Positions 1 through 64,000 of a DNA stretch of 64,000 nucleotides are shown one piece after another. Where the stretch lies: contig NZ_VFOS01000004.1 of NCBI RefSeq assembly GCF_006716265.1, positions 62,001 to 126,000 of the forward strand, read 5' to 3'. The notes beneath the pieces are model-generated. The model had not been told where the DNA came from and did no database searches. It worked only from the letters and a program-made list of their open reading frames with translations. The position numbers and the translations under genes are program-made. Position 1 is the stretch's first letter. Every line of letters begins with the position of its first letter. This DNA is from Rarobacter faecitabidus (GTDB taxonomy: Bacteria; Actinomycetota; Actinomycetes; Actinomycetales; Cellulomonadaceae).

Positions 1-2769
1 CAGAATCTGCACGTTTGTTGCATCGGAGGCAGGCAGTCCATCCACGAAGCCCGAAACGAGCACGCTGGCCTGACGTTGGGCGTTCGCAGGGAGTTGAACG
101 CGCCACGAGGATGTCACAGTCTGACCCGCGGTAACCGAACCCCTATCGACACTCAGCGGGCTCAGCGCCGTCCAGCCTTCGGGCAGGCGCAACGTCAGTT
201 TCGCGGAACCAGCCTTCGCCGCCGTGAAGTCGCCCTGGATCGTGACCTGGCCACCACCCGGAACCGAGGCAGGAACTGTCAGCTGGGCAGTGCCCGGCGA
301 TTCGAAATCGAACAGCTGCGCCATCTGGAAGGCGTTTGCCATGGCCTCGAAGCCCGCGTCGGATGGGTGTACCCCGTCACCTGAATCGTAGGCTGGCAGC
401 AACCGCTCCAGGTCATCGGGGTTGCGGGTGACCGCGTCAAAGTCAACCACCGCGTCGTAGATTCCGGACATGCGAATCCACGTGTTGACCGACTGCCGGT
501 TCGCCTCACGTGCCGGTGTGTACAGGCTAGAGCCCGACTTCCACGGCAGAATCGTTCCGCCGACCACTCGAAGTCCCGCCGCGTGAGCAGACTGGACGAT
601 GGCACGCAGGCCCGCCTTGATCCGCTCCGGGTCAGTCTCATTGCCGATCTGTGAATCGTTCACACCCTCGAACATCACCAGCGTCTTGGCGTTCGGCACG
701 TTGAGCACATCGCGCTGGAAGCGGTTGATGGCCGATGGGCCACCCGTCGCATCGCGCGCCGAACTGCGCAGAATCTGGTTCCCGCCGATGCCGGCGTTCG
801 CGATTCCCACTTGCTTCGCAATAGGCAGTTCCGTAATGCGCCGGGACAACTCGTCAGACCAACGCGAATTTGTACCGAACGACGAACCGCTACCGTCCGT
901 GATCGAATCGCCCATGACCACCAGGCTGCCTGCGATGTCCTCATTGAGGACATCGACTCGCGTGACCACGTATGTGGATTCGTCCTTGCCATTGCTGAAT
1001 GGCGATGCGCTCGCCGTCGCCGTCTGGTCACCCTGACCGCTGGAACGATAGGTCCAGTGGTGTGACGACGCGTGACGATCGAAGTACTGCGTGCCCGGCA
1101 GATAGGTCGAAACCTGCAGGTCAGCGTCGCCGGTCACATCAATCGCAACCGGGTCGGACAAGGCCGTCCCGCCCGCAGGCACGACCACCCCGGTCTGCCC
1201 ATTGAACGTTAGTGGACGAATGGAGCCGGGAATGGCGTCAGCCGATCCGGGTGAAACGGGCAGCGACACGGTCGCGCTCTGGACCGTGAGCGGCTTGAGC
1301 CCCATCGTGTTGGACACGACGACGCGCACGCCAGTTCCGCCCTGGCTGAGGTGGGCGACGTTGCGGATGGTGCAGTCCGTGCAGCTTCCGAACGTCGAAT
1401 CGCCGTGCGCCGAGGACGACTGCCAAGCGCCGACCCAGTTGCCATCGTTGCGGGTCGTGCCCGCAAGGTCGTTCAGGTTGATAGCGAGGGCCATCGCGTG
1501 GTGGCCCAGCGTGCTCGGGTGGATGTGGTCGCCGGAGTCGTACGCCGACAGCAGCTTCGTCGGATCGCTTGGGTCCCGCAGCGCCGCATCGAAGTCGATG
1601 AACGTGTCGTACGTTCCGGTCTGAACGGCGGTCGTGCGGATCCAGGTGTTGACCGCGGTGCGAACTGCCTCACGCTGCGTGGTGTACGCGTTGTTGAAGT
1701 TGTTCCACGGCATGATGGTGCCGCCAACGACTCGAATGCCCTGGGCGCGTGCCGCGTTGGCCATCTGGGTCAGACCATCGATGATGGCCTGTGGGTCCGT
1801 CTGGTTCGGCGTCTGCTGAATGTCGTTAATGCCCATAAACAGGACGACTGCCTTAACGCCCGCGCGATCCAGGACGTCCCGCTGGAAACGGTCGATACCG
1901 GCCGGGCCGAACGTCGCGTCTGAGTTCGACAGCAGGATGCGATTACCGCTAATGCCCGCGTTCACGATGCCCCATTGTTCGCTCGGTGCCATCGATTGGT
2001 ACCGCAGGCTCAGCTTGTCCAGCCAGCGGTTATTCGCGTTGTCCGAAGACGATCCGTTACCGTCCGTGATGGAATCTCCGAACATCACGATTGATCCCGG
2101 CGAAGCGGCGCTTTCTACGTCGACCCCACTGACGGTCATGTTCGTTCCTGTGCTCTTGGGGAACGTGACGCCGGGGAACTCAGTGTTCGTAGTGAATGCA
2201 GTCTGGTCACCACCCGGATACAGGTAGGTGGAGTGGAGCCCGTTGGAATGGCGTGTGTATTTGGGCACAGAACCGGGCGTGTAGACGCTCACGTGAATGT
2301 CCTCGCCCGAATACACGGAGAACGCCACGGGGTCGCTCGTCACCTCTTGGCCGGCAGGGATCGTCACCGACGCGTTGCCGTCGAAGGTCACATTCATCAC
2401 CGACCCGGCGACAGAACTCACGCCGTTGACGGACACGGGACGCGAAACCGTGGTGTGCCCCACTGTCATGGGCACGTCACCAAATGCGTTCGACAGTTTC
2501 ACGCGAATGCGGTCACCACCGAGGCTGATCCTGGCGGTGTTGCGAATAGTGCAGTTGGTGTTGCAGTCGCCGTAGTTTGAGCCGTAACCCATTGCCGTGC
2601 CCCACGCGGCGACCCAATCATCGCCGGCGGCCTGCTGCACTGGGGCGGCAGGTTGGGCGGCCGCCACCGCTACCGGGCCTGCTACCGCCCCGGCCAGCGC
2701 ACACGCCCCGGCAACGGTAATCGCTAGGCCACGCCGCAGCGCACCCCGCAGTTTCCTAACGCTCTTCAT
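1..2769 (-). CDS. Exported tandem SGNH/GDSL esterase (3' end outside window)
   Basis: Start at 2769 follows AAGGAG six bases upstream. The first ~38 residues are a Sec signal peptide (basic start MKSVRKLRG, Ala-rich core). Two SGNH units follow, each with an N-terminal beta-domain opening in a WVAAWGTAM or WVGAWQSS motif. Unit 1 shows FGDSITDG, FMGINDIQ and SGDHIHP; unit 2 shows MGDSITDG, FEGVNDSQ and SGDGVHP. The catalytic Ser, the block III Asn and the Asp/His pair are thus all present. An NEW3-like beta-domain begins after unit 2 and runs off the left edge. Family knowledge: extracellular deacetylases or esterases acting on acetylated polysaccharide; the substrate is not readable. It is a paralogue of the next gene (2824-7122), in the same orientation. 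Confidence 0.88.
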   Translation of the reverse strand, partial: MKSVRKLRGALRRGLAITVAGACALAGAVAGPVAVAAAQPAAPVQQAAGDDWVAAWGTAMGYGSNYGDCNTNCTIRNTARISLGGDRIRVKLSNAFGDVPMTVGHTTVSRPVSVNGVSSVAGSVMNVTFDGNASVTIPAGQEVTSDPVAFSVYSGEDIHVSVYTPGSVPKYTRHSNGLHSTYLYPGGDQTAFTTNTEFPGVTFPKSTGTNMTVSGVDVESAASPGSIVMFGDSITDGNGSSSDNANNRWLDKLSLRYQSMAPSEQWGIVNAGISGNRILLSNSDATFGPAGIDRFQRDVLDRAGVKAVVLFMGINDIQQTPNQTDPQAIIDGLTQMANAARAQGIRVVGGTIMPWNNFNNAYTTQREAVRTAVNTWIRTTAVQTGTYDTFIDFDAALRDPSDPTKLLSAYDSGDHIHPSTLGHHAMALAINLNDLAGTTRNDGNWVGAWQSSSAHGDSTFGSCTDCTIRNVAHLSQGGTGVRVVVSNTMGLKPLTVQSATVSLPVSPGSADAIPGSIRPLTFNGQTGVVVPAGGTALSDPVAIDVTGDADLQVSTYLPGTQYFDRHASSHHWTYRSSGQGDQTATASASPFSNGKDESTYVVTRVDVLNEDIAGSLVVMGDSITDGSGSSFGTNSRWSDELSRRITELPIAKQVGIANAGIGGNQILRSSARDATGGPSAINRFQRDVLNVPNAKTLVMFEGVNDSQIGNETDPERIKAGLRAIVQSAHAAGLRVVGGTILPWKSGSSLYTPAREANRQSVNTWIRMSGIYDAVVDFDAVTRNPDDLERLLPAYDSGDGVHPSDAGFEAMANAFQMAQLFDFESPGTAQLTVPASVPGGGQVTIQGDFTAAKAGSAKLTLRLPEGWTALSPLSVDRGSVTAGQTVTSSWRVQLPANAQRQASVLVSGFVDGLPASDATNVQIL

Positions 2770-2823
2770 CTTTGTCTCCTTGCGTCATTGCAAATGAAAA
2801 TTCTTCGAGATTTGCCCGCGGAC

Positions 2824-5800
2824 TTAGCGAAGTCGCCACTGCTTGACCGCCGACTTTGGTGCCACTGTCTGCGAGCCGAGGTACTTCGTCGTGACCTTGT
2901 ACCGACCCGCACGGGGCAACTTGAGCGTGACAGCCTTGCTGTTCTTCTTCGCCGTCGCTTTGAACTTCTTCGTGACGACCTTCTTCTTACCCAAGTGAAC
3001 TGTCACCCGGACGGTTCCCTGCGGGCGCACACCATTGCCAGCCGTCACCTTTGTGGTGATCCGCACGCGCTTCGATGCTTTCGATCCGACGTGCGCGATC
3101 TTCACCTTCACCTTCGCTTTGGCGCGTGCCACTGCGACGTTGGCGGTCGTTGTGGCGGGCAAGACCTTGGCGTCGCCCGAATACCGAATAACCAGCGCGT
3201 GGCGACCAACCTTCAGCGTCTTCGGCAGGACCAGGCGGGAGCGTCCACCGGAAACCGCAGCCGTGGCAAGAGTCTTACCTCCGGCGATAACACTCACGGT
3301 GCCCGTTGGCACGACCGATGCGGCATGGACGCGAACCTCGAAGCTAGCCGACTTCCCGTACTTTGCACTGGCCTTGGCCGGCGTCACGCTGAGGGCCGGG
3401 GTCACCCGGTCGGTCCCGGGATCAGTCCCGCCACCGCTGACTGTGACCGTCGCAACGGCTGAGGTGTTGCCTGCGACATCGGTCGCGCGGAACGCGACGC
3501 TACGCGTCGATTCGGCAAGGGGCGCAGGTCCGGCATAGGCAGTCCATGCGCCAGTGCCGTCGGGGCGGTATTCGATGGTCGCCACACCGGACGTGTCGTC
3601 GTGTGCGACGAGCGTGAGGGTCGCGTCCGCAACCGTCGCTGACACGGTCGGTGCAACACTGTCGCGGCGCACCGTCAGCGAGGCAACCTCGGACACAGTC
3701 CCCCATCGATCCGTGGCCCGGGCCGCGTAGTGGTGGATACCCTGGGGTACTCCCACCGGGGTTAGGTATTCGGCCCACGCCCCTGCCGACTCGATTTCGG
3801 TGTACAGGTCACCGTCGCCACCCGTGCCGCTCGCGCTCACGATGACATCCCCTGTGTACCAGCCGGATAATCCGGGCGTCGCAGGAAAAACACTGAGCGC
3901 AGCGTGTGTTGCGGGCAATTGTTCCTCGCCGCAGGTCAATACCGGGTTGCCCCATGCGGCGTGGTCGGAGTTAGCGCCGTTACCGGCGTCGGTCGCGCGT
4001 AGCGTGAGTTCCGCGGCACCTGCGACGCTGAAACTGACCGGGGTGCCGGGGGAACTGGCCGTGATGGGCGCAGCGTTGGTGCCAACAGTTTGGACGACGT
4101 TGCCGTCCAGCAAGAAGACGAAAGTGACGCTGCCTTCGGTCGATCCGTTGTGGTTCGGGTCGACACCCACGGTTGTGGCGAACGTTGTGCACGCGCCGGT
4201 GGTGAGGGAAATCTTGATCTCGGCGGCGGCATTTGCCACGAGGCCCTTGGCGAAAGTCTGGCCACCGATGTCTATCGGGCCACCGTCCATGTCCTCGTCG
4301 CGGTGCAGCGATCCCCACCCAACTGTCGTGGAAGTGAAGGTCAAGTCCGACACGTTGACCGTCCCCGCGAGCGGCCGCGAACTGATGGTCACTGTCTTGG
4401 CCGCGGACGCAACGCGTCCGTCAACGCTGGCGCTCACGACGATCTGCTCTTGTGATTCCGAGGTCTGCGGCACGTTGATACGCCAACGCGCAGTCAGGGA
4501 TCCGCCGGGGGTGACAGGGCCTAAGTCCACGGTCTGTGTGCCGTTTGTGGTCCACCCCGCGGGTAGTTTGAGGACGAGTTTCCCGTCGCCTGCCGCCGCG
4601 GGCCAAAAGCGCGCGGTGACGGTTGCCGACCCACCCGAGGGCGGGTTCGAAGCGAAGGAGACATCGAGTGCGCCCGGGGATTCATAAAGTCCCAGTTGCG
4701 CGAGGTCGACGGCCGAGGCCATGGCGCGATAGCCCGCCGCAGATGGGTGGATGGCATCGCCCGAATCGTAGGCGCGGTAGAACCTTGCCGGTTCGCCGAC
4801 GTTGCCGGTAGCAGCGTCGAAGTCGACGACAGCATCAAAGGCGCCCGAACTGCGGATCCAGGAGTTGACTTGCTGGCGTGTGTTCTCGCGATCGTTGTTG
4901 TATCCGGGTGCTCCCCGCCATGGTGTGAGCGTGGCCCCTACAACACGCACGCCTTGGGCGCGTGCCGCGGTGATCAGGGCGCGCAGGCCAGCGGAGATTC
5001 GTCCGGCATCGAGAACGTTCGATCCCTGGATGTCGTTGATTCCCACCATGATGACGACGGTCTTTACGTTGGGCACATTCAGCACGTCGCGTTGGAAGCG
5101 CTTGATCGCGGATTGACCTCCGATGGAGCCTTGGTCGTTGTCAACAAGGATGCGGTTGTACCCGATGCCGGTGTTGACGATGCCAGCCCGGTATTCGGGC
5201 GCGAGTTCATTCAGGCGTTCGGCGAGCCTGTCGGGCCAGCGTTCGTTGAGTTGCCTGTTGGCGCCGACACCGTCGGTAATCGAATCGCCGAATGCGACGA
5301 TTGATCCGGCAGCAGTGGGGTTGAGGACATCGACGCGCGTGACCAGGAACGTGGCACCGTCGGACCCTGCCTGGAATGCGCTTCCGGCAGTGGCGGCCGA
5401 CTGGTCCCCCTGACCGCTTGATCGATAGGTCGGGTATTTAGCCTCGGCGTGCCGGTCGAAACTCGGGCTGCCTGGCGCATAGGAGCTGACGAGAAGGTCT
5501 TGATCGGTAGTCACCGCCAGGTCTGCCGGGTCAGAAACAACTTGTTCACCGACCGGTATGGTGACGGATTGGCTTCCGCCAAACGTCACGGGCACGATGG
5601 ACCCTGCTTGTGCGCTCGGTGATCCGGGCGCGGTGGCATGAGCCACCGTCGTTCTTTGCACTGTGAGTGGCTGCTGCCCAAAGACGTTGGACAGAACGAC
5701 CCGCACGCCGTTGCCCGCAACGCTAAGGTGCATGGGCGTGCGTACCGTGCAGTCGGTGCAATTGTTATACGTGCTGGTTTCCGCAGGTGGCGCACCCCAG

Positions 5801-7122
5801 GCACCCACCCAGTCCCCGTCGTCGTGCGGGTTGGTGCCGAGCAGAGCTTCGAGATCGATAGACGATGCCATGGCTGAGAATCCGAGCGGACCTGGGTGAA
5901 GGTCGTCGCCAGAATCGTAGGCGTCAACGATCTTGGTGGGGTCCGCAGCGTCGCGCAACGCCTCGTCGAAATCGACGATGGCGTCGAAAGTTCCCGACGT
6001 GACAGCTTGGCCGCGTACCCAGGTGTTGAATGCGACACGAGTCGCTTCACGCTGGGTCGTGTAGGTTCCCCACCCGCGCCAGGGTGTGATGGTTCCGCCC
6101 ACGACTCGAATGCCACGCGAGTGCGCCTCGTCGGCTATTGACTTCAGGCCAGCAGCGATTTGGTTCGCGTCAAGCTGGCTGGGGTCCTGCTGTATGTCAT
6201 TGATGCCCATGAAGAGGATGAGCACCTTGACGTTGGGCTTGTTGAAAACATCCCAAGCGGCGCGGTCCACCGCGCGTTCACCGGCTCCGCTTGAGTTGCT
6301 GATGAGGACTCGATTGGCGCTGATTCCAGCGTTGACGACGCCATACTTGGGGCCGCCGGTCAGCGACTGGAGGCGGTAGGCCAACCGGTCGGTCCAGCGG
6401 TCGTTCTTCTTGTGACTGGAGCCGATGCCGTCCGTGATGGAATCGCCCAGCGCGACGATTGTCCCTGTCGCTTCACTGTTCATAACGTCAACGCCGGAAA
6501 CGAGGTAGTTACTGCCGTTGTTGGCAGTGAAGGATGCACCGGTGGTCACGCCAGCCTTGTCACCGCCCGACGCACGGAACGTGTCGTGGTTCGCGCTGGG
6601 GTGACGAGTGAACTTAGGCACAGCGCCAGGGGTGTACACGCTGACGTGCAGATCCTGGCCCGCCACCACGGAGTAGCTGAGCGCGTCGCTAACGAGTTCC
6701 TGTCCAGCGGGAATCACCGCAGTGAGCGAACCGCTGAATTTGATGTCTGCTACCGATCCGACAACTGCGCTCGCGTAACCCGCGCCGGTTGGCTTCGACA
6801 CTGTCGCATGTCCCACCGTGAGTGGCTGCGTCCCATAGCGATTGCTGATGGTCACCCGCACCTGGGTTCCGGCGATACTCATCGTCGCGGTATTCCGGAT
6901 GGTGCAATCGTTGGTGCAATCGCCCAGAGCTTCGCCGTCGGTCATGGCAGTGCCCCACGCTCCCACCCAGCCGTCAATCACGGACGATTTCTGCGTCAGT
7001 GCGGTTGGGGTGAACTCGCTCGCCACTACGGCCGGTGCAGATGCAACGCTGCCGACGATGAGGGAGGCAATCGCTAGGAGCGATGATGCTGCGAGGCGTG
7101 TTCCTCGGAACATATTCTTCAT
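2824..7122 (-). CDS. Exported multidomain tandem SGNH/GDSL esterase with NPCBM and Ig-like domains
   Basis: I chose 7122 (MKNMFRGTRLAAS) because it begins a normal signal peptide; reading further upstream only adds unlikely sequence. The product is 1432 residues. Rough layout: SGNH unit 1 (~60-430; LGDSITDG, FMGINDIQ, SGDDLHP), SGNH unit 2 (~440-820; FGDSITDG, MVGINDIQ, SGDAIHP), NEW3 (~825-920), NPCBM (~925-1070; GWGSLHRDEDMDGGPIDIG), Ig/OmpL47-like repeats (~1075-1230), and a Lys-rich Ig-like tail ending VKQWRLR. It has no LPXTG or other sorting signal. NPCBM suggests binding of a carbohydrate target. Clear paralogue of the partial gene to its left, so the two probably arose by duplication. 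Confidence 0.88.
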   Translation of the reverse strand: MKNMFRGTRLAASSLLAIASLIVGSVASAPAVVASEFTPTALTQKSSVIDGWVGAWGTAMTDGEALGDCTNDCTIRNTATMSIAGTQVRVTISNRYGTQPLTVGHATVSKPTGAGYASAVVGSVADIKFSGSLTAVIPAGQELVSDALSYSVVAGQDLHVSVYTPGAVPKFTRHPSANHDTFRASGGDKAGVTTGASFTANNGSNYLVSGVDVMNSEATGTIVALGDSITDGIGSSHKKNDRWTDRLAYRLQSLTGGPKYGVVNAGISANRVLISNSSGAGERAVDRAAWDVFNKPNVKVLILFMGINDIQQDPSQLDANQIAAGLKSIADEAHSRGIRVVGGTITPWRGWGTYTTQREATRVAFNTWVRGQAVTSGTFDAIVDFDEALRDAADPTKIVDAYDSGDDLHPGPLGFSAMASSIDLEALLGTNPHDDGDWVGAWGAPPAETSTYNNCTDCTVRTPMHLSVAGNGVRVVLSNVFGQQPLTVQRTTVAHATAPGSPSAQAGSIVPVTFGGSQSVTIPVGEQVVSDPADLAVTTDQDLLVSSYAPGSPSFDRHAEAKYPTYRSSGQGDQSAATAGSAFQAGSDGATFLVTRVDVLNPTAAGSIVAFGDSITDGVGANRQLNERWPDRLAERLNELAPEYRAGIVNTGIGYNRILVDNDQGSIGGQSAIKRFQRDVLNVPNVKTVVIMVGINDIQGSNVLDAGRISAGLRALITAARAQGVRVVGATLTPWRGAPGYNNDRENTRQQVNSWIRSSGAFDAVVDFDAATGNVGEPARFYRAYDSGDAIHPSAAGYRAMASAVDLAQLGLYESPGALDVSFASNPPSGGSATVTARFWPAAAGDGKLVLKLPAGWTTNGTQTVDLGPVTPGGSLTARWRINVPQTSESQEQIVVSASVDGRVASAAKTVTISSRPLAGTVNVSDLTFTSTTVGWGSLHRDEDMDGGPIDIGGQTFAKGLVANAAAEIKISLTTGACTTFATTVGVDPNHNGSTEGSVTFVFLLDGNVVQTVGTNAAPITASSPGTPVSFSVAGAAELTLRATDAGNGANSDHAAWGNPVLTCGEEQLPATHAALSVFPATPGLSGWYTGDVIVSASGTGGDGDLYTEIESAGAWAEYLTPVGVPQGIHHYAARATDRWGTVSEVASLTVRRDSVAPTVSATVADATLTLVAHDDTSGVATIEYRPDGTGAWTAYAGPAPLAESTRSVAFRATDVAGNTSAVATVTVSGGGTDPGTDRVTPALSVTPAKASAKYGKSASFEVRVHAASVVPTGTVSVIAGGKTLATAAVSGGRSRLVLPKTLKVGRHALVIRYSGDAKVLPATTTANVAVARAKAKVKVKIAHVGSKASKRVRITTKVTAGNGVRPQGTVRVTVHLGKKKVVTKKFKATAKKNSKAVTLKLPRAGRYKVTTKYLGSQTVAPKSAVKQWRLR

Positions 7123-7205
7123 CAGTGAGTCTTTCTTGCTAGCCACGCTGTGGAAATCGTGCGGCTCATTCCACATACAACGAACACGGAGGTTCGCGAG
7201 GTAAG

Positions 7206-7243
7206 AAGCGGCCTGCGTAAACAAGAGTTCTCGCAGGCCGCTT
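7206..7243 (-). terminator. Hairpin terminator after the GH36-like gene
   Basis: Perfect 12-bp arms AAGCGGCCTGCG / CGCAGGCCGCTT with a 14-base loop, just past the stop of the leftward gene at 7258. Only a short T-rich run follows, so it may be a weak intrinsic terminator. Confidence 0.6.
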
Positions 7244-7257
7244 GCACTACGTCAGAT

Positions 7258-10200
7258 TCACGGCACCGTGATTGTGATGTCTGTCGCAATCTTGTCGTCG
7301 TACACCGATTCGACTCGGATGTGCGCCGTTCCGCGGCCGATTGCGGAGATACGTCCATCCGGATCGAGTGTCACAATGGCGCGGCTTGGGGCATCAACGA
7401 TGGACCAAACCAGGTCCGACAAGCTTGCATACTGAGCCACGAAGTCGCGCAGCTGCACCACGGGGGTGACGGACGCCCACAGTGGAACGGTGATCTGTTC
7501 GTCCACCTCGATGTACGGTTCGGCGATCATGACAATCGAGTCGGTCGCCAGTAGGTAGCCGGTCGCTGCGCTCGCCTTACCAGTGACTTCGTACCGCAGT
7601 GTGACCGGACCGGCCGCAGCCACGTTAATGACGCCCTCGTCGATTTCGGCGTACTGATAAGTTCCGAGATTGGTCGGCAGGAATTGATCTGTAATTCCGC
7701 CGACTTGGGAACCGTTGTACAGCAGTTTGTACTGCCCGCGCTGGGCATGGCGCTTGATCGTCGTTTGCACGCGATAGCGACCCGCTGCGGGCACATTGAC
7801 TGTGTACTCTACCCAGTTCCCCGCCTGCGACGCGTTCAGTTTGTGCCAGGTGCCGGAGTTGGCAGGCGTTGCAACGGGATCGCTGACGTTCTCGACTCCC
7901 GTGCCAGCCGATGCCGCCGAATACGCTGCCTCGGCCTCGAAGCGCTGCCACGTCTTGCGGACCGACGGCGTGAGCTTGATGTAGTCGACACCAATCTCTC
8001 GCTTCGAACCGGACGTGCCAGCACAAACGAACCGGAACTTGTGCTCACCAGCCGAGATCTGCTTCAGCCCATGGCTTCGTTCGCGGAATTCTTGCCCTGG
8101 GTAACGTCCGATCGTGTAGTAGTGGTTGTAAGTCTCACCGAGTTGAGTGCCATCAAGCAGGAGCGCGCTCTTGCCACGGCTCTCGTTCGACTTGTAGTGA
8201 ACATCGACCCGATAAAAACCGGATTCGGGTACGTTCGTGGTGAACTCCATCCACTGACCGTCAGCCGTGAACGTTGCCAACACCCAAGCGCCACCAGACG
8301 CGTAGCCCTCGTCCACCTTGCGCCATTCTTGCGCAGCCGAGTCAATGGCAAAGCCAGCAGATTCCGCCTCAATCATCGTCGGGTTGACGAAGCGCGACCG
8401 GGATACCACGGGCGGGAAGAGAGCCGAAGCGAGGACGGTCGCGAAGCCACGCCCGTTCGAGTTGAGCGCGACACTGACCGGCTTACCGATATTGCGGATG
8501 GGGTCCACAACCATCACTGTGACCGACTTGTTCGGCACACCAACAACATTGACGACCGCACTCTGACGCGTCGCTTTGACCTCAACCGACGTGATGAACT
8601 CGTCCTCGTATGCAACCTGGAGATTGCGGCCCTCGACCCGGCGAACCCAGAAGGCCTTGCCCCGCGTCGTGTTCTCATCCAGGTCGATGGGCAGACCGGG
8701 CGCACGCAACGCATTAGCCGCGAAGGTCCCGCGATACGCGTACGTGTGTTCCCCAGTGTCGTCAATGGTGACGTCGGAGACCATGTAGTTGTGGTCCGCG
8801 TCGAGCCATCGCAGATCGGCAGATACACCCCGGCGATAGCCCATCTTGCCGGTGGCGATAACCAGCGCTTCCTTGCGGTCGTCGTCCGTGTACATCCAGA
8901 TGTACGGTCCGGCCATAATGTCCCAGTCGGAGCGAGTGTCCCAACCCTCGCCGTAGAAAACGGGGCGCAGGATTTCGCTCGTGAGGGCGTGTACGCGCGG
9001 GCTGCGACGCCACTGGTTGAACACACCCATCAGCTCGATGTGAGCTTGCGGCCAGTTGTTCGGGTTCGATGGGTCCTCTGCGAACTTCGTGTTCCGGGCA
9101 TACATGTAGGAGTAGTAGTCCTCCATGCGGCCGGTCATCTTCCCGGAGTTAATGTACGTTGCCTCGACTGGCAGATGGCCGAACAGGACAATAGCCGTGC
9201 GGATACTCAGGTCCTCACCCGTGACGCCACATCCGGCCGTGTTCCACCCATTGTGGGGGATGTGAATCAGAGAGGTGCTGCGGTCAGTCTGGCTGGGGAA
9301 GATATCCAACTCGGAGGTGATCTTGGGACGGTACTGTGGGTATTCGTCCGAAATCTCATTCAGCATGTTCCGCGACAAAACTGCCTTGCGGTACACGTTG
9401 TCGCTGGGGTGCGAATAACTGGTAACGGAGGAGTTTTGCCAGTATTCGGTGAGGTCGATCATGTGGTGAGCAAGATCGTGTTCCTCGATGAGTTCCTTAA
9501 TCTGGGCCTTCTTGAAGGCGATGTTGGCCGGGTCAGCCAAGTCACGGCCCTGATTATGGTTTCCACCACACAGACTGAACCAGAGCCCGAAGAGCAACCC
9601 CTTGCCTCGCAGCGTGGTGGTGAACTGGTCAAAACTTCCGATGGCCGGGACACGGCCCGGGGACAGTTCGAGGGTGTCCCGATCCTTGTTCCAGTGGTCG
9701 TCCATCATGACCATTTCGAATCCGGCTTGTTCGGCCTTCGGAATGGCGTCAGTGTAGTAGAAGTTTTCTACGCCGTAGATGATGTCGTTGGGGTTGTCGT
9801 AGTTGTTATAGCCAGCGCGGTCGCGGTGATCCCAGTCGTTGGTGTTGAAGATCGCAGCAGTGTCGTGATAGCGGAAGCGCTTGCGGAAGTGCATCTGGTC
9901 TGCGAATTTTCCATCAACCAGGTCGCCCTTGAACACGGTGATGTTCACGGCAATATAGTCGAAGGTCTCCCCCGGGAACAGCACGAGTTGCAGCGATTCC
10001 GGGTTGGTCTTGAGGTGGATGTATTGCATCCCGCTCCACGCGTTAATGGAGGCCCACGGTGGGAGCATGCTCTGGTTCGCGCTGTTGAACTCACCCTTAC
10101 CCTTTTGGGTCTTCCAGTTAAGTTCAGGGCTGAAGGACCAGCCGTCGCCACTGTCGTATACGCAAATGACCTTCTTGGGGACCTCTGCCGCCCGGCCTGG

Positions 10201-10890
10201 GTGGGAGGTGTCCTCGGGCGCAGGAGACAGCGCGCCACGCGTCGACTTCCACCACGAGTTTGGCGGGTAGTGCAGCGTGTGCGCGGCGTTCGCGAAGCCC
10301 ATCGCCATGACCACCGAGTTCACGATGGTGAGCTTGGCCGACGGCGCATTGTTCTTCAGACGCGTCAGAAAGCGAATGCCCGTTTCGCCCTCGTACACCT
10401 CAAACACCGCAGTCACGGTGAGCGGAATTGCGGCATTCGTCCGCGTAAGGTCCACCTCGATCGCCCGGCCTATAGGCTGTATGCCGGAATGAAGTGTCAT
10501 ATTCAACGGAACGAATCGATACTGGCCGATGGACCATCCACCATCGTCCGCACGGACCGTCGACGACGTTTGCGATTCCGGCCGGACTTCGTATTCGAAA
10601 AGCGTTCGGCCATTCGCGACGGTCTGGTATTCAGTTCCCGCGAGCTTGTTGTACAGGCTCGTGATGGTGATGGATCCCGATGCTGTGGAGACCTGCACCC
10701 TAATGGAATCGTTCTCCAAGACCCAACCGTTACTAATGGGGGTGATGAGTTCTGCCAACGGATCTGACGTGCTAAGGATGGCGCGGCTGTCCTTGCCAGA
10801 GGCGTATCCCTGACCTGCGGCTCCTGCAATAGCCCCCACAGCGGCTGTGCCAACGGCGGCTCCGAGGAAGCCCCTCCTGCTGAATTTCAC
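7258..10890 (-). CDS. Tat-exported glycoside hydrolase, alpha-galactosidase (clan D/GH36-like) type, with CBMs
   Basis: GTG at 10890 is preferred: AAAGGA lies 7 bases upstream and the protein then begins VKFSRRGFLGAAV, a twin-arginine signal. Length 1210. The middle (~300-720) is a TIM-barrel hydrolase region with MMDDHWNKD, HHMIDLTEYW and TSELDIFPSQ; the Asp in the last two are candidate nucleophile and acid/base. Two CBM6/35-like modules follow (MIEAESAGF at ~855, then RFEAEAAY at ~995), then a C-terminal BIG2-like domain. Export of a folded enzyme by Tat fits the tatA gene 2 kb away. Family assignment is by recognition; the exact GH family and substrate need a profile search. Confidence 0.78.
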   Translation of the reverse strand: MKFSRRGFLGAAVGTAAVGAIAGAAGQGYASGKDSRAILSTSDPLAELITPISNGWVLENDSIRVQVSTASGSITITSLYNKLAGTEYQTVANGRTLFEYEVRPESQTSSTVRADDGGWSIGQYRFVPLNMTLHSGIQPIGRAIEVDLTRTNAAIPLTVTAVFEVYEGETGIRFLTRLKNNAPSAKLTIVNSVVMAMGFANAAHTLHYPPNSWWKSTRGALSPAPEDTSHPGRAAEVPKKVICVYDSGDGWSFSPELNWKTQKGKGEFNSANQSMLPPWASINAWSGMQYIHLKTNPESLQLVLFPGETFDYIAVNITVFKGDLVDGKFADQMHFRKRFRYHDTAAIFNTNDWDHRDRAGYNNYDNPNDIIYGVENFYYTDAIPKAEQAGFEMVMMDDHWNKDRDTLELSPGRVPAIGSFDQFTTTLRGKGLLFGLWFSLCGGNHNQGRDLADPANIAFKKAQIKELIEEHDLAHHMIDLTEYWQNSSVTSYSHPSDNVYRKAVLSRNMLNEISDEYPQYRPKITSELDIFPSQTDRSTSLIHIPHNGWNTAGCGVTGEDLSIRTAIVLFGHLPVEATYINSGKMTGRMEDYYSYMYARNTKFAEDPSNPNNWPQAHIELMGVFNQWRRSPRVHALTSEILRPVFYGEGWDTRSDWDIMAGPYIWMYTDDDRKEALVIATGKMGYRRGVSADLRWLDADHNYMVSDVTIDDTGEHTYAYRGTFAANALRAPGLPIDLDENTTRGKAFWVRRVEGRNLQVAYEDEFITSVEVKATRQSAVVNVVGVPNKSVTVMVVDPIRNIGKPVSVALNSNGRGFATVLASALFPPVVSRSRFVNPTMIEAESAGFAIDSAAQEWRKVDEGYASGGAWVLATFTADGQWMEFTTNVPESGFYRVDVHYKSNESRGKSALLLDGTQLGETYNHYYTIGRYPGQEFRERSHGLKQISAGEHKFRFVCAGTSGSKREIGVDYIKLTPSVRKTWQRFEAEAAYSAASAGTGVENVSDPVATPANSGTWHKLNASQAGNWVEYTVNVPAAGRYRVQTTIKRHAQRGQYKLLYNGSQVGGITDQFLPTNLGTYQYAEIDEGVINVAAAGPVTLRYEVTGKASAATGYLLATDSIVMIAEPYIEVDEQITVPLWASVTPVVQLRDFVAQYASLSDLVWSIVDAPSRAIVTLDPDGRISAIGRGTAHIRVESVYDDKIATDITITVP

Positions 10891-10971
10891 CTGAGTGTCC
10901 TTTCTGAACCGGGTCGGCAGGCAACACTGCGCGCCCACCCGGCCTCGACCGACGCTTGAAGCGTCTGGTGC

Positions 10972-12831
10972 TTACCGCTTTACCTTGATCGTGATTGTCT
11001 TGACGGCCTTCTTAGCGCCACGTGATCCCTTGAACGTAACCTTCGCCTTCACCTTGCCTGGGTTGCGTGTCACCTTGGCAGGCAGTTTGATCGTCTTTGC
11101 CTTGCCCGACTTGACTTTGACGGTCTTTACGACCTTCTTGCCCACCCGCACCTGAATCTTGCCGGCCGCCGTGCCAGCGGATTTGGCAACAACGCGCAGC
11201 TTGATGCGAGATCCAACCTTTGCGTTCTTCTTCGCCTTCACAGTCAGTTTGGTCTTGGCCTTCACGACCGACAGTGTCACCTGACCGGTACCGGGTCGCA
11301 CGGTTGCTGTCCCCAGGAACGTAACCGTCAGTGTCAGCGACTGCGGTCGCGCCGTCACCGAAGCCGGAAGCCGAACTGTTGCCGTACCGCCACTGAGCGT
11401 GGCAGAGGCCAGCCAAGTCGATCCGGATTTGATCTCAACCGTTCCGCCGGACACCGCACGTCCTTTCGCGGTCACTGCGACGCTCACGATGGCAGTTGAT
11501 CCGACCGCGACCTTCTTTGCACTGGTCGCCTTGACCGTTGCCTGCGGCAGTCCGCCCCCGTCACCCACAGTGACGTTCGCAGACGGTGATGCCGAAGGCG
11601 CTAGTGCCGGGTTGCCGAGATAGTGCGCGGTCAGCGAGTACTGCCCGGAGGGCAGACCCTGAGCGACAGTGAGGTCTGCGATTCCCCCAACGAGGCCTGC
11701 CGTGACAAGTACCTGCGTGCCGTTGCGCAATTCAACCTGGCCGGTCGCAGTGGCACCAGAAGCGGCAACACTGGCGGAAAGGGTGAAGGATGTGCCACTC
11801 CCAACCTGGAGCGCAGTTGGTTGCAGCGAGGTCGTCGTCGCGTTGCGGGCCTGTTCGCCAACCGCCGCATAACTGGTACCAGATCCGGCCGCTACACCCA
11901 CATAGCGGGTGCCATCAGCCAGCGGAGGAAGTGACGTGGAACCATCGGTGTCCTGCCCAAACGCGACGGCAGTCCCATCGGAGCGCAGAGCGACGGAGTG
12001 CTCGTCCCCCGCCGCGATCGCCGTGTAGGTGACGCCAGACTCGAGAGCGGGCACATCAATCTGCCCCTCGACATCGCGTCCGAAGCCACTAATTTGACCA
12101 TCGCTACGAAGCGCCAGCGAATGCGCACCCCCGGCCGCGATCGCCGTGTAGGTGACGCCCGCGGGCAACGCGGGAACTTCGGTCTGCCCCTCGTCGCCGC
12201 GTCCGAAGCCAGTAATTTGACCATCGCTACGAAGCGCCAGCGAGTGGAAGCCACCTGCGGCGATCGCCGTGTAGGTGACGCCCGCGGGCAACGCGGGAAC
12301 TTCGGTCTGCCCAGAGGCGTTGTCGCCCCAGGCAAGTACCTTGCCCTGCGAAGTGAGCGCTAGCGAATGCGCGGCTCCGGCCGCCACGCTCACAAAGCCC
12401 TCACCTGAGGGCGCGTTGGGGATGCTGGTCTGACTGTACGTATCGTCACCTGCACCCACGACGACGCCGTCATCGCGAACGAAGAGGCTGTGCCAGTCAC
12501 CCGCAGCGATCCCGACGTAGCTCCTGCCCTGCGGGAGCACGGGGACATCTCGCTGTTCAAGGCTGTCATCGCCTACTCCATCGACCTGGCCATCCGACCG
12601 CAATGCCAGGGCATGGGCACCGCCAGCATCGACCATCACGAATGAACCGCCGGCGGGGGGTCGGAAGCCATTGGCCTGCTCATAATCGTTGACGCCAACT
12701 GCGACAACCTCACCGACATCGCCACTACCGGACGAACCAACTGCCTGAGAGACGGCGACCGTCACTCCCGCAGCCAGAACAATCGCAGATGACAACGCTG
12801 TCAATCGGGCGGGTTTTCCCCACTTACGCAT
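10972..12831 (-). CDS. Exported RCC1-repeat protein with Ig-like domains
   Basis: Start 12831 (MRKWGKPARL) gives a signal peptide; length 619. Residues ~35-330 are RCC1/BNR-type repeats of 39-50 residues (for example AIAAGGFHSLALRSDGQ), predicting a beta-propeller. Two Ig-like domains follow (~330-525), then a Lys-rich tail ending TITIKVKR, like those of the esterase and the GH97 protein. There is no catalytic signature. Probably a secreted binding or scaffold protein of the same polysaccharide system; this role is inferred from context only. Confidence 0.8.
   Translation of the reverse strand: MRKWGKPARLTALSSAIVLAAGVTVAVSQAVGSSGSGDVGEVVAVGVNDYEQANGFRPPAGGSFVMVDAGGAHALALRSDGQVDGVGDDSLEQRDVPVLPQGRSYVGIAAGDWHSLFVRDDGVVVGAGDDTYSQTSIPNAPSGEGFVSVAAGAAHSLALTSQGKVLAWGDNASGQTEVPALPAGVTYTAIAAGGFHSLALRSDGQITGFGRGDEGQTEVPALPAGVTYTAIAAGGAHSLALRSDGQISGFGRDVEGQIDVPALESGVTYTAIAAGDEHSVALRSDGTAVAFGQDTDGSTSLPPLADGTRYVGVAAGSGTSYAAVGEQARNATTTSLQPTALQVGSGTSFTLSASVAASGATATGQVELRNGTQVLVTAGLVGGIADLTVAQGLPSGQYSLTAHYLGNPALAPSASPSANVTVGDGGGLPQATVKATSAKKVAVGSTAIVSVAVTAKGRAVSGGTVEIKSGSTWLASATLSGGTATVRLPASVTARPQSLTLTVTFLGTATVRPGTGQVTLSVVKAKTKLTVKAKKNAKVGSRIKLRVVAKSAGTAAGKIQVRVGKKVVKTVKVKSGKAKTIKLPAKVTRNPGKVKAKVTFKGSRGAKKAVKTITIKVKR
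11985..12330 (-). repeat. Near-identical tandem RCC1 units inside the gene
   Basis: The unit reading EVPALPAGVTYTAIAAGG and its flanks occurs twice almost base for base, with a 117-bp period, plus a more diverged third copy (VPALESGVTYTAIAAG). Such identity at DNA level indicates recent unit duplication. Confidence 0.8.
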
Positions 12832-12929
12832 AGCAATTCCAATCGTGTAGTCCGCTTTTGCCTCACCGCAGAGGCTCAAACGCGCTGCTAGGTTGACTCG
12901 CGAGGGCAGACCGAGGTCTCCACGTTCAA

Positions 12930-13130
12930 CTACTTAGGGTTTTGCGCCGTCTGCGTCTCGTCAGACTCCGCAGGTGAAGCGTCAAGGCTCAGTTCGCGGA
13001 CCTCCTTGCGGAAGATCTTGAGCGATTGGCCGACGTTCTTCGCGAGCATTGGCAAGCGCGCAGCACCGAAAACAACAACCAGCACCGCAACGAGAATAAT
13101 CACGTGCGAAGGATTGCGAAACAGATTCAT
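12930..13130 (-). CDS. tatA: Twin-arginine translocase subunit TatA/E
   Basis: 66 residues: short N-terminus, one membrane helix (HVIILVAVLVVVFG), the conserved FGAARLP hinge, an amphipathic helix (MLAKNVGQSLKIFRKEVRE) and an acidic polar tail, which is the whole TatA layout. It lies outside a tatABC cluster, between exported-enzyme genes, one of which (7258-10890) has a clear Tat signal. A dedicated accessory TatA for these enzymes is possible. Ribosome site is weak (AAGG directly before ATG). Confidence 0.85.
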   Translation of the reverse strand: MNLFRNPSHVIILVAVLVVVFGAARLPMLAKNVGQSLKIFRKEVRELSLDASPAESDETQTAQNPK

Positions 13131-13524
13131 CCTTGAATTCCCATCGAGCCGGGCCCACCGTCCTTGGTACGCCTCGTTCTCGGAACTTTATACGGGCATC
13201 GCGCGATTAGCAAGACTACGTCAGCGGCCCCCACTCATACCGCGCGCACTTGAGATTGCCGCGTTTCTGGGCGGATCATCCGGCAAATCTGCCAGCCGGG
13301 AACCCCTCGCGAAATCAAGAAATATCGCCGTATCAAGCCAGAAAAAACGTTTCGGAAATGTCGATTAATTTACGGCGCGCACATTGCGTCGAAGGCAGGG
13401 ATGTGTTGCCACATTGGCGCCAGTCAAAGTAGTCTGCATTTGGGCCTGTCATCGTTGTCAGTCCTATCCGCCGTGCGAAGGCGCACGACAAACGCGGTCA
13501 CAATCAGAACGAAAAGAGGCCTCA
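13131..13524 (+). other. Intergenic region between divergent tatA and GH97 genes
   Basis: About 390 bases without a convincing gene. It must hold both promoters. At 13342-13355 the bases AAAAAACGTTTCGG match 11 of 14 positions of the perfect LacI-type operator found at 26147-26160, making it a candidate degenerate operator for the GH97 gene. Confidence 0.4.
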
Positions 13525-16500
13525 ATGTTGAGGGAATATCGTCCGAGAACTTCTGCCGTGAGGCGGAGGCTACCCCGACTTGCGGCCGTGGCGGTCGCTG
13601 CGACTATCGCACTCCCCCTCCTGCCTACTGTTGCGAACGCAGCGGAAACAGAGTGGACAGTCCGTTCGCCCGATAACTCCGTCAGCGCCGATATTTCGCT
13701 TGCAAGCGGTTCACTGACGTTGGAGGTCCGTAAGGGATCCTCAAGCGTTCTGACCGTCACCAAACTTGGTGTTGTGACATCCGCCGCGAACCTCTCCCAG
13801 GGGATCAGCATCACAAGCACTAGCACTAACTCGATCACAGAGAGTTATTCGATGCTCGCCGGCAAGCAGCATCACCGGTCCGCCGTGCACAACGAACTCG
13901 TCCTCAACGCGACAGCGAATGGCCACAACTTCGTGACACGCGTCCGTGCGTCTGACGACGGAATCGCCTACTCGTACGACCTCCCCGCCTCTCTCGGTGC
14001 GAGCTACACCGTAACTTCCGAACCAGCACGATTCCAGCTGAACCCAACGGCCCCCGCCTGGTTGCAGTCCTTCGCCCCGTGGTACGAGAACGAACACCAG
14101 GTCACGACTGTGGGAGGCGCTGGCACCGGCACCTTCGGCTACCCAGCGACGTTCCGTCCGACGAGTGACACCTACGTGTTGCTGTCCGATTCCGGAGTGT
14201 CCGGCAAGTACATCGGCGCTCATCTGACGCACTCATCCGGGGCTAGCGACTTTGGGCTGGAGTTTTACCAGAACGCCGCCGTCAACGCGAGCGGGGCGCT
14301 ATCGACGCCATGGCGTGTTGCGATTGTCGGGACTGCCGCGGACCTGGTCAGCTCGACTCTCATCGACGATTTGGCACCCGACCAGCGGGTTGAGGACACT
14401 TCCTGGATTAAGACAGGGGTGTCCGCCTGGGCCTGGAACACCAACCGAGATGGCGCAGCGATGTCGAGCCTCGCCGTGCAGAAGCGGTTCGTAGACATGG
14501 CCTATAAGCACGGCTGGACCCAGTACGTCATCGACGAGGGCTGGCAGGAATCGTGGGTCCCCGAACTCATCCAATACGCAAATGCCCGCGGCGTCGAGAT
14601 CAACGTGTGGTTCCACTCCAACCGCCTCTGGACAAAGGACCAACGCATCGAATGGTTCTCAAAATTGAAACAGTGGGGTGCCAATGGCATCAAGGTCGAC
14701 TTCATGGAGTCGGACAGTCAGGCAACCTTCCAGTGGTATGACGACATCCTTAAAGAGACAGCCGAGTACCATCTGACAGTCAACTTCCACGGTTCCACCA
14801 TCCCGCGCGGCTGGCAACGCACCTGGCCGCAGATCATGAGCTACGAAGGTGTCCGCGGTGAAGAAAACGGACGCAGCGCCGTTCGCGACACGATCCTCCC
14901 GTTCACACGCAACGTGGTTGGCTCGATGGACTTCACCCCCACGGTTTTCTCCAACAACACAAACACCTCCAAAGCCCACGAAGTCGGTGAGGCAATCGTT
15001 TTCGAATCGGGCGTGCAGCACCTCGCAGATGACACCTCGAGTTACGCCAACGAACCAATCGCTACTAAGTTCCTGGAACAGCTCGAAGTGTCCTGGGATG
15101 AGACCCGCCTGGTGCAGGGAACCCCGGGAACGGACGCAGTACTCGCACGACGCAATGGCGACCGCTGGTTCATCGGTGGCGTGTGGGCAGCGAGCCCCAA
15201 CAGCACCCGCACCGTTCCCCTGGACTTCCTGGGTGCGGGCAACTGGATCGTCGACCTCGTGACGGATTCTGGTTCCTCTCTCGCCGCGCAGACTTTGACC
15301 GCAACGTCGGCCTCGTCGCTGTCCGTCAACTCGATTAATAACGGCGGATTCGCGGCTCTCGCGTGTCCAGAGACGCCGGGCCGCACGTCTTGCTTGTCCG
15401 CCCCGGGTCCGATCGTCCCCGCCTCCATGCTGACGACGGCCTCAAAGACTGAGGTCGCCCCTGGCGAGATCGTGACCGTATCCAGCACATTCACGGCTGG
15501 CCCAGGCGGACCCGTGACTAACGTCAAGGTCTCCCCCAACACGCCCGCCAACTGGACCCTAATCTCAGGCAACAAGCAAAGTGTGGTCTCACTTGCCTCG
15601 GGTGAGTCGATCAATTCGACGTGGCGATTCCGCGTTGGAAACTCGAGCAACAAAGAGACCGTTAACCTCGGCATCGCAGGGGAATACACCAGCCCCTCTG
15701 GGCGCATCGCAACGGCGATTGGACTCAGCCCAATCGTCGTGGCCCCAACCATCAAGCCCCCGCAGGGAACGGCATATATCTCCGATTTGCCGTTCACCTT
15801 CACCAAGACTGGGTACGGATCGGTCATGCGGGACAAAGACATGAACGGCAACCCGATCAACATCGGTCCCGACCCGACAACCTACGAGAAGGGCATCACC
15901 GTGCACGCCATCGGTGAAGTCCGCGTTTACCTCGGTGGGGCATGCACGACCTTCAGTACGACGGTCGGCCTCGAGCCTGGCGGTTCGACAGCATCCGAAG
16001 GCTCAGTCACCTTTGAAATCAAGGGTGATGGGGTGTCCTTGGCAACGGCTGGAAGCAACGCGAGCCCATTCCGGGAAAACACGCCCGGCCAGGCCATCAC
16101 GATCTCGGTAGCGGGAGTCCAGGAGCTTTCGCTCAACGTTGCTGACGGCGGGAACTACATCAACAACGACCACGGGGCATTCGGCAACGCCGTTCTGCAC
16201 TGCCAGCCAGGACCTGCACCAGACACCACGGCACCGACCGTGGAGCTGTCCACCGCACCTGCCGCCCCGGGCCCGTCAGGTTGGTTCACCTCCCCTGTCG
16301 TCGCAACGGTAACCGCTACTGATGACGGCGATGAGGCTCCGTTTGTCAGCATCAAGGTGGGCAACAACGGCTGGGATGAGTACTCGGCACCTGTGACGAT
16401 TAACGACGGCGTCCACGCCGTCGCGGCAGAGGCAGTCGACATTGCTGGAAACGCAACCACGCTCCCGGACCGGACGATCAAGGTTGACACGGTCGCGCCA

Positions 16501-17328
16501 GTCGTGACCGTCGCACCAGACGATTCCGCCGGCACCCTGACGATCGCAGCGACTGACGAGACGTCGGGGATTGCTTCGATCGAGTACAAGGTCGGCAACG
16601 GTTCCTGGCAGCAATACACGCAAACCACGGTGGTGCCCCGCGGTGTCATTGTCCGCACTCGGGCGACTGACAACGCTGGCAACGTGGCACTTGGCGACGT
16701 CATTGCACTTTCAGGCGGCTCAGGTGGCGGCGGTGACAACGGCACTTCTGGCACATCGACCGCGGCTATCGTCGCTCCGGGTTCGGGCGTCTACGGCGTC
16801 GCTCAGAGCATCGCCGTGCGCGTCTCGTCCAACTCAGCGTCGCCTAGCGGGACCGTACGAGCGACCCTCGGCGGGAAGGTAATTGCCGTCGCGCAGCTCA
16901 AGAGCGGGCGCGCGACCGTCAAGCTCCCGTCCTCGCTGGCAGTGGGGAGGCACCAGATTGCCGTTTCCTTCGTGGGTACTGCAGCGCTTCGTCAGTCGTC
17001 CGACGTAGTCGCTGTGGCGGTGGCGAAGGCGAAAGTTACGTCCATCAAGGTGTCGGGCAAGAAATACACCAGGGGTAAGGCACCGCGGGTGACGGTAACG
17101 GTGGGCAAGCTGACCAACGGAACCTATGCGACGGGCAAGTTGCGCGTCACGGTCGGCAAGAAGACTGTCCGCACGGTGACGCTGACCGCCAAGAAGCGCG
17201 GGAAGGTGAACGTCAAACTCCCCGTAGCCAAGAAGCGTTCCATCAAGGTTCGCGTCCAGTTCGTTGCGAGCAACACCAGACAAGTTACTGGCGTGAAGTC
17301 GAAGACGCTCAAGCTCAAGGCCCGCTGA
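13525..17328 (+). CDS. Exported GH97-family glycoside hydrolase with NEW3, NPCBM and Ig-like domains
   Basis: ATG at 13525 follows AAAAGAGG and starts a signal peptide ending ANAAE; length 1267. N-terminal GH97 beta-sandwich (WTVRSPDNSV), then a TIM barrel with VIDEGWQESW, INVWFHSNRL, GIKVDFMESD (Asp ~392) and MSYEGVRGEE (Glu ~441). An Asp in the KVDF position is what I recall for retaining GH97 alpha-galactosidases rather than SusB-type inverting alpha-glucosidases, so alpha-galactosidase is the better guess. Then NEW3 (~640-735), NPCBM (~750-893), two Ig/OmpL47-like units and a Lys-rich Ig-like tail. It shares its accessory domains with the esterase at 2824-7122. Confidence 0.88.
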   Translation: MLREYRPRTSAVRRRLPRLAAVAVAATIALPLLPTVANAAETEWTVRSPDNSVSADISLASGSLTLEVRKGSSSVLTVTKLGVVTSAANLSQGISITSTSTNSITESYSMLAGKQHHRSAVHNELVLNATANGHNFVTRVRASDDGIAYSYDLPASLGASYTVTSEPARFQLNPTAPAWLQSFAPWYENEHQVTTVGGAGTGTFGYPATFRPTSDTYVLLSDSGVSGKYIGAHLTHSSGASDFGLEFYQNAAVNASGALSTPWRVAIVGTAADLVSSTLIDDLAPDQRVEDTSWIKTGVSAWAWNTNRDGAAMSSLAVQKRFVDMAYKHGWTQYVIDEGWQESWVPELIQYANARGVEINVWFHSNRLWTKDQRIEWFSKLKQWGANGIKVDFMESDSQATFQWYDDILKETAEYHLTVNFHGSTIPRGWQRTWPQIMSYEGVRGEENGRSAVRDTILPFTRNVVGSMDFTPTVFSNNTNTSKAHEVGEAIVFESGVQHLADDTSSYANEPIATKFLEQLEVSWDETRLVQGTPGTDAVLARRNGDRWFIGGVWAASPNSTRTVPLDFLGAGNWIVDLVTDSGSSLAAQTLTATSASSLSVNSINNGGFAALACPETPGRTSCLSAPGPIVPASMLTTASKTEVAPGEIVTVSSTFTAGPGGPVTNVKVSPNTPANWTLISGNKQSVVSLASGESINSTWRFRVGNSSNKETVNLGIAGEYTSPSGRIATAIGLSPIVVAPTIKPPQGTAYISDLPFTFTKTGYGSVMRDKDMNGNPINIGPDPTTYEKGITVHAIGEVRVYLGGACTTFSTTVGLEPGGSTASEGSVTFEIKGDGVSLATAGSNASPFRENTPGQAITISVAGVQELSLNVADGGNYINNDHGAFGNAVLHCQPGPAPDTTAPTVELSTAPAAPGPSGWFTSPVVATVTATDDGDEAPFVSIKVGNNGWDEYSAPVTINDGVHAVAAEAVDIAGNATTLPDRTIKVDTVAPVVTVAPDDSAGTLTIAATDETSGIASIEYKVGNGSWQQYTQTTVVPRGVIVRTRATDNAGNVALGDVIALSGGSGGGGDNGTSGTSTAAIVAPGSGVYGVAQSIAVRVSSNSASPSGTVRATLGGKVIAVAQLKSGRATVKLPSSLAVGRHQIAVSFVGTAALRQSSDVVAVAVAKAKVTSIKVSGKKYTRGKAPRVTVTVGKLTNGTYATGKLRVTVGKKTVRTVTLTAKKRGKVNVKLPVAKKRSIKVRVQFVASNTRQVTGVKSKTLKLKAR

Positions 17329-17359
17329 GGCCACCGCTTGAACCTTGCACAACCCTGAC

Positions 17360-17399
17360 GGGGGCGCAGTTCTCATCTTCGGATGGGAACCGCGCCCCC
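17360..17399 (+). terminator. Rho-independent terminator after GH97 gene
   Basis: Long stem: GGGGGCGC at 17360-17367 pairs with GCGCCCCC, the inner GTTCTCATC pairs with GATGGGAAC (one G-T pair), loop TTCG, then a T-rich stretch (TCTCAGTTTATTT). Confidence 0.8.
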
Positions 17400-17625
17400 T
17401 CTCAGTTTATTTAGGCATCAGGCCGGTAGCCGAGGCCCCGTCCGCACCGCTGGGTTGATCACAACCTACGGAATGGACGAGTCCTCCGTAACTCCCGGCG
17501 TCATCGAGTCGCCCTCGAGGCGGCGATGACACCCAGCAGGGACGAACGGCCCGGGATTGTGACCCAGGCCACGCATAGCGTCGAGAGGTAAAGGCAACGC
17601 TGCCGAGCACACAGAGGTGATTCCC

Positions 17626-20241
17626 TTGCACAACTCCAAACGATCAGGGACCGATCAACGGTCCAAGTTCAGGCGCGGAGGGCTCGTCCTCGCCGCGGCC
17701 CTGCTCACCCCTCTTTGGGCCGCCGCCCCCGCCCACGCTGCAGAACTCGGAGGCGAGGCGAACCTGCAACTACCCAATCTCGGTGACATCAAGGTCGCCG
17801 GCATCGGCGGCCACACGCTGCTCGGCATCGCGTTCGGCATCTGCCTGCTGGGCCTGGTCTTCGGCGTCGTCGCCTACTCGCAACTGCAGAAGCTGCCCGT
17901 TCACAAATCCATGCGGGAGATCTCCGAACTGATCTACTCGACCTGCAAGGAGTACCTAATCAAGCAGGGCAAGTTCCTGCTGGTGCTGTGGGCGTTCATC
18001 GCAGCCGTCATCCTGCTCTACTTCAAGGTGCTGGTCGGGTTCTCCTGGGGCAAGGTCGCGATCATCCTCGCGTTCTCGCTGATCGGCATGGGCGGATCCT
18101 TCGCGGTCGCCTGGTACGGCATCCGGCTCAACACGTTCGCCAATTCCCGCGCCGCCTTCGCGTCGCTGGACGGCAAGCCGCTGGCGCAGCACCGCATCCC
18201 CATGAAGTCCGGCATGTCGATCGGGATGGTCCTGATCAGCGTCGAACTGATCATCATGCTGTCGATCATGCTGTTCCTACCAGGTGACATCGCGGGCTCC
18301 TGCTTCATCGGATTCGCCATCGGTGAGTCGCTCGGCGCGGCCGCGCTGCGCATCGCGGGCGGCATCTTCACCAAGATCGCGGACATCGGCGCCGACCTGA
18401 TGAAGATCGTCTTCAAGATCAAGGAGGACGACCCCCGCAACCCCGGAGTCATCGCGGACTGCACCGGCGACAACGCGGGCGACTCGGTCGGCCCCAGCGC
18501 GGACGGCTTCGAGACCTACGGCGTGACTGGCGTCGCGCTCGTAACCTTCATCCTGCTCGGTGTCCACGACCCAGCGATTCAGGGCACGCTGCTCATCTGG
18601 CTGTTCTTCGTTCGCGCGATCATGCTCGTCGCCTCCGGCATCTCGTACTTCAGCAACGACGCTTTCACCAAGGCCAAGTACGCCAGCGCGATCCGCATGA
18701 ACTTCGAGGCGCCGCTGACGGTACTGGTGTGGCTCACCTCCGCGGTCTCGATCGCGCTCACCTTCCTGACGTCATACATCCTGCTCAACGGACTCGAAGC
18801 CGCGCCGGGACTGTGGTGGCGGCTATCGACGATCATCACCTGCGGCACGCTCGCAGGGGCGCTGATCCCGGAACTGGTGAAGGTGTTCACCTCGACCAAG
18901 GCGCGCCACACGCAGGAGGTCGTCAAGAGCTCGCGTGAGGGCGGGCCGTCGCTCAACATCCTCTCCGGCCTGGTCGCGGGCAACTTCTCCGCCTACTGGC
19001 TGGGCATGGCGATCGTCGGCCTCATGGCCGTGGCCCTGCTGTTCGCCAACCAGGGGCTGGACGAGATCATGCTCGCCCCCGCGGTCTTCGCGTTCGGGCT
19101 CGTCGCGTTCGGATTCCTCGGCATGGGTCCGGTCACGATCGCTGTCGACTCATATGGCCCGGTGACGGACAACGCCCAGAGCGTCTACGAGCTCTCACAG
19201 ATCGAGGAGATCGAGAACATCGACGAGGAGCTGCGCACCGAATTCGGCATCGAACCCAAGTGGCACGAGGCCAAGCGCATGCTGGAGGAGAACGACGGCG
19301 CGGGCAACACGTTCAAGGCGACCGCCAAGCCGGTGCTGATCGGAACGGCCGTCGTGGGTGCCACGACCATGATCTTCTCGATCATCATGACGCTCACGTC
19401 CGGGCTGACGGTCGGCCTGTCGAACCTGTCGCTGCTCCATCCGCCGTTCCTGCTCGGGCTCATCTCGGGTGGCGCCATCATCTACTGGTTCACCGGCGCC
19501 TCGACGCAGGCCGTGACCACCGGCGCTTACCGAGCCGTGGAGTTCATCAAGGACACCATCAAGCTCGACGAGAACACGCCCAAGCGGGCGTCCGTGTCTG
19601 ACTCGCGCAAGGTCGTGGCGATCTGCACGCAGTACGCGCAACAGGGCATGCTGACGATCTTCCTGGCGGTGTTCTTCACGACCCTGTCGTTCGCGTTCAT
19701 CGAGCCGTTCTTCTTCATCGGCTACCTCGTGTCGATCGCCGTGTTCGGGCTCTACCAGGCGATCTTCATGGCCAATGCGGGCGGCGCGTGGGACAACGCG
19801 AAGAAGATCGTCGAGGTGGACCTGCACGCCAAGGGCACCGCGCTGCACGATGCCTCCGTCGTGGGTGACACGGTCGGCGATCCGTTCAAGGACACCTCCT
19901 CGGTGGCCCTGAATCCGGTCATCAAGTTCACGACCCTGTTTGGCCTGCTTGCGGTCGAACTCGGGGTGTCCATGACCGACAAGGGCCAGAGCGGACTGGT
20001 GCACGTGCTGGCCGCGGTGTTCTTCGTGATCTCCGCCTGCTTCGTCTACCGGTCGTTCTATGGCATGCGGATCAACACCTCACTCGATCAGGGCGACGAC
20101 CTTCGGATACCGGAAGACCCATCCCGGCCTGATGGCAGTGAGTTCAAGGACGAGTCCTCCGTCCCCACTGCGGACGTGACCGGCCCAGAGGATGTCATGC
20201 GAGCCGACGAGGCACTCGTCGGCAAGGAAGCGGGTGAATGA
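17626..20241 (+). CDS. hppA: Membrane-bound proton-pumping pyrophosphatase
   Basis: Hydrolyses cytosolic PPi and pumps H+ across the membrane. Starts are possible at GTG 17617 or TTG 17626; I prefer TTG because AGAGGTG sits 6 bases before it. Product ~871 residues, many membrane helices. The substrate loop DDPRNPGVIADCTGDNAGD is followed by SVGPSADGFETYG, and the late acidic motif is VVGDTVGDPFKDTSS. The GNTFKA motif has Lys where K+-dependent enzymes have Ala, indicating the K+-independent class. An extra N-terminal signal-like segment (LVLAAALLTPLWAAAPAHA) precedes the first helix. Its stop overlaps the start of the next gene. Confidence 0.95.
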   Translation: MHNSKRSGTDQRSKFRRGGLVLAAALLTPLWAAAPAHAAELGGEANLQLPNLGDIKVAGIGGHTLLGIAFGICLLGLVFGVVAYSQLQKLPVHKSMREISELIYSTCKEYLIKQGKFLLVLWAFIAAVILLYFKVLVGFSWGKVAIILAFSLIGMGGSFAVAWYGIRLNTFANSRAAFASLDGKPLAQHRIPMKSGMSIGMVLISVELIIMLSIMLFLPGDIAGSCFIGFAIGESLGAAALRIAGGIFTKIADIGADLMKIVFKIKEDDPRNPGVIADCTGDNAGDSVGPSADGFETYGVTGVALVTFILLGVHDPAIQGTLLIWLFFVRAIMLVASGISYFSNDAFTKAKYASAIRMNFEAPLTVLVWLTSAVSIALTFLTSYILLNGLEAAPGLWWRLSTIITCGTLAGALIPELVKVFTSTKARHTQEVVKSSREGGPSLNILSGLVAGNFSAYWLGMAIVGLMAVALLFANQGLDEIMLAPAVFAFGLVAFGFLGMGPVTIAVDSYGPVTDNAQSVYELSQIEEIENIDEELRTEFGIEPKWHEAKRMLEENDGAGNTFKATAKPVLIGTAVVGATTMIFSIIMTLTSGLTVGLSNLSLLHPPFLLGLISGGAIIYWFTGASTQAVTTGAYRAVEFIKDTIKLDENTPKRASVSDSRKVVAICTQYAQQGMLTIFLAVFFTTLSFAFIEPFFFIGYLVSIAVFGLYQAIFMANAGGAWDNAKKIVEVDLHAKGTALHDASVVGDTVGDPFKDTSSVALNPVIKFTTLFGLLAVELGVSMTDKGQSGLVHVLAAVFFVISACFVYRSFYGMRINTSLDQGDDLRIPEDPSRPDGSEFKDESSVPTADVTGPEDVMRADEALVGKEAGE

Positions 20242-21325
20242 CGTGAGAGTCGCGATCAAGTACGACAACGTATTCGTCGATGCCGACGGCAACATCGCCG
20301 GGCACGAGACGGGAGACACGCTGGTGCGCCGCCTTCTGCGGCTGTTCCCGAACTCGATCGTCATCGGGGCGGGGCCACGCAAGGGCAATGGCTTCGACGT
20401 CCTGCCGCTGGAGTTCATCGGCGGCGAGGACGTGATCGTCATCAACATGGACGTGATCGATTCGGTCGAGGTCTGGCGCACATTGCACCAGAACTCGGAA
20501 TCGCCCAAGGTGATGAACTTCCTTTGGTGGCCCGTCGCGCGCTTCAAGTCGCACATCGAGAAGGCGGCGCTCGCCCTCTCGGTGGCGCTGTTCCCGACGT
20601 TCGCGAACTCCGAGCGGACGGCCGGGGAGGCGCGTGAGATCGTGTCCAAGTGGGACGCTCAGCCGCTCGCGGAACGGGCGATCATCGCGTGGGTCAACCT
20701 CGGATTCAGGCACGAGCACGTTCAGCCGCGCCGCGAGGCGACCGCCCCGGTCGTGCTTTACCCGGCGATCTACGTCACGGCGCCCAAGCGCCCCCAGATG
20801 TTCTTCGACATCGTGGAGCGGGTGCACGAGCACACGGACATCCAGGTGGAGGTGCGCCTCACCGAATCGCAGCTCGTCTCAGAGATCGCGATGCGCTATT
20901 CGCGGCGCGACTGGATCTGGATCGGGCCGCTGACCGCTGGGCGCGACTCGTACTGGGAGGCGCTCAGCCGCACCACGGCGTTCCTGGCCACCGCGGAGCA
21001 GGAATCGTACGGGCTCATGTACGTCGAGGCGCTCGCTGCTGGCGCTATCGGGATATTCCCGAATCTGCCGTGGGCGCACGCGCTCGTGCCGGACCGGTAT
21101 CCGTTCTTCTACGACACCCCACAGCAGGCGGAGGAACTCCTGCGCCGCGCGGTCACGCAGCCGGAAGAGTGCCTCGGCGAGATGGACGCGGCGGCCGGGA
21201 CCGGCTTCCAGCGCTGGTTGCGGTCGCGTCACGACGATGACATCTTCGAGCGGGTCATTCTGGCTCGCGTGAACCAGTGGTTCGACGCGACATTCGACCT
21301 GCCCAAGTCGCTGAGCGAAGTCTAG
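20234..21325 (+). CDS. Glycosyltransferase, GT-B (GT4-like) fold
   Basis: Overlaps the hppA stop. GTG at 20234 (VNDVRVAIKYDN) and GTG at 20243 (VRVAIKYDN) are both plausible. About 363 residues. The C-terminal half has the GT4-style block TAEQESYGLMYVEALAAGAI, with Glu at the nucleotide-sugar site and a following FPNLPWAHALVP. The N-terminal half has VINMDVIDSVEVWRTLHQN. Likely cytoplasmic; donor and acceptor are unknown. Translational coupling to hppA is clear but no functional link is obvious beyond PPi turnover. Confidence 0.7.
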   Translation: MNDVRVAIKYDNVFVDADGNIAGHETGDTLVRRLLRLFPNSIVIGAGPRKGNGFDVLPLEFIGGEDVIVINMDVIDSVEVWRTLHQNSESPKVMNFLWWPVARFKSHIEKAALALSVALFPTFANSERTAGEAREIVSKWDAQPLAERAIIAWVNLGFRHEHVQPRREATAPVVLYPAIYVTAPKRPQMFFDIVERVHEHTDIQVEVRLTESQLVSEIAMRYSRRDWIWIGPLTAGRDSYWEALSRTTAFLATAEQESYGLMYVEALAAGAIGIFPNLPWAHALVPDRYPFFYDTPQQAEELLRRAVTQPEECLGEMDAAAGTGFQRWLRSRHDDDIFERVILARVNQWFDATFDLPKSLSEV

Positions 21326-21355
21326 GCTGCCGAGACCACCGAGCGGCGAGCCCAA

Positions 21356-21393
21356 GGGCCGTTGCGCTCCCCATCGGGGGAGCGCAACGGCCC
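21356..21393 (+). terminator. Terminator after glycosyltransferase gene
   Basis: Perfect 17-bp stem (GGGCCGTTGCGCTCCCC with its complement), 4-base loop, about 30 bases past the stop codon, followed by TTCG. The 320-base convergent gap (21326-21645) holds this hairpin and the one at 21597; I see no gene in it. Confidence 0.8.
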
Positions 21394-21596
21394 TTCGACT
21401 ACCCCGCGAACTCAATGGCCTCTTGGCAGTCCCCGGCAGCATGAGGGCTATAGGGGTGATCGGCTCGCACCGGGGGTGCCGACCTGTTCGCGCCACGCCG
21501 ATACCGTTCACCGGTAGGTGTTCCCCGGAAGGTGTTCAGCGGCAGGCAGGGCATATCCCGGACGCTGCTGACGCGACCGCATGAGGGAACGTGAAA

Positions 21597-21628
21597 GGGC
21601 GGCCCCGACCGTGAGGCCGGGGCCGCCC
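21597..21628 (-). terminator. Terminator after GH130 gene
   Basis: Arms GGGCGGCCCCG / CGGGGCCGCCC around a 10-base loop, 18 bases past the stop of the leftward GH130 gene. Confidence 0.7.
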
Positions 21629-21645
21629 GAAGCGACCGCGCAGAG

Positions 21646-22740
21646 TCAGACGCGGTCCAGGCGGGCCACGCCGATCTTGGAGTCTGCCATACCGTAGAAC
21701 ACGTAGTACTCGTCCTCGATCTTCTCGATCGCGGTCGGGAACACCACGTTGGAGACGGTCCCTGAGGTCTCCTCTTCGGTGGCCGGCTCGAGCAGTGGCT
21801 CAGCCGTACGCGCGACGACCTTCGAGGGGTCGTCTGCGTCGAGGATAAGTGCCCCAGCGACGTAGCGGACGTTCTGCTGCGGCGTGAATCCGCCAGCCTC
21901 GATGTGCCCCGTGACGCCGTGGTGCAGCACGAGCCAGCCCTCGGGAACTCGCAACGGAGCGGGGCCGCCTCCGACCTTCAGCGCCTCCCAGTCGTAGACC
22001 GAACCGGCCACGAAACGGTGGTTCGACAGCCTCGTGAGCGCGGACAGATCCTTCTTCACCTCGTCGGCGTCGATGTACGAGATCCAGATGGCAGCGCGGT
22101 CGTCGGTGGTACCCGCGGGCAACGGCGCCGGCTCGCCGGGGCGGACGAAGGAGAAGTCCCACATCGGCCGGTGCAGCACGGCGTAGCTCGGCGCGCCGTC
22201 GGGTCCCGGGACCACCTCGGGGAAGTACACGACGTCCTTGTTCGGGAAGAGGTTGAGATCGGTGTCGAGGTCATCCGAGTACTCGAACAGCAGCGGTCCG
22301 AGGCGGTCCCAGGTGATCCCGTCCTTCGACACGGCCAGCGCGGGACGAGGCCCGAGCGGTCCGTAGGCGACGTAGGTCATCACGTGGGTGTCCAGGGAGG
22401 GAACCCAGGTGATACGCGGGTCCTCGACCCCACCGTGGTCACTGCCGTGCTCCCAGCCGCGGTCTGGCTCCAGGACGACGCCCTGGCGCTCGACTCCCAC
22501 CGGAGCACCGTTCTCCACGACGACGCGGGCACGCCCGACGCGAGACACGTTACCGTCCGCGACCAGTCGCGGGTAGAGGTACAGTTCGCCGTCCTGGCCC
22601 CAGGCGGTGCCGGGGTTCAGCACGCCCTCGACCTCAAGTTCATTGCCCGCTTCGGGGGCCATGATGACGCCGAGCCGGCTCAGAACGTAAGGGACCGCGT
22701 GGACGGCCGAACCGGCACGAGTGTCCGAAAGGGAAGTCAT
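21646..22740 (-). CDS. GH130-family beta-mannoside phosphorylase/mannosidase
   Basis: AGGAG lies 6 bases before ATG at 22740; 364 residues. The five-bladed-propeller signature is visible: ELYLYPRLVADGN, GGVEDPRITW (the catalytic Asp region), GWLVLHHGV and YVAGALILDADDP. Family knowledge: GH130 enzymes cleave beta-mannosidic bonds, mostly by phosphorolysis to mannose-1-phosphate. It has no signal peptide, so it acts in the cytoplasm on sugar imported by the ABC system upstream; manA in the same locus supports a mannoside substrate. Phosphorylase versus hydrolase subgroup is not settled from sequence alone. Confidence 0.88.
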   Translation of the reverse strand: MTSLSDTRAGSAVHAVPYVLSRLGVIMAPEAGNELEVEGVLNPGTAWGQDGELYLYPRLVADGNVSRVGRARVVVENGAPVGVERQGVVLEPDRGWEHGSDHGGVEDPRITWVPSLDTHVMTYVAYGPLGPRPALAVSKDGITWDRLGPLLFEYSDDLDTDLNLFPNKDVVYFPEVVPGPDGAPSYAVLHRPMWDFSFVRPGEPAPLPAGTTDDRAAIWISYIDADEVKKDLSALTRLSNHRFVAGSVYDWEALKVGGGPAPLRVPEGWLVLHHGVTGHIEAGGFTPQQNVRYVAGALILDADDPSKVVARTAEPLLEPATEEETSGTVSNVVFPTAIEKIEDEYYVFYGMADSKIGVARLDRV

Positions 22741-22793
22741 TGTTGCTCCTGCTAATCAGTAGATGTAGGAAAGTGAGAATTGTGAGATCTGGC

Positions 22794-23717
22794 TTAGCCC
22801 TTGACGGCTCCCACGACGCCGTTCACCAGGTACTTCTGGATGAACACGTAGCCGACGATCAACGGGGCTGCCACGATCAGCGTTGCGGCCGCGAGCAGCG
22901 TCCAGTTGTTCGAGTACGCGCCCTTGAAGGCGTTGAGTCCGGTCGCGATCGGCCACTTGGACGAATCGAAGAACAGCACCGTGGCGAGAATGACCTCGTT
23001 CCAGATCCACACCGCCTGGAGGATGAAGATCGTGGCCAACGCGGGCCGTGCCAGCGGGAAGATGAAGGTGAACAGGTACCGCCAATATCCGATCCCGTCG
23101 ATCGCGGCGGCCTCGTCCAACTCCGTCGGAATCGACTTGGCGAATCCGCTGAACAACAGCGGACCGATGCCGACTCCGACCCCAACCATCAGGATGTAGC
23201 CGATGCGGTTGTCGTACAGGCCGATGTTGCGCAGCAGGTGGAACTGGGTAACGAGCGCATTTGGCAGGAACAGCACGAAGACGAACAGCGCGTTCCACAG
23301 CTTCCCGCCCTTGATGTACCCGCGGGAGACCGGGAAACCCATGACGAGTGCGATGAACGTGCCGATCGCGGCGCCGGCAAGCGTGTACAGCACCGTGTTC
23401 GCGATGTAGTCGCCGAAGTCGCCGGTATTCCAGGCCGCGGAGAAGTTGGACCACTGCGGCGAGGTGACGATTCCCACGGGGTTGGTGATGAACTCCTGGC
23501 TGCTCTTGAGTGCCGTGTTGGCGAGGTACAGCAGCGGGAAGAGGAAGATCAGCAGCAGGAAACCGACGGCGACATAGGCGCCGATGGGACGGTGCTTGCG
23601 CCGCAGCTTCTTCGTAGCGAAGTCGCCATTCTTCTCGATGGGCGTCAGTCCCGAGCTGTTGGCCGTGGGGCGTTCAGTAACGGACGTGCTGGCGTGCCGG
23701 GGGGTTGAATCACTCAC
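22794..23717 (-). CDS. Carbohydrate ABC transporter permease, MalG type
   Basis: 307 residues, a ~45-residue polar N-terminus, six predicted membrane helices, and the EAA loop EAAAIDGIGYWRYLFTFIFP that contacts the ATPase. It ends in the short C-terminus GVVGAVKG typical of MalG-like permeases. Its ATG overlaps the stop of the MalF-type gene by four bases (ATGA). No ATPase gene is in the locus, so a shared MsiK/UgpC-type ATPase encoded elsewhere is expected. Confidence 0.92.
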   Translation of the reverse strand: MSDSTPRHASTSVTERPTANSSGLTPIEKNGDFATKKLRRKHRPIGAYVAVGFLLLIFLFPLLYLANTALKSSQEFITNPVGIVTSPQWSNFSAAWNTGDFGDYIANTVLYTLAGAAIGTFIALVMGFPVSRGYIKGGKLWNALFVFVLFLPNALVTQFHLLRNIGLYDNRIGYILMVGVGVGIGPLLFSGFAKSIPTELDEAAAIDGIGYWRYLFTFIFPLARPALATIFILQAVWIWNEVILATVLFFDSSKWPIATGLNAFKGAYSNNWTLLAAATLIVAAPLIVGYVFIQKYLVNGVVGAVKG

Positions 23718-24631
23718 AGCTTTGCCTCCCTACGGCGCAAGTACCACAGCGTCCCGAATGCGATGACGCCGACGATGACGAACTGGATCATCGAGATGGC
23801 CGCCGCGTAGCCCTGGGTGGCACCGGGCATTTGCTTGCCCTGTGCGCTTCCGAATGCCTGCTCGTAAACCTGGAGCGAGAGCAACTGCGTCGCCCTGTTG
23901 CTCTGGCCCGTCAGGACGTAGGTCAACTGGTAGGACTGCATCGCGTTGACGATGCCGAGCAGCACGTTCGCGGTGATGGAGGGCGCGAGCATCGGCAGGG
24001 TGACGAAGCGGAATTTCTGCCACGCGTTTGCGCCATCGATGGACGAGACCTCGTACAGGTCCGCGGGAATCGCCTGCAGGCCGGACAGGAAGATGATCAC
24101 TGTCACGCCGAGGTTCATCCACACCTGGCAGAAGATGACCAGGTACAGCGCGATGCTGCTGTCGCCGAAGAATGCCGAGTCGGTGCCGAATGCGTTGAGG
24201 ATCCCCTGAATCGGACCACCCGATGTATTGAACATCAGGCTCCAGATGAGTGCAGTCACCGTCACGCCGAGCACGGTCGGCATGAACACGACCGAGCGGT
24301 AGAAGTTGCGACCCTTGAGCGGGCGGTTCAGCAGAATCGCGACCGCTAGTCCGATGCCGATCTGGAAGATCGTCGCCAACGCGGCGAACACGAGCGTGTT
24401 CTGCAGCGCGTTCATGTTGTCGGGACGCCGGGCGGGGCTGAAGTACCGCAGGTAGTTGTCGATCCCGATCCACTCAACCGGCAGGTTGGGAATGCCCTTC
24501 AGGTTGGTGAATGACACAACCACGATGGCTATTGCCGGGACGAATGCGAAGAGGATGAGGGTGGTGGCACCGATGGAGAAGGACGTCCTGACGGGCGACC
24601 GGCGCGGGAACGGGAATGATGATGTGGCCAT
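23714..24631 (-). CDS. Carbohydrate ABC transporter permease, MalF type
   Basis: ATG at 24631 follows AAAGGAAAG at a good distance; a longer reading upstream would run into the hairpin at 24649-24697. 305 residues with six helices and the EAA motif EVSSIDGANAWQKFRFVTLP. Pairs with the MalG-type permease to form the membrane channel. Confidence 0.92.
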   Translation of the reverse strand: MATSSFPFPRRSPVRTSFSIGATTLILFAFVPAIAIVVVSFTNLKGIPNLPVEWIGIDNYLRYFSPARRPDNMNALQNTLVFAALATIFQIGIGLAVAILLNRPLKGRNFYRSVVFMPTVLGVTVTALIWSLMFNTSGGPIQGILNAFGTDSAFFGDSSIALYLVIFCQVWMNLGVTVIIFLSGLQAIPADLYEVSSIDGANAWQKFRFVTLPMLAPSITANVLLGIVNAMQSYQLTYVLTGQSNRATQLLSLQVYEQAFGSAQGKQMPGATQGYAAAISMIQFVIVGVIAFGTLWYLRRREAKL

Positions 24632-24648
24632 CGCTAACACTTTCCTTT

Positions 24649-24697
24649 GTGTTGAGGGCTTGCGCCCGGCATGCGCTCGGGCGCAAGCCCTCAACAC
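24649..24697 (-). promoter_or_regulatory. 19-bp perfect hairpin between binding-protein and permease genes
   Basis: GTGTTGAGGGCTTGCGCCC and its exact complement flank an 11-base loop. The hairpin ends directly before the permease ribosome site (AAAGGAAAG). It lacks a T-run, so it is more likely an mRNA-stabilising or partial-attenuation element giving excess binding protein over permease, as known for malE-malF. Confidence 0.75.
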
Positions 24698-24768
24698 TGG
24701 TTCCATCCGAGGCGGCGGCTACCGGGCGTATCGCCCACTGCGGTGGACCGCCACCCCTGGGATGCGGA

Positions 24769-26121
24769 TCAGAATGCTGCGGTCCAAGCGGAGTTCGCAG
24801 CGGCTGCGGCAGCAGCAGCGTCGTCGGAACCGAGCGGCTTCAGAGCCGGGTAGTTGAACGGGTACGCGGCGGCGTCACCGGCGTTCGCGTTCGCGATCCA
24901 GATCGACTCCCACACCGGCTCGAACTGCGAGGTGATGTCGGTGATCGAGTTGAGGAACTCGCTCTGCTCGATGTCGGGCTGCGCCGAGCTGAAGCCGGAG
25001 GTGGCAACGAACTTGGTGTAGACGTCCTTGCTCGAGAACAGGTCGAGGAAGGCCAGCGCCGCGTCCTTGTTCTTCGTGGCGGCGCTGACGCCGAGCTGCA
25101 GCTCGATCTTTCCGTTCAGGTACTTGTTGTCGGCTGCGTTGTCCGATGCGGGGAACGGGATATAGCCGTACTCGAAGGCTCCAGCCACGGCCGTGTCGAT
25201 GGTCGGCTGGTTCCACGTGCCGTCAGGCAGGATCGCGAAGTCGCCGTTGGCGAAGGCGGCCGGCATGTCGTCGTAGCCAGCACCCGAGAAGTTCTTCTGT
25301 GCGTGGTCGAAGACCCACTGGGTCTTCTGCAGCACCTCGAGCGGCACGCCCGAGTCGAGCGAGGCCGACTGGTCCCACAGGCTGTCAGTGAGGGCCTGCT
25401 TGTCGGCAGCTGTCGGGTAGAGCCCGCCCACGACGCCGTTCATGACCAGACCTGCCGGCCACGTGTCCTTGCCGCCGATGCCGAATGCGGTGACGCCTGC
25501 GCCCTCGAGGGTGGAGACGGCCGACTGGAGTTCAGTCCACGTCGTGGGTGCCTCAATGCCGTTGTCCGCGAAGATCTTCTTGTTGTAGTACAGGCCGGTC
25601 ACGTAGGAGTTTCCGGTGGGGACCGCGAACTGGCGGCCACCGATCGCCTGTGAGTCGAGGACGGACGGCGTGTAGTTCTTCATGAACGCCTCGTCCGTGA
25701 GGTCGAGCAAGCCGCCCGACTGGGCGAGCTGGACGTCCTCGGAAGTGGAGTCCACCGCGTAGTCGGGCATCTCGCGGAAGGTCTTGACGACGAAGATGTC
25801 AACCTTGCCAGCGGTGAGCTGCGCGGACTTCGTGGTGGGGTACGTGTCGTTGGGGACCGAGTTGAGGGTCGCCTTCGCGTTCGGGTACTTGGCGTTGAAC
25901 GCGTCAACGACCTCGCCGAACGCCTTGTCCGATGCATCTGCGCTGGACACGAGGATGTTCAGTTCGCCGGAGATGTCCGAGGCCGTGGGGCTGTCGGTGG
26001 TGGGGTTGGAGGAGGTGCTGTCGCTACCGCAGGCGGCGAGCCCAGCTACCAGTCCAAGGGTCGCAGTTGCTGCGACGACGCGTCCGAGCATTGCCGAACG
26101 ACGCAACTTCTTCGTTGCCAT
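24769..26121 (-). CDS. ABC transporter sugar-binding lipoprotein
   Basis: ATG at 26121 follows GGAGTC. 450 residues; signal peptide with lipobox LAAC, so lipid-anchored outside the membrane. Family-1 extracellular binding protein features: GELNILVSSADASDKAFGEV near the start, GNSYVTGLYYNKKIFADNGI in the middle, AFANGDFAILPDGTW in the hinge lobe. Likely ligand is a mannoside, by neighbourhood. First gene of the transport operon, behind a LacI-type operator. Confidence 0.93.
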   Translation of the reverse strand: MATKKLRRSAMLGRVVAATATLGLVAGLAACGSDSTSSNPTTDSPTASDISGELNILVSSADASDKAFGEVVDAFNAKYPNAKATLNSVPNDTYPTTKSAQLTAGKVDIFVVKTFREMPDYAVDSTSEDVQLAQSGGLLDLTDEAFMKNYTPSVLDSQAIGGRQFAVPTGNSYVTGLYYNKKIFADNGIEAPTTWTELQSAVSTLEGAGVTAFGIGGKDTWPAGLVMNGVVGGLYPTAADKQALTDSLWDQSASLDSGVPLEVLQKTQWVFDHAQKNFSGAGYDDMPAAFANGDFAILPDGTWNQPTIDTAVAGAFEYGYIPFPASDNAADNKYLNGKIELQLGVSAATKNKDAALAFLDLFSSKDVYTKFVATSGFSSAQPDIEQSEFLNSITDITSQFEPVWESIWIANANAGDAAAYPFNYPALKPLGSDDAAAAAAAANSAWTAAF

Positions 26122-26146
26122 GATGACTCCTGGTGTATCTTTTGGG

Positions 26147-26160
26147 CCGAAACGTTTCGG
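26147..26160. promoter_or_regulatory. LacI-family operator
   Basis: CCGAAACGTTTCGG is a perfect 14-bp palindrome with the central CG of LacI/GalR sites, 26 bp before the binding-protein ATG and 128 bp past the end of the LacI-type regulator gene. Confidence 0.85.
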
Positions 26161-26287
26161 TGAATAGGACTCTAGCACTGGATGAACGTCGAGTGCGCAT
26201 TCTCGGCACTCTTTGTTACCAATTCGTTACTAGCGCGATTTTGGCTTGTACGTTGACTTCAAACCGATTCAGAAGAAGGGACGAATC

Positions 26288-27316
26288 TCAGGCCACTGGG
26301 CCGGTGGAGGTTCCCACGACGAGTTCACCCGCCGGAAGGTCGACGTGACGCAGGGCGTTGGCCTCAGGATCGTCGATCAAATCGAGCAGTAGTTCGGCGG
26401 CGGCGGCACCGACTCGGCGGGGCGAGGCCTGGACGGTCGTGAGTGTTGGTCGCACGTACGTGCCCAGCGCGATGCCGTCGTAGCCGCAGATCGAGAGGTC
26501 GCCAGGCACGGACCAGCCCAGTTCCTGCGCCCGGATCATCAGGCCCACCGCCGAGAGGTCGTTCGCGCAGACCACGGCCGATGGGCGCTCGGCCATCGCC
26601 GCGATTTCATCGGCCGCGGCTCGCCCGCCGTCGTAAGTGAAGTCGCCGGGAATGAGCGCTCCGGTCGCGAGCCCGGCCTCCTCAAGCGCACCGCGCCAGG
26701 CATCGATCCGCTCCTGCGAGTGCACGAAACCGGGTGGCCCTGCGACGTGCGCGATGTTCCGGTGCCCCAGCTCCACGAGATGGCGCACGAGCGCGCGGAC
26801 CCCGGCGGCACTACCCTGCCGCACGCACGGCAGCGGAAACGAGTCGATGGGCGGCACGATACCCACTGCGGGCAAACCGATCTCCTGCACCAGATCGATG
26901 CGGGAGTCATCGATGCGAAGTTCATTGAGTAGCACGCCGTCGACGCGGCGGTTGGCGGCGAGTTCGCGATAGCGCCCCTCGGCCTCCTCCAGCGTGGACC
27001 CCACCTGCAACACCAAGGCGTAACCTCGCGGCGAGATGGCCTGCTCGATTCCCCCGATGAATGCCCCGAAGAAGGGGTCCGCCTCGAGGACCTCGAGGGA
27101 TCGATGCAGCACGAAGCCGATGGAGAACGCCCGTTGCGTGGAGAGGCTCCTGCCCCGCAGCGAGGGCACGTATCCGAGTTCGCGCGCCGCCTCCTGAACT
27201 CGTTCGCGAGTGGCCTGTGAAACCCCCGAACGGCCGTTGAGCGCGCTTGAGGCGGAGCTGATGGCCACCCCGGCGCGCGCGGCAACATCTACGATTGTGA
27301 CTCGTCGCCCATTCAA
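26288..27316 (-). CDS. LacI-family transcriptional regulator
   Basis: TTG start at 27316 follows GGAGGAAA by about 6 bases and gives 342 residues starting LNGRRVTIVDVAARAGVAIS. The HTH is followed by the hinge helix (SGVSQATRERVQEAARELGY), then a periplasmic-binding-like sugar domain (IGFVLHRSLEVLEADPFFGA, then SICGYDGIALGTYVRPTLTT). It presumably represses the transport operon through 26147-26160 until a mannoside-derived effector binds. Confidence 0.93.
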   Translation of the reverse strand: MNGRRVTIVDVAARAGVAISSASSALNGRSGVSQATRERVQEAARELGYVPSLRGRSLSTQRAFSIGFVLHRSLEVLEADPFFGAFIGGIEQAISPRGYALVLQVGSTLEEAEGRYRELAANRRVDGVLLNELRIDDSRIDLVQEIGLPAVGIVPPIDSFPLPCVRQGSAAGVRALVRHLVELGHRNIAHVAGPPGFVHSQERIDAWRGALEEAGLATGALIPGDFTYDGGRAAADEIAAMAERPSAVVCANDLSAVGLMIRAQELGWSVPGDLSICGYDGIALGTYVRPTLTTVQASPRRVGAAAAELLLDLIDDPEANALRHVDLPAGELVVGTSTGPVA

Positions 27317-27404
27317 GGCATTTCCTCCAGCCTGCTGCGACGCCGGGCTCGCCACGCGCCGATCGTTGCCGATCGAGCGATGGCGCCAGCCGACGCCGCT
27401 CGTA

Positions 27405-28625
<1,221 letters not shown>

Positions 28626-28658
28626 CGCTGGAGTCGTAGGCCGCCCGGTGGCGGAAAG

Positions 28659-28679
28659 GAACCGGATTTAAACCGGTTC
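28659..28679. promoter_or_regulatory. Palindrome upstream of manA
   Basis: GAACCGG, 7-base AT-rich spacer, CCGGTTC; it lies 34 bp before the manA start in the 105-bp gap to the ROK gene. Candidate operator for the ROK regulator; the pairing is inferred from position only. Confidence 0.5.
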
Positions 28680-28730
28680 GAATAACCTAGCCCGCGCCCC
28701 AGGCGTCGTCAATTTCCTGCACACATCGTA

Positions 28731-29897
28731 CTATTCGTGCGAAATCGCGGGAATCGCCCTCTCCACCGCCAGCATGACAGCGCCGACGATCTCGCTGCGC
28801 TCTCCGAGCGCGCTGTGGACGATCTCCAGATCCTCCACGACACCGGGCTGGGCGAACCGGCTGATGGACTGTTCGACGCCGCGCAGGAACGTGTCCGAGT
28901 GCGCCCCCAATGAACCACCGAGGACAACAACCTGCGGGTTAATGCAGTTGCAGAGATCGGACAGATGCCGACCGAGGCTCCAGCCCGCCTCCGAGAGGAT
29001 GCGCACGCCCGCCACGTCCTTGATCTCGCGGAAATCGAACGTATCGGCGTCGTAGTCGCGCCCCGCGGAAAGTCCCAGCTGCCGGCGGATCGTATCGGCC
29101 GAGACGATCGACTCGAGGCATCCGCGGTTACCGCACCGGCAAAGTTCGGAGGTGCCCTGGATTGTCGTGTGGCCGATCTCCCCGGCGAGTCCGGACGCCC
29201 CGACGAAGCGCTGGCCGTTGACGATCATGGCCGCGCCGACACCGCCCGAGACCTTCACGTAGAGCACATGCTGCAGGCCGCGGCCCGCACCGCGCAACTG
29301 CTCACCATAAGCGCCGAGCGTGGCGTCATGCGCGAGGGAGACGGGGACGTTGAAGTGCCGCTCCAGCAGATCGAGGGGGCGGACGTTGATCCAGCCGGCG
29401 AGCACTGTGGGCGCATGGAGCGAGCCCGTGCGCTCGTTGATTGGACCGGGGACGCCGACCACGACGTGGTGCACGCGGCTGGCCCCCACCTCGGCGAAGA
29501 GTTTGTCGTAAAGGCGCCGGGCGAGTTGGGCTGCGCCCTCGGGGTCGTGGTCGACGTCGCACGATTCGCTGGCCTCGGCCCTGATCTCCCCGCTGAGGGT
29601 CGCGAGCGCCACGGTGACATGCCCGTGGCCGAGATCCACCCCCGCGACGAGCCCGCCGCTGCCGCGGTAGTTGAGGAAGGTGGAGGGGCGTCCGCGCTTG
29701 CCGCGGCTGTCCTGCGCCTCCTGCTGCGGCTCAATAATCCCCTCTTCGATCAGCGCCGACACGAGGTGATTAACCCCGCTGCGCGATAATCCGAGTTCGC
29801 GCATGAGGTCGCTACGGGAACAGCCGCCCGTCTGCCGGATATAGTTCAGTGCCAATTGGCGGTTGCGTAGGCGAGAGCCCATCACACCAGCGTTCAT
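28731..29897 (-). CDS. ROK-family transcriptional regulator
   Basis: ATG at 29897 is 9 bases past GGTGGAG; ATG at 29906 touches that site and is less likely. 388 residues. N-terminal winged HTH (CSRSDLMRELGLSRSGVNHL), then the ROK ATPase-like fold: GVDLGHGHVTVAL, VVVGVPGPINERTG, the zinc cluster GHTTIQ...CRCGNRGCLE, and VVLGGSLG. The zinc cluster and sugar motifs are intact, so it probably senses a sugar or phosphosugar. First gene upstream of manA in the mannoside locus. Confidence 0.9.
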   Translation of the reverse strand: MNAGVMGSRLRNRQLALNYIRQTGGCSRSDLMRELGLSRSGVNHLVSALIEEGIIEPQQEAQDSRGKRGRPSTFLNYRGSGGLVAGVDLGHGHVTVALATLSGEIRAEASESCDVDHDPEGAAQLARRLYDKLFAEVGASRVHHVVVGVPGPINERTGSLHAPTVLAGWINVRPLDLLERHFNVPVSLAHDATLGAYGEQLRGAGRGLQHVLYVKVSGGVGAAMIVNGQRFVGASGLAGEIGHTTIQGTSELCRCGNRGCLESIVSADTIRRQLGLSAGRDYDADTFDFREIKDVAGVRILSEAGWSLGRHLSDLCNCINPQVVVLGGSLGAHSDTFLRGVEQSISRFAQPGVVEDLEIVHSALGERSEIVGAVMLAVERAIPAISHE

Positions 29898-30284
29898 CGT
29901 ATTCATCTCCACCTTGACCAGCAGGGATCGCGGTCGGCGATCCGCGAGCGCCATCGCCCCGGAGGAACTGCCGTTGACCCATTGCATCGATCACCGGGGG
30001 TTCCGGCCGACCGCTTCAATTATGGCTGCCTTAGCCGTAATCGACTGCACTAGGCAGGGTATCAAAGTATAAAATTGTTCATTTTAAGACTTGAACGGGA
30101 GATGCGTGAGCGGCCACAAAATCCTAGCCACCGGGATAGGTCCGACACGCCGATTGCGACCTGAACGGGCATTCTCGCGCTCTCCCCGCTGCCGGTCAAG
30201 GCACCCGGCTGCCCGGGCGAATACGACCCGGCGAGCGTAGGCTTCTCGGACTGCCGGAACCGCTGTTCGAGGGGGAGCACCACC
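29898..30284. other. Divergent intergenic region with imperfect palindrome
   Basis: No gene seen in this gap between the leftward ROK gene and the rightward iron-enzyme gene. At 30019-30041 ATTATGGCT and AGCCGTAAT are inverted around 5 bases with one mismatch; at 30061-30092 an AT-rich stretch (AAAGTATAAAATTG) stands out from the GC-rich surroundings. Both could be ROK sites or promoter elements. Confidence 0.35.
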
Positions 30285-31406
30285 ATGCATGATAGCGATC
30301 GCGCTACGCAGACCACACCGAATCGAGTGACGGCGCTCGCGAACAGTCGGCTGTCCGTGGCGGTGCAGCCGCGCGGGCCGCTGAGCGAGTTGCTGTCCTT
30401 CACGATCGGATTGGGCGCGGCGCCGTCTCAGGTGGAGCGCGGCCTGGCCGGCGTGCAAGAGGCGGCCGATCGAGCAGTCGCCTTGTCGCCTGGGCTGGTT
30501 GTCGATGAGGATATTCAGTTGTCGCTCTTCCTTCTCTATGGCTTGCACTACGGATCAATTCCCAATCTCGAAGCGAGCCTGGAGTGGCACCCGAGCCTGA
30601 TCGCGGCCCGCCTCAGCCTCGAGGCAGCGTTCGAGCACGAGGTTCGTTCACTGGTGGATGTTCACGAACCTCCCGCTCCCCGCCGAAAAGAAGTCGCCGC
30701 CTGGTTGTTCCGAGCGACCGCTCCTCAGGGACCACCCCGGTTGCCACTCTTCATCGCGAGATCGGCGACCCTCGAACAGGTCAGGGAACTCCTGATCCAG
30801 CGCAGTATCTACACGCTGCGGGAGGCCGACCCGCATTCGTGGGCGATTCCCCGGCTGACGGGCACGGCCAAGGCCGCCCTGGTGGAGATCCAATCGGACG
30901 AGTACGGGGGTGGCGATCCCAAGCGAGTACACGCGACCATCTTCGCCCAGACGATGCGCGGGGCGGGATTGGATGACACCTACGGCGCCTATCTCGATCA
31001 GGTGCCCGCGATTACTCTCGCCTCGCAGAACATGATGTCCATGTTCGGACTGAACCGCCGGCTGCTGGGAGCGATCGTCGGCCACCTGGCAGCGTTCGAG
31101 ATGACCTCGTCCATCCCCAGCAAGCTGTACGGCGACGGTTTCCGCCGTCTCGGTTTCGCCAAGGACGTCACGTGGTACTTCGACGAGCACGTCGAGGCCG
31201 ACGCCGTTCACGAGCAGATAGCCGGTCATGACCTCGCTGGCTCCCTCGCGCAGGACCGTCCCGAATTACTCGCCGACATTCTGTTCGGCGCCCTCGCCTG
31301 CCTGGCTCTCGACGATATGGCCGGGGAGCACCTGCTTGGCGCCTGGCAACGGGGCGAGAGCTCGCTGCGGCGCCCTGCCACGGCACTGGTAGCTGATCGC
31401 CGTTGA
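30285..31406 (+). CDS. Iron-containing redox enzyme, haem-oxygenase-like fold (HDO superfamily)
   Basis: ATG at 30285 follows GAGGGGGAG. 373 residues. The all-helical C-terminal part has the ligand-like blocks LVEIQSDEYGGGDPKRVHA and EHVEADAVHEQIAGHDLA, matching the Glu/Asp/His iron ligands of this superfamily. Members are non-haem diiron oxygenases or oxidases; the substrate is unknown. A CDGSH Fe-S protein follows 52 bp downstream, a pairing I have seen in other actinobacteria, suggesting electron supply or an iron/redox role. Confidence 0.78.
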   Translation: MHDSDRATQTTPNRVTALANSRLSVAVQPRGPLSELLSFTIGLGAAPSQVERGLAGVQEAADRAVALSPGLVVDEDIQLSLFLLYGLHYGSIPNLEASLEWHPSLIAARLSLEAAFEHEVRSLVDVHEPPAPRRKEVAAWLFRATAPQGPPRLPLFIARSATLEQVRELLIQRSIYTLREADPHSWAIPRLTGTAKAALVEIQSDEYGGGDPKRVHATIFAQTMRGAGLDDTYGAYLDQVPAITLASQNMMSMFGLNRRLLGAIVGHLAAFEMTSSIPSKLYGDGFRRLGFAKDVTWYFDEHVEADAVHEQIAGHDLAGSLAQDRPELLADILFGALACLALDDMAGEHLLGAWQRGESSLRRPATALVADRR

Positions 31407-31458
31407 CGCTCCTGCGCGCCGTCGACTACCACGCACGACATACCAATAGGAGTGGAAC

Positions 31459-31659
31459 ATGAACGCCGATCAGCCCACCACGATCACCGCATATCCGAAC
31501 GGCCCGCTCATCGTCCGGGGACCCGTCGAACTGCTGGATGAATCCGGTGAACCCATCGTCCAGCCGCGCCGGGCCGTGGCTATCTGCCGCTGCGGGGCCT
31601 CCGCCATAAAGCCGTGGTGCGACGGGAGTCACAAGCTATCCGGCTTCGCAAGCGAGTGA
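31459..31659 (+). CDS. CDGSH iron-sulfur domain protein
   Basis: 66 residues; AGGAGTGG precedes the ATG. The full 2Fe-2S signature CRCGASAIKPWCDGSH is intact (three Cys and one His ligand). The N-terminal YPNGPLIVRGPVELLDESGE is the usual strand pair of single-domain bacterial members. Probably a redox-active Fe-S partner of the preceding iron enzyme. Confidence 0.93.
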   Translation: MNADQPTTITAYPNGPLIVRGPVELLDESGEPIVQPRRAVAICRCGASAIKPWCDGSHKLSGFASE

Positions 31660-31853
31660 TCCGCCATAAGCCTGCCGTGGTCAGTTCGAGACGTCCCCTA
31701 CCGGGTGCACCAAGGACGAATCCACCCGACCGTTGAACCCCAGTGGCAAGAAGTGGACGGCGATAAATCGCCGATGAGTGTCTCGGCGAGGAAAATCATG
31801 ACCGCCAACCCTCACAACATCGCACTAGAGGCCACAGCACAGGAATTCGTCGA

Positions 31854-32016
31854 GGCGAAGTCCGTGTCTTCACCACCGTACCCGCAGTACCCCTCATCGA
31901 ATCCGCCTATCCGCTGCCACGTCGCACTGGAGAGCGCGAAGGTCAGCGACCAGAACAGGTCATAGGAGCCGCCCGCGACGATCTCCCCGGGAGCGGGGGC
32001 AGGGCGCGCCGGATGT
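31854..32016 (-). pseudogene. Fragment of a family 2 glycosyltransferase (galactosyltransferase-like C-terminal part)
   Basis: Leftward reading gives PAPGEIVAGGSYDLFWSL, then TWQRIGGFDEGYCGYGGEDT and DFA, a typical GT2 C-terminal block with the GGFDE...GYGGED motif. No start or full-length frame exists around it. The rest of the 31,660-32,304 gap shows nothing I can support. Confidence 0.6.
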
Positions 32017-32304
32017 GGGGATAGTCGTAGGCGGCGAGTGCCGCGATGTCGTACCCCGGGCCGTGGGAGGGGGAAGATAGGTGACCGGCCCGCTCAGAAG
32101 GGACGTTCTCCAGCGCATCACCGCTGTGGCACTCGCGAACGCCTCGACCAGTCCGGGACGTGGCATCACATGGGAACGAGGACGGACGTTCCGCCCACGC
32201 TCAGGCGTGTGGTCTGTGCTACGTTGCTTCAGGCGTAATCCCGTCTTCCCATGCGCGATCGTTTCGGCGGCAGGGAGATAACACGAATGCGGGGCGGTGT
32301 GACG

Positions 32305-32661
32305 ATGGGTTATTTCGTATACGGCATGGTGGCCGAGTACGAGTTTGAGGATCGGATGCTGGCTCACCTCAAGGTGGCCATCGGACTCAAGCTCAGGCAT
32401 CACGAGAGCTTCTTCGTCAGTTGGTCGAACCCGGTCGAGAAGGGTAGCGGGCGAATCTCCCTGTGGGTCTCCCCCAGCATTCCCCTGATCTTCAGGTTCG
32501 CGGGAAGCCGACCGCCCGAGATCAATGCGACGTGGGTCAACGTCCTGCGGGACCTGTCCCAGTCCTCGCGGGGACTCGTGGTGATCTCCGAGCAGGAGGC
32601 AGAGGCGTACGCCCGCCAACAGGCGAAGAGTGAGAGCAATCTTCCTTCCGGAACGGCGTGA
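32305..32661 (+). CDS. Small conserved actinobacterial protein (DUF7882-like), copy 1
   Basis: 118 residues from ATG 32305 (MGYFVYGMVAEYEFEDRMLA). Pattern: short beta-hairpin YGxxxxYEFEDRxLAHLKV, then LRHHESFFVSW, then LWVSPSIPLIFRFAGSRPPE, then INATWVNVLRDLSQSSRGL. I recognise this as a family common in Microbacteriaceae-like genomes, sometimes mislabelled as DNA ligase; function unknown. Forms a tandem pair with the next gene. Confidence 0.72.
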   Translation: MGYFVYGMVAEYEFEDRMLAHLKVAIGLKLRHHESFFVSWSNPVEKGSGRISLWVSPSIPLIFRFAGSRPPEINATWVNVLRDLSQSSRGLVVISEQEAEAYARQQAKSESNLPSGTA

Positions 32662-32702
32662 AGCGGAATGTCTACTGTTGCAAACGAGGAAGGGGAACCA
32701 CG

Positions 32703-32987
32703 TTGGGTCTGCTCCACTATGGCCTGAATCAGTCATACGAGTTCGACGACAGGACACTCAATCACCTCCGTAGCGTGATCACCGGCAAACTTCTGCGGCA
32801 GGAAAGGTTTGTTCTCACTTGGCTCGACGGTGGCCACCAAAAGAGCATCTGGCTGCATCCCGGCGCCCATCTGGCCTTCGAGTTCGACGCGGCGGTGGTG
32901 CCCGAACTGGATCGGGCCTGGTTGACATCGCTGATGAATCAAGCGAACAGTCCGGCGGGGTTACGCCTCGCTCAGGCGAACCAGTAG
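32703..32987 (+). CDS. Small conserved actinobacterial protein (DUF7882-like), copy 2
   Basis: TTG at 32703 follows AAGGGGAA and yields 94 residues that align from the first residue with copy 1: YGLNQSYEFDDRTLNHLRSV, LRQERFVLTWLDGG, SIWLHPGAHLAFEFD, LDRAWLTSLMNQANSPAGL. Tandem paralogues in one transcript suggest a heteromer, but no function is known. Confidence 0.72.
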   Translation: MGLLHYGLNQSYEFDDRTLNHLRSVITGKLLRQERFVLTWLDGGHQKSIWLHPGAHLAFEFDAAVVPELDRAWLTSLMNQANSPAGLRLAQANQ

Positions 32988-33289
32988 TCGCGGCCGCCGT
33001 CAGCATCCAGGGCGGCGACTACAGAGCGTCCGCCATCGCAGCAGGCGGTCGCCGCCGCGCTGCATGTGCACAGCGCGAACATCTTGCGCGTGCGAGATGG
33101 CGCCGCGTCAGCCGTCTCTTCGCGGATCCTGAAGTCCGGTGAGCACTCGGACGGGGGCCCCGGCAACGAGTGGGGAGTCTGCCTGCCGCGCTCGTCAGCT
33201 GGGGAGACGACCTGGTACGCGCAGACGACGCGGGCGGTGGCTAGCGATGTCGGTGCGGACTCCGCGAGATCACTGAAAGACGTTTGCAT
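32972..33289 (-). CDS. Small Cys-containing hypothetical protein
   Basis: Not recognised. I support it because ATG 33289 sits 5 bases after a perfect AGGAGGT and third codon positions are strongly GC. 105 residues; the C-terminal part holds CTCSAAATACCDGGRSVVAA, four Cys in eleven residues. It overlaps the 3' end of the DUF7882-like copy 2 by 16 bp in convergent orientation. Could be a metal-binding or membrane-proximal peptide; no homology is visible. Confidence 0.55.
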   Translation of the reverse strand: MQTSFSDLAESAPTSLATARVVCAYQVVSPADERGRQTPHSLPGPPSECSPDFRIREETADAAPSRTRKMFALCTCSAAATACCDGGRSVVAALDADGGRDYWFA

Positions 33290-33527
33290 CGTTGACCTCC
33301 TCTCGAGCGTGCCTGAGCGAGTCGAGCCTAGTGCCTCGTTCGCGAATGCGCATGTACGCATTGATGAAGGCGCTACGCGCGCGGCGCAATCAGTCTCAAA
33401 CGCCCGAAATAGCCGCATTTAGGCCGGTAAGCACAATCTGCCTTTCCTGTCAACCCCCTCCTGCCGAGTCGTTGGCGCCTTGCCCCGCGGGCATCATCCT
33501 GAGGAAGCCATATGCCAATCGAGGGGG

Positions 33528-34751
33528 ATGACTGCCGTGGTCGATCAGGTTCGCGCAAACCAGCGGAGTTTCGGTGTCGAAGAGGAATACCAGCTGCTCA
33601 ACACCTGGACTGGCCGACCTGAGAACCGAGCGGCCGAGATCATCACGGCCCTCCCGGAACTGAACGGTCGAGCGGAGCGCGAGTTCCTCGCTAGTGAGCT
33701 GGAGACGGCCACTCCCGTCTGCCACTTCGCCGAGCAGGCCGAATCGTCGCTGGAAGATTTTCGCCGCCGGGTTGCTCTGGCCGCTGCGGACCAGGATGTG
33801 GTCCTGGCTGGCACCGGCCTTCCGCCGGTGGGTGGCGACACCGTAGCCAGCGTGACGCCGAAGGCGCGCTACCAGGCCATAGACGAGGCGATGCGGAGCG
33901 CCGCCGCCCATCAGTACTCCACCGGGACGCACGTGCACGTCGAAGTGCCGAGTCGAGATGTCGGGATCGAAGTTCTGGCGAGGCTCGCGCCATGGACGCC
34001 AGCCCTGCTCGCATTGAGTGCGAACTCGCCCGTATGGAACGGTGAACCCAGCGGATTCGCGAGTTGGCGTCACATCATGGGGCTGTCGTGGCCGACATCG
34101 GGCTACCCACCGGCATTCCACGATGCCAGCGAGTACGAGCGCGTCATCGCCCAGCTCGTCGATAGCGGCATCCTGCTCGACTCGGCGATGTTGACCTGGA
34201 CCTGCCGGCTCTCGGAGCGCTATCCCACCGTGGAGTTGCGGATAGCGGACGCCCAACTCACGGCCCAAGACTCGGTAGCCTTCGCCGTGATCGTTCGAGC
34301 TCTGGTCGAGCGTTGCGTTCGCGAGTGGGAGCAGGGGGTTGCTCGTCCGCAGATCCACCCAGCGCTACTGTCCGGCTCGACGTGGCTCGCCGCGCGCGAC
34401 GGCCTACAGGCCGAACTGCCGGACCCGCTGGACGGTAGGCCGCGCTCAGCGTTCAGTGTCGCCGAGCGGATGGCCAACTTCGTGGAACTCGAACTGACTC
34501 GTTTCGGTGACAGCCAGCGCGTCGATCGCTATCTCGATCGACTCGGCGAGACCGGCGGCCCCGCGCAGGTGCAACTCGACCACTTCGCCGATGCCGGGGT
34601 TCACGGCCTGCTAGATCTTTACGAGCGGGGCGCGGCTGAGACCTTGCAAGACGAGGAGCCGGCAGTCATCGGGACGCTGCCGGAAATTCACGAATCTGGC
34701 ACGGCCGAAACACTTCCACAGCCGCCGCGGCCGGAGATGAGCGCGGGATAG
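33528..34751 (+). CDS. Carboxylate-amine ligase, GCS2 family (YbdK-like)
   Basis: 407 residues. ATG 33528 directly abuts GAGGGGG; GTG at 33537 has better spacing and may be the true start. Features: FGVEEEYQLLNTWTGRP (glutamate/ATP site), GTHVHVEVPSRDVGIEVLAR, SANSPVWNGEPSGFASWRHI, and PTVELRIADAQLTAQDSVAF, all GCS2 hallmarks. Such enzymes show weak glutamate-cysteine ligase activity in E. coli; the natural product here is unknown. The nearby iron/CDGSH genes hint at redox or thiol metabolism. Confidence 0.88.
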   Translation: MTAVVDQVRANQRSFGVEEEYQLLNTWTGRPENRAAEIITALPELNGRAEREFLASELETATPVCHFAEQAESSLEDFRRRVALAAADQDVVLAGTGLPPVGGDTVASVTPKARYQAIDEAMRSAAAHQYSTGTHVHVEVPSRDVGIEVLARLAPWTPALLALSANSPVWNGEPSGFASWRHIMGLSWPTSGYPPAFHDASEYERVIAQLVDSGILLDSAMLTWTCRLSERYPTVELRIADAQLTAQDSVAFAVIVRALVERCVREWEQGVARPQIHPALLSGSTWLAARDGLQAELPDPLDGRPRSAFSVAERMANFVELELTRFGDSQRVDRYLDRLGETGGPAQVQLDHFADAGVHGLLDLYERGAAETLQDEEPAVIGTLPEIHESGTAETLPQPPRPEMSAG

Positions 34752-34806
34752 TGGCGCGGCAGCTACAAGGCGGGGCACGCGACCGCGCGAATTGCCCCGA
34801 ACATGC

Positions 34807-34841
34807 AAAAACCTCGCCCGGGTATTCCGGCGGACGAGGTT
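34807..34841 (-). terminator. Terminator belonging to the displaced tRNA-Arg
   Basis: Read leftward: AACCTCG stem, loop, CGAGGTT followed by TTTTTGC, directly beyond the tRNA 3' end. It shows that the left flank is the native downstream side of the tRNA gene. Confidence 0.75.
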
Positions 34842-34847
34842 CGCGCG

Positions 34848-34888
34848 TGCGCCCGGAGGGATTCGAACCCCCAACCTTCTGATCCGTA
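34848..34888 (-). other. 3' fragment of tRNA-Arg(ACG): putative attL of an integrative element
   Basis: Read leftward the 41 bases give the 3' half of the anticodon arm (TACGGATCAGA), variable loop, T-arm (GGGGGTTCGAATCCCTC) and acceptor 3' strand CGGGCGC plus A. The 5' half of the tRNA is missing; sequence diverges just before the anticodon. An integrase gene starts 123 bp to the right. This is the layout left by integration into a tRNA 3' end, the intact tRNA being expected at the other end of the element, outside this window. Confidence 0.75.
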
Positions 34889-35011
34889 TTCCGATGCGAC
34901 TCAGGATTGGGCAGCTCGGCAGGACACTCTTCCGTTCGCATCTTGACTGGTCAGAGCACGTTTTAGGCTCATGGCGTTTCTTCCGCATGTCTCAGGGGGT
35001 GACTGTGGACG

Positions 35012-35944
35012 ATGGGCCCCATGCGACAAACTCCCCCTCGACACCCACACCTACGTCTTGTCACTTCCGACGACACGCTTTTCTTCCTGCTCGATGAGTG
35101 GAACACCTGGATGCAGGCCCAATCCTTCTCCCCCAGGACCCGCGTGGAACGCCGACGCATCATTACAAAGCTCGCTAGAGACGCCGGCATAATACCAACT
35201 GAGTTGAGCCCACAGTCGATCTCCAATTGGTTGGCACATCACGCACAACCCTCAACTCAAGAGACGTACTACTCGGCCATCCGCGCCTGGTCAAAATGGC
35301 TCGTAGTATCAAATCGTCGTGTTGATGATCCGACGATGCATGTCCCCCGCCCGCGGGTACCAAGACGTGAACCTCGCCCGGTCGACACAAAGCACATCGA
35401 AACTCTTCTCGCCTCGGACATCCACTTGGACACCAAGACGAAAATTCTGCTGATGGCCTACGCGGGATGGAGAGTCAGTGAGGTTGCCCGCGCTCATGGG
35501 AAACAATTCGACCTCATCGCCAACCGCTTCACGCTCAAAGGTAAGGGCGCAGTTGAAGTGACCTTGCCGCTGCACCCGATTCTTGCCGAGGAAGCCCGCT
35601 TGCGGCCACGTCGTGGCCTATGGTTCCCCTCCCCCGTTGACCCACACCGTTCCGTGCGCGGGGATTCCGTGTCAACGCTCATCGCCAACGCCTTTGCGCG
35701 ATGCGGAATTGATGCGACGGCTCACCAGCTCAGACATTGGTTCGCTTCCGAATTACTCGCACGAGGCGTTGACGTTCGCGTCGTTCAGGTACTTATGAGA
35801 CACGCTTCACTGGCAACAACACAGGTCTACACCGCCGTACCGGATGAGATGCGGCGCGCTGCCATCAGCAAATTACCTAACCTGAACAGCGACACATGGC
35901 TTCAATTCGCAATTCAGTCATCGACTGGTTTGCACGACGAATAA
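35012..35944 (+). CDS. Tyrosine recombinase / integrase
   Basis: 310 residues; AGGGGGTGA lies about 10 bases before ATG 35012, and ATG 35021 is an alternative. N-terminal SAM-like core-binding domain (RRRIITKLARDAGIIPTE) and C-terminal catalytic domain with Arg in YAGWRVSEVARAHG, HQLRHWFASELLARG, and HASLATTQVYT carrying the nucleophilic Tyr. All active residues are present, so it is probably functional. Its position beside the tRNA fragment marks it as the integrase of the element extending to the right. Confidence 0.92.
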   Translation: MGPMRQTPPRHPHLRLVTSDDTLFFLLDEWNTWMQAQSFSPRTRVERRRIITKLARDAGIIPTELSPQSISNWLAHHAQPSTQETYYSAIRAWSKWLVVSNRRVDDPTMHVPRPRVPRREPRPVDTKHIETLLASDIHLDTKTKILLMAYAGWRVSEVARAHGKQFDLIANRFTLKGKGAVEVTLPLHPILAEEARLRPRRGLWFPSPVDPHRSVRGDSVSTLIANAFARCGIDATAHQLRHWFASELLARGVDVRVVQVLMRHASLATTQVYTAVPDEMRRAAISKLPNLNSDTWLQFAIQSSTGLHDE

Positions 35945-35957
35945 AGCGCCGCCATGG

Positions 35958-36243
35958 TCAGGATGCCGAGACAACTGCGAGTTCGTCGAAAGCATCGAGC
36001 AGGAATGGCTCTACCCCGGAGCTCGAGCCGGACAGCACATGGCCCCCTCCACCCTCAACCAACGGCTCCGAGACCTCGGCATCCCGCCTCGGCTCGCCCG
36101 GGCAGGCGCCCTAATCGCGCTCACCCAACAACTCCCGCCCGTGGTGCTCAGCCGCCTCACCGGTCTGGAGATCAACTCGGCGATCGCTTGGTCCGCCGCC
36201 ATCGCCGCGAACAACGCCGCCTACGCGGCGACCGTCATTGACC
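35958..36243 (+). pseudogene. C-terminal remnant of a second integrase-like protein
   Basis: In-frame sequence RDNCEFVESIEQEWLYPGAR, then LRDLGIPPRLARAGALIALT and SRLTGLEINSAIAWSA resembles the C-terminus of a large actinobacterial site-specific integrase family (pattern: LFPGRRAGQ...LGIxxRPARxxAL). No start, no catalytic domain, and the natural stop is lost: the frame runs on into arsR. Confidence 0.6.
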
Positions 36244-36290
36244 GCGTCAGCATCCCCTCCCGCACCTCACACCCTCCCAGCTATGAAATA

Positions 36291-36310
36291 ATCTGCGTAT
36301 GTACGCAGAT
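36291..36310. promoter_or_regulatory. ArsR operator overlapping the start codon
   Basis: ATCTGCGTA and TACGCAGAT form a perfect 9+9 bp palindrome around TG; the regulator's ATG (36299) lies inside it. The same core precedes the second ArsR gene at 53112-53131. Confidence 0.8.
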
Positions 36311-36670
36311 ACGAAGTGTTCCCTGTCGGCGGAGAGCGAGTATGTCGAGCTCGCAGTCGAGGTGTTCTCGATGCTCGCCGACGCGACCCGCATCCGGATC
36401 ATCCTCGCGCTGCGCGACCAGGAACTGTCGGTGAACCACCTCGCGGACATCGTCGACAAGTCCGCCCCCGCGGTCTCGCAGCATCTGGCGAAGCTGCGCC
36501 TAGCACGGATCGTGTCGACGCGGCAGGAGGGCACGAAGGTGTTCTACCGGCTGACGAATGAGCACGCCCGGCAGTTGGTCGCGGATGCGATCTTCCAGGC
36601 CCAGCACACCCTCAGCAACGACCCGGCGCACCACCGCGGCGAGCACCCTGCACCTGGGGAGGTCCGCTGA
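36299..36670 (+). CDS. ArsR/SmtB-family metal-responsive repressor
   Basis: 123 residues. Winged HTH with VFSMLADATRIRIILALRDQ, DKSAPAVSQHLAKLRLARIV and the wing TRQEGTKVFYRL. C-terminal helix NEHARQLVADAIFQAQH offers His/Asp ligands as in alpha-5 Zn/Cd/Ni sensors; there is no alpha-3 CXC pair, so arsenite sensing is unlikely. No ribosome site and a start codon inside the operator suggest a leaderless mRNA. Its stop overlaps the MFS start (TGATG), so it autoregulates the exporter. Confidence 0.92.
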   Translation: MYADTKCSLSAESEYVELAVEVFSMLADATRIRIILALRDQELSVNHLADIVDKSAPAVSQHLAKLRLARIVSTRQEGTKVFYRLTNEHARQLVADAIFQAQHTLSNDPAHHRGEHPAPGEVR

Positions 36671-37911
36671 TGCTGCAGGTCCTGCGCAACCCGACATATG
36701 CGAAGCTGTTGTCCGCGCAGGTGATCGCCCTGCTCGGCACGGGCCTGCTCACCGTCGCCCTGGGCCTGCTCGCGTTCGACATCGCCGGCGCTGCCGCAGG
36801 GTCGGTGCTGGGCACGGCGTTGACGATCAAGATGGTCGCCTACGTCGGCGTCGCCCCATTGATCGCCGCGGTCGTAGACCGGCTGCCGAAGAAGGCGGTC
36901 CTGATCACCGCGGACTTGATCCGTCTGGGGATCGCGCTGATGCTGCCGTTCGTGACCGAGGCCTGGCAGATCTACGTGCTCGTGTTCGTGCTGCAGTCCG
37001 CCTCGGCCACGTTCACGCCCGCGTTCCAGTCCCTGATCCCCTCGGTCCTCCCTGAGCCGGACGACTACACCAAGGCGCTGTCGCTGTCCCGCCTCGCTTA
37101 CGACCTCGAGGCACTGTTGAGCCCGACGATCGCCGCGGCCCTGCTGACCGTGATCAGTTACAACAACCTGTTCGTCGGCACCGCGATCGGCTTCACCTGC
37201 TCCGCATTGCTGGTGCTGTTCTCGAAGCTGCCGGCGCACCCCGATGATGGGCCGGCGCTGCCGTTCTGGCAGCGGCTGCCGCTGGGCGCGAAGGTGTTCG
37301 CCCGCACACCGACGCTGCGGTTCCTGATGCTCACCAACGTCGTCGTCGCCGCTGGCACCGCGATCGTCCTGGTGAACTCCGTCGTCTATGCCCGCGGCGT
37401 GTTCGGGCTCGGCGACCAGGCCCTCGCCTTGGCGTTGGCTTGCTACGGCATCGGCTCCCTGGTCGTCGCGCTGAACATCCCCTGGCTGGTCGGCAAGCTC
37501 GGCGTGATCCGCACCATGATCACCGGCGCGACCGTCATCGTCGTCGGGCTCGTGGTCGCCGTCGCAGTCACCGCCGTCGCGACGAGCACCGGGGCAGGGT
37601 GGTTCGTGCTGCTGGGCACCTGGGTGCTGCTGGGCATGGGCACCTCGCTGGTGAACACTCCCTCGTCCCGGCTGCTCGCGGACGCCTCCACGCCGGCGAA
37701 CCGGAACCTCGTCTACACCGCCCAGTTCGCCCTCTCCCACGCCTGCTTCCTCGTCACCTACCCGATCGCCGGTTGGCTGGGCGCGGCGAACCTCACCGGC
37801 GCAGCGATCGCGCTGCTCATCATCGGCGCAGTCGCGGGAACGATCGCGTACGACTACACACGAACGCGCCTGCTGGGAGCAGGCCGCGCCTCGACAGTGT
37901 CTGCGACCTGA
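36670..37911 (+). CDS. MFS transporter, likely metal or drug exporter
   Basis: 413 residues with about 12 membrane helices; N-terminal LLSAQVIALLGTGLLTVALG, and the loop VVDRLPKKAVLITADLIRLG as the A-like motif. Coupled to arsR by stop/start overlap, so its substrate is probably the metal or toxin sensed by that repressor. Resembles MFS members that pair with ArsR-type regulators in other actinobacteria. Confidence 0.88.
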   Translation: MLQVLRNPTYAKLLSAQVIALLGTGLLTVALGLLAFDIAGAAAGSVLGTALTIKMVAYVGVAPLIAAVVDRLPKKAVLITADLIRLGIALMLPFVTEAWQIYVLVFVLQSASATFTPAFQSLIPSVLPEPDDYTKALSLSRLAYDLEALLSPTIAAALLTVISYNNLFVGTAIGFTCSALLVLFSKLPAHPDDGPALPFWQRLPLGAKVFARTPTLRFLMLTNVVVAAGTAIVLVNSVVYARGVFGLGDQALALALACYGIGSLVVALNIPWLVGKLGVIRTMITGATVIVVGLVVAVAVTAVATSTGAGWFVLLGTWVLLGMGTSLVNTPSSRLLADASTPANRNLVYTAQFALSHACFLVTYPIAGWLGAANLTGAAIALLIIGAVAGTIAYDYTRTRLLGAGRASTVSAT

Positions 37912-37925
37912 TCCATCATGGGATC

Positions 37926-38666
37926 ATGACCGATCTCGATGCCCTTGTCCCGCCGCACGAGCCCGCAGAAGACGCGCTCGCGTTCGCGGGGAAAGTCGCC
38001 CTGACGATGGTCCCCGTCGTCGGGTCGCTCGCAGCCGAGACTCTCGCGCATGCGCTCGAGAGCCGGCAGGCGCAACGACAGCACGAGTTCAACGTCGCGA
38101 TCGCCCGCGCCATCACGACCACGCTCGAGCAGTTCGACGAGACCGCCACGATTGAAGACATCGTCGGCTCGGATGAGTTCATCGCCGCCGTCACCCGCGC
38201 GCAACGCGCCGCGGCCGAGACCGCGAGCCAGCAAAAGCGGGAGCGGCTCGCGGCCGCGGTCGCGAACGGCGGCAGCTGGGCACCGTTCGCCGCGACCGAG
38301 CGGGAGCAGTTCACCCGCCTGGTCGAGGAGTTCGACGCCCTGCACATCTGGATGCTGCACTACTTCACAGACCCGGCCGGTTGGCTCCAAGCGCGGGATC
38401 TCTACCAACAGCACGCGAACATCATGATGGGCGGCATCGATGGCCCCCTCGGGTCCGCGTTCAACGTCCACCCGGGCGTCTGGGACGGCCCGGTCAAGCA
38501 GGCCGCCGCCGATCTCGATCGCAATGGCCTGGCGTCGATCCCACTCACGACCATTATGAGCGCCCAGGGCATCTTCGCCCCACGCACCTCGAGCAAAGGG
38601 CAACGGTTCCTCGCCTTCATCAACGAGACCGATTCAATCGCCGCTGATGCCCCCACCGAGCTCTGA
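37926..38666 (+). CDS. Hypothetical protein with N-terminal membrane-like helix
   Basis: Not recognised. ATG 37926 (MTDLDALVPPHEPAEDALA), 246 residues. An N-terminal hydrophobic segment (GKVALTMVPVVGSLAAETLA) is followed by a basic, helical stretch rich in Arg/Gln and Ala (ESRQAQRQHEFNVAIARAIT). This arrangement recalls small defence or phage-related proteins of the DUF4393 kind, but I cannot claim homology. Starts 15 bp after the MFS stop; GC-rich third positions support coding. Confidence 0.65.
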   Translation: MTDLDALVPPHEPAEDALAFAGKVALTMVPVVGSLAAETLAHALESRQAQRQHEFNVAIARAITTTLEQFDETATIEDIVGSDEFIAAVTRAQRAAAETASQQKRERLAAAVANGGSWAPFAATEREQFTRLVEEFDALHIWMLHYFTDPAGWLQARDLYQQHANIMMGGIDGPLGSAFNVHPGVWDGPVKQAAADLDRNGLASIPLTTIMSAQGIFAPRTSSKGQRFLAFINETDSIAADAPTEL

Positions 38667-38668
38667 AC

Positions 38669-38860
38669 ATGACCGCCGAGCTGCCTCCACGGATCCAAGC
38701 GATCGCAGACCGCCTCGCTGAAGTTGGGGCGAGACGCTCGACGCCGGCCCCGGCTGGTTCGACCTCATCACGGACCTAGACGCGCGGCTCACGCGACTCT
38801 CACCCGACTACGTCCTCGAGCAATGCAAAACGAAATACGGCGGCCTGCGCTACAACGCGC
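38669..38860 (+). pseudogene. Frameshifted short gene remnant
   Basis: ATG 38669 gives MTAELPPRIQAIADRLAEV; near 38726 the frame shifts by one base, after which WGETLDAGPGWFDLITDLDA, then LSPDYVLEQCKTKYGGLRYN reads smoothly. The pattern (GW..LI..LD..L......YV..Q.K.K.GGLR) belongs to a small family I have seen in actinobacteria and phages. The end is lost against the leftward NrdH gene. Confidence 0.5.
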
Positions 38861-38923
38861 GCCACGGACGGCCGTCCGCGTCGGTTGACGGGGACGGCTG
38901 TTCGTGGCGCACGCAGGCTTGGC

Positions 38924-39250
38924 CTATATTGCGGGTGCCAGGTCCGGCGGAGACGTGCCAACCGTCGGGTTTTGACTGGCGGCATTGGACTGGACTTGCG
39001 TTGCTGCTGCGCGGGCCAATTCCATGATCTTATCTGGGCGGAACCCTGACCAGTGATCAATGATCGTGCCGTCACTTTCCCGCACGATTGTGACAGGGGC
39101 CTGCCGATGCCCCAGGTCGATCGCGAGTTGCAGTGCAGCAGAGTCTTGCGACATGTCACGTCGTTTGTCAGGGCGGATTCCCCTCCTCGCCATGCCACGC
39201 TCAGAGGCGTCGCATTGTGCACAGGCAGGCTTACTTAGGTATTCGATCAT
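38924..39250 (-). CDS. NrdH-like glutaredoxin
   Basis: 108 residues; GGAGGTG ribosome site. N-terminal strand then redox pair CAQC (KPACAQCDASERG, compare CVQC in NrdH), cis-Pro block RQAPVTIV, and HWSGFRPDKIMELA, the characteristic NrdH C-terminus. A ~26-residue extra tail follows. It is not next to ribonucleotide reductase genes; its start overlaps the DUF4192 stop (ATGA), so it probably serves that operon. Confidence 0.85.
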   Translation of the reverse strand: MIEYLSKPACAQCDASERGMARRGIRPDKRRDMSQDSAALQLAIDLGHRQAPVTIVRESDGTIIDHWSGFRPDKIMELARAAATQVQSNAASQNPTVGTSPPDLAPAI

Positions 39251-40260
39251 CGGGACACCTCCTCGTGCTGAGGGCTGGTGGGCGCGCCTGGTCCGGATGG
39301 TTGGGCCTTCTGAGCACCCTGCAACTCGCTGATGAGCGTGGCCACACTCCTAGGAGGAATGCCTACTGCTACGGAATGTCCGATGAGCATCCCGAGCTTG
39401 GTGTCGGGTGCCTGGCCGAGGAAATGCTGGACTTGCTGCGAGGTCATGTCGCCGTTGGCGAATCCGAACATTGCGGCCGTGGCCACGACGTCTCCGGCGA
39501 TCTGTTCTGGTGCGTGTAGTGCTGCCTGTTTGATCCCTTGTTGGAGGATTGGGTCCTCGCGCACATCGCAGATGATCGCGTCTCTCACGGCCGTGTTGGT
39601 AGCCATGACGGCCGCGATTTGGACGATGCTGGTCTCCCGGATCGCATGGGGCGATGCGTCGTCGACAATGCGTGCCAGGTGGATCCGGGCCGCTGCGAGA
39701 ATCTGATGCAAGGGGCGGCTGTGGTGGAGGCGGTCAGCATCCTGAATCGCGGCATCGATCATGGACCAAGGAACTTGGGCGGGAGTCCGGTCCCATGCTG
39801 CGAGGTGAGCGGCGTAGGAGGGTGCTGGCGTCGCCGCTGCAAGGGATGCTTCCTCTGGCGCAATGGGGACCGGGGTGGGGAGGCCGGCATGAGGGTAGAT
39901 CCGTGTGATGAAGCCGTCCGCAACGTGGCCATGCACAAATTTGCGGCCCTGAAAGCTCTCTAGAGTGCTGACTGCCAACGTTTCATGGCCTGGGAAGTCA
40001 CCCCAGGTCAGCAGGACAAACTGGTCGATATCGCGTTCGCTAAACACGGTAGTCGCGACCGCTTCGTGAAAGCCAGCACGAACCGATTCTTCGGGAAAAG
40101 ACCCAACATCCGGAAGATGGACAGCAGGACCGACCATTCTCGTTCCAGCGAAGCCCAGAATGGTCGCTGACCCAGCTTCAGGGGTGTGACCCACTAAATA
40201 CGGCACAACCGCCGCCAGTGTTGCGATGCCACCGACTTTAACCTTCCGAGGTTCAGACAT
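39247..40260 (-). CDS. DUF4192 domain protein
   Basis: 337 residues from ATG 40260 behind GGGGGAGG. Recognised by the opening LAAVVPYLVGHTPEAGSATI and FVLLTWGDFPGHETLAVSTL. DUF4192 proteins are common in actinobacteria, often on plasmids and integrative elements, with no assigned biochemistry. Middle gene of a three-gene operon with overlapping ends. Confidence 0.82.
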   Translation of the reverse strand: MSEPRKVKVGGIATLAAVVPYLVGHTPEAGSATILGFAGTRMVGPAVHLPDVGSFPEESVRAGFHEAVATTVFSERDIDQFVLLTWGDFPGHETLAVSTLESFQGRKFVHGHVADGFITRIYPHAGLPTPVPIAPEEASLAAATPAPSYAAHLAAWDRTPAQVPWSMIDAAIQDADRLHHSRPLHQILAAARIHLARIVDDASPHAIRETSIVQIAAVMATNTAVRDAIICDVREDPILQQGIKQAALHAPEQIAGDVVATAAMFGFANGDMTSQQVQHFLGQAPDTKLGMLIGHSVAVGIPPRSVATLISELQGAQKAQPSGPGAPTSPQHEEVSR

Positions 40261-40399
40261 AACCGACCTCCCCCGAATCCGAGTACTCCAGCGCGATGCT
40301 TGGCGGGAGGAACGCGACCATGGCAGCCGGGTTCCACCGTGGTCGACCACGGGTCTCCCTGGCGATCTGCGCGGCAACCGCAGCTTCAACTCGAGACAT
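40253..40399 (-). CDS. 48-residue leader gene of the DUF4192 operon
   Basis: ATG 40399 follows AAAGGA by 8 bases; product begins MSRVEAAVAAQIARETRGRP and ends SGEVGYV. Its stop lies 5 bases inside the DUF4192 gene, indicating translational coupling. The ARETRGRPRWN stretch is basic. Function unknown. Confidence 0.6.
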   Translation of the reverse strand: MSRVEAAVAAQIARETRGRPRWNPAAMVAFLPPSIALEYSDSGEVGYV

Positions 40400-40561
40400 C
40401 ACAAGGTCCTTTCAAGAGACAATTCCGTCACTTGAACCATGTAGATCCCAGTCGAGGTCGGCCCGCATTGATACGGCGTCATCACTTGAAGAGGGTCTGA
40501 TGTAGGAACAGTTGACATCGAACGTGGCTAGCCGAAAGGGCTCGCCTGGAAGGATGTCATC

Positions 40562-41171
40562 ATGCCCAAGCCGTTTCCCAAGGAGTTCCGCGACGACGTG
40601 ATCCGCGTCGCGCAGAACCGCAATCCCGACGTCACGCTCGCGCAGATCGGATAAGACTTCGGTGTATATGTCGGCACTCTCGACAAGTGGATGCGGCAAG
40701 CCCGCATCGAGGCCGGCGATCAGCCGGGTGAGACGAAGTCTGAGTCGGCGGAGTTGCGTGAGCTGCGTAAACGCAAACGGCTCCTCGACCAAGAGGTCGA
40801 GGTGTTGCGTCGCGCGGGCGAAGATCGCTGAGTTGGCCAGTGAGTTGGCTGAACAGCCCGTCACTAGGCGTGAGCTCGAGGAGGTGTATCGCGCGAAGGC
40901 GCTGTTCGACGCTCACCGGGACGACCCCGAGTTCGGGTATCGGCTTCTCGCTGACGAGGCCCGTGGGGTTGGTGAGGCGATGTCGGATCGGACGGCCTGG
41001 CGGATCGCGTCCGCGAACGGCTGGTGGAGTGCGTTCAGGAAGAAACGGAGCAAGAACGACATGAAGCCTGACCCTGCTGTTCATGACGATCTTTGTGCCG
41101 TCATCGACGAGCACGGTCGTGAGCGTCACCAATTCGTCGCTTCTCGGGCGAACCAGCGCCTACTTACCTAG
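40562..41171 (+). pseudogene. Degraded IS3-family transposase (orfA and start of orfB)
   Basis: orfA begins MPKPFPKEFRDDVIRVAQNR with the usual HTH, but a TAA at 40652 interrupts it; downstream VGTLDKWMRQARIEAGDQPG and RELRKRKRLLDQEVEVLRRA continue in frame. orfB sequence (ALFDAHRDDPEFGYRLLADE, RTAWRIASANGWWSAFRKKR, PAVHDDL) ends before the DDE domain. The orfA/orfB junction is also deleted. Inactive. Confidence 0.85.
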
Positions 41172-41190
41172 CGCCGACAGTGACCGGCAC

Positions 41191-41421
41191 TTACTCGCCG
41201 TACTCCCGCTCGCGGTCAAGCCGGTCCTGCTCACGCAGGTGCGCGAACGGGTCCACCACGCTGTGGATCCCGTGCTGCGGGCAGACCCACATGATCCTGA
41301 TGCCCATGCCGTCAGCCCCGCTCGGCTCAGGGATGCAATCACCGCCGCACTCCGAGCAGGTGCGGTAGCCCTCGTCCGGGTCGTGGGAGGCCCCTTCCGG
41401 GCCGATGCTGAGCCTTCCCAC
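41191..41421 (-). CDS. Small zinc-ribbon protein coupled to the recombinase
   Basis: 76 residues; its GTG start uses the last base of the recombinase stop (TAGTG). CSECGGDC plus CPQH gives a four-ligand zinc-ribbon pattern; the tail REQDRLDREREYGE is charged. Possibly an accessory DNA-binding factor for the recombinase. Confidence 0.6.
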   Translation of the reverse strand: MGRLSIGPEGASHDPDEGYRTCSECGGDCIPEPSGADGMGIRIMWVCPQHGIHSVVDPFAHLREQDRLDREREYGE

Positions 41422-42008
41422 TACGAGGCCGCCTCCGCGTATCGGCCAGTCCCGCTCAGGGCCGTGTAGAGCGTCTGGCGACTGACGCCTAGCTCGCGCG
41501 CCAATACAGCCTTGGGGACGCCACTATCAACCTTCTGACGGGCGTCCTCGATCTGCTCGGCCGTGAGCTTCACACTCTTGTCGTACTTACCGGCAGCCTT
41601 GGCCAGCGCGATGCCTTCCAACTGGCGCTCCCGGATCACCGACCGCTCCAGCTCAGCAACCGCTCCCAGGATCGTCAGCATGAACGCCCCTTGCGGCGTA
41701 TCAGTGTTCAGCGCCGGGTTGTCCAGGAACTCCACCGCGACGCCACGCCCCTTCAACTCCTCCACCATGGCCAGCAGGTCGCGCGTCGACCGAGCCAGTC
41801 GGTCCGGCGACGTCACCCGAAGGGTGTCGCCCTCCCGGACGTAGCGCAGCATCTCCTGAAGCTGCTCACGATCTGTGCTCTTGCCGCTGACCTTGTCCGA
41901 GAACACCCGGTCGCAGCCATCCAGCGCTTTGAGCTGCCGCCCGAGGTTCTGATCCGCCGCGCTGACCCGCGCGTAGCCGATCACCTGGCACTTGCCCTGT
42001 CCAGTCAT
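41421..42008 (-). CDS. Serine recombinase (Tn3-type resolvase/invertase)
   Basis: 195 residues behind GGAGG. Catalytic Ser in VIGYARVSAADQNLGRQLKA; SPDRLARSTRDLLAMVEEL and GAVAELERSVIRERQLEGIA are the resolvase core; C-terminal HTH is VPKAVLARELGVSRQTLYTA. A palindromic res-like site lies just upstream at 42029-42066. Belongs to the older island, not to the transposon inserted next to it. Confidence 0.93.
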   Translation of the reverse strand: MTGQGKCQVIGYARVSAADQNLGRQLKALDGCDRVFSDKVSGKSTDREQLQEMLRYVREGDTLRVTSPDRLARSTRDLLAMVEELKGRGVAVEFLDNPALNTDTPQGAFMLTILGAVAELERSVIRERQLEGIALAKAAGKYDKSVKLTAEQIEDARQKVDSGVPKAVLARELGVSRQTLYTALSGTGRYAEAAS

Positions 42009-42028
42009 CCCTAGACCTCCTTACGCCT

Positions 42029-42066
42029 GTGTCCAACAAGGTCTAATTCTACCTTTCATTGGACAC
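42029..42066. promoter_or_regulatory. res-like recombination site of the 41421-42008 recombinase
   Basis: GTGTCCAA and TTGGACAC are inverted 22 bases apart, with inner AGGT/ACCT also inverted: the size and symmetry of a resolvase subsite, directly upstream of the recombinase gene. The transposon begins 18 bp to the right. Confidence 0.65.
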
Positions 42067-42077
42067 TCTTCGCCGGA

Positions 42078-42083
42078 GAAAAG
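42078..42083 (+). repeat. Target-site duplication, left copy (GAAAAG)
   Basis: GAAAAG immediately left of the transposon end TGTGG; the identical six bases lie immediately right of the other end at 53369-53374. Confidence 0.8.
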
Positions 42084-42121
42084 TGTGGAGTTTGGCGCTT
42101 TTTGGCGGTGTTCTGTGATCG
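42084..42121 (+). repeat. Left terminal inverted repeat of the transposon
   Basis: Begins TGTGGAGTTTGGCGC and ends 10 bp before the tniB stop. Pairs with 53331-53368 (32 of 38 identical, six mismatches). Confidence 0.88.
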
Positions 42122-42131
42122 TTTCGTGTCG

Positions 42132-42941
42132 CTAGTTGCCGATGACGAGGATGCTGGCGGCGGCCTCGATGACGTCGTCCGTGATGGTGTCCAGTTGGTT
42201 GATCTTGAGGACCCGGTTGATCTGAGGGAATAGTCGTTCGAGGAGGCGGAAGTTGCCCCGTGTGATGCGTTCGATGGCGGCGATGGCTTGCGCGTCGGTG
42301 AAGTCGTCAGGGTCGAGAGTCCTGCCGAGTCGCTTCCAATGGCGGTCGAGGACGAAGAGGAGTTCTTCGCGTCCGAGGGCCCGGTATTGGTGTGAGAACC
42401 CGAGCCGACTGTAGAGCTGGGGGTAGTGGCGGAATCGTTCGTCGATGCCCGGCATCCCGATCAGTATCATCGCGAGGCTGGTTCGGTCGTGCCTGTCACG
42501 AAGCAGCTCGAGTGCGGTCGGGGTGAGTCGTTCGGCTTCGTCGATGATGAGCAGCTCAACGTGGCTGGTCATATTTCCCATCTTTCGTGGGGTCGGTTCG
42601 TTGGCGTGGATGTGCTCGTCGGCGCAGATGCCGACTTTGATCTGCCAGTAGTCGATGTCATGCATGAGGTCTTTGGGCCGACAGAGGACTTCGGGCGTGT
42701 AAAAGACGGTTCGGGATCGGTTCGCGAGGGCGTAGAACTTTGCATCGTGGTCCCCGCGGGGTCCCCATTCGGTGATGTAGGGCTCGAGGGCGTCCCAGTT
42801 TGCGTAGCGGCGAGCGGAGTTGGTTTTCCCGACGCCCGCGGCGCCGTGGCAAATCCCGATCGTCTTCTCCTTGCGGACAGCGTTGGCGAACTCGGTGAAT
42901 CGCCGGTGTTCCTTGGTCACGATGAATGCTTGGTTCCTCAC
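42132..42941 (-). CDS. tniB: Transposition ATPase, TniB/TnsC-like
   Basis: 269 residues; GTG start overlaps the tniA stop. AAA+ features: Walker A GAAGVGKT at ~33-40, Walker B LLIIDEAERL, sensor-1 region SLAMILIGMPG, and the C-terminal lid NFRLLERLFPQINRVL. Partner ATPase that selects target DNA and activates the DDE transposase. Its stop lies 10 bp inside the left terminal repeat. Confidence 0.88.
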   Translation of the reverse strand: MRNQAFIVTKEHRRFTEFANAVRKEKTIGICHGAAGVGKTNSARRYANWDALEPYITEWGPRGDHDAKFYALANRSRTVFYTPEVLCRPKDLMHDIDYWQIKVGICADEHIHANEPTPRKMGNMTSHVELLIIDEAERLTPTALELLRDRHDRTSLAMILIGMPGIDERFRHYPQLYSRLGFSHQYRALGREELLFVLDRHWKRLGRTLDPDDFTDAQAIAAIERITRGNFRLLERLFPQINRVLKINQLDTITDDVIEAAASILVIGN

Positions 42942-44323
42942 TCGTCCTCTTCGTAGGTGCGCAGCTTCGGCCGCCGCTTCGTCGGTTCGGGGATGCGAGG
43001 TTCCTCGCGAGTGGCAACGGTCGGGATGCGGTCGTTGATGGCTCGCCGCAGCTGCTTGCGGCGGGCGCGGCGGGCCGTTTCGATGTCGCGAAGGCTGAGG
43101 CGCAGGTTGGGGTGGGCTTCATCGATAGCGGTGCAGATGAACGTGTCCCGGTCATAGACGCGGATCTCGGAAAGGTCGCGGGGGTCGTACCGGATCGTGA
43201 TGGTGTGGCCGACGAACGGGGCCAGGGTTGGGGCGAGGTAGCGCTGGCCTTGGAAGTGGATGCCGTCGCGTTGCACAACCCGGTTCTTCGGAACAGTAAG
43301 GAGCAGACCGTCGAGTTCTTGAAGGCTGTCCGGCATCCGCGGCAACCACCCGTCCGCGACCCAGGCGTCACGCGGCGAGATCCCCAGCTCACTATGAGAC
43401 CGGTCGTTGTAGGTACCGATGAATCCGCCGATCGCACGGTCGAGTCCGGCAAGGTCGAGGACCGGAGTTGGCGTCCGGCTGCCGGGTCCGAGGTGGCCGG
43501 GGAGGGTGGCCAGAAGTTCGGTGTTGATGGTGCCGAAGAACCGCTCGATCTTGCCGCGCCCCTGTGGTCGGCCGACGGTCGAGTGGATGATCCTGATGTG
43601 CAGAGCGATCGAAGTTCGCTCAAGGTGGTGGCTGATGAAGTCGGAGCCGTGGTCGACGTGCAGGATGTCGGGAATGCCGCACATCGCCCACGCCGGGTCG
43701 GTCTTTCGCCAGATCGCCTGCCGGAGGGCGAGGGCGGTGTTGAGAGCTGATGGGGCGCCGGTGAAGACCATGTATCCGCAGATCGCACGGGAGTAGTCGT
43801 CCATCACGGTCGTCAGCCACGGTCGGTCAGGTTTCCCGTCAGCGCCGAGAACGAGGATGTCGAGTTCAGTGTGGTCGGACTGCCAGGTCTGGTTCGGGTG
43901 TTCCGCGCGGCGCCGAAAGACGAGCTCGTGCTTGTCTCGGTACGAGACCGGCCCCTCCAGCGCCAAAGTGACAAGAGCCGGATCGAGTGCCCGGACGATT
44001 TGCCGCACAGTTGCATAGCTCGGAGCCCGCAGCTCACGCGCCCGCGCATCAGCGACGGCGAGACGATGCAGCGTGGCGAGACTAGGGCGCGGCCGACTGA
44101 GTGCCAGTTGTTCGATGAACGCGACCGTCTCTGCTGAGGTTCGTCGGACACCTTTGTCTATACGCGCATGAGGGTCGAGGGATGCGACGCCGCCCGCCCG
44201 GTAGAGCTGGTTCCAACGCTGCAGAGTCCGAGCGGAAATCCCCGTCTCCCGAGCGAGAACCGCGAGCGGGATCTGGTCTTCGACATGAAGCCGAAGAACA
44301 CGCCACCGCTCGGCCGCATCCAC
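42938..44323 (-). CDS. tniA: DDE transposase, TniA/Mu type
   Basis: 461 residues from GTG 44323 (AGGTGA upstream). N-terminal HTH (VLARETGISARTLQRWNQLY), integrase core with D150 in TWQSDHTELD, D224 in LHVDHGSDF and E260 in GRGKIERFF, spacing typical of D,D-35-E; then the Mu-type C-terminal beta-barrel (QRYLAPTLAPFVGHTITIRY) and basic tail. All catalytic residues are intact, so the transposon may be active. Confidence 0.92.
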   Translation of the reverse strand: MDAAERWRVLRLHVEDQIPLAVLARETGISARTLQRWNQLYRAGGVASLDPHARIDKGVRRTSAETVAFIEQLALSRPRPSLATLHRLAVADARARELRAPSYATVRQIVRALDPALVTLALEGPVSYRDKHELVFRRRAEHPNQTWQSDHTELDILVLGADGKPDRPWLTTVMDDYSRAICGYMVFTGAPSALNTALALRQAIWRKTDPAWAMCGIPDILHVDHGSDFISHHLERTSIALHIRIIHSTVGRPQGRGKIERFFGTINTELLATLPGHLGPGSRTPTPVLDLAGLDRAIGGFIGTYNDRSHSELGISPRDAWVADGWLPRMPDSLQELDGLLLTVPKNRVVQRDGIHFQGQRYLAPTLAPFVGHTITIRYDPRDLSEIRVYDRDTFICTAIDEAHPNLRLSLRDIETARRARRKQLRRAINDRIPTVATREEPRIPEPTKRRPKLRTYEEDE

Positions 44324-44330
44324 AAGTCAC

Positions 44331-44927
44331 CTACACCTTGGTGCTCTCGCGGGCCGCAAGGGCCTTCTGATGCCGGTACAAAGTGGCTCGACTCCATCCG
44401 ACGAGTTTCGCCGCATCCTCCGCCGTGCGGCCCTTCGCCCGGGCCTCAGTTACGAGCTTGAGTTTGTCGGCTACGACCGTGGGATCGGACAAGGGCCGAC
44501 CAAACTTGGTGCCGCCGTTTCGGGCAGCTGTGATCCCTGCGTTCACCCGCTCGGTGATCAGTTCGCGTTCGTATTCGGCCAGGGTGGCGAGCATGTTCAG
44601 CATCAGCCGGCCCGACGTCGTCGACGGGTCGATCCCATCCGAGATGCTCTTCACCTGTATGTCACGCTCCCGGAGCAGCTTCACCGTGTTCAGCACATCG
44701 ATCAGGGACCGGCCGAGTCGATCGACCCGCCACACCACGACGGTGTCACCGGGCTGGGCGTGCTCGAGGAGCTTTTTCATTCCGGGGCGGGAGATCGCGG
44801 TCCGGCTGCCAGAGGTGACGTCGGTGAAAATGTCCCGTTCCTGCACACCTGACTTCACCAGAGCGTCAACCTGCAACTTCGCGTCTTGGCTTCTGGTGCT
44901 GACCCGTGTGTACCCGAGATGTCTCAC
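44331..44927 (-). CDS. tniR: Transposon resolvase (serine recombinase, TniR/Bin-like)
   Basis: 198 residues from GTG 44927; a TTG at 44945 is an alternative. Catalytic Ser in HLGYTRVSTRSQDAKLQVDA; VWRVDRLGRSLIDVLNTVKL and TLAEYERELITERVNAGITA are classic resolvase motifs; C-terminal HTH DAAKLVGWSRATLYRHQKAL. Resolves cointegrates at the res region to its right. Confidence 0.92.
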   Translation of the reverse strand: MRHLGYTRVSTRSQDAKLQVDALVKSGVQERDIFTDVTSGSRTAISRPGMKKLLEHAQPGDTVVVWRVDRLGRSLIDVLNTVKLLRERDIQVKSISDGIDPSTTSGRLMLNMLATLAEYERELITERVNAGITAARNGGTKFGRPLSDPTVVADKLKLVTEARAKGRTAEDAAKLVGWSRATLYRHQKALAARESTKV

Positions 44928-45054
44928 ACCGCCATTCTGCCTCAATAACTGCTAGCAGAGGCAGAGCAAAGACACTTTGCGGTAAGACATGTTTCCGAGA
45001 CAGATTGGGTGCTGGGAATCCGCGACTTCTTCTCGCGGCTCGGGGGCCGTTTGG

Positions 45055-45088
45055 GGTGTCTCGAAAAGCTTTTGGTTTTCGAGACACC
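45055..45088. promoter_or_regulatory. Inverted repeat in the transposon res region
   Basis: GGTGTCTCGAAAA and TTTTCGAGACACC are perfect 13-bp arms around 8 bases. Related CGAGACA/GGAGACA words recur at about 44996 and 45151. The 44,928-45,269 gap has no gene and most likely holds resolvase subsites and the tniR/tniAB promoter. Confidence 0.6.
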
Positions 45089-45269
45089 TTTAGACAGAGC
45101 TCTTCCCTCGCGGAGGAGGGTGCTTTTTCGAGTCGCTACGCCTTGGGCGTGGAGACACCGCTGGTACTTACGTCAGCATCACCGACGAGTATCGCTGATC
45201 TTTATTGCGCGCGGGCAATCTAGACTCGCGCCTGCCAGATTGTAGCGGTATGGGCGTTCGCACGGCCCA

Positions 45270-45809
45270 TCAGTCTGTGTCTCCGTCCCCGGACAGTGCT
45301 GGCGCGCCCATGTCTTCGGTCCATACTGCCGTGGCGCCGCTGTGACCGATGAGGATGGCTTGCACGGTGGTTCCTGTCGACACCACGAGAGCCAGCAGAA
45401 TCAGCATGATTGGTACCCACCGCGAACCAGGACGCGCCGCGACCGGCAATTCCGACTCTCTGGACGCTGCGATTCGTGCGCGCTTCTCGCGGATGTTCCA
45501 CCACAGCAGCGCGCCCGCTACGACGACGAGACCGATGACCCAGGGTAAGAGTCCGTCGGCCAGGGTGGCGTGAGTTTCGATGAGATCGTTCTCACCGACA
45601 CGGGCCTCGAGTCGCTCGCCCGATTGTGTTGAGAGGGGAACGAGAACGAGCGCGACCAGTGAGGCGCCGAGCGGCAGATATCCCGCCCACCGACGGCATC
45701 GGGGCCAGACTGCCGTCAAGACGACGAGGACCGCCGCCAGCGGAACGATCACCTCTGTCGCGTGCACGATGAACGGATGCAGGGGGAGCCCAAAGAATGT
45801 GTCGAACAT
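45270..45809 (-). CDS. DUF2231 membrane protein
   Basis: 179 residues, four predicted membrane helices. N-terminal GLPLHPFIVHATEVIVPLAA is the DUF2231 signature (paired His near the membrane face), and a late IGHSGATAVW repeats the His motif. His-bearing helices in this family suggest haem or metal handling; function unproven. Start 45809 is 17 bp from the proposed response-regulator site, so the mRNA is probably nearly leaderless. Confidence 0.82.
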   Translation of the reverse strand: MFDTFFGLPLHPFIVHATEVIVPLAAVLVVLTAVWPRCRRWAGYLPLGASLVALVLVPLSTQSGERLEARVGENDLIETHATLADGLLPWVIGLVVVAGALLWWNIREKRARIAASRESELPVAARPGSRWVPIMLILLALVVSTGTTVQAILIGHSGATAVWTEDMGAPALSGDGDTD

Positions 45810-45826
45810 GGTTCAAGGTTAGGCAG

Positions 45827-45843
45827 GAATTCTTCCAGGATTC
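45827..45843 (-). promoter_or_regulatory. Direct-repeat operator before DUF2231 gene
   Basis: Read leftward: GAATCC-TGGAA-GAATTC, an 11-bp-spaced direct repeat, followed five bases later by TAACCT. It matches the site at 46721-46737 at 16 of 17 positions, in the same orientation relative to the gene. Confidence 0.65.
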
Positions 45844-45912
45844 TTTGAAGCGGCCATGAGCCGCGGAAGGGGCTTATTTGTCACGCCCCGTTCGCACCAC
45901 ATGGCCGAAAGG

Positions 45913-46647
45913 TCAGACGACGCCGGATGCTCCTAGGAGCACCCCCACCCCGTAGGTCGCCGCGAGTGCCAGCGCTCCGCCGATGACGACTCGCAGCGTG
46001 GCCCGCAGCCGTGAGCTGCCGCCGATCGTTGCCGACAGCGTGCCGGTGACCGCGAGAGCCATGAGAACGGCGACGAAGGTAACGGGGATGCGCCAGTCCG
46101 CTGGGGGAAGCAGGATGGCGAGCATTGGCAGGATTGCCCCGATGGTGAAAGCCGCCGCCGACGACGCCGCCGCATGCCAGGGGCTCACGACATCGTCTTG
46201 ATCGATGTTGAGTTCGATCGAGAGGTGCGCCGCTAGGGCGTCGTGCTCGGTGAGCTCAATGGCCACCTGGGTAGCGGTGCTCTCGCTCAGGCCCTTGGCT
46301 CGGTACAGGGCGGTGAGTTCGTCGAGCTCCTCGGCGGGCATGTCGCGCAGTTCGGCGCGCTCTTTCGCGATGAGGGCCTTCTCGCTGTCGCTCTGGCTGC
46401 TGACTGACACATACTCCCCGAGCGCCATCGAGATCGCGCCGCCGACCAGGCCCGCCACGCCCGCGGTGAGGATGGGACCAGTCGAGCTCGTGGCTCCGGC
46501 GACGCCCACGACGATCGCCGCCACCGAGACGATGCCGTCGTTGGCCCCCAGTACGCCGGCGCGCAGCCAGTTGAGGCGCTGCGCGATGCCTCCCCGGTGG
46601 GGTTCGTTGGCGTGTAGCGGGGGTGCGGTGTATCCATCGGTCGACAT
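45913..46647 (-). CDS. VIT1/CCC1-family iron/manganese transporter
   Basis: 244 residues from MSTDGYTAPPLHANEPHRGG. Membrane helix 1 carries the family motif LRAGVLGANDGIVSVAAIVV, followed by GGAISMALGEYVSVSSQSDS; a cytoplasmic helical segment (LTALYRAKGLSESTATQVAI) links to a three-helix C-terminal bundle. Family members move Fe2+/Mn2+ out of the cytosol. Divergent from the flavin operon, sharing its 139-bp promoter region. Confidence 0.92.
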   Translation of the reverse strand: MSTDGYTAPPLHANEPHRGGIAQRLNWLRAGVLGANDGIVSVAAIVVGVAGATSSTGPILTAGVAGLVGGAISMALGEYVSVSSQSDSEKALIAKERAELRDMPAEELDELTALYRAKGLSESTATQVAIELTEHDALAAHLSIELNIDQDDVVSPWHAAASSAAAFTIGAILPMLAILLPPADWRIPVTFVAVLMALAVTGTLSATIGGSSRLRATLRVVIGGALALAATYGVGVLLGASGVV

Positions 46648-46720
46648 GCGCTCATTCAAGCACCGATGTCCCGGCACTTCAACGTTGGTGAGGCTAAGCG
46701 ACCCGGGGAATTTCGGCTAA

Positions 46721-46737
46721 GAATTCTGGAAGAATTC
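46721..46737 (+). promoter_or_regulatory. Direct-repeat operator before the flavin electron-transfer operon
   Basis: GAATTCTGGAAGAATTC: two GAATTC words 11 bp apart, with a weaker GAATTT 13 bp further upstream (46708). The spacing suits an OmpR-type dimer. Located 50 bp before the operon's ATG, and also in the VIT1 promoter region. Confidence 0.65.
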
Positions 46738-46786
46738 GGGACGATTGTAGGGAGGGTAGAAGACACTCACCCGAATCGAGAACACG

Positions 46787-48211
46787 ATGACTCTCAGAAC
46801 TGCACCCACCGTCCCTGTGCGGACCCGCCGCATGGTCGACCCGGTCGACCGTACCCGGCGCATCCGGGGCCGACGTCGGAGGCGCACGGCCGACGCGATG
46901 ATCGCCCTCGTCTGGGCATCGGTCGCCGCCGCCATGACCTTGTGGCTCGCCTACGGCGGTCTGAACACCGTCAGCGGCCTCGCTACCGCACTGACCGCCG
47001 CGGGCATCGTGACCGGCCTGGTCGGCACTGACCTCATCCTGGTGATGCTCGTGCTCGCCGCTCGCATCCCGGCGGTCGACCGGGTGGTCGGGCAGGACAC
47101 GGCGATGGCGTTCCATCGGCAGCTCGGTAAGCCCGCGCTGTATCTGATCCTTGCCCACGGTGCGCTGCTCACCGTCGGCTACGCGATGGCCGACGGGTCG
47201 AACGTCGTCACCGAGACCATCAGCCTGTTCCAGGGCCCAGATATGGCGCTCGCCTACCTCGGGCTGGGCCTGCTCATCGCCGTCGTGGTCACCTCGGTCG
47301 TCGCGGTGCGGCGGCGCTTCGCATACGAGGCCTGGCACCTCATCCACCTGCTGAGCTACGCGGCCGTGCTCGTGGCGCTGCCGCATCAGCTGAGCGCAGG
47401 CGGTGTGCTCGCCGACGGCACCGTGCAGCGGGTCTACTGGATTGCGCTGTACGTGCTCGCCTTCGGCGCCATTGCCGTGTTCCGTTTCGCGGTGCCCGCG
47501 CTGCGCAGCGCCCGACATGGTATCCGGGTCGCTGGCGTCGAGCAGGTCGCCCCCGGGGTCGTCTCGATCCACCTCGCCGGGCGGGACCTCGACCGCCTGC
47601 AGACCGCGGGCGGGCAGTACGCGATCTGGCGGTTCTGGACCGGCGCCACCTGGTGGCATGCCCATCCGATCTCCTTCTCGGCGGTTCCTACGGCGTCGTC
47701 GGCGCGCCTGACGGTGCGCGACCTCGGCACCGGCAGTGCGGCGATCTCCCGTGTGCGCCCCGGCACCCGGGTGTCGATCGAGGGCCCCTACGGCGTGTTC
47801 ACCGAGGCGCACCGGGTGGCCCCGAAGCTGGCCGTGGTCGCGGCGGGTATCGGCATCACGCCGATCCGCTCGATGCTCGAGCACTCGACGCTACGCCCCG
47901 GCGAGGCCACCGTGCTGCTGCGCGGCAGCGATCCCTCGCAGAGCTACCTGTGGGACGAGGTCGGCGCCCTCCGCAGCATGCGCGGCAATGCGGTCTTCTC
48001 GATGATGGGCCCGCGACCGCAGGGGCTCGCCACCTGGATGTCGGTCGAGGCACTTGCCCACGGTGTCACGATCGGCACGGTTTTCCCCGATCTGCTGAAC
48101 TCCGATTTCTACGTGTGCGGGCCGCAGTCGTGGATCGATCTGGTGATCCGCGACGCCCGGGCGGCCGGTCTGCCCGAGGACCAGATCCACGTCGAGAGGT
48201 TCGACTGGTGA
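46787..48211 (+). CDS. Ferric-reductase-like transmembrane flavoprotein
   Basis: 474 residues. Basic N-terminus, then about six helices with haem-type His pairs (AFHRQLGKPALYLILAHGA and EAWHLIHLLSYAAVLVALPH). C-terminal ferredoxin-reductase half: FAD site HAHPISFSAVP, NAD(P) sites VAAGIGITPIRSML and FYVCGPQSWIDLVI. It would pass electrons from cytoplasmic NAD(P)H through haem to the outside. Overlaps the FMN-binding gene by four bases (GTGA), indicating that the latter is the acceptor. Confidence 0.9.
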   Translation: MTLRTAPTVPVRTRRMVDPVDRTRRIRGRRRRRTADAMIALVWASVAAAMTLWLAYGGLNTVSGLATALTAAGIVTGLVGTDLILVMLVLAARIPAVDRVVGQDTAMAFHRQLGKPALYLILAHGALLTVGYAMADGSNVVTETISLFQGPDMALAYLGLGLLIAVVVTSVVAVRRRFAYEAWHLIHLLSYAAVLVALPHQLSAGGVLADGTVQRVYWIALYVLAFGAIAVFRFAVPALRSARHGIRVAGVEQVAPGVVSIHLAGRDLDRLQTAGGQYAIWRFWTGATWWHAHPISFSAVPTASSARLTVRDLGTGSAAISRVRPGTRVSIEGPYGVFTEAHRVAPKLAVVAAGIGITPIRSMLEHSTLRPGEATVLLRGSDPSQSYLWDEVGALRSMRGNAVFSMMGPRPQGLATWMSVEALAHGVTIGTVFPDLLNSDFYVCGPQSWIDLVIRDARAAGLPEDQIHVERFDW

Positions 48212-48714
48212 GGGCGCGCGCACTGGCCCTCAGCATCTTGTCGTCGGTGGCCGTGCTGACCGTGGGGTGGCAGCTCGGCACGCAGGGCCAGACCCCGACT
48301 GTTCCGGATGCGACAGCCACCACCACGACCACGGCTCCCAACGGCGGGTCGATGTCCTCCGCAGCGGCCGCCCCGGCGCCCACTCCGACCGCCGCCGGCA
48401 GCAGCGCGAGTGCCACAGCCCCGGCGTCGGACAGCGCTTCGGGCACATTCACCGGTACCTCCGTGCAGACCCGCTTCGGCCCGGTGCAGGTGCAGATCAC
48501 CGTCGCGAACGGCAGCATCACCGATGTCACCGCGCTGCAGCTCACCGACAAGGATCAGCGCTCGGTGTCGATCAGCAACCGGGCCGCGCCGGTACTGCGC
48601 CAAGAGGTTCTGGCGGCGCAGTCGGCGAACGTGCAGGGCGTCTCGGGTGCCACCTACACCAGCGACGGGTACCTCAGCTCGCTCCAGTCGGCGCTCGACC
48701 AGGCCGGGCTCTGA
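48208..48714 (+). CDS. Exported FMN-binding (flavinylated) electron carrier
   Basis: 168 residues. N-terminal helix (ALALSILSSVAVLTVGWQLG) acts as signal or membrane anchor, a Ser/Ala/Pro/Thr-rich linker (~30-80) follows, then a single FMN-binding domain ending SGATYTSDGY; by family rule Thr151 takes FMN through a phosphoester bond. The enzyme that does this, ApbE, is the next gene. Probable role: extracytosolic shuttle between the reductase and a terminal acceptor. Confidence 0.92.
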   Translation: MRARALALSILSSVAVLTVGWQLGTQGQTPTVPDATATTTTTAPNGGSMSSAAAAPAPTPTAAGSSASATAPASDSASGTFTGTSVQTRFGPVQVQITVANGSITDVTALQLTDKDQRSVSISNRAAPVLRQEVLAAQSANVQGVSGATYTSDGYLSSLQSALDQAGL

Positions 48715-48716
48715 CC

Positions 48717-49475
48717 ATGGGCGTGCACGTGTTCGACACCATGGGCACCATGGTGAGTCTGCGCTTCGCCGGCTCCACCGCCCCCGCATCCGTTCTCGAC
48801 GAGGTCGAAGAGGCGTTCCGAGTCTTCGACGAGCGGTTCAGTTTGTATCGGCCCGACTCCGAGATCAGCAGGATGGCTCGCGGGGAGCTGCCGCTGACCC
48901 GGGCTAGTGCGGAGCTTCGCGAGGCCTATGCCGACGCCTTCGACTGGTCACGGAGCACCGGCGGCACCTTCACACCCCACCGCCCCGACGGCGTGATCGA
49001 CCTCTCGGGCACCGTCAAGGCCAAGGCGATGGAGGCGGCGGCGCGGGTGCTCGAGTCGTCCGGCGAAACCGACTGGATGCTCGTGGCCGGCGGGGACATC
49101 CTCACCCGGGGCGATCTCGGCGGCCCGCCGTGGCGCGCCGGCATCGTCGACCCGGACGACCGGGGCGCGCTGCTCTGCGCTGTCGAGCTCGTCGGCCGAC
49201 ACACTGCCCTGGCCACCTCGGGCACCGCCGAGCGGGGCGAGCACATCTGGCGCACCGGTGACCCCCGTTCGCCGCAACGCTACCGCCAGGTGACCGTGCT
49301 GGCCGACGACATCGTCACCGCGGATGTACTCGCCACCGCCCTCGTCGCGGGCGGGCCCGACCGCTGCCCGGAGTTGATCGACCGCTTCGACATCGAGGCG
49401 ATCACCGTCGACTACGCGGGGCACCTCACCGCGACACCAGGGCTGCAGAGCGCCCGGGGGCTCACGCCGATATGA
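48717..49475 (+). CDS. apbE: FAD:protein FMN transferase
   Basis: 252 residues starting MGVHVFDTMGTMVSLRF, two bases after the carrier's stop. ApbE motifs: FDERFSLYRPDSEISRMARG, GVIDLSGTVKAKAMEAAARV (the GxVKG-like site is SGTVKAKA), DWMLVAGGDILTRG, and ALATSGTAER. No signal peptide is visible, yet ApbE usually works outside the membrane; export or cytoplasmic action before secretion remains open. Modifies the preceding carrier. Confidence 0.93.
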   Translation: MGVHVFDTMGTMVSLRFAGSTAPASVLDEVEEAFRVFDERFSLYRPDSEISRMARGELPLTRASAELREAYADAFDWSRSTGGTFTPHRPDGVIDLSGTVKAKAMEAAARVLESSGETDWMLVAGGDILTRGDLGGPPWRAGIVDPDDRGALLCAVELVGRHTALATSGTAERGEHIWRTGDPRSPQRYRQVTVLADDIVTADVLATALVAGGPDRCPELIDRFDIEAITVDYAGHLTATPGLQSARGLTPI

Positions 49476-49510
49476 GCCTCGCCGCCCCCTGTTTCCCCTA
49501 TACTTCGAGT

Positions 49511-50179
49511 ATGTCGCAGCGCGCACGCATTCTGCTCGTCGAAGACGACGCGCGCCTGGCACAGATGCTCGAGCAGCTGCTCGCAGCCGAGGGCTACGAC
49601 ACCGTGCTCGCCCGAGACGGCCAACGTGCCCTGCACGAAGGCCTGACGCACGAGTTCGACGCCCTCGTGCTCGACCGGGGGCTGCCGGTGTTGGAGGGGC
49701 TGGACGTGCTGTCCCGTCTCCGGGGCCGCGGCATCCTGACCCCAGCCCTCGTGCTCTCGGCGCTCGGCAACCCGGCCGACCGCGTAGAGGGCCTCGATCG
49801 GGGCGCGGAGGACTACCTCGCCAAACCCTTCGACATCGACGAGCTGCTCGCCCGCATCCGCGCCCTACTCCGCCGACACAGCAGCACAGTGCCGGTGCTG
49901 GCACTAGTGAGCGGGTCGCTCGATACGGCGAGTCGTACCGTGACGACGGGAGAGGGCGAGAACGTGACCCTCTCCGAGCGCGAGTCGCAGCTGCTCGAAC
50001 GGCTCGCCCGCCGGCCGAATCAGGTGTTCGAACGGAACGGCCTGCTCGCCAGCGTTTTCCCCGATGCCGACGACCCCGGCGTGGTCGACACCTACGTGCA
50101 CTACCTGCGAAAGAAGCTCGGCCGCGACAGCGTCAAGACGGTTCGCGGTATCGGGTACCGGCTCGGACCGCTGCCGTGA
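49511..50179 (+). CDS. OmpR-family response regulator
   Basis: 222 residues. Receiver with acidic pair VEDD, phospho-acceptor Asp55 in LVLDRGLPVLEG, Thr/Ser switch region ALVLSALG and Lys in YLAKPFD. C-terminal winged HTH: TLSERESQLLERLARRPNQV and VDTYVHYLRKKLGRDSVKTV. 35 bp behind apbE, so in the same transcript; likely binds the GAATTC direct repeats in front of this operon and the DUF2231 gene. Confidence 0.93.
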   Translation: MSQRARILLVEDDARLAQMLEQLLAAEGYDTVLARDGQRALHEGLTHEFDALVLDRGLPVLEGLDVLSRLRGRGILTPALVLSALGNPADRVEGLDRGAEDYLAKPFDIDELLARIRALLRRHSSTVPVLALVSGSLDTASRTVTTGEGENVTLSERESQLLERLARRPNQVFERNGLLASVFPDADDPGVVDTYVHYLRKKLGRDSVKTVRGIGYRLGPLP

Positions 50180-51429
50180 GAGCGCTGCGCACGGGCGACG
50201 ACCTGAGAGGCGCGTCGCTGCGGCTCACCGCACAATTCACCGCCCTCCTGTTATTCATCCTGGCGATCGTCGGCACGCTCGTCTATCTGATCGTCAGCAC
50301 GAGCGTGACCGAATCGAACCAGCGGGCACTTGTCGCGGCCACCCGGCTCGACTCGCCCCAGGATGCGCCGAGCGGCACCTACCTCTCCCTGGTCGACGGG
50401 CGCACCGGCGACCAACTCATCTCCTCCGACGACCTACCCGAGGGATTGCTCGACACCACGGCCCTCCAGTCGGTAGCGGCCGGCGGCGCGGACGTGCAGG
50501 AGCAGCGCACCGTGGACGGGCGCGACTACCTCCTCCTCACCACCTCCGCCACCGGGGACCGCAGCCACGACCGATTCGTGCAGGTCGCGCTCGACCTGCA
50601 CGAGAGCTCCGAAGAACTGGGCAGGCTCGCGACCGCGCTGATCGCCGGCGGACTCGTCGCGGCCGTGCTCGCCTTCGCCACCGCCTACCTGATGGCCCGC
50701 CGCGCCATCCGCCCCCTGGCCGAGGCGCTCGCCCTACAGCGCCGCTTCGTCGCCGACGCCAGCCACGAACTCCGCACACCACTGACCCTGCTGACCACCC
50801 GGGCGCAAATTCTGAAACGCCGAGGCGGCAATGACCTCCCCGCAGACGTCACCACCTCCGTCGATGAAATCGTCACCGATACCCGGACGCTCACCGAGAT
50901 CCTCGAAGACCTCCTGATCGCCGCCGACCCGCGAACCGTGGTCGAGCCGACCCCGGTTGACCTCAGGGCTGTCGCGGACAATGCGGTCGGGCTTCTCCGT
51001 GACGACGCAGGTCGGCGCGGCATCTCCCTCGCCCGCGCGGGCGACCCGGAACCGATCATCATCCCCGGGTCGCGTGCCGCTCTGCTGCGCCTGGTGATCG
51101 CCCTGTCGACCAACGCGCTCGACCACGCCCGCACCGCGGTGACGGTCACCGTCTCGGCGTCGAACGGGAACGCAATCGTACGCGTGACGGACGACGGTCC
51201 GGGATTCTCACCCGAGGTCGCGTCCACAGCCTTCGACCGCTTCGTCAGCAGCCGGAACGTCGACAGCACCACACGCCACTACGGACTCGGATTGGCAATA
51301 GTCGCGGAAATCGTCCAGCGCCACCGCGGTACCGTCACTATCGAACAACCGACCACCGGCGCATCCGTAACGTGCATATTCCCGCTCGCACCGGCAAAGC
51401 TGCACTCCGCTATCCGGCAAGGAGAGTAA
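50176..51429 (+). CDS. Sensor histidine kinase
   Basis: 417 residues; GTG overlaps the regulator stop. Two membrane helices (LLLFILAIVGTLVYLIVSTS and LATALIAGGLVAAVLAFATA) bracket a ~115-residue outside sensor. Then DHp with DASHELRTPLTLLTTRAQIL and a HATPase domain (ALSTNALDH, VRVTDDGPGFSP, YGLGLAIVAEIVQRHRG). The signal is probably a metal or redox state, by context. Confidence 0.93.
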   Translation: MRALRTGDDLRGASLRLTAQFTALLLFILAIVGTLVYLIVSTSVTESNQRALVAATRLDSPQDAPSGTYLSLVDGRTGDQLISSDDLPEGLLDTTALQSVAAGGADVQEQRTVDGRDYLLLTTSATGDRSHDRFVQVALDLHESSEELGRLATALIAGGLVAAVLAFATAYLMARRAIRPLAEALALQRRFVADASHELRTPLTLLTTRAQILKRRGGNDLPADVTTSVDEIVTDTRTLTEILEDLLIAADPRTVVEPTPVDLRAVADNAVGLLRDDAGRRGISLARAGDPEPIIIPGSRAALLRLVIALSTNALDHARTAVTVTVSASNGNAIVRVTDDGPGFSPEVASTAFDRFVSSRNVDSTTRHYGLGLAIVAEIVQRHRGTVTIEQPTTGASVTCIFPLAPAKLHSAIRQGE

Positions 51430-51508
51430 ATCTGTTCAGACCTCCAGGACCGAAATCGGACCCGAGAACGCATACGGCCGGCATGACGGCCGACCATATT
51501 TCGCGCGG

Positions 51509-51706
51509 CTAAAGCGCAAAACCACCGGGGGCGACCGCCAGCCGACGAACCAGCCGCAGTCTGTCTGAGGCCAGGCGAAGCGCTTCAACGAGCGTGATCG
51601 ACTCGCCCTGCCGACGAGTGAGCCATGCAACAATGCCAATCAATTCAAGCCACAGCAGCGGGATGCCGTCGGCTGCAGTGAGGGCTCTCGACCAAAACGG
51701 ATCCAC
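51509..51706 (-). CDS. Small hypothetical protein downstream of CDF gene
   Basis: 65 residues from GTG 51706, which lies 8 bases past GAGGT and just after the original CDF stop (51712-51714). Contains a hydrophobic stretch GIPLLWLELIGIVAWLT and a basic helix VEALRLASDRLRLVRRLAVA. Not recognised; supported by the ribosome site and operon position. Confidence 0.5.
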   Translation of the reverse strand: MDPFWSRALTAADGIPLLWLELIGIVAWLTRRQGESITLVEALRLASDRLRLVRRLAVAPGGFAL

Positions 51707-51711
51707 AAGGC

Positions 51712-52761
51712 TTACCTCGTGACCTCTGTTGTTGTCGATATGGTCATGTCATCCAGGTTCGGGAGTGTATGCGAGATCCCGTGCCTGATGTCATGCACGA
51801 TCGTTTCGGCGGCTGAGATCGGCATATCAGCGACAGCTACCGTTGCGGCGCCCTGGAGTCGGTGGCCGACCTATCGCAGCTGCAGTGAAGGCACGGCGAG
51901 AACCCCCGGGGTGTGTTCGATCGCGTGCCGCGCTCGCTCGACGAGCTCGGGTTCGATGCCATCCATGAGGCGGCGCCCGATGCTGCGAACGGTTCCCCAG
52001 AGGAGCACGATGATGGCGGCTGAGATGAGCAGTCCGACGATGGGGTCGGCGAGCGGGAATCCGAGCATCACGCCGAATCCGCCGAGGACGACGGCGAGCG
52101 AGGTGAAGCCGTCGATGCGCGCGTGCACGCCGTCTGCGACGAGTGCGGCGGAACCGATCCTCTGGCCGACCCGGATTCGATAGATGGCGACGATTTCGTT
52201 GCCGATGAAGCCGATGAAGCCCGCGGCGATAACCCACCCTAGGTTGTGGAGAGGTTGCGGGTTGAAAAAGCGTTCGATCGATTGATAGGCGGCGACGACC
52301 GCTGACAACGCGACCACGGCGATGATGAACAGGCCTGAAAGGTCCTCCGCCCTTCCAAACCCGTAGGTGTAGTGCTTGGTCGCGGCGCGTCGGCCAAGCA
52401 CGAACGCGACCCACAACGGGACCGCGGTCAGTGCGTCAGAGAAGTTATGGATGGTATCTGCGAGCAAGGCGACCGACCCACTGATGATGACGACGACGAA
52501 CTGCAGCATCGTCGTTCCAAGCAGAACGAACAGACTTATCTTGAGCGCCCGCACGCCCTGAGTGCTGGCCTCGAGGGCATCGTCGATGGAGTCGGCGGCA
52601 TCGTGGCTATGGGGCACGAACAGGCCGTAGAGAAAACCCTTGATGCCGGTCGGATGTGAATGCCCGTGGTCGTGATCGTGGGTGTGCGCGTGGCCGGGAG
52701 ACTCGTGGTGTTCGTGCTGGGTCGGCTCGTCGTGTCCGTGGTGAGTGTGGGGCGTGCTCAC
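51712..52761 (-). pseudogene. CDF-family zinc/cation efflux gene with in-frame amber codon
   Basis: GTG 52761 overlaps the arsR stop. His-rich N-terminus (HTHDHDHGHSH), six helices with metal-site motifs LLADTIHNFSDALTAVPLWV and LVADGVHARIDGFTSLAVVL. Translation stops at TAG (51871-51873) after SLQLR, but the same frame continues VGHRLQGAATVAVADMPISA for 52 more codons to TAA 51712: the missing cytoplasmic dimer domain. In homologues the stop position is a Trp (LRWVGH), so one TGG-to-TAG change explains it. The truncated 296-residue product may keep some transport. Confidence 0.85.
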
Positions 52762-53123
52762 CTCACGGGCTCGGTTCGCGTGTGGTGGTGCCGCGGTGTT
52801 CCACCGAGGGAGTGCTCGGCCTGGAATATCGCGTCCGAGACGAGCTGACTCGCGTGTTCGTTCTCCAACCGGTAGAACACACGCGTCCCTTCTTGCCGGG
52901 TCGCTACGAATCGTCCCAGCCGCAACTTGGCGAGGTGCTGCGAGACCGCGGCAGGCGACTTGTCGACAAAGACAGCAAGGTCATTCACGGAGCGCTCCCC
53001 CTCTCGAAGAGCGAGAATCAGACGCACCCGGGTCGCATCAGCGAGCATCGAAAAGACTTCCACCGCAAGTTCGACGAACTGGCTGCCAGGGTCGCGGCCA
53101 CAAATCACACTATCTGCATGCAT
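52758..53123 (-). CDS. ArsR/SmtB-family repressor, second copy
   Basis: 121 residues from ATG 53123. Very close to the first ArsR (VELAVEVFSMLADATR, AVSQHLAKLRL, TRQEGTRVFYRL). C-terminal helix SQLVSDAIFQAEH and tail PRHHHTRTEP supply metal-ligand candidates. As in copy 1 the start codon lies within the operator and no ribosome site is seen, so the mRNA is probably leaderless. Controls the CDF gene it overlaps. Confidence 0.92.
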   Translation of the reverse strand: MHADSVICGRDPGSQFVELAVEVFSMLADATRVRLILALREGERSVNDLAVFVDKSPAAVSQHLAKLRLGRFVATRQEGTRVFYRLENEHASQLVSDAIFQAEHSLGGTPRHHHTRTEPVR

Positions 53124-53131
53124 ACGCAGAT
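53112..53131. promoter_or_regulatory. ArsR operator of the transposon-borne copy
   Basis: Read leftward: ATCTGCGTATGCATGCAGAT, with 6-bp outer arms. Its first 11 bases are identical to the operator at 36291-36310, so each repressor may bind both sites. Confidence 0.75.
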
Positions 53132-53330
53132 TATTGCACTTACCGGTCTCGAATGCGTAGGCAGGGCAATCGTTTGGGTGAGGCCGCCGCAGCGGATATG
53201 CACAACGTCGCGGCGACCTCGAACCCGACTCAACTACGGAAGTTCGGAGTGCTACTTCTGCATGCGGGCGATTAGCCATGGCCGCCTGAGGGTCGAGAAG
53301 TGTTCGGAAATCCTTGATAGCGCCAAATAG

Positions 53331-53368
53331 CGATCACAGAACGCCGCCACAAAGCGACAACAACCACA
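53331..53368 (-). repeat. Right terminal inverted repeat of the transposon
   Basis: Read leftward begins TGTGGTTGTTGTCGC and continues into GTTCTGTGATCG, matching the left end at 32 of 38 positions. It lies about 200 bp upstream of the second arsR. The 53,124-53,445 gap contains this end and the ancestral flank, and no gene. Confidence 0.88.
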
Positions 53369-53374
53369 GAAAAG
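53369..53374 (+). repeat. Target-site duplication, right copy (GAAAAG)
   Basis: Identical to 42078-42083. Beyond it, TGTTGGA and TCCGACA around 53,407-53,430 form a weak palindrome that may be a further res subsite of the flanking recombinase. Confidence 0.8.
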
Positions 53375-53445
53375 TGCGCCAGCTCCACCGTCCATCGAGT
53401 AGGCCCTGTTGGACGACTCTCTCCGACAAGTGGGGAGTGGGCGGT

Positions 53446-54405
53446 CTACCGATCGCTTTCTTCACGGCCGAGAACCTCGAACGCAGTCGCGGCGTACTTC
53501 TGCTTCGCCTCGTCCGCCGGCCCGGAATCCTCGGTGACGTTCACGCTGATCGATATGATCGCCCCTGTTCCCAAGGTCGCGGTCTGGGCCTTGGGGATGG
53601 CCCTGGCGTCGATCTTGACGATCTCGCCCCCGTCCATCTCAAGCTGCCATGCGGCGATGTCACTCACGGTGCGCAGCACGCCTCGGATGGTGGTCGGCTC
53701 CAGCTCCAGCTCCCGCGAGGAGATGACCTGGGCAATGTACATCAGCTCGGCGGCGTTCAGACGGGTCCGGAGCCGTGGTCGTCGAGGTTGTGCCCATGCG
53801 ATGTCGGGCTCGAACCCGAACTTGACGAGCGTCATGGTGAAGTCGCGCAACGTCGAGGCGACTCTCGGACCGCGCTGCGTGAGATCGCTCAGGAACGCGC
53901 TCCCGTCGACGTCGGGGCCGAGTTGTCGGCCCCCGTCGAGTAGCCCAAGCGCGTCCTTGACCGCAAGGTCAACGAGTTGGTCCTCGGTGTCTCCGAAGAG
54001 TCCAGTCTGACCGTCCGGGACGATCTCCTCTGCTGGCGGCATCGCCGGGACCATTTGGAGCACAAGACTCCCGGGCAGTGGTGATCCAGAGAGGCTCAGC
54101 CGTGTCTTCGCCACGACGTCGGCGGGGGGCTGCCCCCTCAGTGACGTGTGCCCGGTCGATGCCAGGCCAGTGGCCAGCACGAGCCGCTGGAGGTTCCGTA
54201 GCGTCTCTGCGATACCGTCGATCGACCCGGAGTGTCCCTCGATGCCGCTGCCTGTAAGCCGGAGCGAACCAGAGGATGAGTCCCGGCGCAGGCCGCCGCC
54301 CTCGGTCCGGAAGGTGTCGATGCTCATGCGCGCGAGGTCATCCGAGTCCGCCCAGTCAGACGAACCCGTCAGCCCTCTCTTGAATGCCTCCCAATCAAAT
54401 ACCAT
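53446..54405 (-). CDS. Hypothetical protein paired with nucleotidyltransferase-like gene
   Basis: Not recognised. 319 residues, no membrane segment. C-terminal part looks beta-rich (WQLEMDGGEIVKIDARAIPK, then GTGAIISISVNVTEDS). Its ATG overlaps the 3' end of the DUF6932-like gene by 11 bp, so the two proteins are co-translated and likely act together. Lies beside a restriction-modification pair, in a defence-like setting. Confidence 0.72.
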   Translation of the reverse strand: MVFDWEAFKRGLTGSSDWADSDDLARMSIDTFRTEGGGLRRDSSSGSLRLTGSGIEGHSGSIDGIAETLRNLQRLVLATGLASTGHTSLRGQPPADVVAKTRLSLSGSPLPGSLVLQMVPAMPPAEEIVPDGQTGLFGDTEDQLVDLAVKDALGLLDGGRQLGPDVDGSAFLSDLTQRGPRVASTLRDFTMTLVKFGFEPDIAWAQPRRPRLRTRLNAAELMYIAQVISSRELELEPTTIRGVLRTVSDIAAWQLEMDGGEIVKIDARAIPKAQTATLGTGAIISISVNVTEDSGPADEAKQKYAATAFEVLGREESDR

Positions 54406-54958
54406 GGAAGCCGTCCAGCTCTACCTCGAAGTAACCACGTTTCGGCAGCGCGTCAGCAAGCTGCGGAGGTGCATCCTTCGTGCCGGCGCGGCGCCGCATC
54501 CAGAAGTCGTCCCAGTAGCCTCGGGCAGTGACGTAAGCCTGATGCTCTAGGCAGGAGGAGCGATCCGCCTCGGGGTACAAATGCCATTGGCAGTATCGCG
54601 TGTCCACACGCAGGCCGGTCGCTCGTCGAACCAGGTTGTCCGCAAACAGTTGCAGAAGCTCCCTGTCGCGAGGGTCGGCAACTTGGTTGACGAGGTTGTC
54701 CTGACACCAGTAGACGAGGTCGATGTCGTCAGGGTCCAACTTGTCGGTGAGGAAGCTACCGCCCACCCAGACACTGATAACAGGGACGACCGAGCGTAGC
54801 CCCGCTGTGGCCGACCAGAAGTCCTGCCAGATCTGCTTTCGCGTGCTCGATGCCGAGAAGTAATCGGCGTCGACAAAATCACGCTTGATCTGATCAAGCG
54901 TGGCGCCGAATCTCCCCAACGGGAGTGCTCCGGTTCGCGTGTCGAGCCCAGGGAGCAC
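54395..54958 (-). CDS. DUF6932-like protein with nucleotidyltransferase-type motif
   Basis: GTG 54958 is preceded by a strong AGGAGGTG; 187 residues. Pattern LPLGRFGATLDQIKRDFVDA, RKQIWQDFWSATAGLR, then VWVGGSFLTDKLDPDDIDLV: the GS...D.D of a polymerase-beta-type nucleotidyltransferase fold. A later Cys/His-rich part (TRYCQWHLYPEADRSSCLEH) is unexplained. Similar NTase proteins occur in toxin-antitoxin and defence modules; the activity is inferred. Confidence 0.72.
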   Translation of the reverse strand: MLPGLDTRTGALPLGRFGATLDQIKRDFVDADYFSASSTRKQIWQDFWSATAGLRSVVPVISVWVGGSFLTDKLDPDDIDLVYWCQDNLVNQVADPRDRELLQLFADNLVRRATGLRVDTRYCQWHLYPEADRSSCLEHQAYVTARGYWDDFWMRRRAGTKDAPPQLADALPKRGYFEVELDGFHGI

Positions 54959-55094
54959 CGCCCACCTCCTCGTGTCCGAACCCTCTCTCCGATTATGGAC
55001 CACACCTACGACAGCTTGTGCGAGGCTGGCCGTACACGGGATCCCCTCCGGGGGCCTAGCCAACCCATGGGGCATCGTCGGCTAGGGTCGGAGC

Positions 55095-55838
55095 ATGGAC
55101 CTGACACACTCATACGACCGCGTGGTGCCCGAAGCTGTGCGCTCACGCTACGTCGTCCGTGAGACACGACAGGCTGCGGCGATCCTCCAGGCGACCAACC
55201 CCGAGCTGTTCGACGAGATGGTTTCCGCGCTGAACGAGTTCGAGATCGTGGGGAACGACCTACTCACGGCGGGCGGACAGGAGACTCAGCTCGCCCGTCG
55301 GTTCAACGACGCCTTCCGCAGCAGGGGATGGCGCGAAGCCCGCGTCGACACGGAGATTGAACTGCGACTGCGCATCATGCCTTACAAGCCCGCCGGGGAG
55401 ACCAAGGCCGAGGTCATCACTACGCCGGTGAGCAACAAGGGATACAAGGTCGACAACTTCAAGGGCAGGGTGGCGCTCGACCTGGAGTGGAATGCGAAGG
55501 ATGGCAATCTAGACCGCGACATCGGCGCGTACCGGGCGCTCTACGAGGCTGGATTCATCGATGTCGGAGTCATCGTCACGCGTACCCAGGACGAGCTGCG
55601 AGCCTTCGCGACGCAGCTACGCCTCGACGCGGGCATGCCCGAGGTCGAAGCCAAGAAGATGCTCGCCACGACGACCACGACCAACCTGGAGAAGCTCATC
55701 CCACGGCTCACGCGAGGTGATGCGGGCGGATGCCCCATTCTTGCCATCGCGATCTCCAGCAGCGCTTACGAGAACGCGCCTACACCGCGGCCCCAGAACC
55801 CTCCTGCCGCTTCGGTCGACCCCGGCCACGCAGTGTGA
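55095..55838 (+). CDS. BglII/BstYI-family type II restriction endonuclease
   Basis: 247 residues; divergent from the DUF6932-like gene. Recognised from the BglII-family block GYKVDNFKGRVALDLEWNAK followed by DGNLDRDIGAYRALYEAG and FIDVGVIVTRTQDEL, which holds the acidic metal ligands. R.BglII cuts AGATCT and BstYI cuts RGATCY, so a GATC-centred site is expected. Its 3' end overlaps the convergent methylase gene by 59 bp. Confidence 0.85.
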   Translation: MDLTHSYDRVVPEAVRSRYVVRETRQAAAILQATNPELFDEMVSALNEFEIVGNDLLTAGGQETQLARRFNDAFRSRGWREARVDTEIELRLRIMPYKPAGETKAEVITTPVSNKGYKVDNFKGRVALDLEWNAKDGNLDRDIGAYRALYEAGFIDVGVIVTRTQDELRAFATQLRLDAGMPEVEAKKMLATTTTTNLEKLIPRLTRGDAGGCPILAIAISSSAYENAPTPRPQNPPAASVDPGHAV

Positions 55839-56649
55839 CCCCACCCTTCGCTAGCAGCGTGCGAACCCGCGCGATTGAGTAGCCCGACCTGTCCGCGAGC
55901 TGCTGGACGGACGAGCCGGATTCGTACTCCTCCACAAGAGCACGGGCAACGCGATCAGACAGCCAGTCGCTCATCCGCTCGTTGGGCTCCAGGGTCGGCA
56001 GGTAGGTGATCTCGCCGCCGCTGTAGCCCTTGTGCGTCTGGCCCTTGGGCTCAATCGTCGCGTCCGACTCATTGCCCCAGGCGGTCCATCCCGGTCGGGC
56101 GTAGCGCGCGAACATCTCCAGGTAGGGGCCAGGGGAGCACGACTCGATGAGGTCGTATTGCTCGTCAGGCTTGCGGCTGTGCTCCCGCTTGCGCGTCTCG
56201 ATCATGTTCACGGTGGACCGGGCTGGGGCCAGCGTGCGCATGGAGCCCTTCACGCCGAACAGGATCGGCTCTGTGACGTTGCGGAAGTAGAAACCCACTC
56301 CTCGCCCGTCCGGGCCGCCGTCCTTGCGGCGCTTGGCCCACACGACGTTGCTTACGTAGCGGAAGCCCCACGCCTGAAGCACTTCCAACCCCTCCGGCAG
56401 CAGTGCGTTCGGAACCCAGAGGTACAGGTGTGCGTTCTTGGCGGTCACGTCGGCCACCGGGAGTGACTTGATCGACTCCAGATCCATCGTCCCGTAGCGG
56501 TCGAGCCTACGGTGCTCGGGCGCGACCTTCCCCGTGCGGTTGGCAAACCGCCACGGAGGGTCAGCGAGCACCGTCTGGAACCCGCCCTCCACGGTCGGCA
56601 GAGGTGCAATGTCCGGGGTCTGTGGCAAGGTATCGATGGTCGCCGTCAT
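55780..56649 (-). CDS. MT-A70-family adenine DNA methyltransferase with C-terminal HTH
   Basis: 289 residues. Catalytic DPPW in FQTVLADPPWRFANRTG, SAM region HLYLWVPNALLPEGLEVLQA, and EMFARYARPGWTAWGNESDA are MT-A70 features. Residues ~235-280 (SSVQQLADRSGYSIARVRTL) form a helix-turn-helix not needed for catalysis, which could let it bind its own promoter. Protects against the convergent endonuclease. Confidence 0.88.
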   Translation of the reverse strand: MTATIDTLPQTPDIAPLPTVEGGFQTVLADPPWRFANRTGKVAPEHRRLDRYGTMDLESIKSLPVADVTAKNAHLYLWVPNALLPEGLEVLQAWGFRYVSNVVWAKRRKDGGPDGRGVGFYFRNVTEPILFGVKGSMRTLAPARSTVNMIETRKREHSRKPDEQYDLIESCSPGPYLEMFARYARPGWTAWGNESDATIEPKGQTHKGYSGGEITYLPTLEPNERMSDWLSDRVARALVEEYESGSSVQQLADRSGYSIARVRTLLAKGGVTLRGRGRPKRQEGSGAAV

Positions 56650-56669
56650 GCGCCCATCCTAACAGGATA

Positions 56670-56694
56670 AGATCTACTTCTCCATATTAGATCT
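56670..56694. promoter_or_regulatory. Two AGATCT sites in the methylase promoter
   Basis: AGATCT occurs at 56670-56675 and 56689-56694, 19 bp apart, 21-45 bp before the methylase ATG and overlapping -10-like words (TAATAT between them). AGATCT is the BglII site, so methylation state may feed back on methylase transcription. Confidence 0.6.
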
Positions 56695-56837
56695 TTAGAG
56701 CGTGTCGTTTGCCAGCCCCGCAGTAGCGGGCCTCGGGACTCTTCCTGAGAGTCGTGCCGCGCGGCGTAACCGCGTCCATTCACACGAGCAGGACAGCCTG
56801 CCGTGCGCACGGCCCTCCACCACAAGGAGGAGCTGCC

Positions 56838-57200
56838 GTGACCACCACAACACCCGCTACCGAGACGACCCCGAGCGCCTGGATCGGCTGCCTCGCCTGC
56901 TACAACGCGGGCCGCCTCGTCGGCGACTGGTTCGACGCCATCAGTGCTGACGAGGTCACAACCTACGACATTCACGGCGCTCACTCGCGTGCTGATTCCC
57001 ACGATGAGCTGTGGGTGATGGACCACGAGAACATCCCCGTCTCGGGCGAGATGAGGTCACGACTGGCGGCCTGTGGTGGCAGCTCGCGGGGAGAAGTCGA
57101 CTGCACGGGTGACAATCACGTCCTCGAGTCGACCTATCGAGAGCTCGAGACTTCATCGATGAGCCGACTCCCCCGATCGAACCCCACTGAGGAGAGTTAG
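56838..57200 (+). pseudogene. Truncated ArdA-type antirestriction gene
   Basis: GTG 56838 follows AAGGAGGAG. 120 residues; the first ~60 match ArdA (WIGCLACYNAGRLVGDWFDA, then DELWVMDHENIPVSGE), but after VSGEM the sequence loses resemblance and stops, where ArdA normally continues for about 100 residues of DNA-mimic helices. Probably an inactive remnant. Confidence 0.65.
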
Positions 57201-57215
57201 CAGGCTCGATCAGTG

Positions 57216-57250
57216 ATGAGAGTCCTCATCGAGATGACTTATCAGTCATT
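57216..57250. promoter_or_regulatory. Adjacent small hairpins upstream of the relaxase operon (oriT candidate)
   Basis: GATGAG-AGTC-CTCATC at 57216-57231 and ATGACT-TATC-AGTCAT at 57235-57250, both perfect, in a locally AT-richer stretch ahead of the mobilisation genes. Could be oriT or an operator. Confidence 0.4.
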
Positions 57251-57336
57251 ACTTCTAAAGGCTATGGACTTCTGGCACCGTGGTCATCACATCATCAGTT
57301 CGGCCCGCTCGCGGCGGGGCGGGACGTGTGGTGTGC

Positions 57337-57756
57337 ATGAGCGAATCAGAGGTTGGGACGTGCTGGCGTTGCGGTGGGAGGCTGTCGGGGCGGCAGCGGA
57401 TGTGGTGTTCTGATCGGTGTCGTTGGGCGGCTGCGCAGTTGCGGCGTGGTGGCCGGGCGGGTCGGGTTTCGCGCAGTGATGTGGTGGCGGCAGCGGTGAC
57501 GAGGTCTGCTGCGGTGCGCCGTGGGGCGCTTGGTGTGGAGCTTGCTCAGGCTCGTGGGCGGTTGGCTGCTTTGGCCAGCCAGGTGGCGCAGTCACGCGAC
57601 GAGGTGGCTGAGGCTCGGGCAGTAGCGGCTCAGGCGGTGGCTGATGTTCAGTGGCTGGCGGGGTGGGTGGTGGCGGTCATGGACCGTACTGGCTGGCGTG
57701 GGTATTCCGGGCAATTGCGTGAGGTGGTGGAACGCTATGTGCCTACCGGTCATTGA
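57337..57756 (+). CDS. Zinc-finger/coiled-coil protein of the mobilisation operon
   Basis: 139 residues from ATG 57337. N-terminal CWRCGGRLSGRQRMWCSDRC is a four-Cys zinc finger, followed by a basic stretch and an Ala/Arg-rich coiled coil (ARGRLAALASQVAQSRDEVA). Placed before the relaxase gene like relaxosome accessory proteins; the DNA-binding role is inferred. Confidence 0.7.
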   Translation: MSESEVGTCWRCGGRLSGRQRMWCSDRCRWAAAQLRRGGRAGRVSRSDVVAAAVTRSAAVRRGALGVELAQARGRLAALASQVAQSRDEVAEARAVAAQAVADVQWLAGWVVAVMDRTGWRGYSGQLREVVERYVPTGH

Positions 57757-57778
57757 CCGCTCATCACATGCGGCGGGA

Positions 57779-57946
57779 ATGGCGGCTGGCGGGCGGTGGT
57801 GGCTGCGGCGGTTGGAGATGCGACTGGCGGCTGGTGGCGGATTGTGGTGGCTGGCGGCGTGGATGGCTAGCGGCTGGCTGGTGGTGTGGGTGACTGAGGG
57901 CGGTTTGACTGCTGGCGGGACGGGTGGTGGCTGGTTGTGGCGATGA
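57779..57946 (+). CDS. Small single-pass membrane protein overlapping the relaxase start
   Basis: 55 residues: basic MAAGGRWWLRRLEMRLAAGG, one helix LWWLAAWMASGWLVVWVTEG, Gly-rich end. Its TGA overlaps the relaxase ATG (ATGA), which supports both genes. Could anchor the relaxosome at the membrane. Confidence 0.55.
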   Translation: MAAGGRWWLRRLEMRLAAGGGLWWLAAWMASGWLVVWVTEGGLTAGGTGGGWLWR

Positions 57947-60900
57947 GTTTGACGCGGCTGACTGCTGCTGGTGGCGTGGACTATCTGCTGAAGACGGTGG
58001 CGGCTGGTGACGCCACGGTGGCTGGTGGCGGGCTGACTGACTACTACGCTGCGAGCGGGAATCCACCTGGCCGGTGGTGGGGCGGCGGCGCGGCGGTGGC
58101 TGGTCTGGCTGACGGAAGTGTGGTCAGCCATGAAGGCGCCGACCGGTTGTTCCGCCATTGTGAGCATCCGCTGACGGGTGAACCGTTGGGTGTGCAGCCA
58201 AAGCTTGGTACGGGGCGGTCACCGGTGGCGGGGTTTGACTGCACGTTCACGATCCCGAAGTCGGTGGCTGTCGTATGGGCGGTGGCTGACCGCCGCAGCC
58301 AGGAGTTGGTGATGGCTGCTCATGAGCGAGCGATTGACCAGGCGCTTAGCTGGCTGGAGTCCGAGGTGATCCAAACCAGATCGGGCCGTGGTGGTGTGGC
58401 TAGTGAACCGGTTGACGGGATTATCGCCGCCCGGTTCGACCACTACACCTCTCGTGATGGCGACCCACACCCGCATGTGCACGCGGTGATCGCCAACCGT
58501 GTGCGGCGGTCGCGTGATGGCAAGTGGTTGACGATCGACTCGCGCAGCCTCCATAAGGCTGCGGTCGCGGCCAGCGAGCTTCACCAGAACTTGTTCCTAG
58601 ACGAGATCTCCCGGACCCTCGGGTGGGGGTTCGTTGAACGTGAGGATCCGGGCCAGACCTCTCGGGCCGTGATCATGGACCTGGACGGTGTCGATAGCCG
58701 GCTCCTTGACCGGTTCTCCTCGCGTGACCGTCAGATCAGGGAACGCGAAGCGGAATTGACGGCACTGTTCGTCGCGTCGAACGGTCGCGAGCCGGGGAAG
58801 CGGGAGCGGGCGGTGATTCACCGTGATGCGTGGCGTGACACACGCCGGCCGAAAGATGAACGGCCCGAACCTCTTACGGATTCCATGAGTCGGTGGCGGA
58901 CCGAGCTGCGCTCGTTAGGGATCAAACCAGGTGCGTTGATTGATTCGATTAGCCGTTCAGATGCTCCAGTGACAGGACTACGGGCGGGCCTTGACCCCAC
59001 ATTCGTGGACGCCGCGGCTGCGACCGCCTTCCAGGACGGTGCGAGCAGTACCATCACTGACTCCGCTGCGGACAAGGGCGTCAGTGGGGACGTGGACGAT
59101 GTTGCTGCGGCAGCGGTCGAGGCGACGATGGGGGCCAGGTCGACGTGGTCGAGATTGAATCTTCGCGCTGAAGTCGAACGCCTGACCCGCCATGTCAGGT
59201 GTGACAGTCACGAGTCCCGAAGCGTGATGGTCGAGGCGATCACTGACCGGGCCATCGAGATGAGTGTGCCGTTAACCGCCCGGCGATATGCCGTGATGGA
59301 CGATCACCGGTTGGTTCATCGCGGCCGGTCAGTGTTCGATGACCCTGGGCTTGAGTTGTTCACTCACGGCCGGACCTTGGCTGCAGAGGACCTGGTGCTG
59401 TCCGCCGCCCACCAGCCCTTCGAGTCGCTGACCCCCGAAGAGGCCAGTCAGATGATTGCGGAATACAGTGCCGCGATGCAGCAGGAAACTGGCTTCTCGC
59501 TCGGGCAGGACCAGGTCGACGCGGTCGTGGGTGCGCTCAGTGATGGACGAGCTCTCAGTGCGATCGTTGGACCGGCGGGCACGGGTAAGACCTCTGCGAT
59601 GCGGATACTGCGTGAGGCGTGGGAAGTGGGTCATGGTGCCGGATCGGTCATCGGCCTGACGACCTCGGCGCAAGCTGCTGCCGTGTTGGGAGAGGAAATT
59701 GGTGCCGGTACTGACACGGTCGCGAAATGGTTGTTCGAGTCCGTGGGCGGCGGTGTTGCGTTGCGAGAGAAACGGGCGCTGGAACTTGAACGGCGTATCG
59801 AGGGCGCGACCTCTCGGCGGACACGTGGACGCTTCGAGCGTGAGCTTGTGGCGTTGCGTGCACATCAGGCGCACTACAGGATGCGCCCGGGCCAACTCGT
59901 CATCATCGATGAAGCCTCCATGACCGGCACCTTCCCAATGGCCGAGATTGTCCGCCAGGCCCGCGCGGCCGGCGCGAAGGTCCTGCTGGTGGGTGACCCT
60001 GCCCAGCTCGGCGCACCCGAGGCAGGAGGACTCCTGGCCAGGCTTGACCGTGAGAACCTGACCTCGCATCTGACGGCAGTATGGCGGTTCCGAAACGACT
60101 GGGAAGCAAAGACGAGCCTGAAGCTGCGTGCCGGTGATGTCGGCGCGATCGCGGACTACGCCGCACGCGACCGTATCCGTCACGGGGTCGATGAAACCAT
60201 GCTCGATGGCTGCTACCAAGAAGCACTCACAGATCTGGCCGCAGGCCATGACACGCTCCTGGTCGTAGGCACCAACGAGACGATGCGGGACATGAACACC
60301 CGCTTCACCCTCGACCGGCGCGCAGCCGGCTTGGTAGACACCACGACATTAGCCGCACTGCGCTCACGCCAAGATGCCGGCGTGGGTGACGTGATCGTGT
60401 CCCGCCACGTCGACCGAACCATCACTGACACCGCAGGTGACTTCATGCGCAACGGAACACTCATGACCGTTCTGGATATCGCGGCATCCGGTGAGATCCG
60501 TGCCCGACGCCACGACAACAACGCAGAAGTCACGCTGCCCGTCCAGCATGTGCGCGAGCACACGGACTTGGGATATGCGATGACCGCGCACCGTGCGCAA
60601 GGTTCCACCGTCGATCGAGCACACGTGGCGATCCCCACCTCGGCTTCCCTGCCACGGGAATTGTTGTACGTGGCGATGACACGAGGCCGGGATTCCAACA
60701 CCTGCTGGGTTGGGGAAGAAACCGTACCCGATGATCACACCTTCGACGAAGACGGACTCCTGCGCTGGCAAGACCGGCTCGCCAAAGCGATCACAACGTC
60801 AGGGGCAGAACGCTCAGCAACGCAGGTGCGTTTGGATGAAAACGACCGCCAGCACAACCTCGCACAACTGCACGCAGAACGAGACCACCTGCTCTCGCTC

Positions 60901-61548
60901 ATCGCCCCACCTGTGGACCCCCTCGCGGTCGACCACATGCACACATGGATCGTGTCGAGGTTCGGCAAACCCAAGGCCCTAGTCAACGACCACGATGATG
61001 CCGGCGCGTCCCGCCGTGTCCTTGCACGCCACCTCGCATGGCTTCAAGCACAGGGACACGACGTTAACGCTGTTATCAACCAGGCGCTCGCGTTACGTGA
61101 CACCGGAGATGCGGACGACATGCCAGCACTCATTCACTGGCGACTCACGCATCTCCTCGACCTGCCCATGGGCGGCACGCCAGCGGACGTCGACATGCTG
61201 GCAAAGGCCGACCCACACCTATATGAAGCCATCACACAGGTGGGCGCAATGATCATGGACCGTGAACGCGTCCTCGCGCAACGGCCAGCACACGAACCCT
61301 GGGCGCGAGACATACCAGGAGAAGGACAAGCACACGCCAAACTCGTCACAGCCGTGCGCTGCTACCGCGAACAATGGAGCATCGACCCGACCGAAGCAAC
61401 ACCGCTGGGACCGGCTCCTGATGCACGCAGCAAGACGCAAGCCCGCGCATGGCTAGCGCTCAAACAGGCGATGACGAGTCCGAGAACCGGACCAGCAACG
61501 GTCAGCGACATCGTGATTGAAGGCCAACAAAAGATAGAACTTGGATAG
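57943..61548 (+). CDS. traA: MobF-family conjugative relaxase-helicase
   Basis: 1201 residues from ATG 57943. N-terminal relaxase with the Tyr pair Y34/Y35 in LTDYYAASGNPPGRWW and the three-His metal site HPHVHAVI (~175). The helicase half carries Walker A GPAGTGKTSAM (~545), Walker B VIIDEASM, and GYAMTAHRAQGSTVDRAHVA and LPRELLYVAMTRGRDSNTCW of SF1 helicases. Nicks oriT and unwinds the strand for transfer. No type IV secretion genes are seen in the window, so the element may be mobilisable rather than self-transferring. Confidence 0.93.
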   Translation: MSLTRLTAAGGVDYLLKTVAAGDATVAGGGLTDYYAASGNPPGRWWGGGAAVAGLADGSVVSHEGADRLFRHCEHPLTGEPLGVQPKLGTGRSPVAGFDCTFTIPKSVAVVWAVADRRSQELVMAAHERAIDQALSWLESEVIQTRSGRGGVASEPVDGIIAARFDHYTSRDGDPHPHVHAVIANRVRRSRDGKWLTIDSRSLHKAAVAASELHQNLFLDEISRTLGWGFVEREDPGQTSRAVIMDLDGVDSRLLDRFSSRDRQIREREAELTALFVASNGREPGKRERAVIHRDAWRDTRRPKDERPEPLTDSMSRWRTELRSLGIKPGALIDSISRSDAPVTGLRAGLDPTFVDAAAATAFQDGASSTITDSAADKGVSGDVDDVAAAAVEATMGARSTWSRLNLRAEVERLTRHVRCDSHESRSVMVEAITDRAIEMSVPLTARRYAVMDDHRLVHRGRSVFDDPGLELFTHGRTLAAEDLVLSAAHQPFESLTPEEASQMIAEYSAAMQQETGFSLGQDQVDAVVGALSDGRALSAIVGPAGTGKTSAMRILREAWEVGHGAGSVIGLTTSAQAAAVLGEEIGAGTDTVAKWLFESVGGGVALREKRALELERRIEGATSRRTRGRFERELVALRAHQAHYRMRPGQLVIIDEASMTGTFPMAEIVRQARAAGAKVLLVGDPAQLGAPEAGGLLARLDRENLTSHLTAVWRFRNDWEAKTSLKLRAGDVGAIADYAARDRIRHGVDETMLDGCYQEALTDLAAGHDTLLVVGTNETMRDMNTRFTLDRRAAGLVDTTTLAALRSRQDAGVGDVIVSRHVDRTITDTAGDFMRNGTLMTVLDIAASGEIRARRHDNNAEVTLPVQHVREHTDLGYAMTAHRAQGSTVDRAHVAIPTSASLPRELLYVAMTRGRDSNTCWVGEETVPDDHTFDEDGLLRWQDRLAKAITTSGAERSATQVRLDENDRQHNLAQLHAERDHLLSLIAPPVDPLAVDHMHTWIVSRFGKPKALVNDHDDAGASRRVLARHLAWLQAQGHDVNAVINQALALRDTGDADDMPALIHWRLTHLLDLPMGGTPADVDMLAKADPHLYEAITQVGAMIMDRERVLAQRPAHEPWARDIPGEGQAHAKLVTAVRCYREQWSIDPTEATPLGPAPDARSKTQARAWLALKQAMTSPRTGPATVSDIVIEGQQKIELG

Positions 61549-61560
61549 CACTTAGGAGCG

Positions 61561-62110
61561 GCAAAGAACCGGGTCTGAGTTCAACGACTTCACATACGTC
61601 CGCACCTGGGCGGGGTTCGCCTACGTCGGGTTCGTCGTGGATGTGTTCGCCCAGCGAATCGTCGGCTGGCACGCCTCCACCTCGAAGCAGGTCGACCTGG
61701 TCATGACGCCGCTGCGCATCGCGATGTGGCAACGAGAACGGGAAGGAAACCCTGTCTCGCCTGGGGATTTGATCAATCACCGCGACGCTGGATCTCAATA
61801 TACCGCGCTTCGGCTGACCGAGCATATCGCCCTCGAAGGGATCGTCCCGTCGATCGGGATTGTCGGCGACGCCTTGGATATCGCGCTGATGGAGACGATC
61901 AACGGCCTGTACAAGACCGAGTGCATGCGCGCGACCGTCTTCCACGCCGATCCCTTCCGTACCCTCGCGGACGTCGAGTTCGCGACCGCCAGCTGGGTCG
62001 ACTGGTACAACAACCGCCGCGTCCACAGCTCCGTCGGGATACTCACCCCGGTACAGTTCGCGATGCTCCACTACGAGGCCCTCTCCCGAGAGCCCGAACC
62101 CACAAAGTAG
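61561..62110 (+). pseudogene. 3' part of an IS3-family orfB transposase
   Basis: No start codon or N-terminal half. The retained DDE core has FNDFTYVRTWAGFAYVGFVV (first Asp), NHRDAGSQYTALRLTEHIAL (second Asp), and ALMETINGLYKTECMRATVF (Glu), ending HYEALSREPEPTK. It belongs to another IS3 subgroup than the remnant at 40.6 kb. It begins a few bases after the relaxase stop. Confidence 0.85.
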
Positions 62111-62196
62111 CGGCAGAAAACCCGGGCTGATTCAGATCGCTCCTCGAAACAGGAGGAATCCGACCCCATCTACAGCCTCAGATGCGATGAGCCGAT

Positions 62197-62412
62197 TTAG
62201 AGTTGTTTAAAAGTCGCAATGAGTGTCGAGATTAGATTTTGCTCATCATTAGAATCTTCTTCTGATTGTTGTATCGCAAGGGATATTAAAAGCTTCGGGT
62301 CAAGCCCACGCCGACGAAATTCATTTTCTGCAATCTCTAGCAACACTTTTAATGAGCATTTGCTGGGAATGGAAATGTGAACATATTCGGCCAATCCATG
62401 TTCAACTCGCAC
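62197..62412 (-). CDS. Small AT-rich hypothetical, candidate second immunity gene
   Basis: 71 residues from GTG 62412, 8 bases behind AAGGAT. Markedly lower GC than neighbours. Helical (CSLKVLLEIAENEFRRRGLD) with an acidic SEEDSNDEQN segment. Not recognised; its place downstream of an RHS tip and of another small gene suggests immunity or orphan-immunity function. Confidence 0.5.
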   Translation of the reverse strand: MRVEHGLAEYVHISIPSKCSLKVLLEIAENEFRRRGLDPKLLISLAIQQSEEDSNDEQNLISTLIATFKQL

Positions 62413-62450
62413 TAATACTATCCTTTCTGCCGCGCGGATTTCGCTTCGGA

Positions 62451-62903
62451 TTACCCTAGAATGCTAACAGATACCCCCTGAATTCCCTGGCATCTTGACG
62501 GTTGAATAAGAATGGTCGCCACTCCATCTGCCACGGCAGTGGATTTACGAGACATATTCTCTAGCATCTCGAATAACCCATCAAAGGCGTCGACCTCGTT
62601 TCCATTTATGAAGCTCTCCGCTACTAGCGTATTAGCAAGGGTGTCATCTGTCGAGTATTCAATTGCTAACCCAACAGTGCCTATAACTTCATATTCTCTA
62701 ATGGCAGCACTTGGTATGCGGTTTTCATCAGAAATAGCTGTGCTCGAAGGGATATACCAAATTTTCTTTACGCGTGAGAGCTCAGCGTGCGCTTCTGCTA
62801 TCCTCTCTCGCGCTGAGCTGATTAGTTGCAAACCGTCATCACTACGAATCGATGGAGTGAATCCGAGTACACGTAAGCGAGTCCATGTCGATCGGCTGAC
62901 CAT
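62451..62903 (-). CDS. Candidate immunity protein for the RHS toxin tip
   Basis: ATG 62903 lies 9 bases past AGGA, 15 bp after the RHS stop; 150 residues, AT-rich. Sequence such as AAIREYEVIGTVGLAIEYST and NEVDAFDGLFEMLENMSRKS is acidic and helical, as is common for immunity proteins facing a basic toxin. No family recognised. Confidence 0.6.
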   Translation of the reverse strand: MVSRSTWTRLRVLGFTPSIRSDDGLQLISSARERIAEAHAELSRVKKIWYIPSSTAISDENRIPSAAIREYEVIGTVGLAIEYSTDDTLANTLVAESFINGNEVDAFDGLFEMLENMSRKSTAVADGVATILIQPSRCQGIQGVSVSILG

Positions 62904-62918
62904 CCGATTCAATCCTGT

Positions 62919-64000
62919 CTATCTGTATAAGTTTCGTATTCGACCACCACCACCGCCGATACCAGTGATTCTACCCGCACTTCCGCCGCCACCGCCACCG
63001 CGCATTTGACTGCGCGCGGTGCCGCCGCGATTGTTCGAGATGTTCTTCTCGTGGTTTTCCACCTTCTTCTGTGCTTTTGACTTCGACTTACTTGAACTTT
63101 TTTGACCAGAATTCTTCGTATATCCTTCTCGTTTTGGTATATCTCTTTCGCGTTTAAACTTTTCGTTCGCAACTTGCTTTCTTTTACCGGAGTGAAATGC
63201 CCTATTGTCATAAGGCAGTCCTGCCTTTTTGTTCGCTATCGCGACCCATTCAGCATCTGTCAACTCATATTTCTGCATGAGGCCCGACAGATCATTCCAA
63301 TTTATCGGATCCTGCGGGTATGTATATGCCGTGGTGTTGCCGCCTTTGACGGGGTCGGGGCTGGTGAAGAGACCGGTGGTGGGGTTGTAGAGGCGAACGC
63401 CCATGAGGGTGAGGCCGCTGGTGGGGTTGCCTGCGCGTTCTTTGCCGCCTTTCCAACCGTAGGTGATGTCACCTGTGGTCGGGGTGGTGGTGAGGGGGTT
63501 GCCGTATTCGTCAAAGCTGGATAGCCCGGAGATGGTTCCGAGTGTTGTTCCGGTGACGGTGATGGTGGCTGCGACTGAGTCCCAGGGGTCGACGATGTCG
63601 AGGGTGAGGTCGGTGCCGGTGTGCTGGGCGCCGAGGTCTCCGGCGATGCTGGAGGCATACCGGGTCAAGGTGGTGGTGCCGTTTTTGGTGGTGGTGGCCC
63701 AGCCGGGGTTGTCGCTGGTGTCCGCGTAGCCACGCCTGATGGTTGTTGTTCCACTACCAGTGGTTCTTGTCTCTACGAGACGGCGTTGCAGAGCATCCAG
63801 GGTGAAGGTGGTGGTGTTCTCGCCTTGGGTGATGGACCTTGCGAGGTCGTTGTCGTAGTAGCCGATGGTGATGGGCCCAGCGGCCTCACCGAGAGGTGCG
63901 TCAGTTGACGGTATCTGGGTTTGGCGTCCGAGCATGTCGTATTCGTATGCTCCAGCTACCCGGTCAGCGGCGTCGTAGCCCCACGTCCGGCTACTGGGTG
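62919..64000 (-). CDS. RHS/YD-repeat polymorphic toxin, C-terminal end (5' part outside window)
   Basis: The frame is open to the window edge. YD repeats (TWGYDAADRVAGAYEYDMLG, TTTFTLDALQRRLVE) lead to the RHS core end GVRLYNPTTGLFTSPDPVKG and TYPQDPINWNDLSGL. The ~125-residue tip that follows is basic (FHSGKRKQVANEKFKRERDI, SSSKSKSKAQKKVE) and Gly-rich at its end, with much lower GC. The tip is the presumed toxin, of a kind I do not recognise; the shell repeats are chromosomally GC-rich. Confidence 0.85.
   Translation of the reverse strand, partial: PSSRTWGYDAADRVAGAYEYDMLGRQTQIPSTDAPLGEAAGPITIGYYDNDLARSITQGENTTTFTLDALQRRLVETRTTGSGTTTIRRGYADTSDNPGWATTTKNGTTTLTRYASSIAGDLGAQHTGTDLTLDIVDPWDSVAATITVTGTTLGTISGLSSFDEYGNPLTTTPTTGDITYGWKGGKERAGNPTSGLTLMGVRLYNPTTGLFTSPDPVKGGNTTAYTYPQDPINWNDLSGLMQKYELTDAEWVAIANKKAGLPYDNRAFHSGKRKQVANEKFKRERDIPKREGYTKNSGQKSSSKSKSKAQKKVENHEKNISNNRGGTARSQMRGGGGGGSAGRITGIGGGGGRIRNLYR

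Follow-up and report, generated by a model that had tools for sequence, protein, structure and literature searches.

The window analysed here, a 64,000-nucleotide stretch of contig NZ_VFOS01000004.1 of Rarobacter faecitabidus, contains a transposon of 11,285 bp. Taken as a whole, the results make it highly probable that this is a complete and probably active Tn552-like transposon of Actinobacteria, which inserted into the likely res site belonging to a resident resolvase and is a member of a family whose members exchange their cargo at res site I.

Limits of the element and its copy in Citricoccus

The element occupies exactly positions 42084-53368. The initial annotation had delimited it by TGTGG ends matching over 38 bp and by GAAAAG flanks, and both observations were borne out. 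The left end (42084, TGTGG...) and the reverse complement of the right end (53368) are identical at 32 of 38 bases, and at 40 of 51 when the same alignment is extended, while the next-best 38-base match to the element end on either strand of the 64-kb window was 21/38. GAAAAG stands at both borders in direct orientation, and a six-base match at a fixed place is expected by chance once in 4096 cases. The right terminal repeat contains TCGCTnnnTGGCG twice, exactly and 24 bp apart, and similar repeats lie in the left one at 42095-42107 and 42119-42131 (one and two mismatches, respectively); these are likely TniA-binding sites. Left ends of this kind are kept in dozens of relatives.

The Citricoccus plasmid NZ_CP133843.1 also carries the whole element, 99.5% identical, at a different site. 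Both ends are the same there, which confirms them independently, and the copy is flanked by a 9-bp duplication, CACGGGAAA. Both ends could be called in 48 loci. Duplications of 6-10 bp were present in 29 of these, the window among them, 9 bp being the commonest length in the close clade, and the remaining 19, among them the hybrid L027 described below, had none. Since 6 and 9 bp occur at 99.8% TniA identity and relatives span 6-10 bp, duplication length is not diagnostic and was rejected as a family marker. A search of 221 genomes of the family and of the plasmid collection did not detect the joined empty site. Nevertheless, the ends, the GAAAAG copies and the Citricoccus copy confirm the reality of the element.

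Table 1. Features of the element and its insertion site (positions in the window)
Feature	Position	Strand	Basis or remark
Resident resolvase gene (serine type), beyond the left end of the element	41421..42008	-	insertion target lies upstream of it
Proximal candidate res subsite of resident resolvase (GTGTCCAA ... TTGGACAC)	42029..42066		inspection and motif test
Left copy of target duplication GAAAAG	42078..42083		sequence
Left terminal inverted repeat, 51 bp	42084..42134	+	40/51 versus right end
tniB, AAA+ ATPase	42132..42941	-	Pfam AAA_22; phmmer match to ShTnsC weak (2.5e-5)
tniA, DDE transposase	42938..44323	-	rve and Mu-transpos_C
tniR, the element's own serine resolvase	44331..44945	-	gene content
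Candidate accessory res subsite(s) between tniR and site I, with AGAC/GAGACA motifs	44967..45002		conservation
Candidate res site I, TGTCTCGAAAAGCTT/TTGGTTTTCGAGACA	45057..45086		conservation and symmetry; tni/cargo boundary
DUF2231 membrane protein	45270..45809	-	gene content
Candidate response-regulator box (AGAATCCTGGAAGAATTC)	45827..45845	-	sequence
VIT1-family (iron/manganese-type) transporter	45913..46677	-	gene content
Candidate response-regulator box (AGAATTCTGGAAGAATTC), divergent promoter region	46719..46737	+	sequence
MsrQ-like/ferric-reductase-like membrane protein, NAD-binding C-terminal part	46787..48211	+	NAD-binding domain just under cut-off
FMN-binding protein with SGATYT flavinylation motif	48208..48714	+	domain and motif
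ApbE, FAD:protein FMN transferase	48717..49475	+	gene content
OmpR-type response regulator	49472..50179	+	gene content
Sensor histidine kinase	50176..51429	+	gene content
Cation diffusion facilitator (CDF, metal efflux)	51871..52761	-	gene content
ArsR/SmtB-type regulator	52758..53279	-	start may be further in; Citricoccus copy annotated 366 bp
Right terminal inverted repeat	53318..53368	-	40/51 versus left end
Right copy of target duplication GAAAAG	53369..53374		sequence
Distal candidate res subsite of resident resolvase, across the insertion	53405..53430		picked by eye

Transposition module, family assignment and insertion target

The transposition genes lie at one end, as initially annotated: tniB, tniA and tniR are in the left 2.9 kb and the cargo is elsewhere. 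An identical gene order (resolvase, transposase, ATPase) was seen in L122, and the closest solved relative of TniA by sequence is TnsB (entries 8rdu/7svw). A Staphylococcus TniA, called Tn552-type from its neighbours blaR1, blaI and a resolvase gene, shares 40.2% identity with the TniA of the window across 463 aligned residues; for a TniQ-associated TniA the figure is 28.7% across 363 residues. A split with 100/100 support in the TniA tree separated three rows, those from TniQ-bearing plasmids, from the remaining 29, and the TniA of the window fell with the Staphylococcus row, apart from those three. TniQ was found neither in the element nor in the host genome, where a trans-acting gene elsewhere was also sought, nor in nine of 12 plasmid records tested, including all six with close relatives that were fetched; this search covered the host genome and the 12 plasmid records. 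The other three of these records, which are annotated with TniQ and were run as a positive control because 14 control genomes were silent, all matched. These comparisons support a TniA/TniB transposon that is Tn552-like rather than of the Tn5053/Tn402 kind. The initial annotation had reached the same call from the missing TniQ and the 6-bp duplication; the call and the lack of TniQ stood, but the argument from the duplication did not survive the lengths found in Citricoccus and the relatives.

The element shares with Tn552-like transposons the transposase type, the adjoining small AAA+ ATPase gene, its own resolvase with a candidate res, the lack of TniQ, the position in the candidate res of a resident resolvase and the 6-bp duplication. 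Tn552 of Staphylococcus (p480/p271/bin) likewise has two transposition genes and a resolvase, with no TniQ listed in the accessible text of PMC3276174, which also describes res sites of resident resolvases as its hotspots and duplications of 6 and 10 bp. Its terminal repeats are given there as about 120 bp long, whereas those of the present element extend over about 51 bp with 78% identity; this length is a feature of Tn552 itself and was not treated as defining the wider kind. Unlike Tn552, the close clade mostly has 9-bp duplications, its host belongs to the Actinobacteria and the cargo contains redox and metal genes instead of a beta-lactamase. On Tn552-like elements in Actinobacteria, the literature that could be searched gave nothing on point among the papers listed.

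The element sits between candidate res subsites, 75 bp upstream of the gene for the resident resolvase. Seventeen of 66 family insertions, the window included, lie 30-200 bp upstream of a resolvase gene outside the element, where about 0.4 would be expected (expected fraction 0.0066, binomial p ~1.7e-22). When resolvase matches within 200 bp were counted in either direction, 18 read away from the element and one towards it (L037, cut at the junction). The tni end was nearest to the target gene in eight of the 17 and the cargo end in nine. Since no resolvase gene occurred at 30-200 bp in 49 of the 66 insertions, res sites seem to be preferred without being obligatory, or orphan res sites may account for some of the targets. 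In the 16 insertions that have a duplication and no resolvase gene within 200 bp, the targets were mixed and no common rule was seen; the L028 insertion lies, by eye, beside ParA-like genes. The resident res region contains three exact TGTYGGA motifs against a null mean of 0.06, and none of 2000 shuffles reached three, a test that is post hoc because the subsites were picked by eye on the same sequence. With one mismatch allowed the motif was not significant (p 0.13), and the 8-bp inverted repeat of the region also appeared in 9.7% of shuffles. By eye, there was no clear upstream similarity between the resident res and that of the relative L099. The plasmid relatives of the resident resolvase gene reach only 67-73%. 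The insertion region carries a relaxase gene and is probably a mobile replicon, and the insertion site is likely the one that controls the recombinase of another mobile element.

A relaxase gene and a tyrosine integrase gene inside the window would also suit part of an integrative element or island whose ends match by coincidence. The Citricoccus copy, which has these ends elsewhere, practically excludes this, and the left ends conserved in dozens of relatives and the target duplication speak against it as well. It is very unlikely, too, that the element is a res-site hunter of the Tn5053/Tn402 family that lost TniQ. That family, in which metal cargo is common, shares with it tniA, tniB, a resolvase, res targeting and TGT...ACA ends, according to the accessible parts of PMC7765201 and PMC11406308, but it has TniQ (PMC11406308) and 5-bp duplications (PMC7765201), while duplications here are 6-10 bp where present. 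Its members also typically insert with IRo next to tnpR (PMC7765201), whereas both orientations to the target resolvase occur here. The strongly supported grouping of TniA argues in the same direction, as does tniB, which matches AAA_22, while the three TniQ-associated TniA are annotated beside TniB-family ATPases. For the Tn552-like transposon, we propose that TniA, aided by TniB and apparently without TniQ, inserted the element between the resident res subsites, possibly by sensing resolvase-bound DNA, and generated the 6-bp duplication. By analogy with families of this kind, the element probably transposes replicatively, and TniR would resolve the cointegrate at res.

Cargo and its probable exchange at res site I

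In the 52 loci with res site I, the tni side formed one homology cluster and the cargo side 43 (at 70% identity). The element L027 of Arthrobacter koreensis carries the cargo of the window on a tni module that is 75.9% identical: 766 differing alignment columns fall at element positions 1-2972 and 14 at 2973-11285 (8.3 kb), the first 3 kb of cargo being 99.7% identical. The switch is at res I, and the junction is only bounded, since the first difference lies two bases outside the 30-bp site. Conversely, L023/L024, L025/L086 and L035/L036/L041 have tni modules 98.1-99.9% alike and no cargo match in 3 kb; counted from the res I centre, their first difference falls at -2 to +3. Where the same cargo is joined to different tni modules, the first leftward difference is at -2 (L024/L086), -8 (L031/L032) and -17 (L027/window), and in the older pair L004/L032 (cargo 88.2%, tni 78.0%) it is at -1. 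The two central bases of res I (TT, AC or GT) are common to the partners in six of these seven comparisons, some of which share members. A strict dinucleotide rule was rejected, as L004/L032 (TT versus GT) contradicts it, or has mutated since. These breakpoints indicate that res site I, as predicted from the sequences, is the cargo boundary and the point of cargo exchange among family elements. If two different elements met in one cell, the resolvase would recombine them at res site I, and one tni module would gain the cargo and the far end of the other. Among the matches listed, those between the left flank of L027 and plasmids fall in a resolvase gene and in copper genes, and its right flank gave no match on plasmids; if this hybrid formed through a single crossover in place, its lack of a duplication would be explained.

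Resolvase-mediated shuffling is reportedly also the subject of a paper by Kholodii from 2001, 'The shuffling function of resolvases'. In the Tn3-family transposons Tn5501, TnTsp1 and Tn4662a, homology likewise breaks at res subsite I, and the accessible text of PMC7157771 ascribes this to resolvase-mediated exchange. The present case differs in the transposase family, in the swapping of the whole cargo with the far end and in its recurrence in several groups of one family.

By family assignment, the cargo combines a flavinylation redox cluster of the MsrQ-like/VIT1 type, which includes a two-component system, with a cation-efflux/ArsR pair. PF01794, the FMN-binding domain, ApbE and VIT1 are all present together, and SGATYT agrees with the flavinylation motif [S/T]GA[S/T]. 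A tRNA-Asp call inside the reductase gene was judged false. Electrons would flow from NAD(P)H through the haem membrane reductase to the ApbE-flavinylated FMN-binding protein, and this regulated redox module would be accompanied by the VIT1 metal transporter and the CDF/ArsR metal-efflux pair. The latter may be a separate passenger, because a Microbacterium plasmid has the redox module annotated without it. MsrQ-like clusters are broadly conserved in Actinobacteria, and those with VIT1 have the same set (PF01794 with an NAD-binding part, FMN-binding protein, ApbE, VIT1), as far as the accessible text of Meheust et al. 2021 (PMC8238504) describes them; unlike those, the present cluster lies on a delimited transposon with a two-component system, DUF2231, CDF and ArsR. 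No earlier report of this cargo on such an element was found in the literature search, outside which most subscription papers lay.

Ordinary homologous recombination would be an improbable source of the tni/cargo mosaic, even though family elements can meet on plasmids, the conserved 30-bp site provides some homology and a patch at element positions 3427-3649 between L082 and the window could have arisen in this way. Against it, all seven comparisons place the junction in or within two bases of the same 30-bp site, the clean tni-sharing pairs break within three bases of its centre, far longer homology is available in the tni module, and the central bases are shared in all comparisons except L004/L032. 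The role of the cargo is more evenly balanced, metal detoxification (efflux of iron, manganese, zinc or cadmium during metal stress) being only slightly less probable than not in comparison with assimilatory iron reduction and uptake. CDF and ArsR genes in the same cargo favour detoxification, as do mercury-type genes inside the ends of L084 and L085, fluoride-efflux genes beside tni in L086 (right end not found), matches of the response regulator and kinase to heavy-metal models (below cut-off) and a weak match of the VIT protein to an iron-exporter model (far below cut-off). However, some MsrQ-like systems with VIT1 are suggested to be assimilatory iron reductases in the accessible text of PMC8238504, and the possible passenger status of the CDF/ArsR pair would weaken the case. 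A broader and tentative view, which we regard as somewhat doubtful, is that the clade is a platform for interchangeable cargo. In this view, any pair of res I sites with the same central dinucleotide, which would act as a compatibility code, would be recombined by the resolvase, a cargo pool would circulate among diverged tni modules and res targeting would be achieved by TniA and TniB alone, without TniQ.

Significance

Transposition, res targeting, exchange at res I and the cargo type are each already known elsewhere. The natural sequence replicates of this family show how a single step can give a transposon new cargo, and the window or Citricoccus element together with the A. koreensis hybrid provides a pair for testing the exchange at base level. 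As no TniQ was found in a clade that nevertheless prefers res, the sensor of the resolvase-bound target becomes directly testable. The predicted iron-reductase module is now placed on what appears to be a mobile, self-delimited element.

Ends, duplications and relatives of the element

The element is a complete Tn552-like transposon, and re-reading of the sequence returned the same ends, length and duplication as the initial annotation had given. The two ends are identical at 32 of 38 bases (40 of 51 over a longer stretch), the next best 38-base match to an end within the 64-kb window being 21/38, and GAAAAG flanks both. Each end carries copies of a 13-base repeat placed 24 bp apart. Both are exact at the right end; those at the left end have 1 and 2 mismatches, and the second of them is overlapped by a third copy with one mismatch. 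These candidate sites are probably bound by TniA. The left terminal repeat is touched by the stop codon of tniB. Both ends were settled by a whole copy (coverage 99%, identity 99.5%, with a single gap of 59 bp) found at a different site on the Citricoccus sp. plasmid NZ_CP133843.1, where it is flanked by a 9-bp duplication. The TniA proteins of the two copies are 99.8% identical, therefore practically one transposase produces both 6- and 9-bp duplications. Another locus, L082, differs from the window at 31 positions clustered in the DUF2231 gene (45510–45732), the elements being otherwise 99.5% identical; except at 3 of these positions, the Arthrobacter koreensis hybrid locus L027 matches the window.

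One genome scan for TniA relatives, of which the best 80 of 127 stretches were used, gave together with six plasmid regions and the window a working set of 87 loci. Among the 48 loci with both ends called, duplications of 9 bp (n = 14), 6 bp (n = 6), 8 bp (n = 5), 7 bp (n = 3) and 10 bp (n = 1) were seen and 19 loci had none; right-end calling preferred candidates with a duplication and was thus biased towards finding them, while a chance match of at least 6 bases is estimated at about 3 in 10,000 per candidate. L083 (Cryobacterium) lacks a duplication and contains two right-end-like sequences 2.15 kb apart; it may be a nested or recombined element. The TniA tree, with 32 rows, sets three sequences from plasmids that carry TniQ apart from the other 29, which include Staphylococcus, Enterococcus, Pseudosulfitobacter and the window. 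TniQ was found neither in the window's own genome, nor in the six plasmids carrying close relatives of the element, nor in those behind the Staphylococcus, Enterococcus and Pseudosulfitobacter rows; the three TniQ-annotated plasmids of the tree, serving as positive control, all matched. For the Staphylococcus Tn552-type stretch L123, the plasmid table labels the gene in the tniB position (2882–3640) a 'recombinase family protein'. Among solved structures, TnsB of entries 8rdu/7svw was closest to TniA by sequence. The host genome (2.80 Mb; the contig holding the window is 223,110 bp) has one tniA copy, and among 4 genomes of the genus the gene is present in this one only.

Exchange at the candidate res site I

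The similarity of relatives drops off at the candidate res site I, which lies between the tni module and the cargo. The site (score >20) is present in 52 of the 87 loci. Where tniA is 70% identical or more, 48 of 54 loci have it, and below that level 4 of 31, two loci not being scored. Grouped at 70% identity, these 52 loci form one group to the left of the site and 43 groups to its right. L027 shares the window's cargo and far end with 14 differences in 8,313 positions, its tni module is 75.9% identical, and the last difference falls 2 bases before the site. Cargo is likewise common to L024/L086 (97.9%, tni at 90.4%), L031/L032 (2.2 kb at 99.8%, tni at 91.1%) and L004/L032 (2.3 kb at 88.2%, tni at 78.0%, the first leftward difference at −1). 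Conversely, L023/L024, L025/L086 and L035/L036/L041 have the tni module in common (98.1–99.9%) without a cargo match, the first difference lying −2 to +3 from the centre of the site. Other pairs with tni-side identity of 90–95% differ on both sides and give little information on the breakpoint.

Serine recombinases exchange strands with a 2-base overlap. The two central bases of the site were common to the partners in 6 of 7 comparisons, the exception being L004 (TT) vs L032 (GT). A count over 46 distinct contexts of the site showed that these bases are not independent of each other (Fisher p 0.001; A with non-T 5, A with T 5, non-A with non-T 1, non-A with T 35), as the 2-base overlap would predict; shared descent could also be the source of this dependence. 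Exchange of the same kind has been described in Tn3-family transposons (PMC7157771).

Insertion beside outside resolvase genes

The resident serine resolvase gene starts 75 bp from the insertion and reads away from the element. A recognised left end and at least 300 bp of flank were available at 66 loci, and 17 of these insertions had an outside resolvase gene 30–200 bp off, in 8 cases next to the tni end and in 9 next to the cargo end. Distances run to where the matched domain begins, and only genes that read away from the insertion were counted. Without the direction rule, 18 matches within 200 bp read away, namely the 17 and one in L056 that overlaps the right end; a single match, cut at the junction (L037), reads towards the insertion. 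Over 775 kb of flank there were 30 outside resolvase matches, a density that gives an expected fraction of 0.0066 (binomial p 1.7e-22, for loci that are not fully independent, with 65 distinct left flanks); the test is conservative because this density includes the genes adjoining insertions. L002, with a resolvase at 72 bp, was excluded from the count for its short flank. When the window's target was rejoined, candidate inverted repeats were seen on either side of the insertion. Insertions of res hunters have been reported mostly in the spacer between box I and box II (PMC12217951), and res sites are described as hotspots for Tn552 (PMC3276174).

Cargo and surroundings

Features of the element and its surroundings (window positions)
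Feature	Position	Place	Basis or remark
Transposon	42084–53368		11,285 bp
GAAAAG copies	42078–42083; 53369–53374	flanks
tniB		tni module	AAA_22 (Pfam)
tniA		tni module	rve + Mu-transpos_C (Pfam)
Serine resolvase		element's own	Pfam
Candidate res site I	45057–45086	between tni module and cargo	30 bp
DUF2231 protein		cargo	Pfam
VIT1		cargo	Pfam
Ferric_reduct with NAD-binding part		cargo	Pfam; NAD-binding part E 0.0005, just below cut-off
FMN_bind		cargo	Pfam
ApbE		cargo	Pfam
Response regulator + histidine kinase		cargo	Pfam
Cation efflux + ArsR		cargo
tRNA-Asp (anticodon atc)	47183–47273 (−)	within reductase gene	probably false call
Resident serine resolvase	41421–42008	outside
Candidate inverted repeats	42029–42066; 53405–53430	either side of insertion
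Tyrosine integrase	35012–35944	left of element
TrwC-type relaxase	57937–61548	right of element
MFS transporter + ArsR-type regulator	35981–38866		2.9 kb, 95% identical to Brevibacterium sp. Ap13 plasmid NC_022590.1
BglII-like restriction endonuclease adjoining MT-A70-type methyltransferase	53446–56649		also two role-unassigned genes; DUF6932 and a candidate match in PADLOC for one of them
Row of large genes	2824–12879		GDSL lipase, NPCBM, CBM35, RCC1, bacterial Ig-like repeats; products probably secreted or displayed at the surface

The redox module of the cargo matches MsrQ-like clusters with VIT1, of which Meheust et al. found 153 and suggested some to be assimilatory iron reductases (PMC8238504). 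The FMN-binding protein contains SGATYT. The near-identical boxes AGAATTCTGGAAGAATTC and AGAATCCTGGAAGAATTC lie ahead of the reductase/VIT pair and of the DUF2231 gene. On the Microbacterium plasmid L120, whose redox module is ~77% identical and where no tni gene is annotated in the 20 kb examined, a related box, AGAATCCTGGAAGAAAGG (4 mismatches), occupies the same VIT/reductase gap; no good box was found in the stretch examined of the homologue L102. A search of 396 genomes from the order found near-identical cargo in the window's own genome and in one other, the A. koreensis genome already in the set; the remaining matches listed were much weaker, and most of them fell in the VIT gene. With a relaxase gene on its right and a tyrosine integrase gene on its left, the transposon probably sits in a plasmid or an integrative element.

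There is precedent for each of the element's parts; the novelty lies in this clade of Actinobacteria, in the cargo, and in the clear exchange seen repeatedly at res site I.
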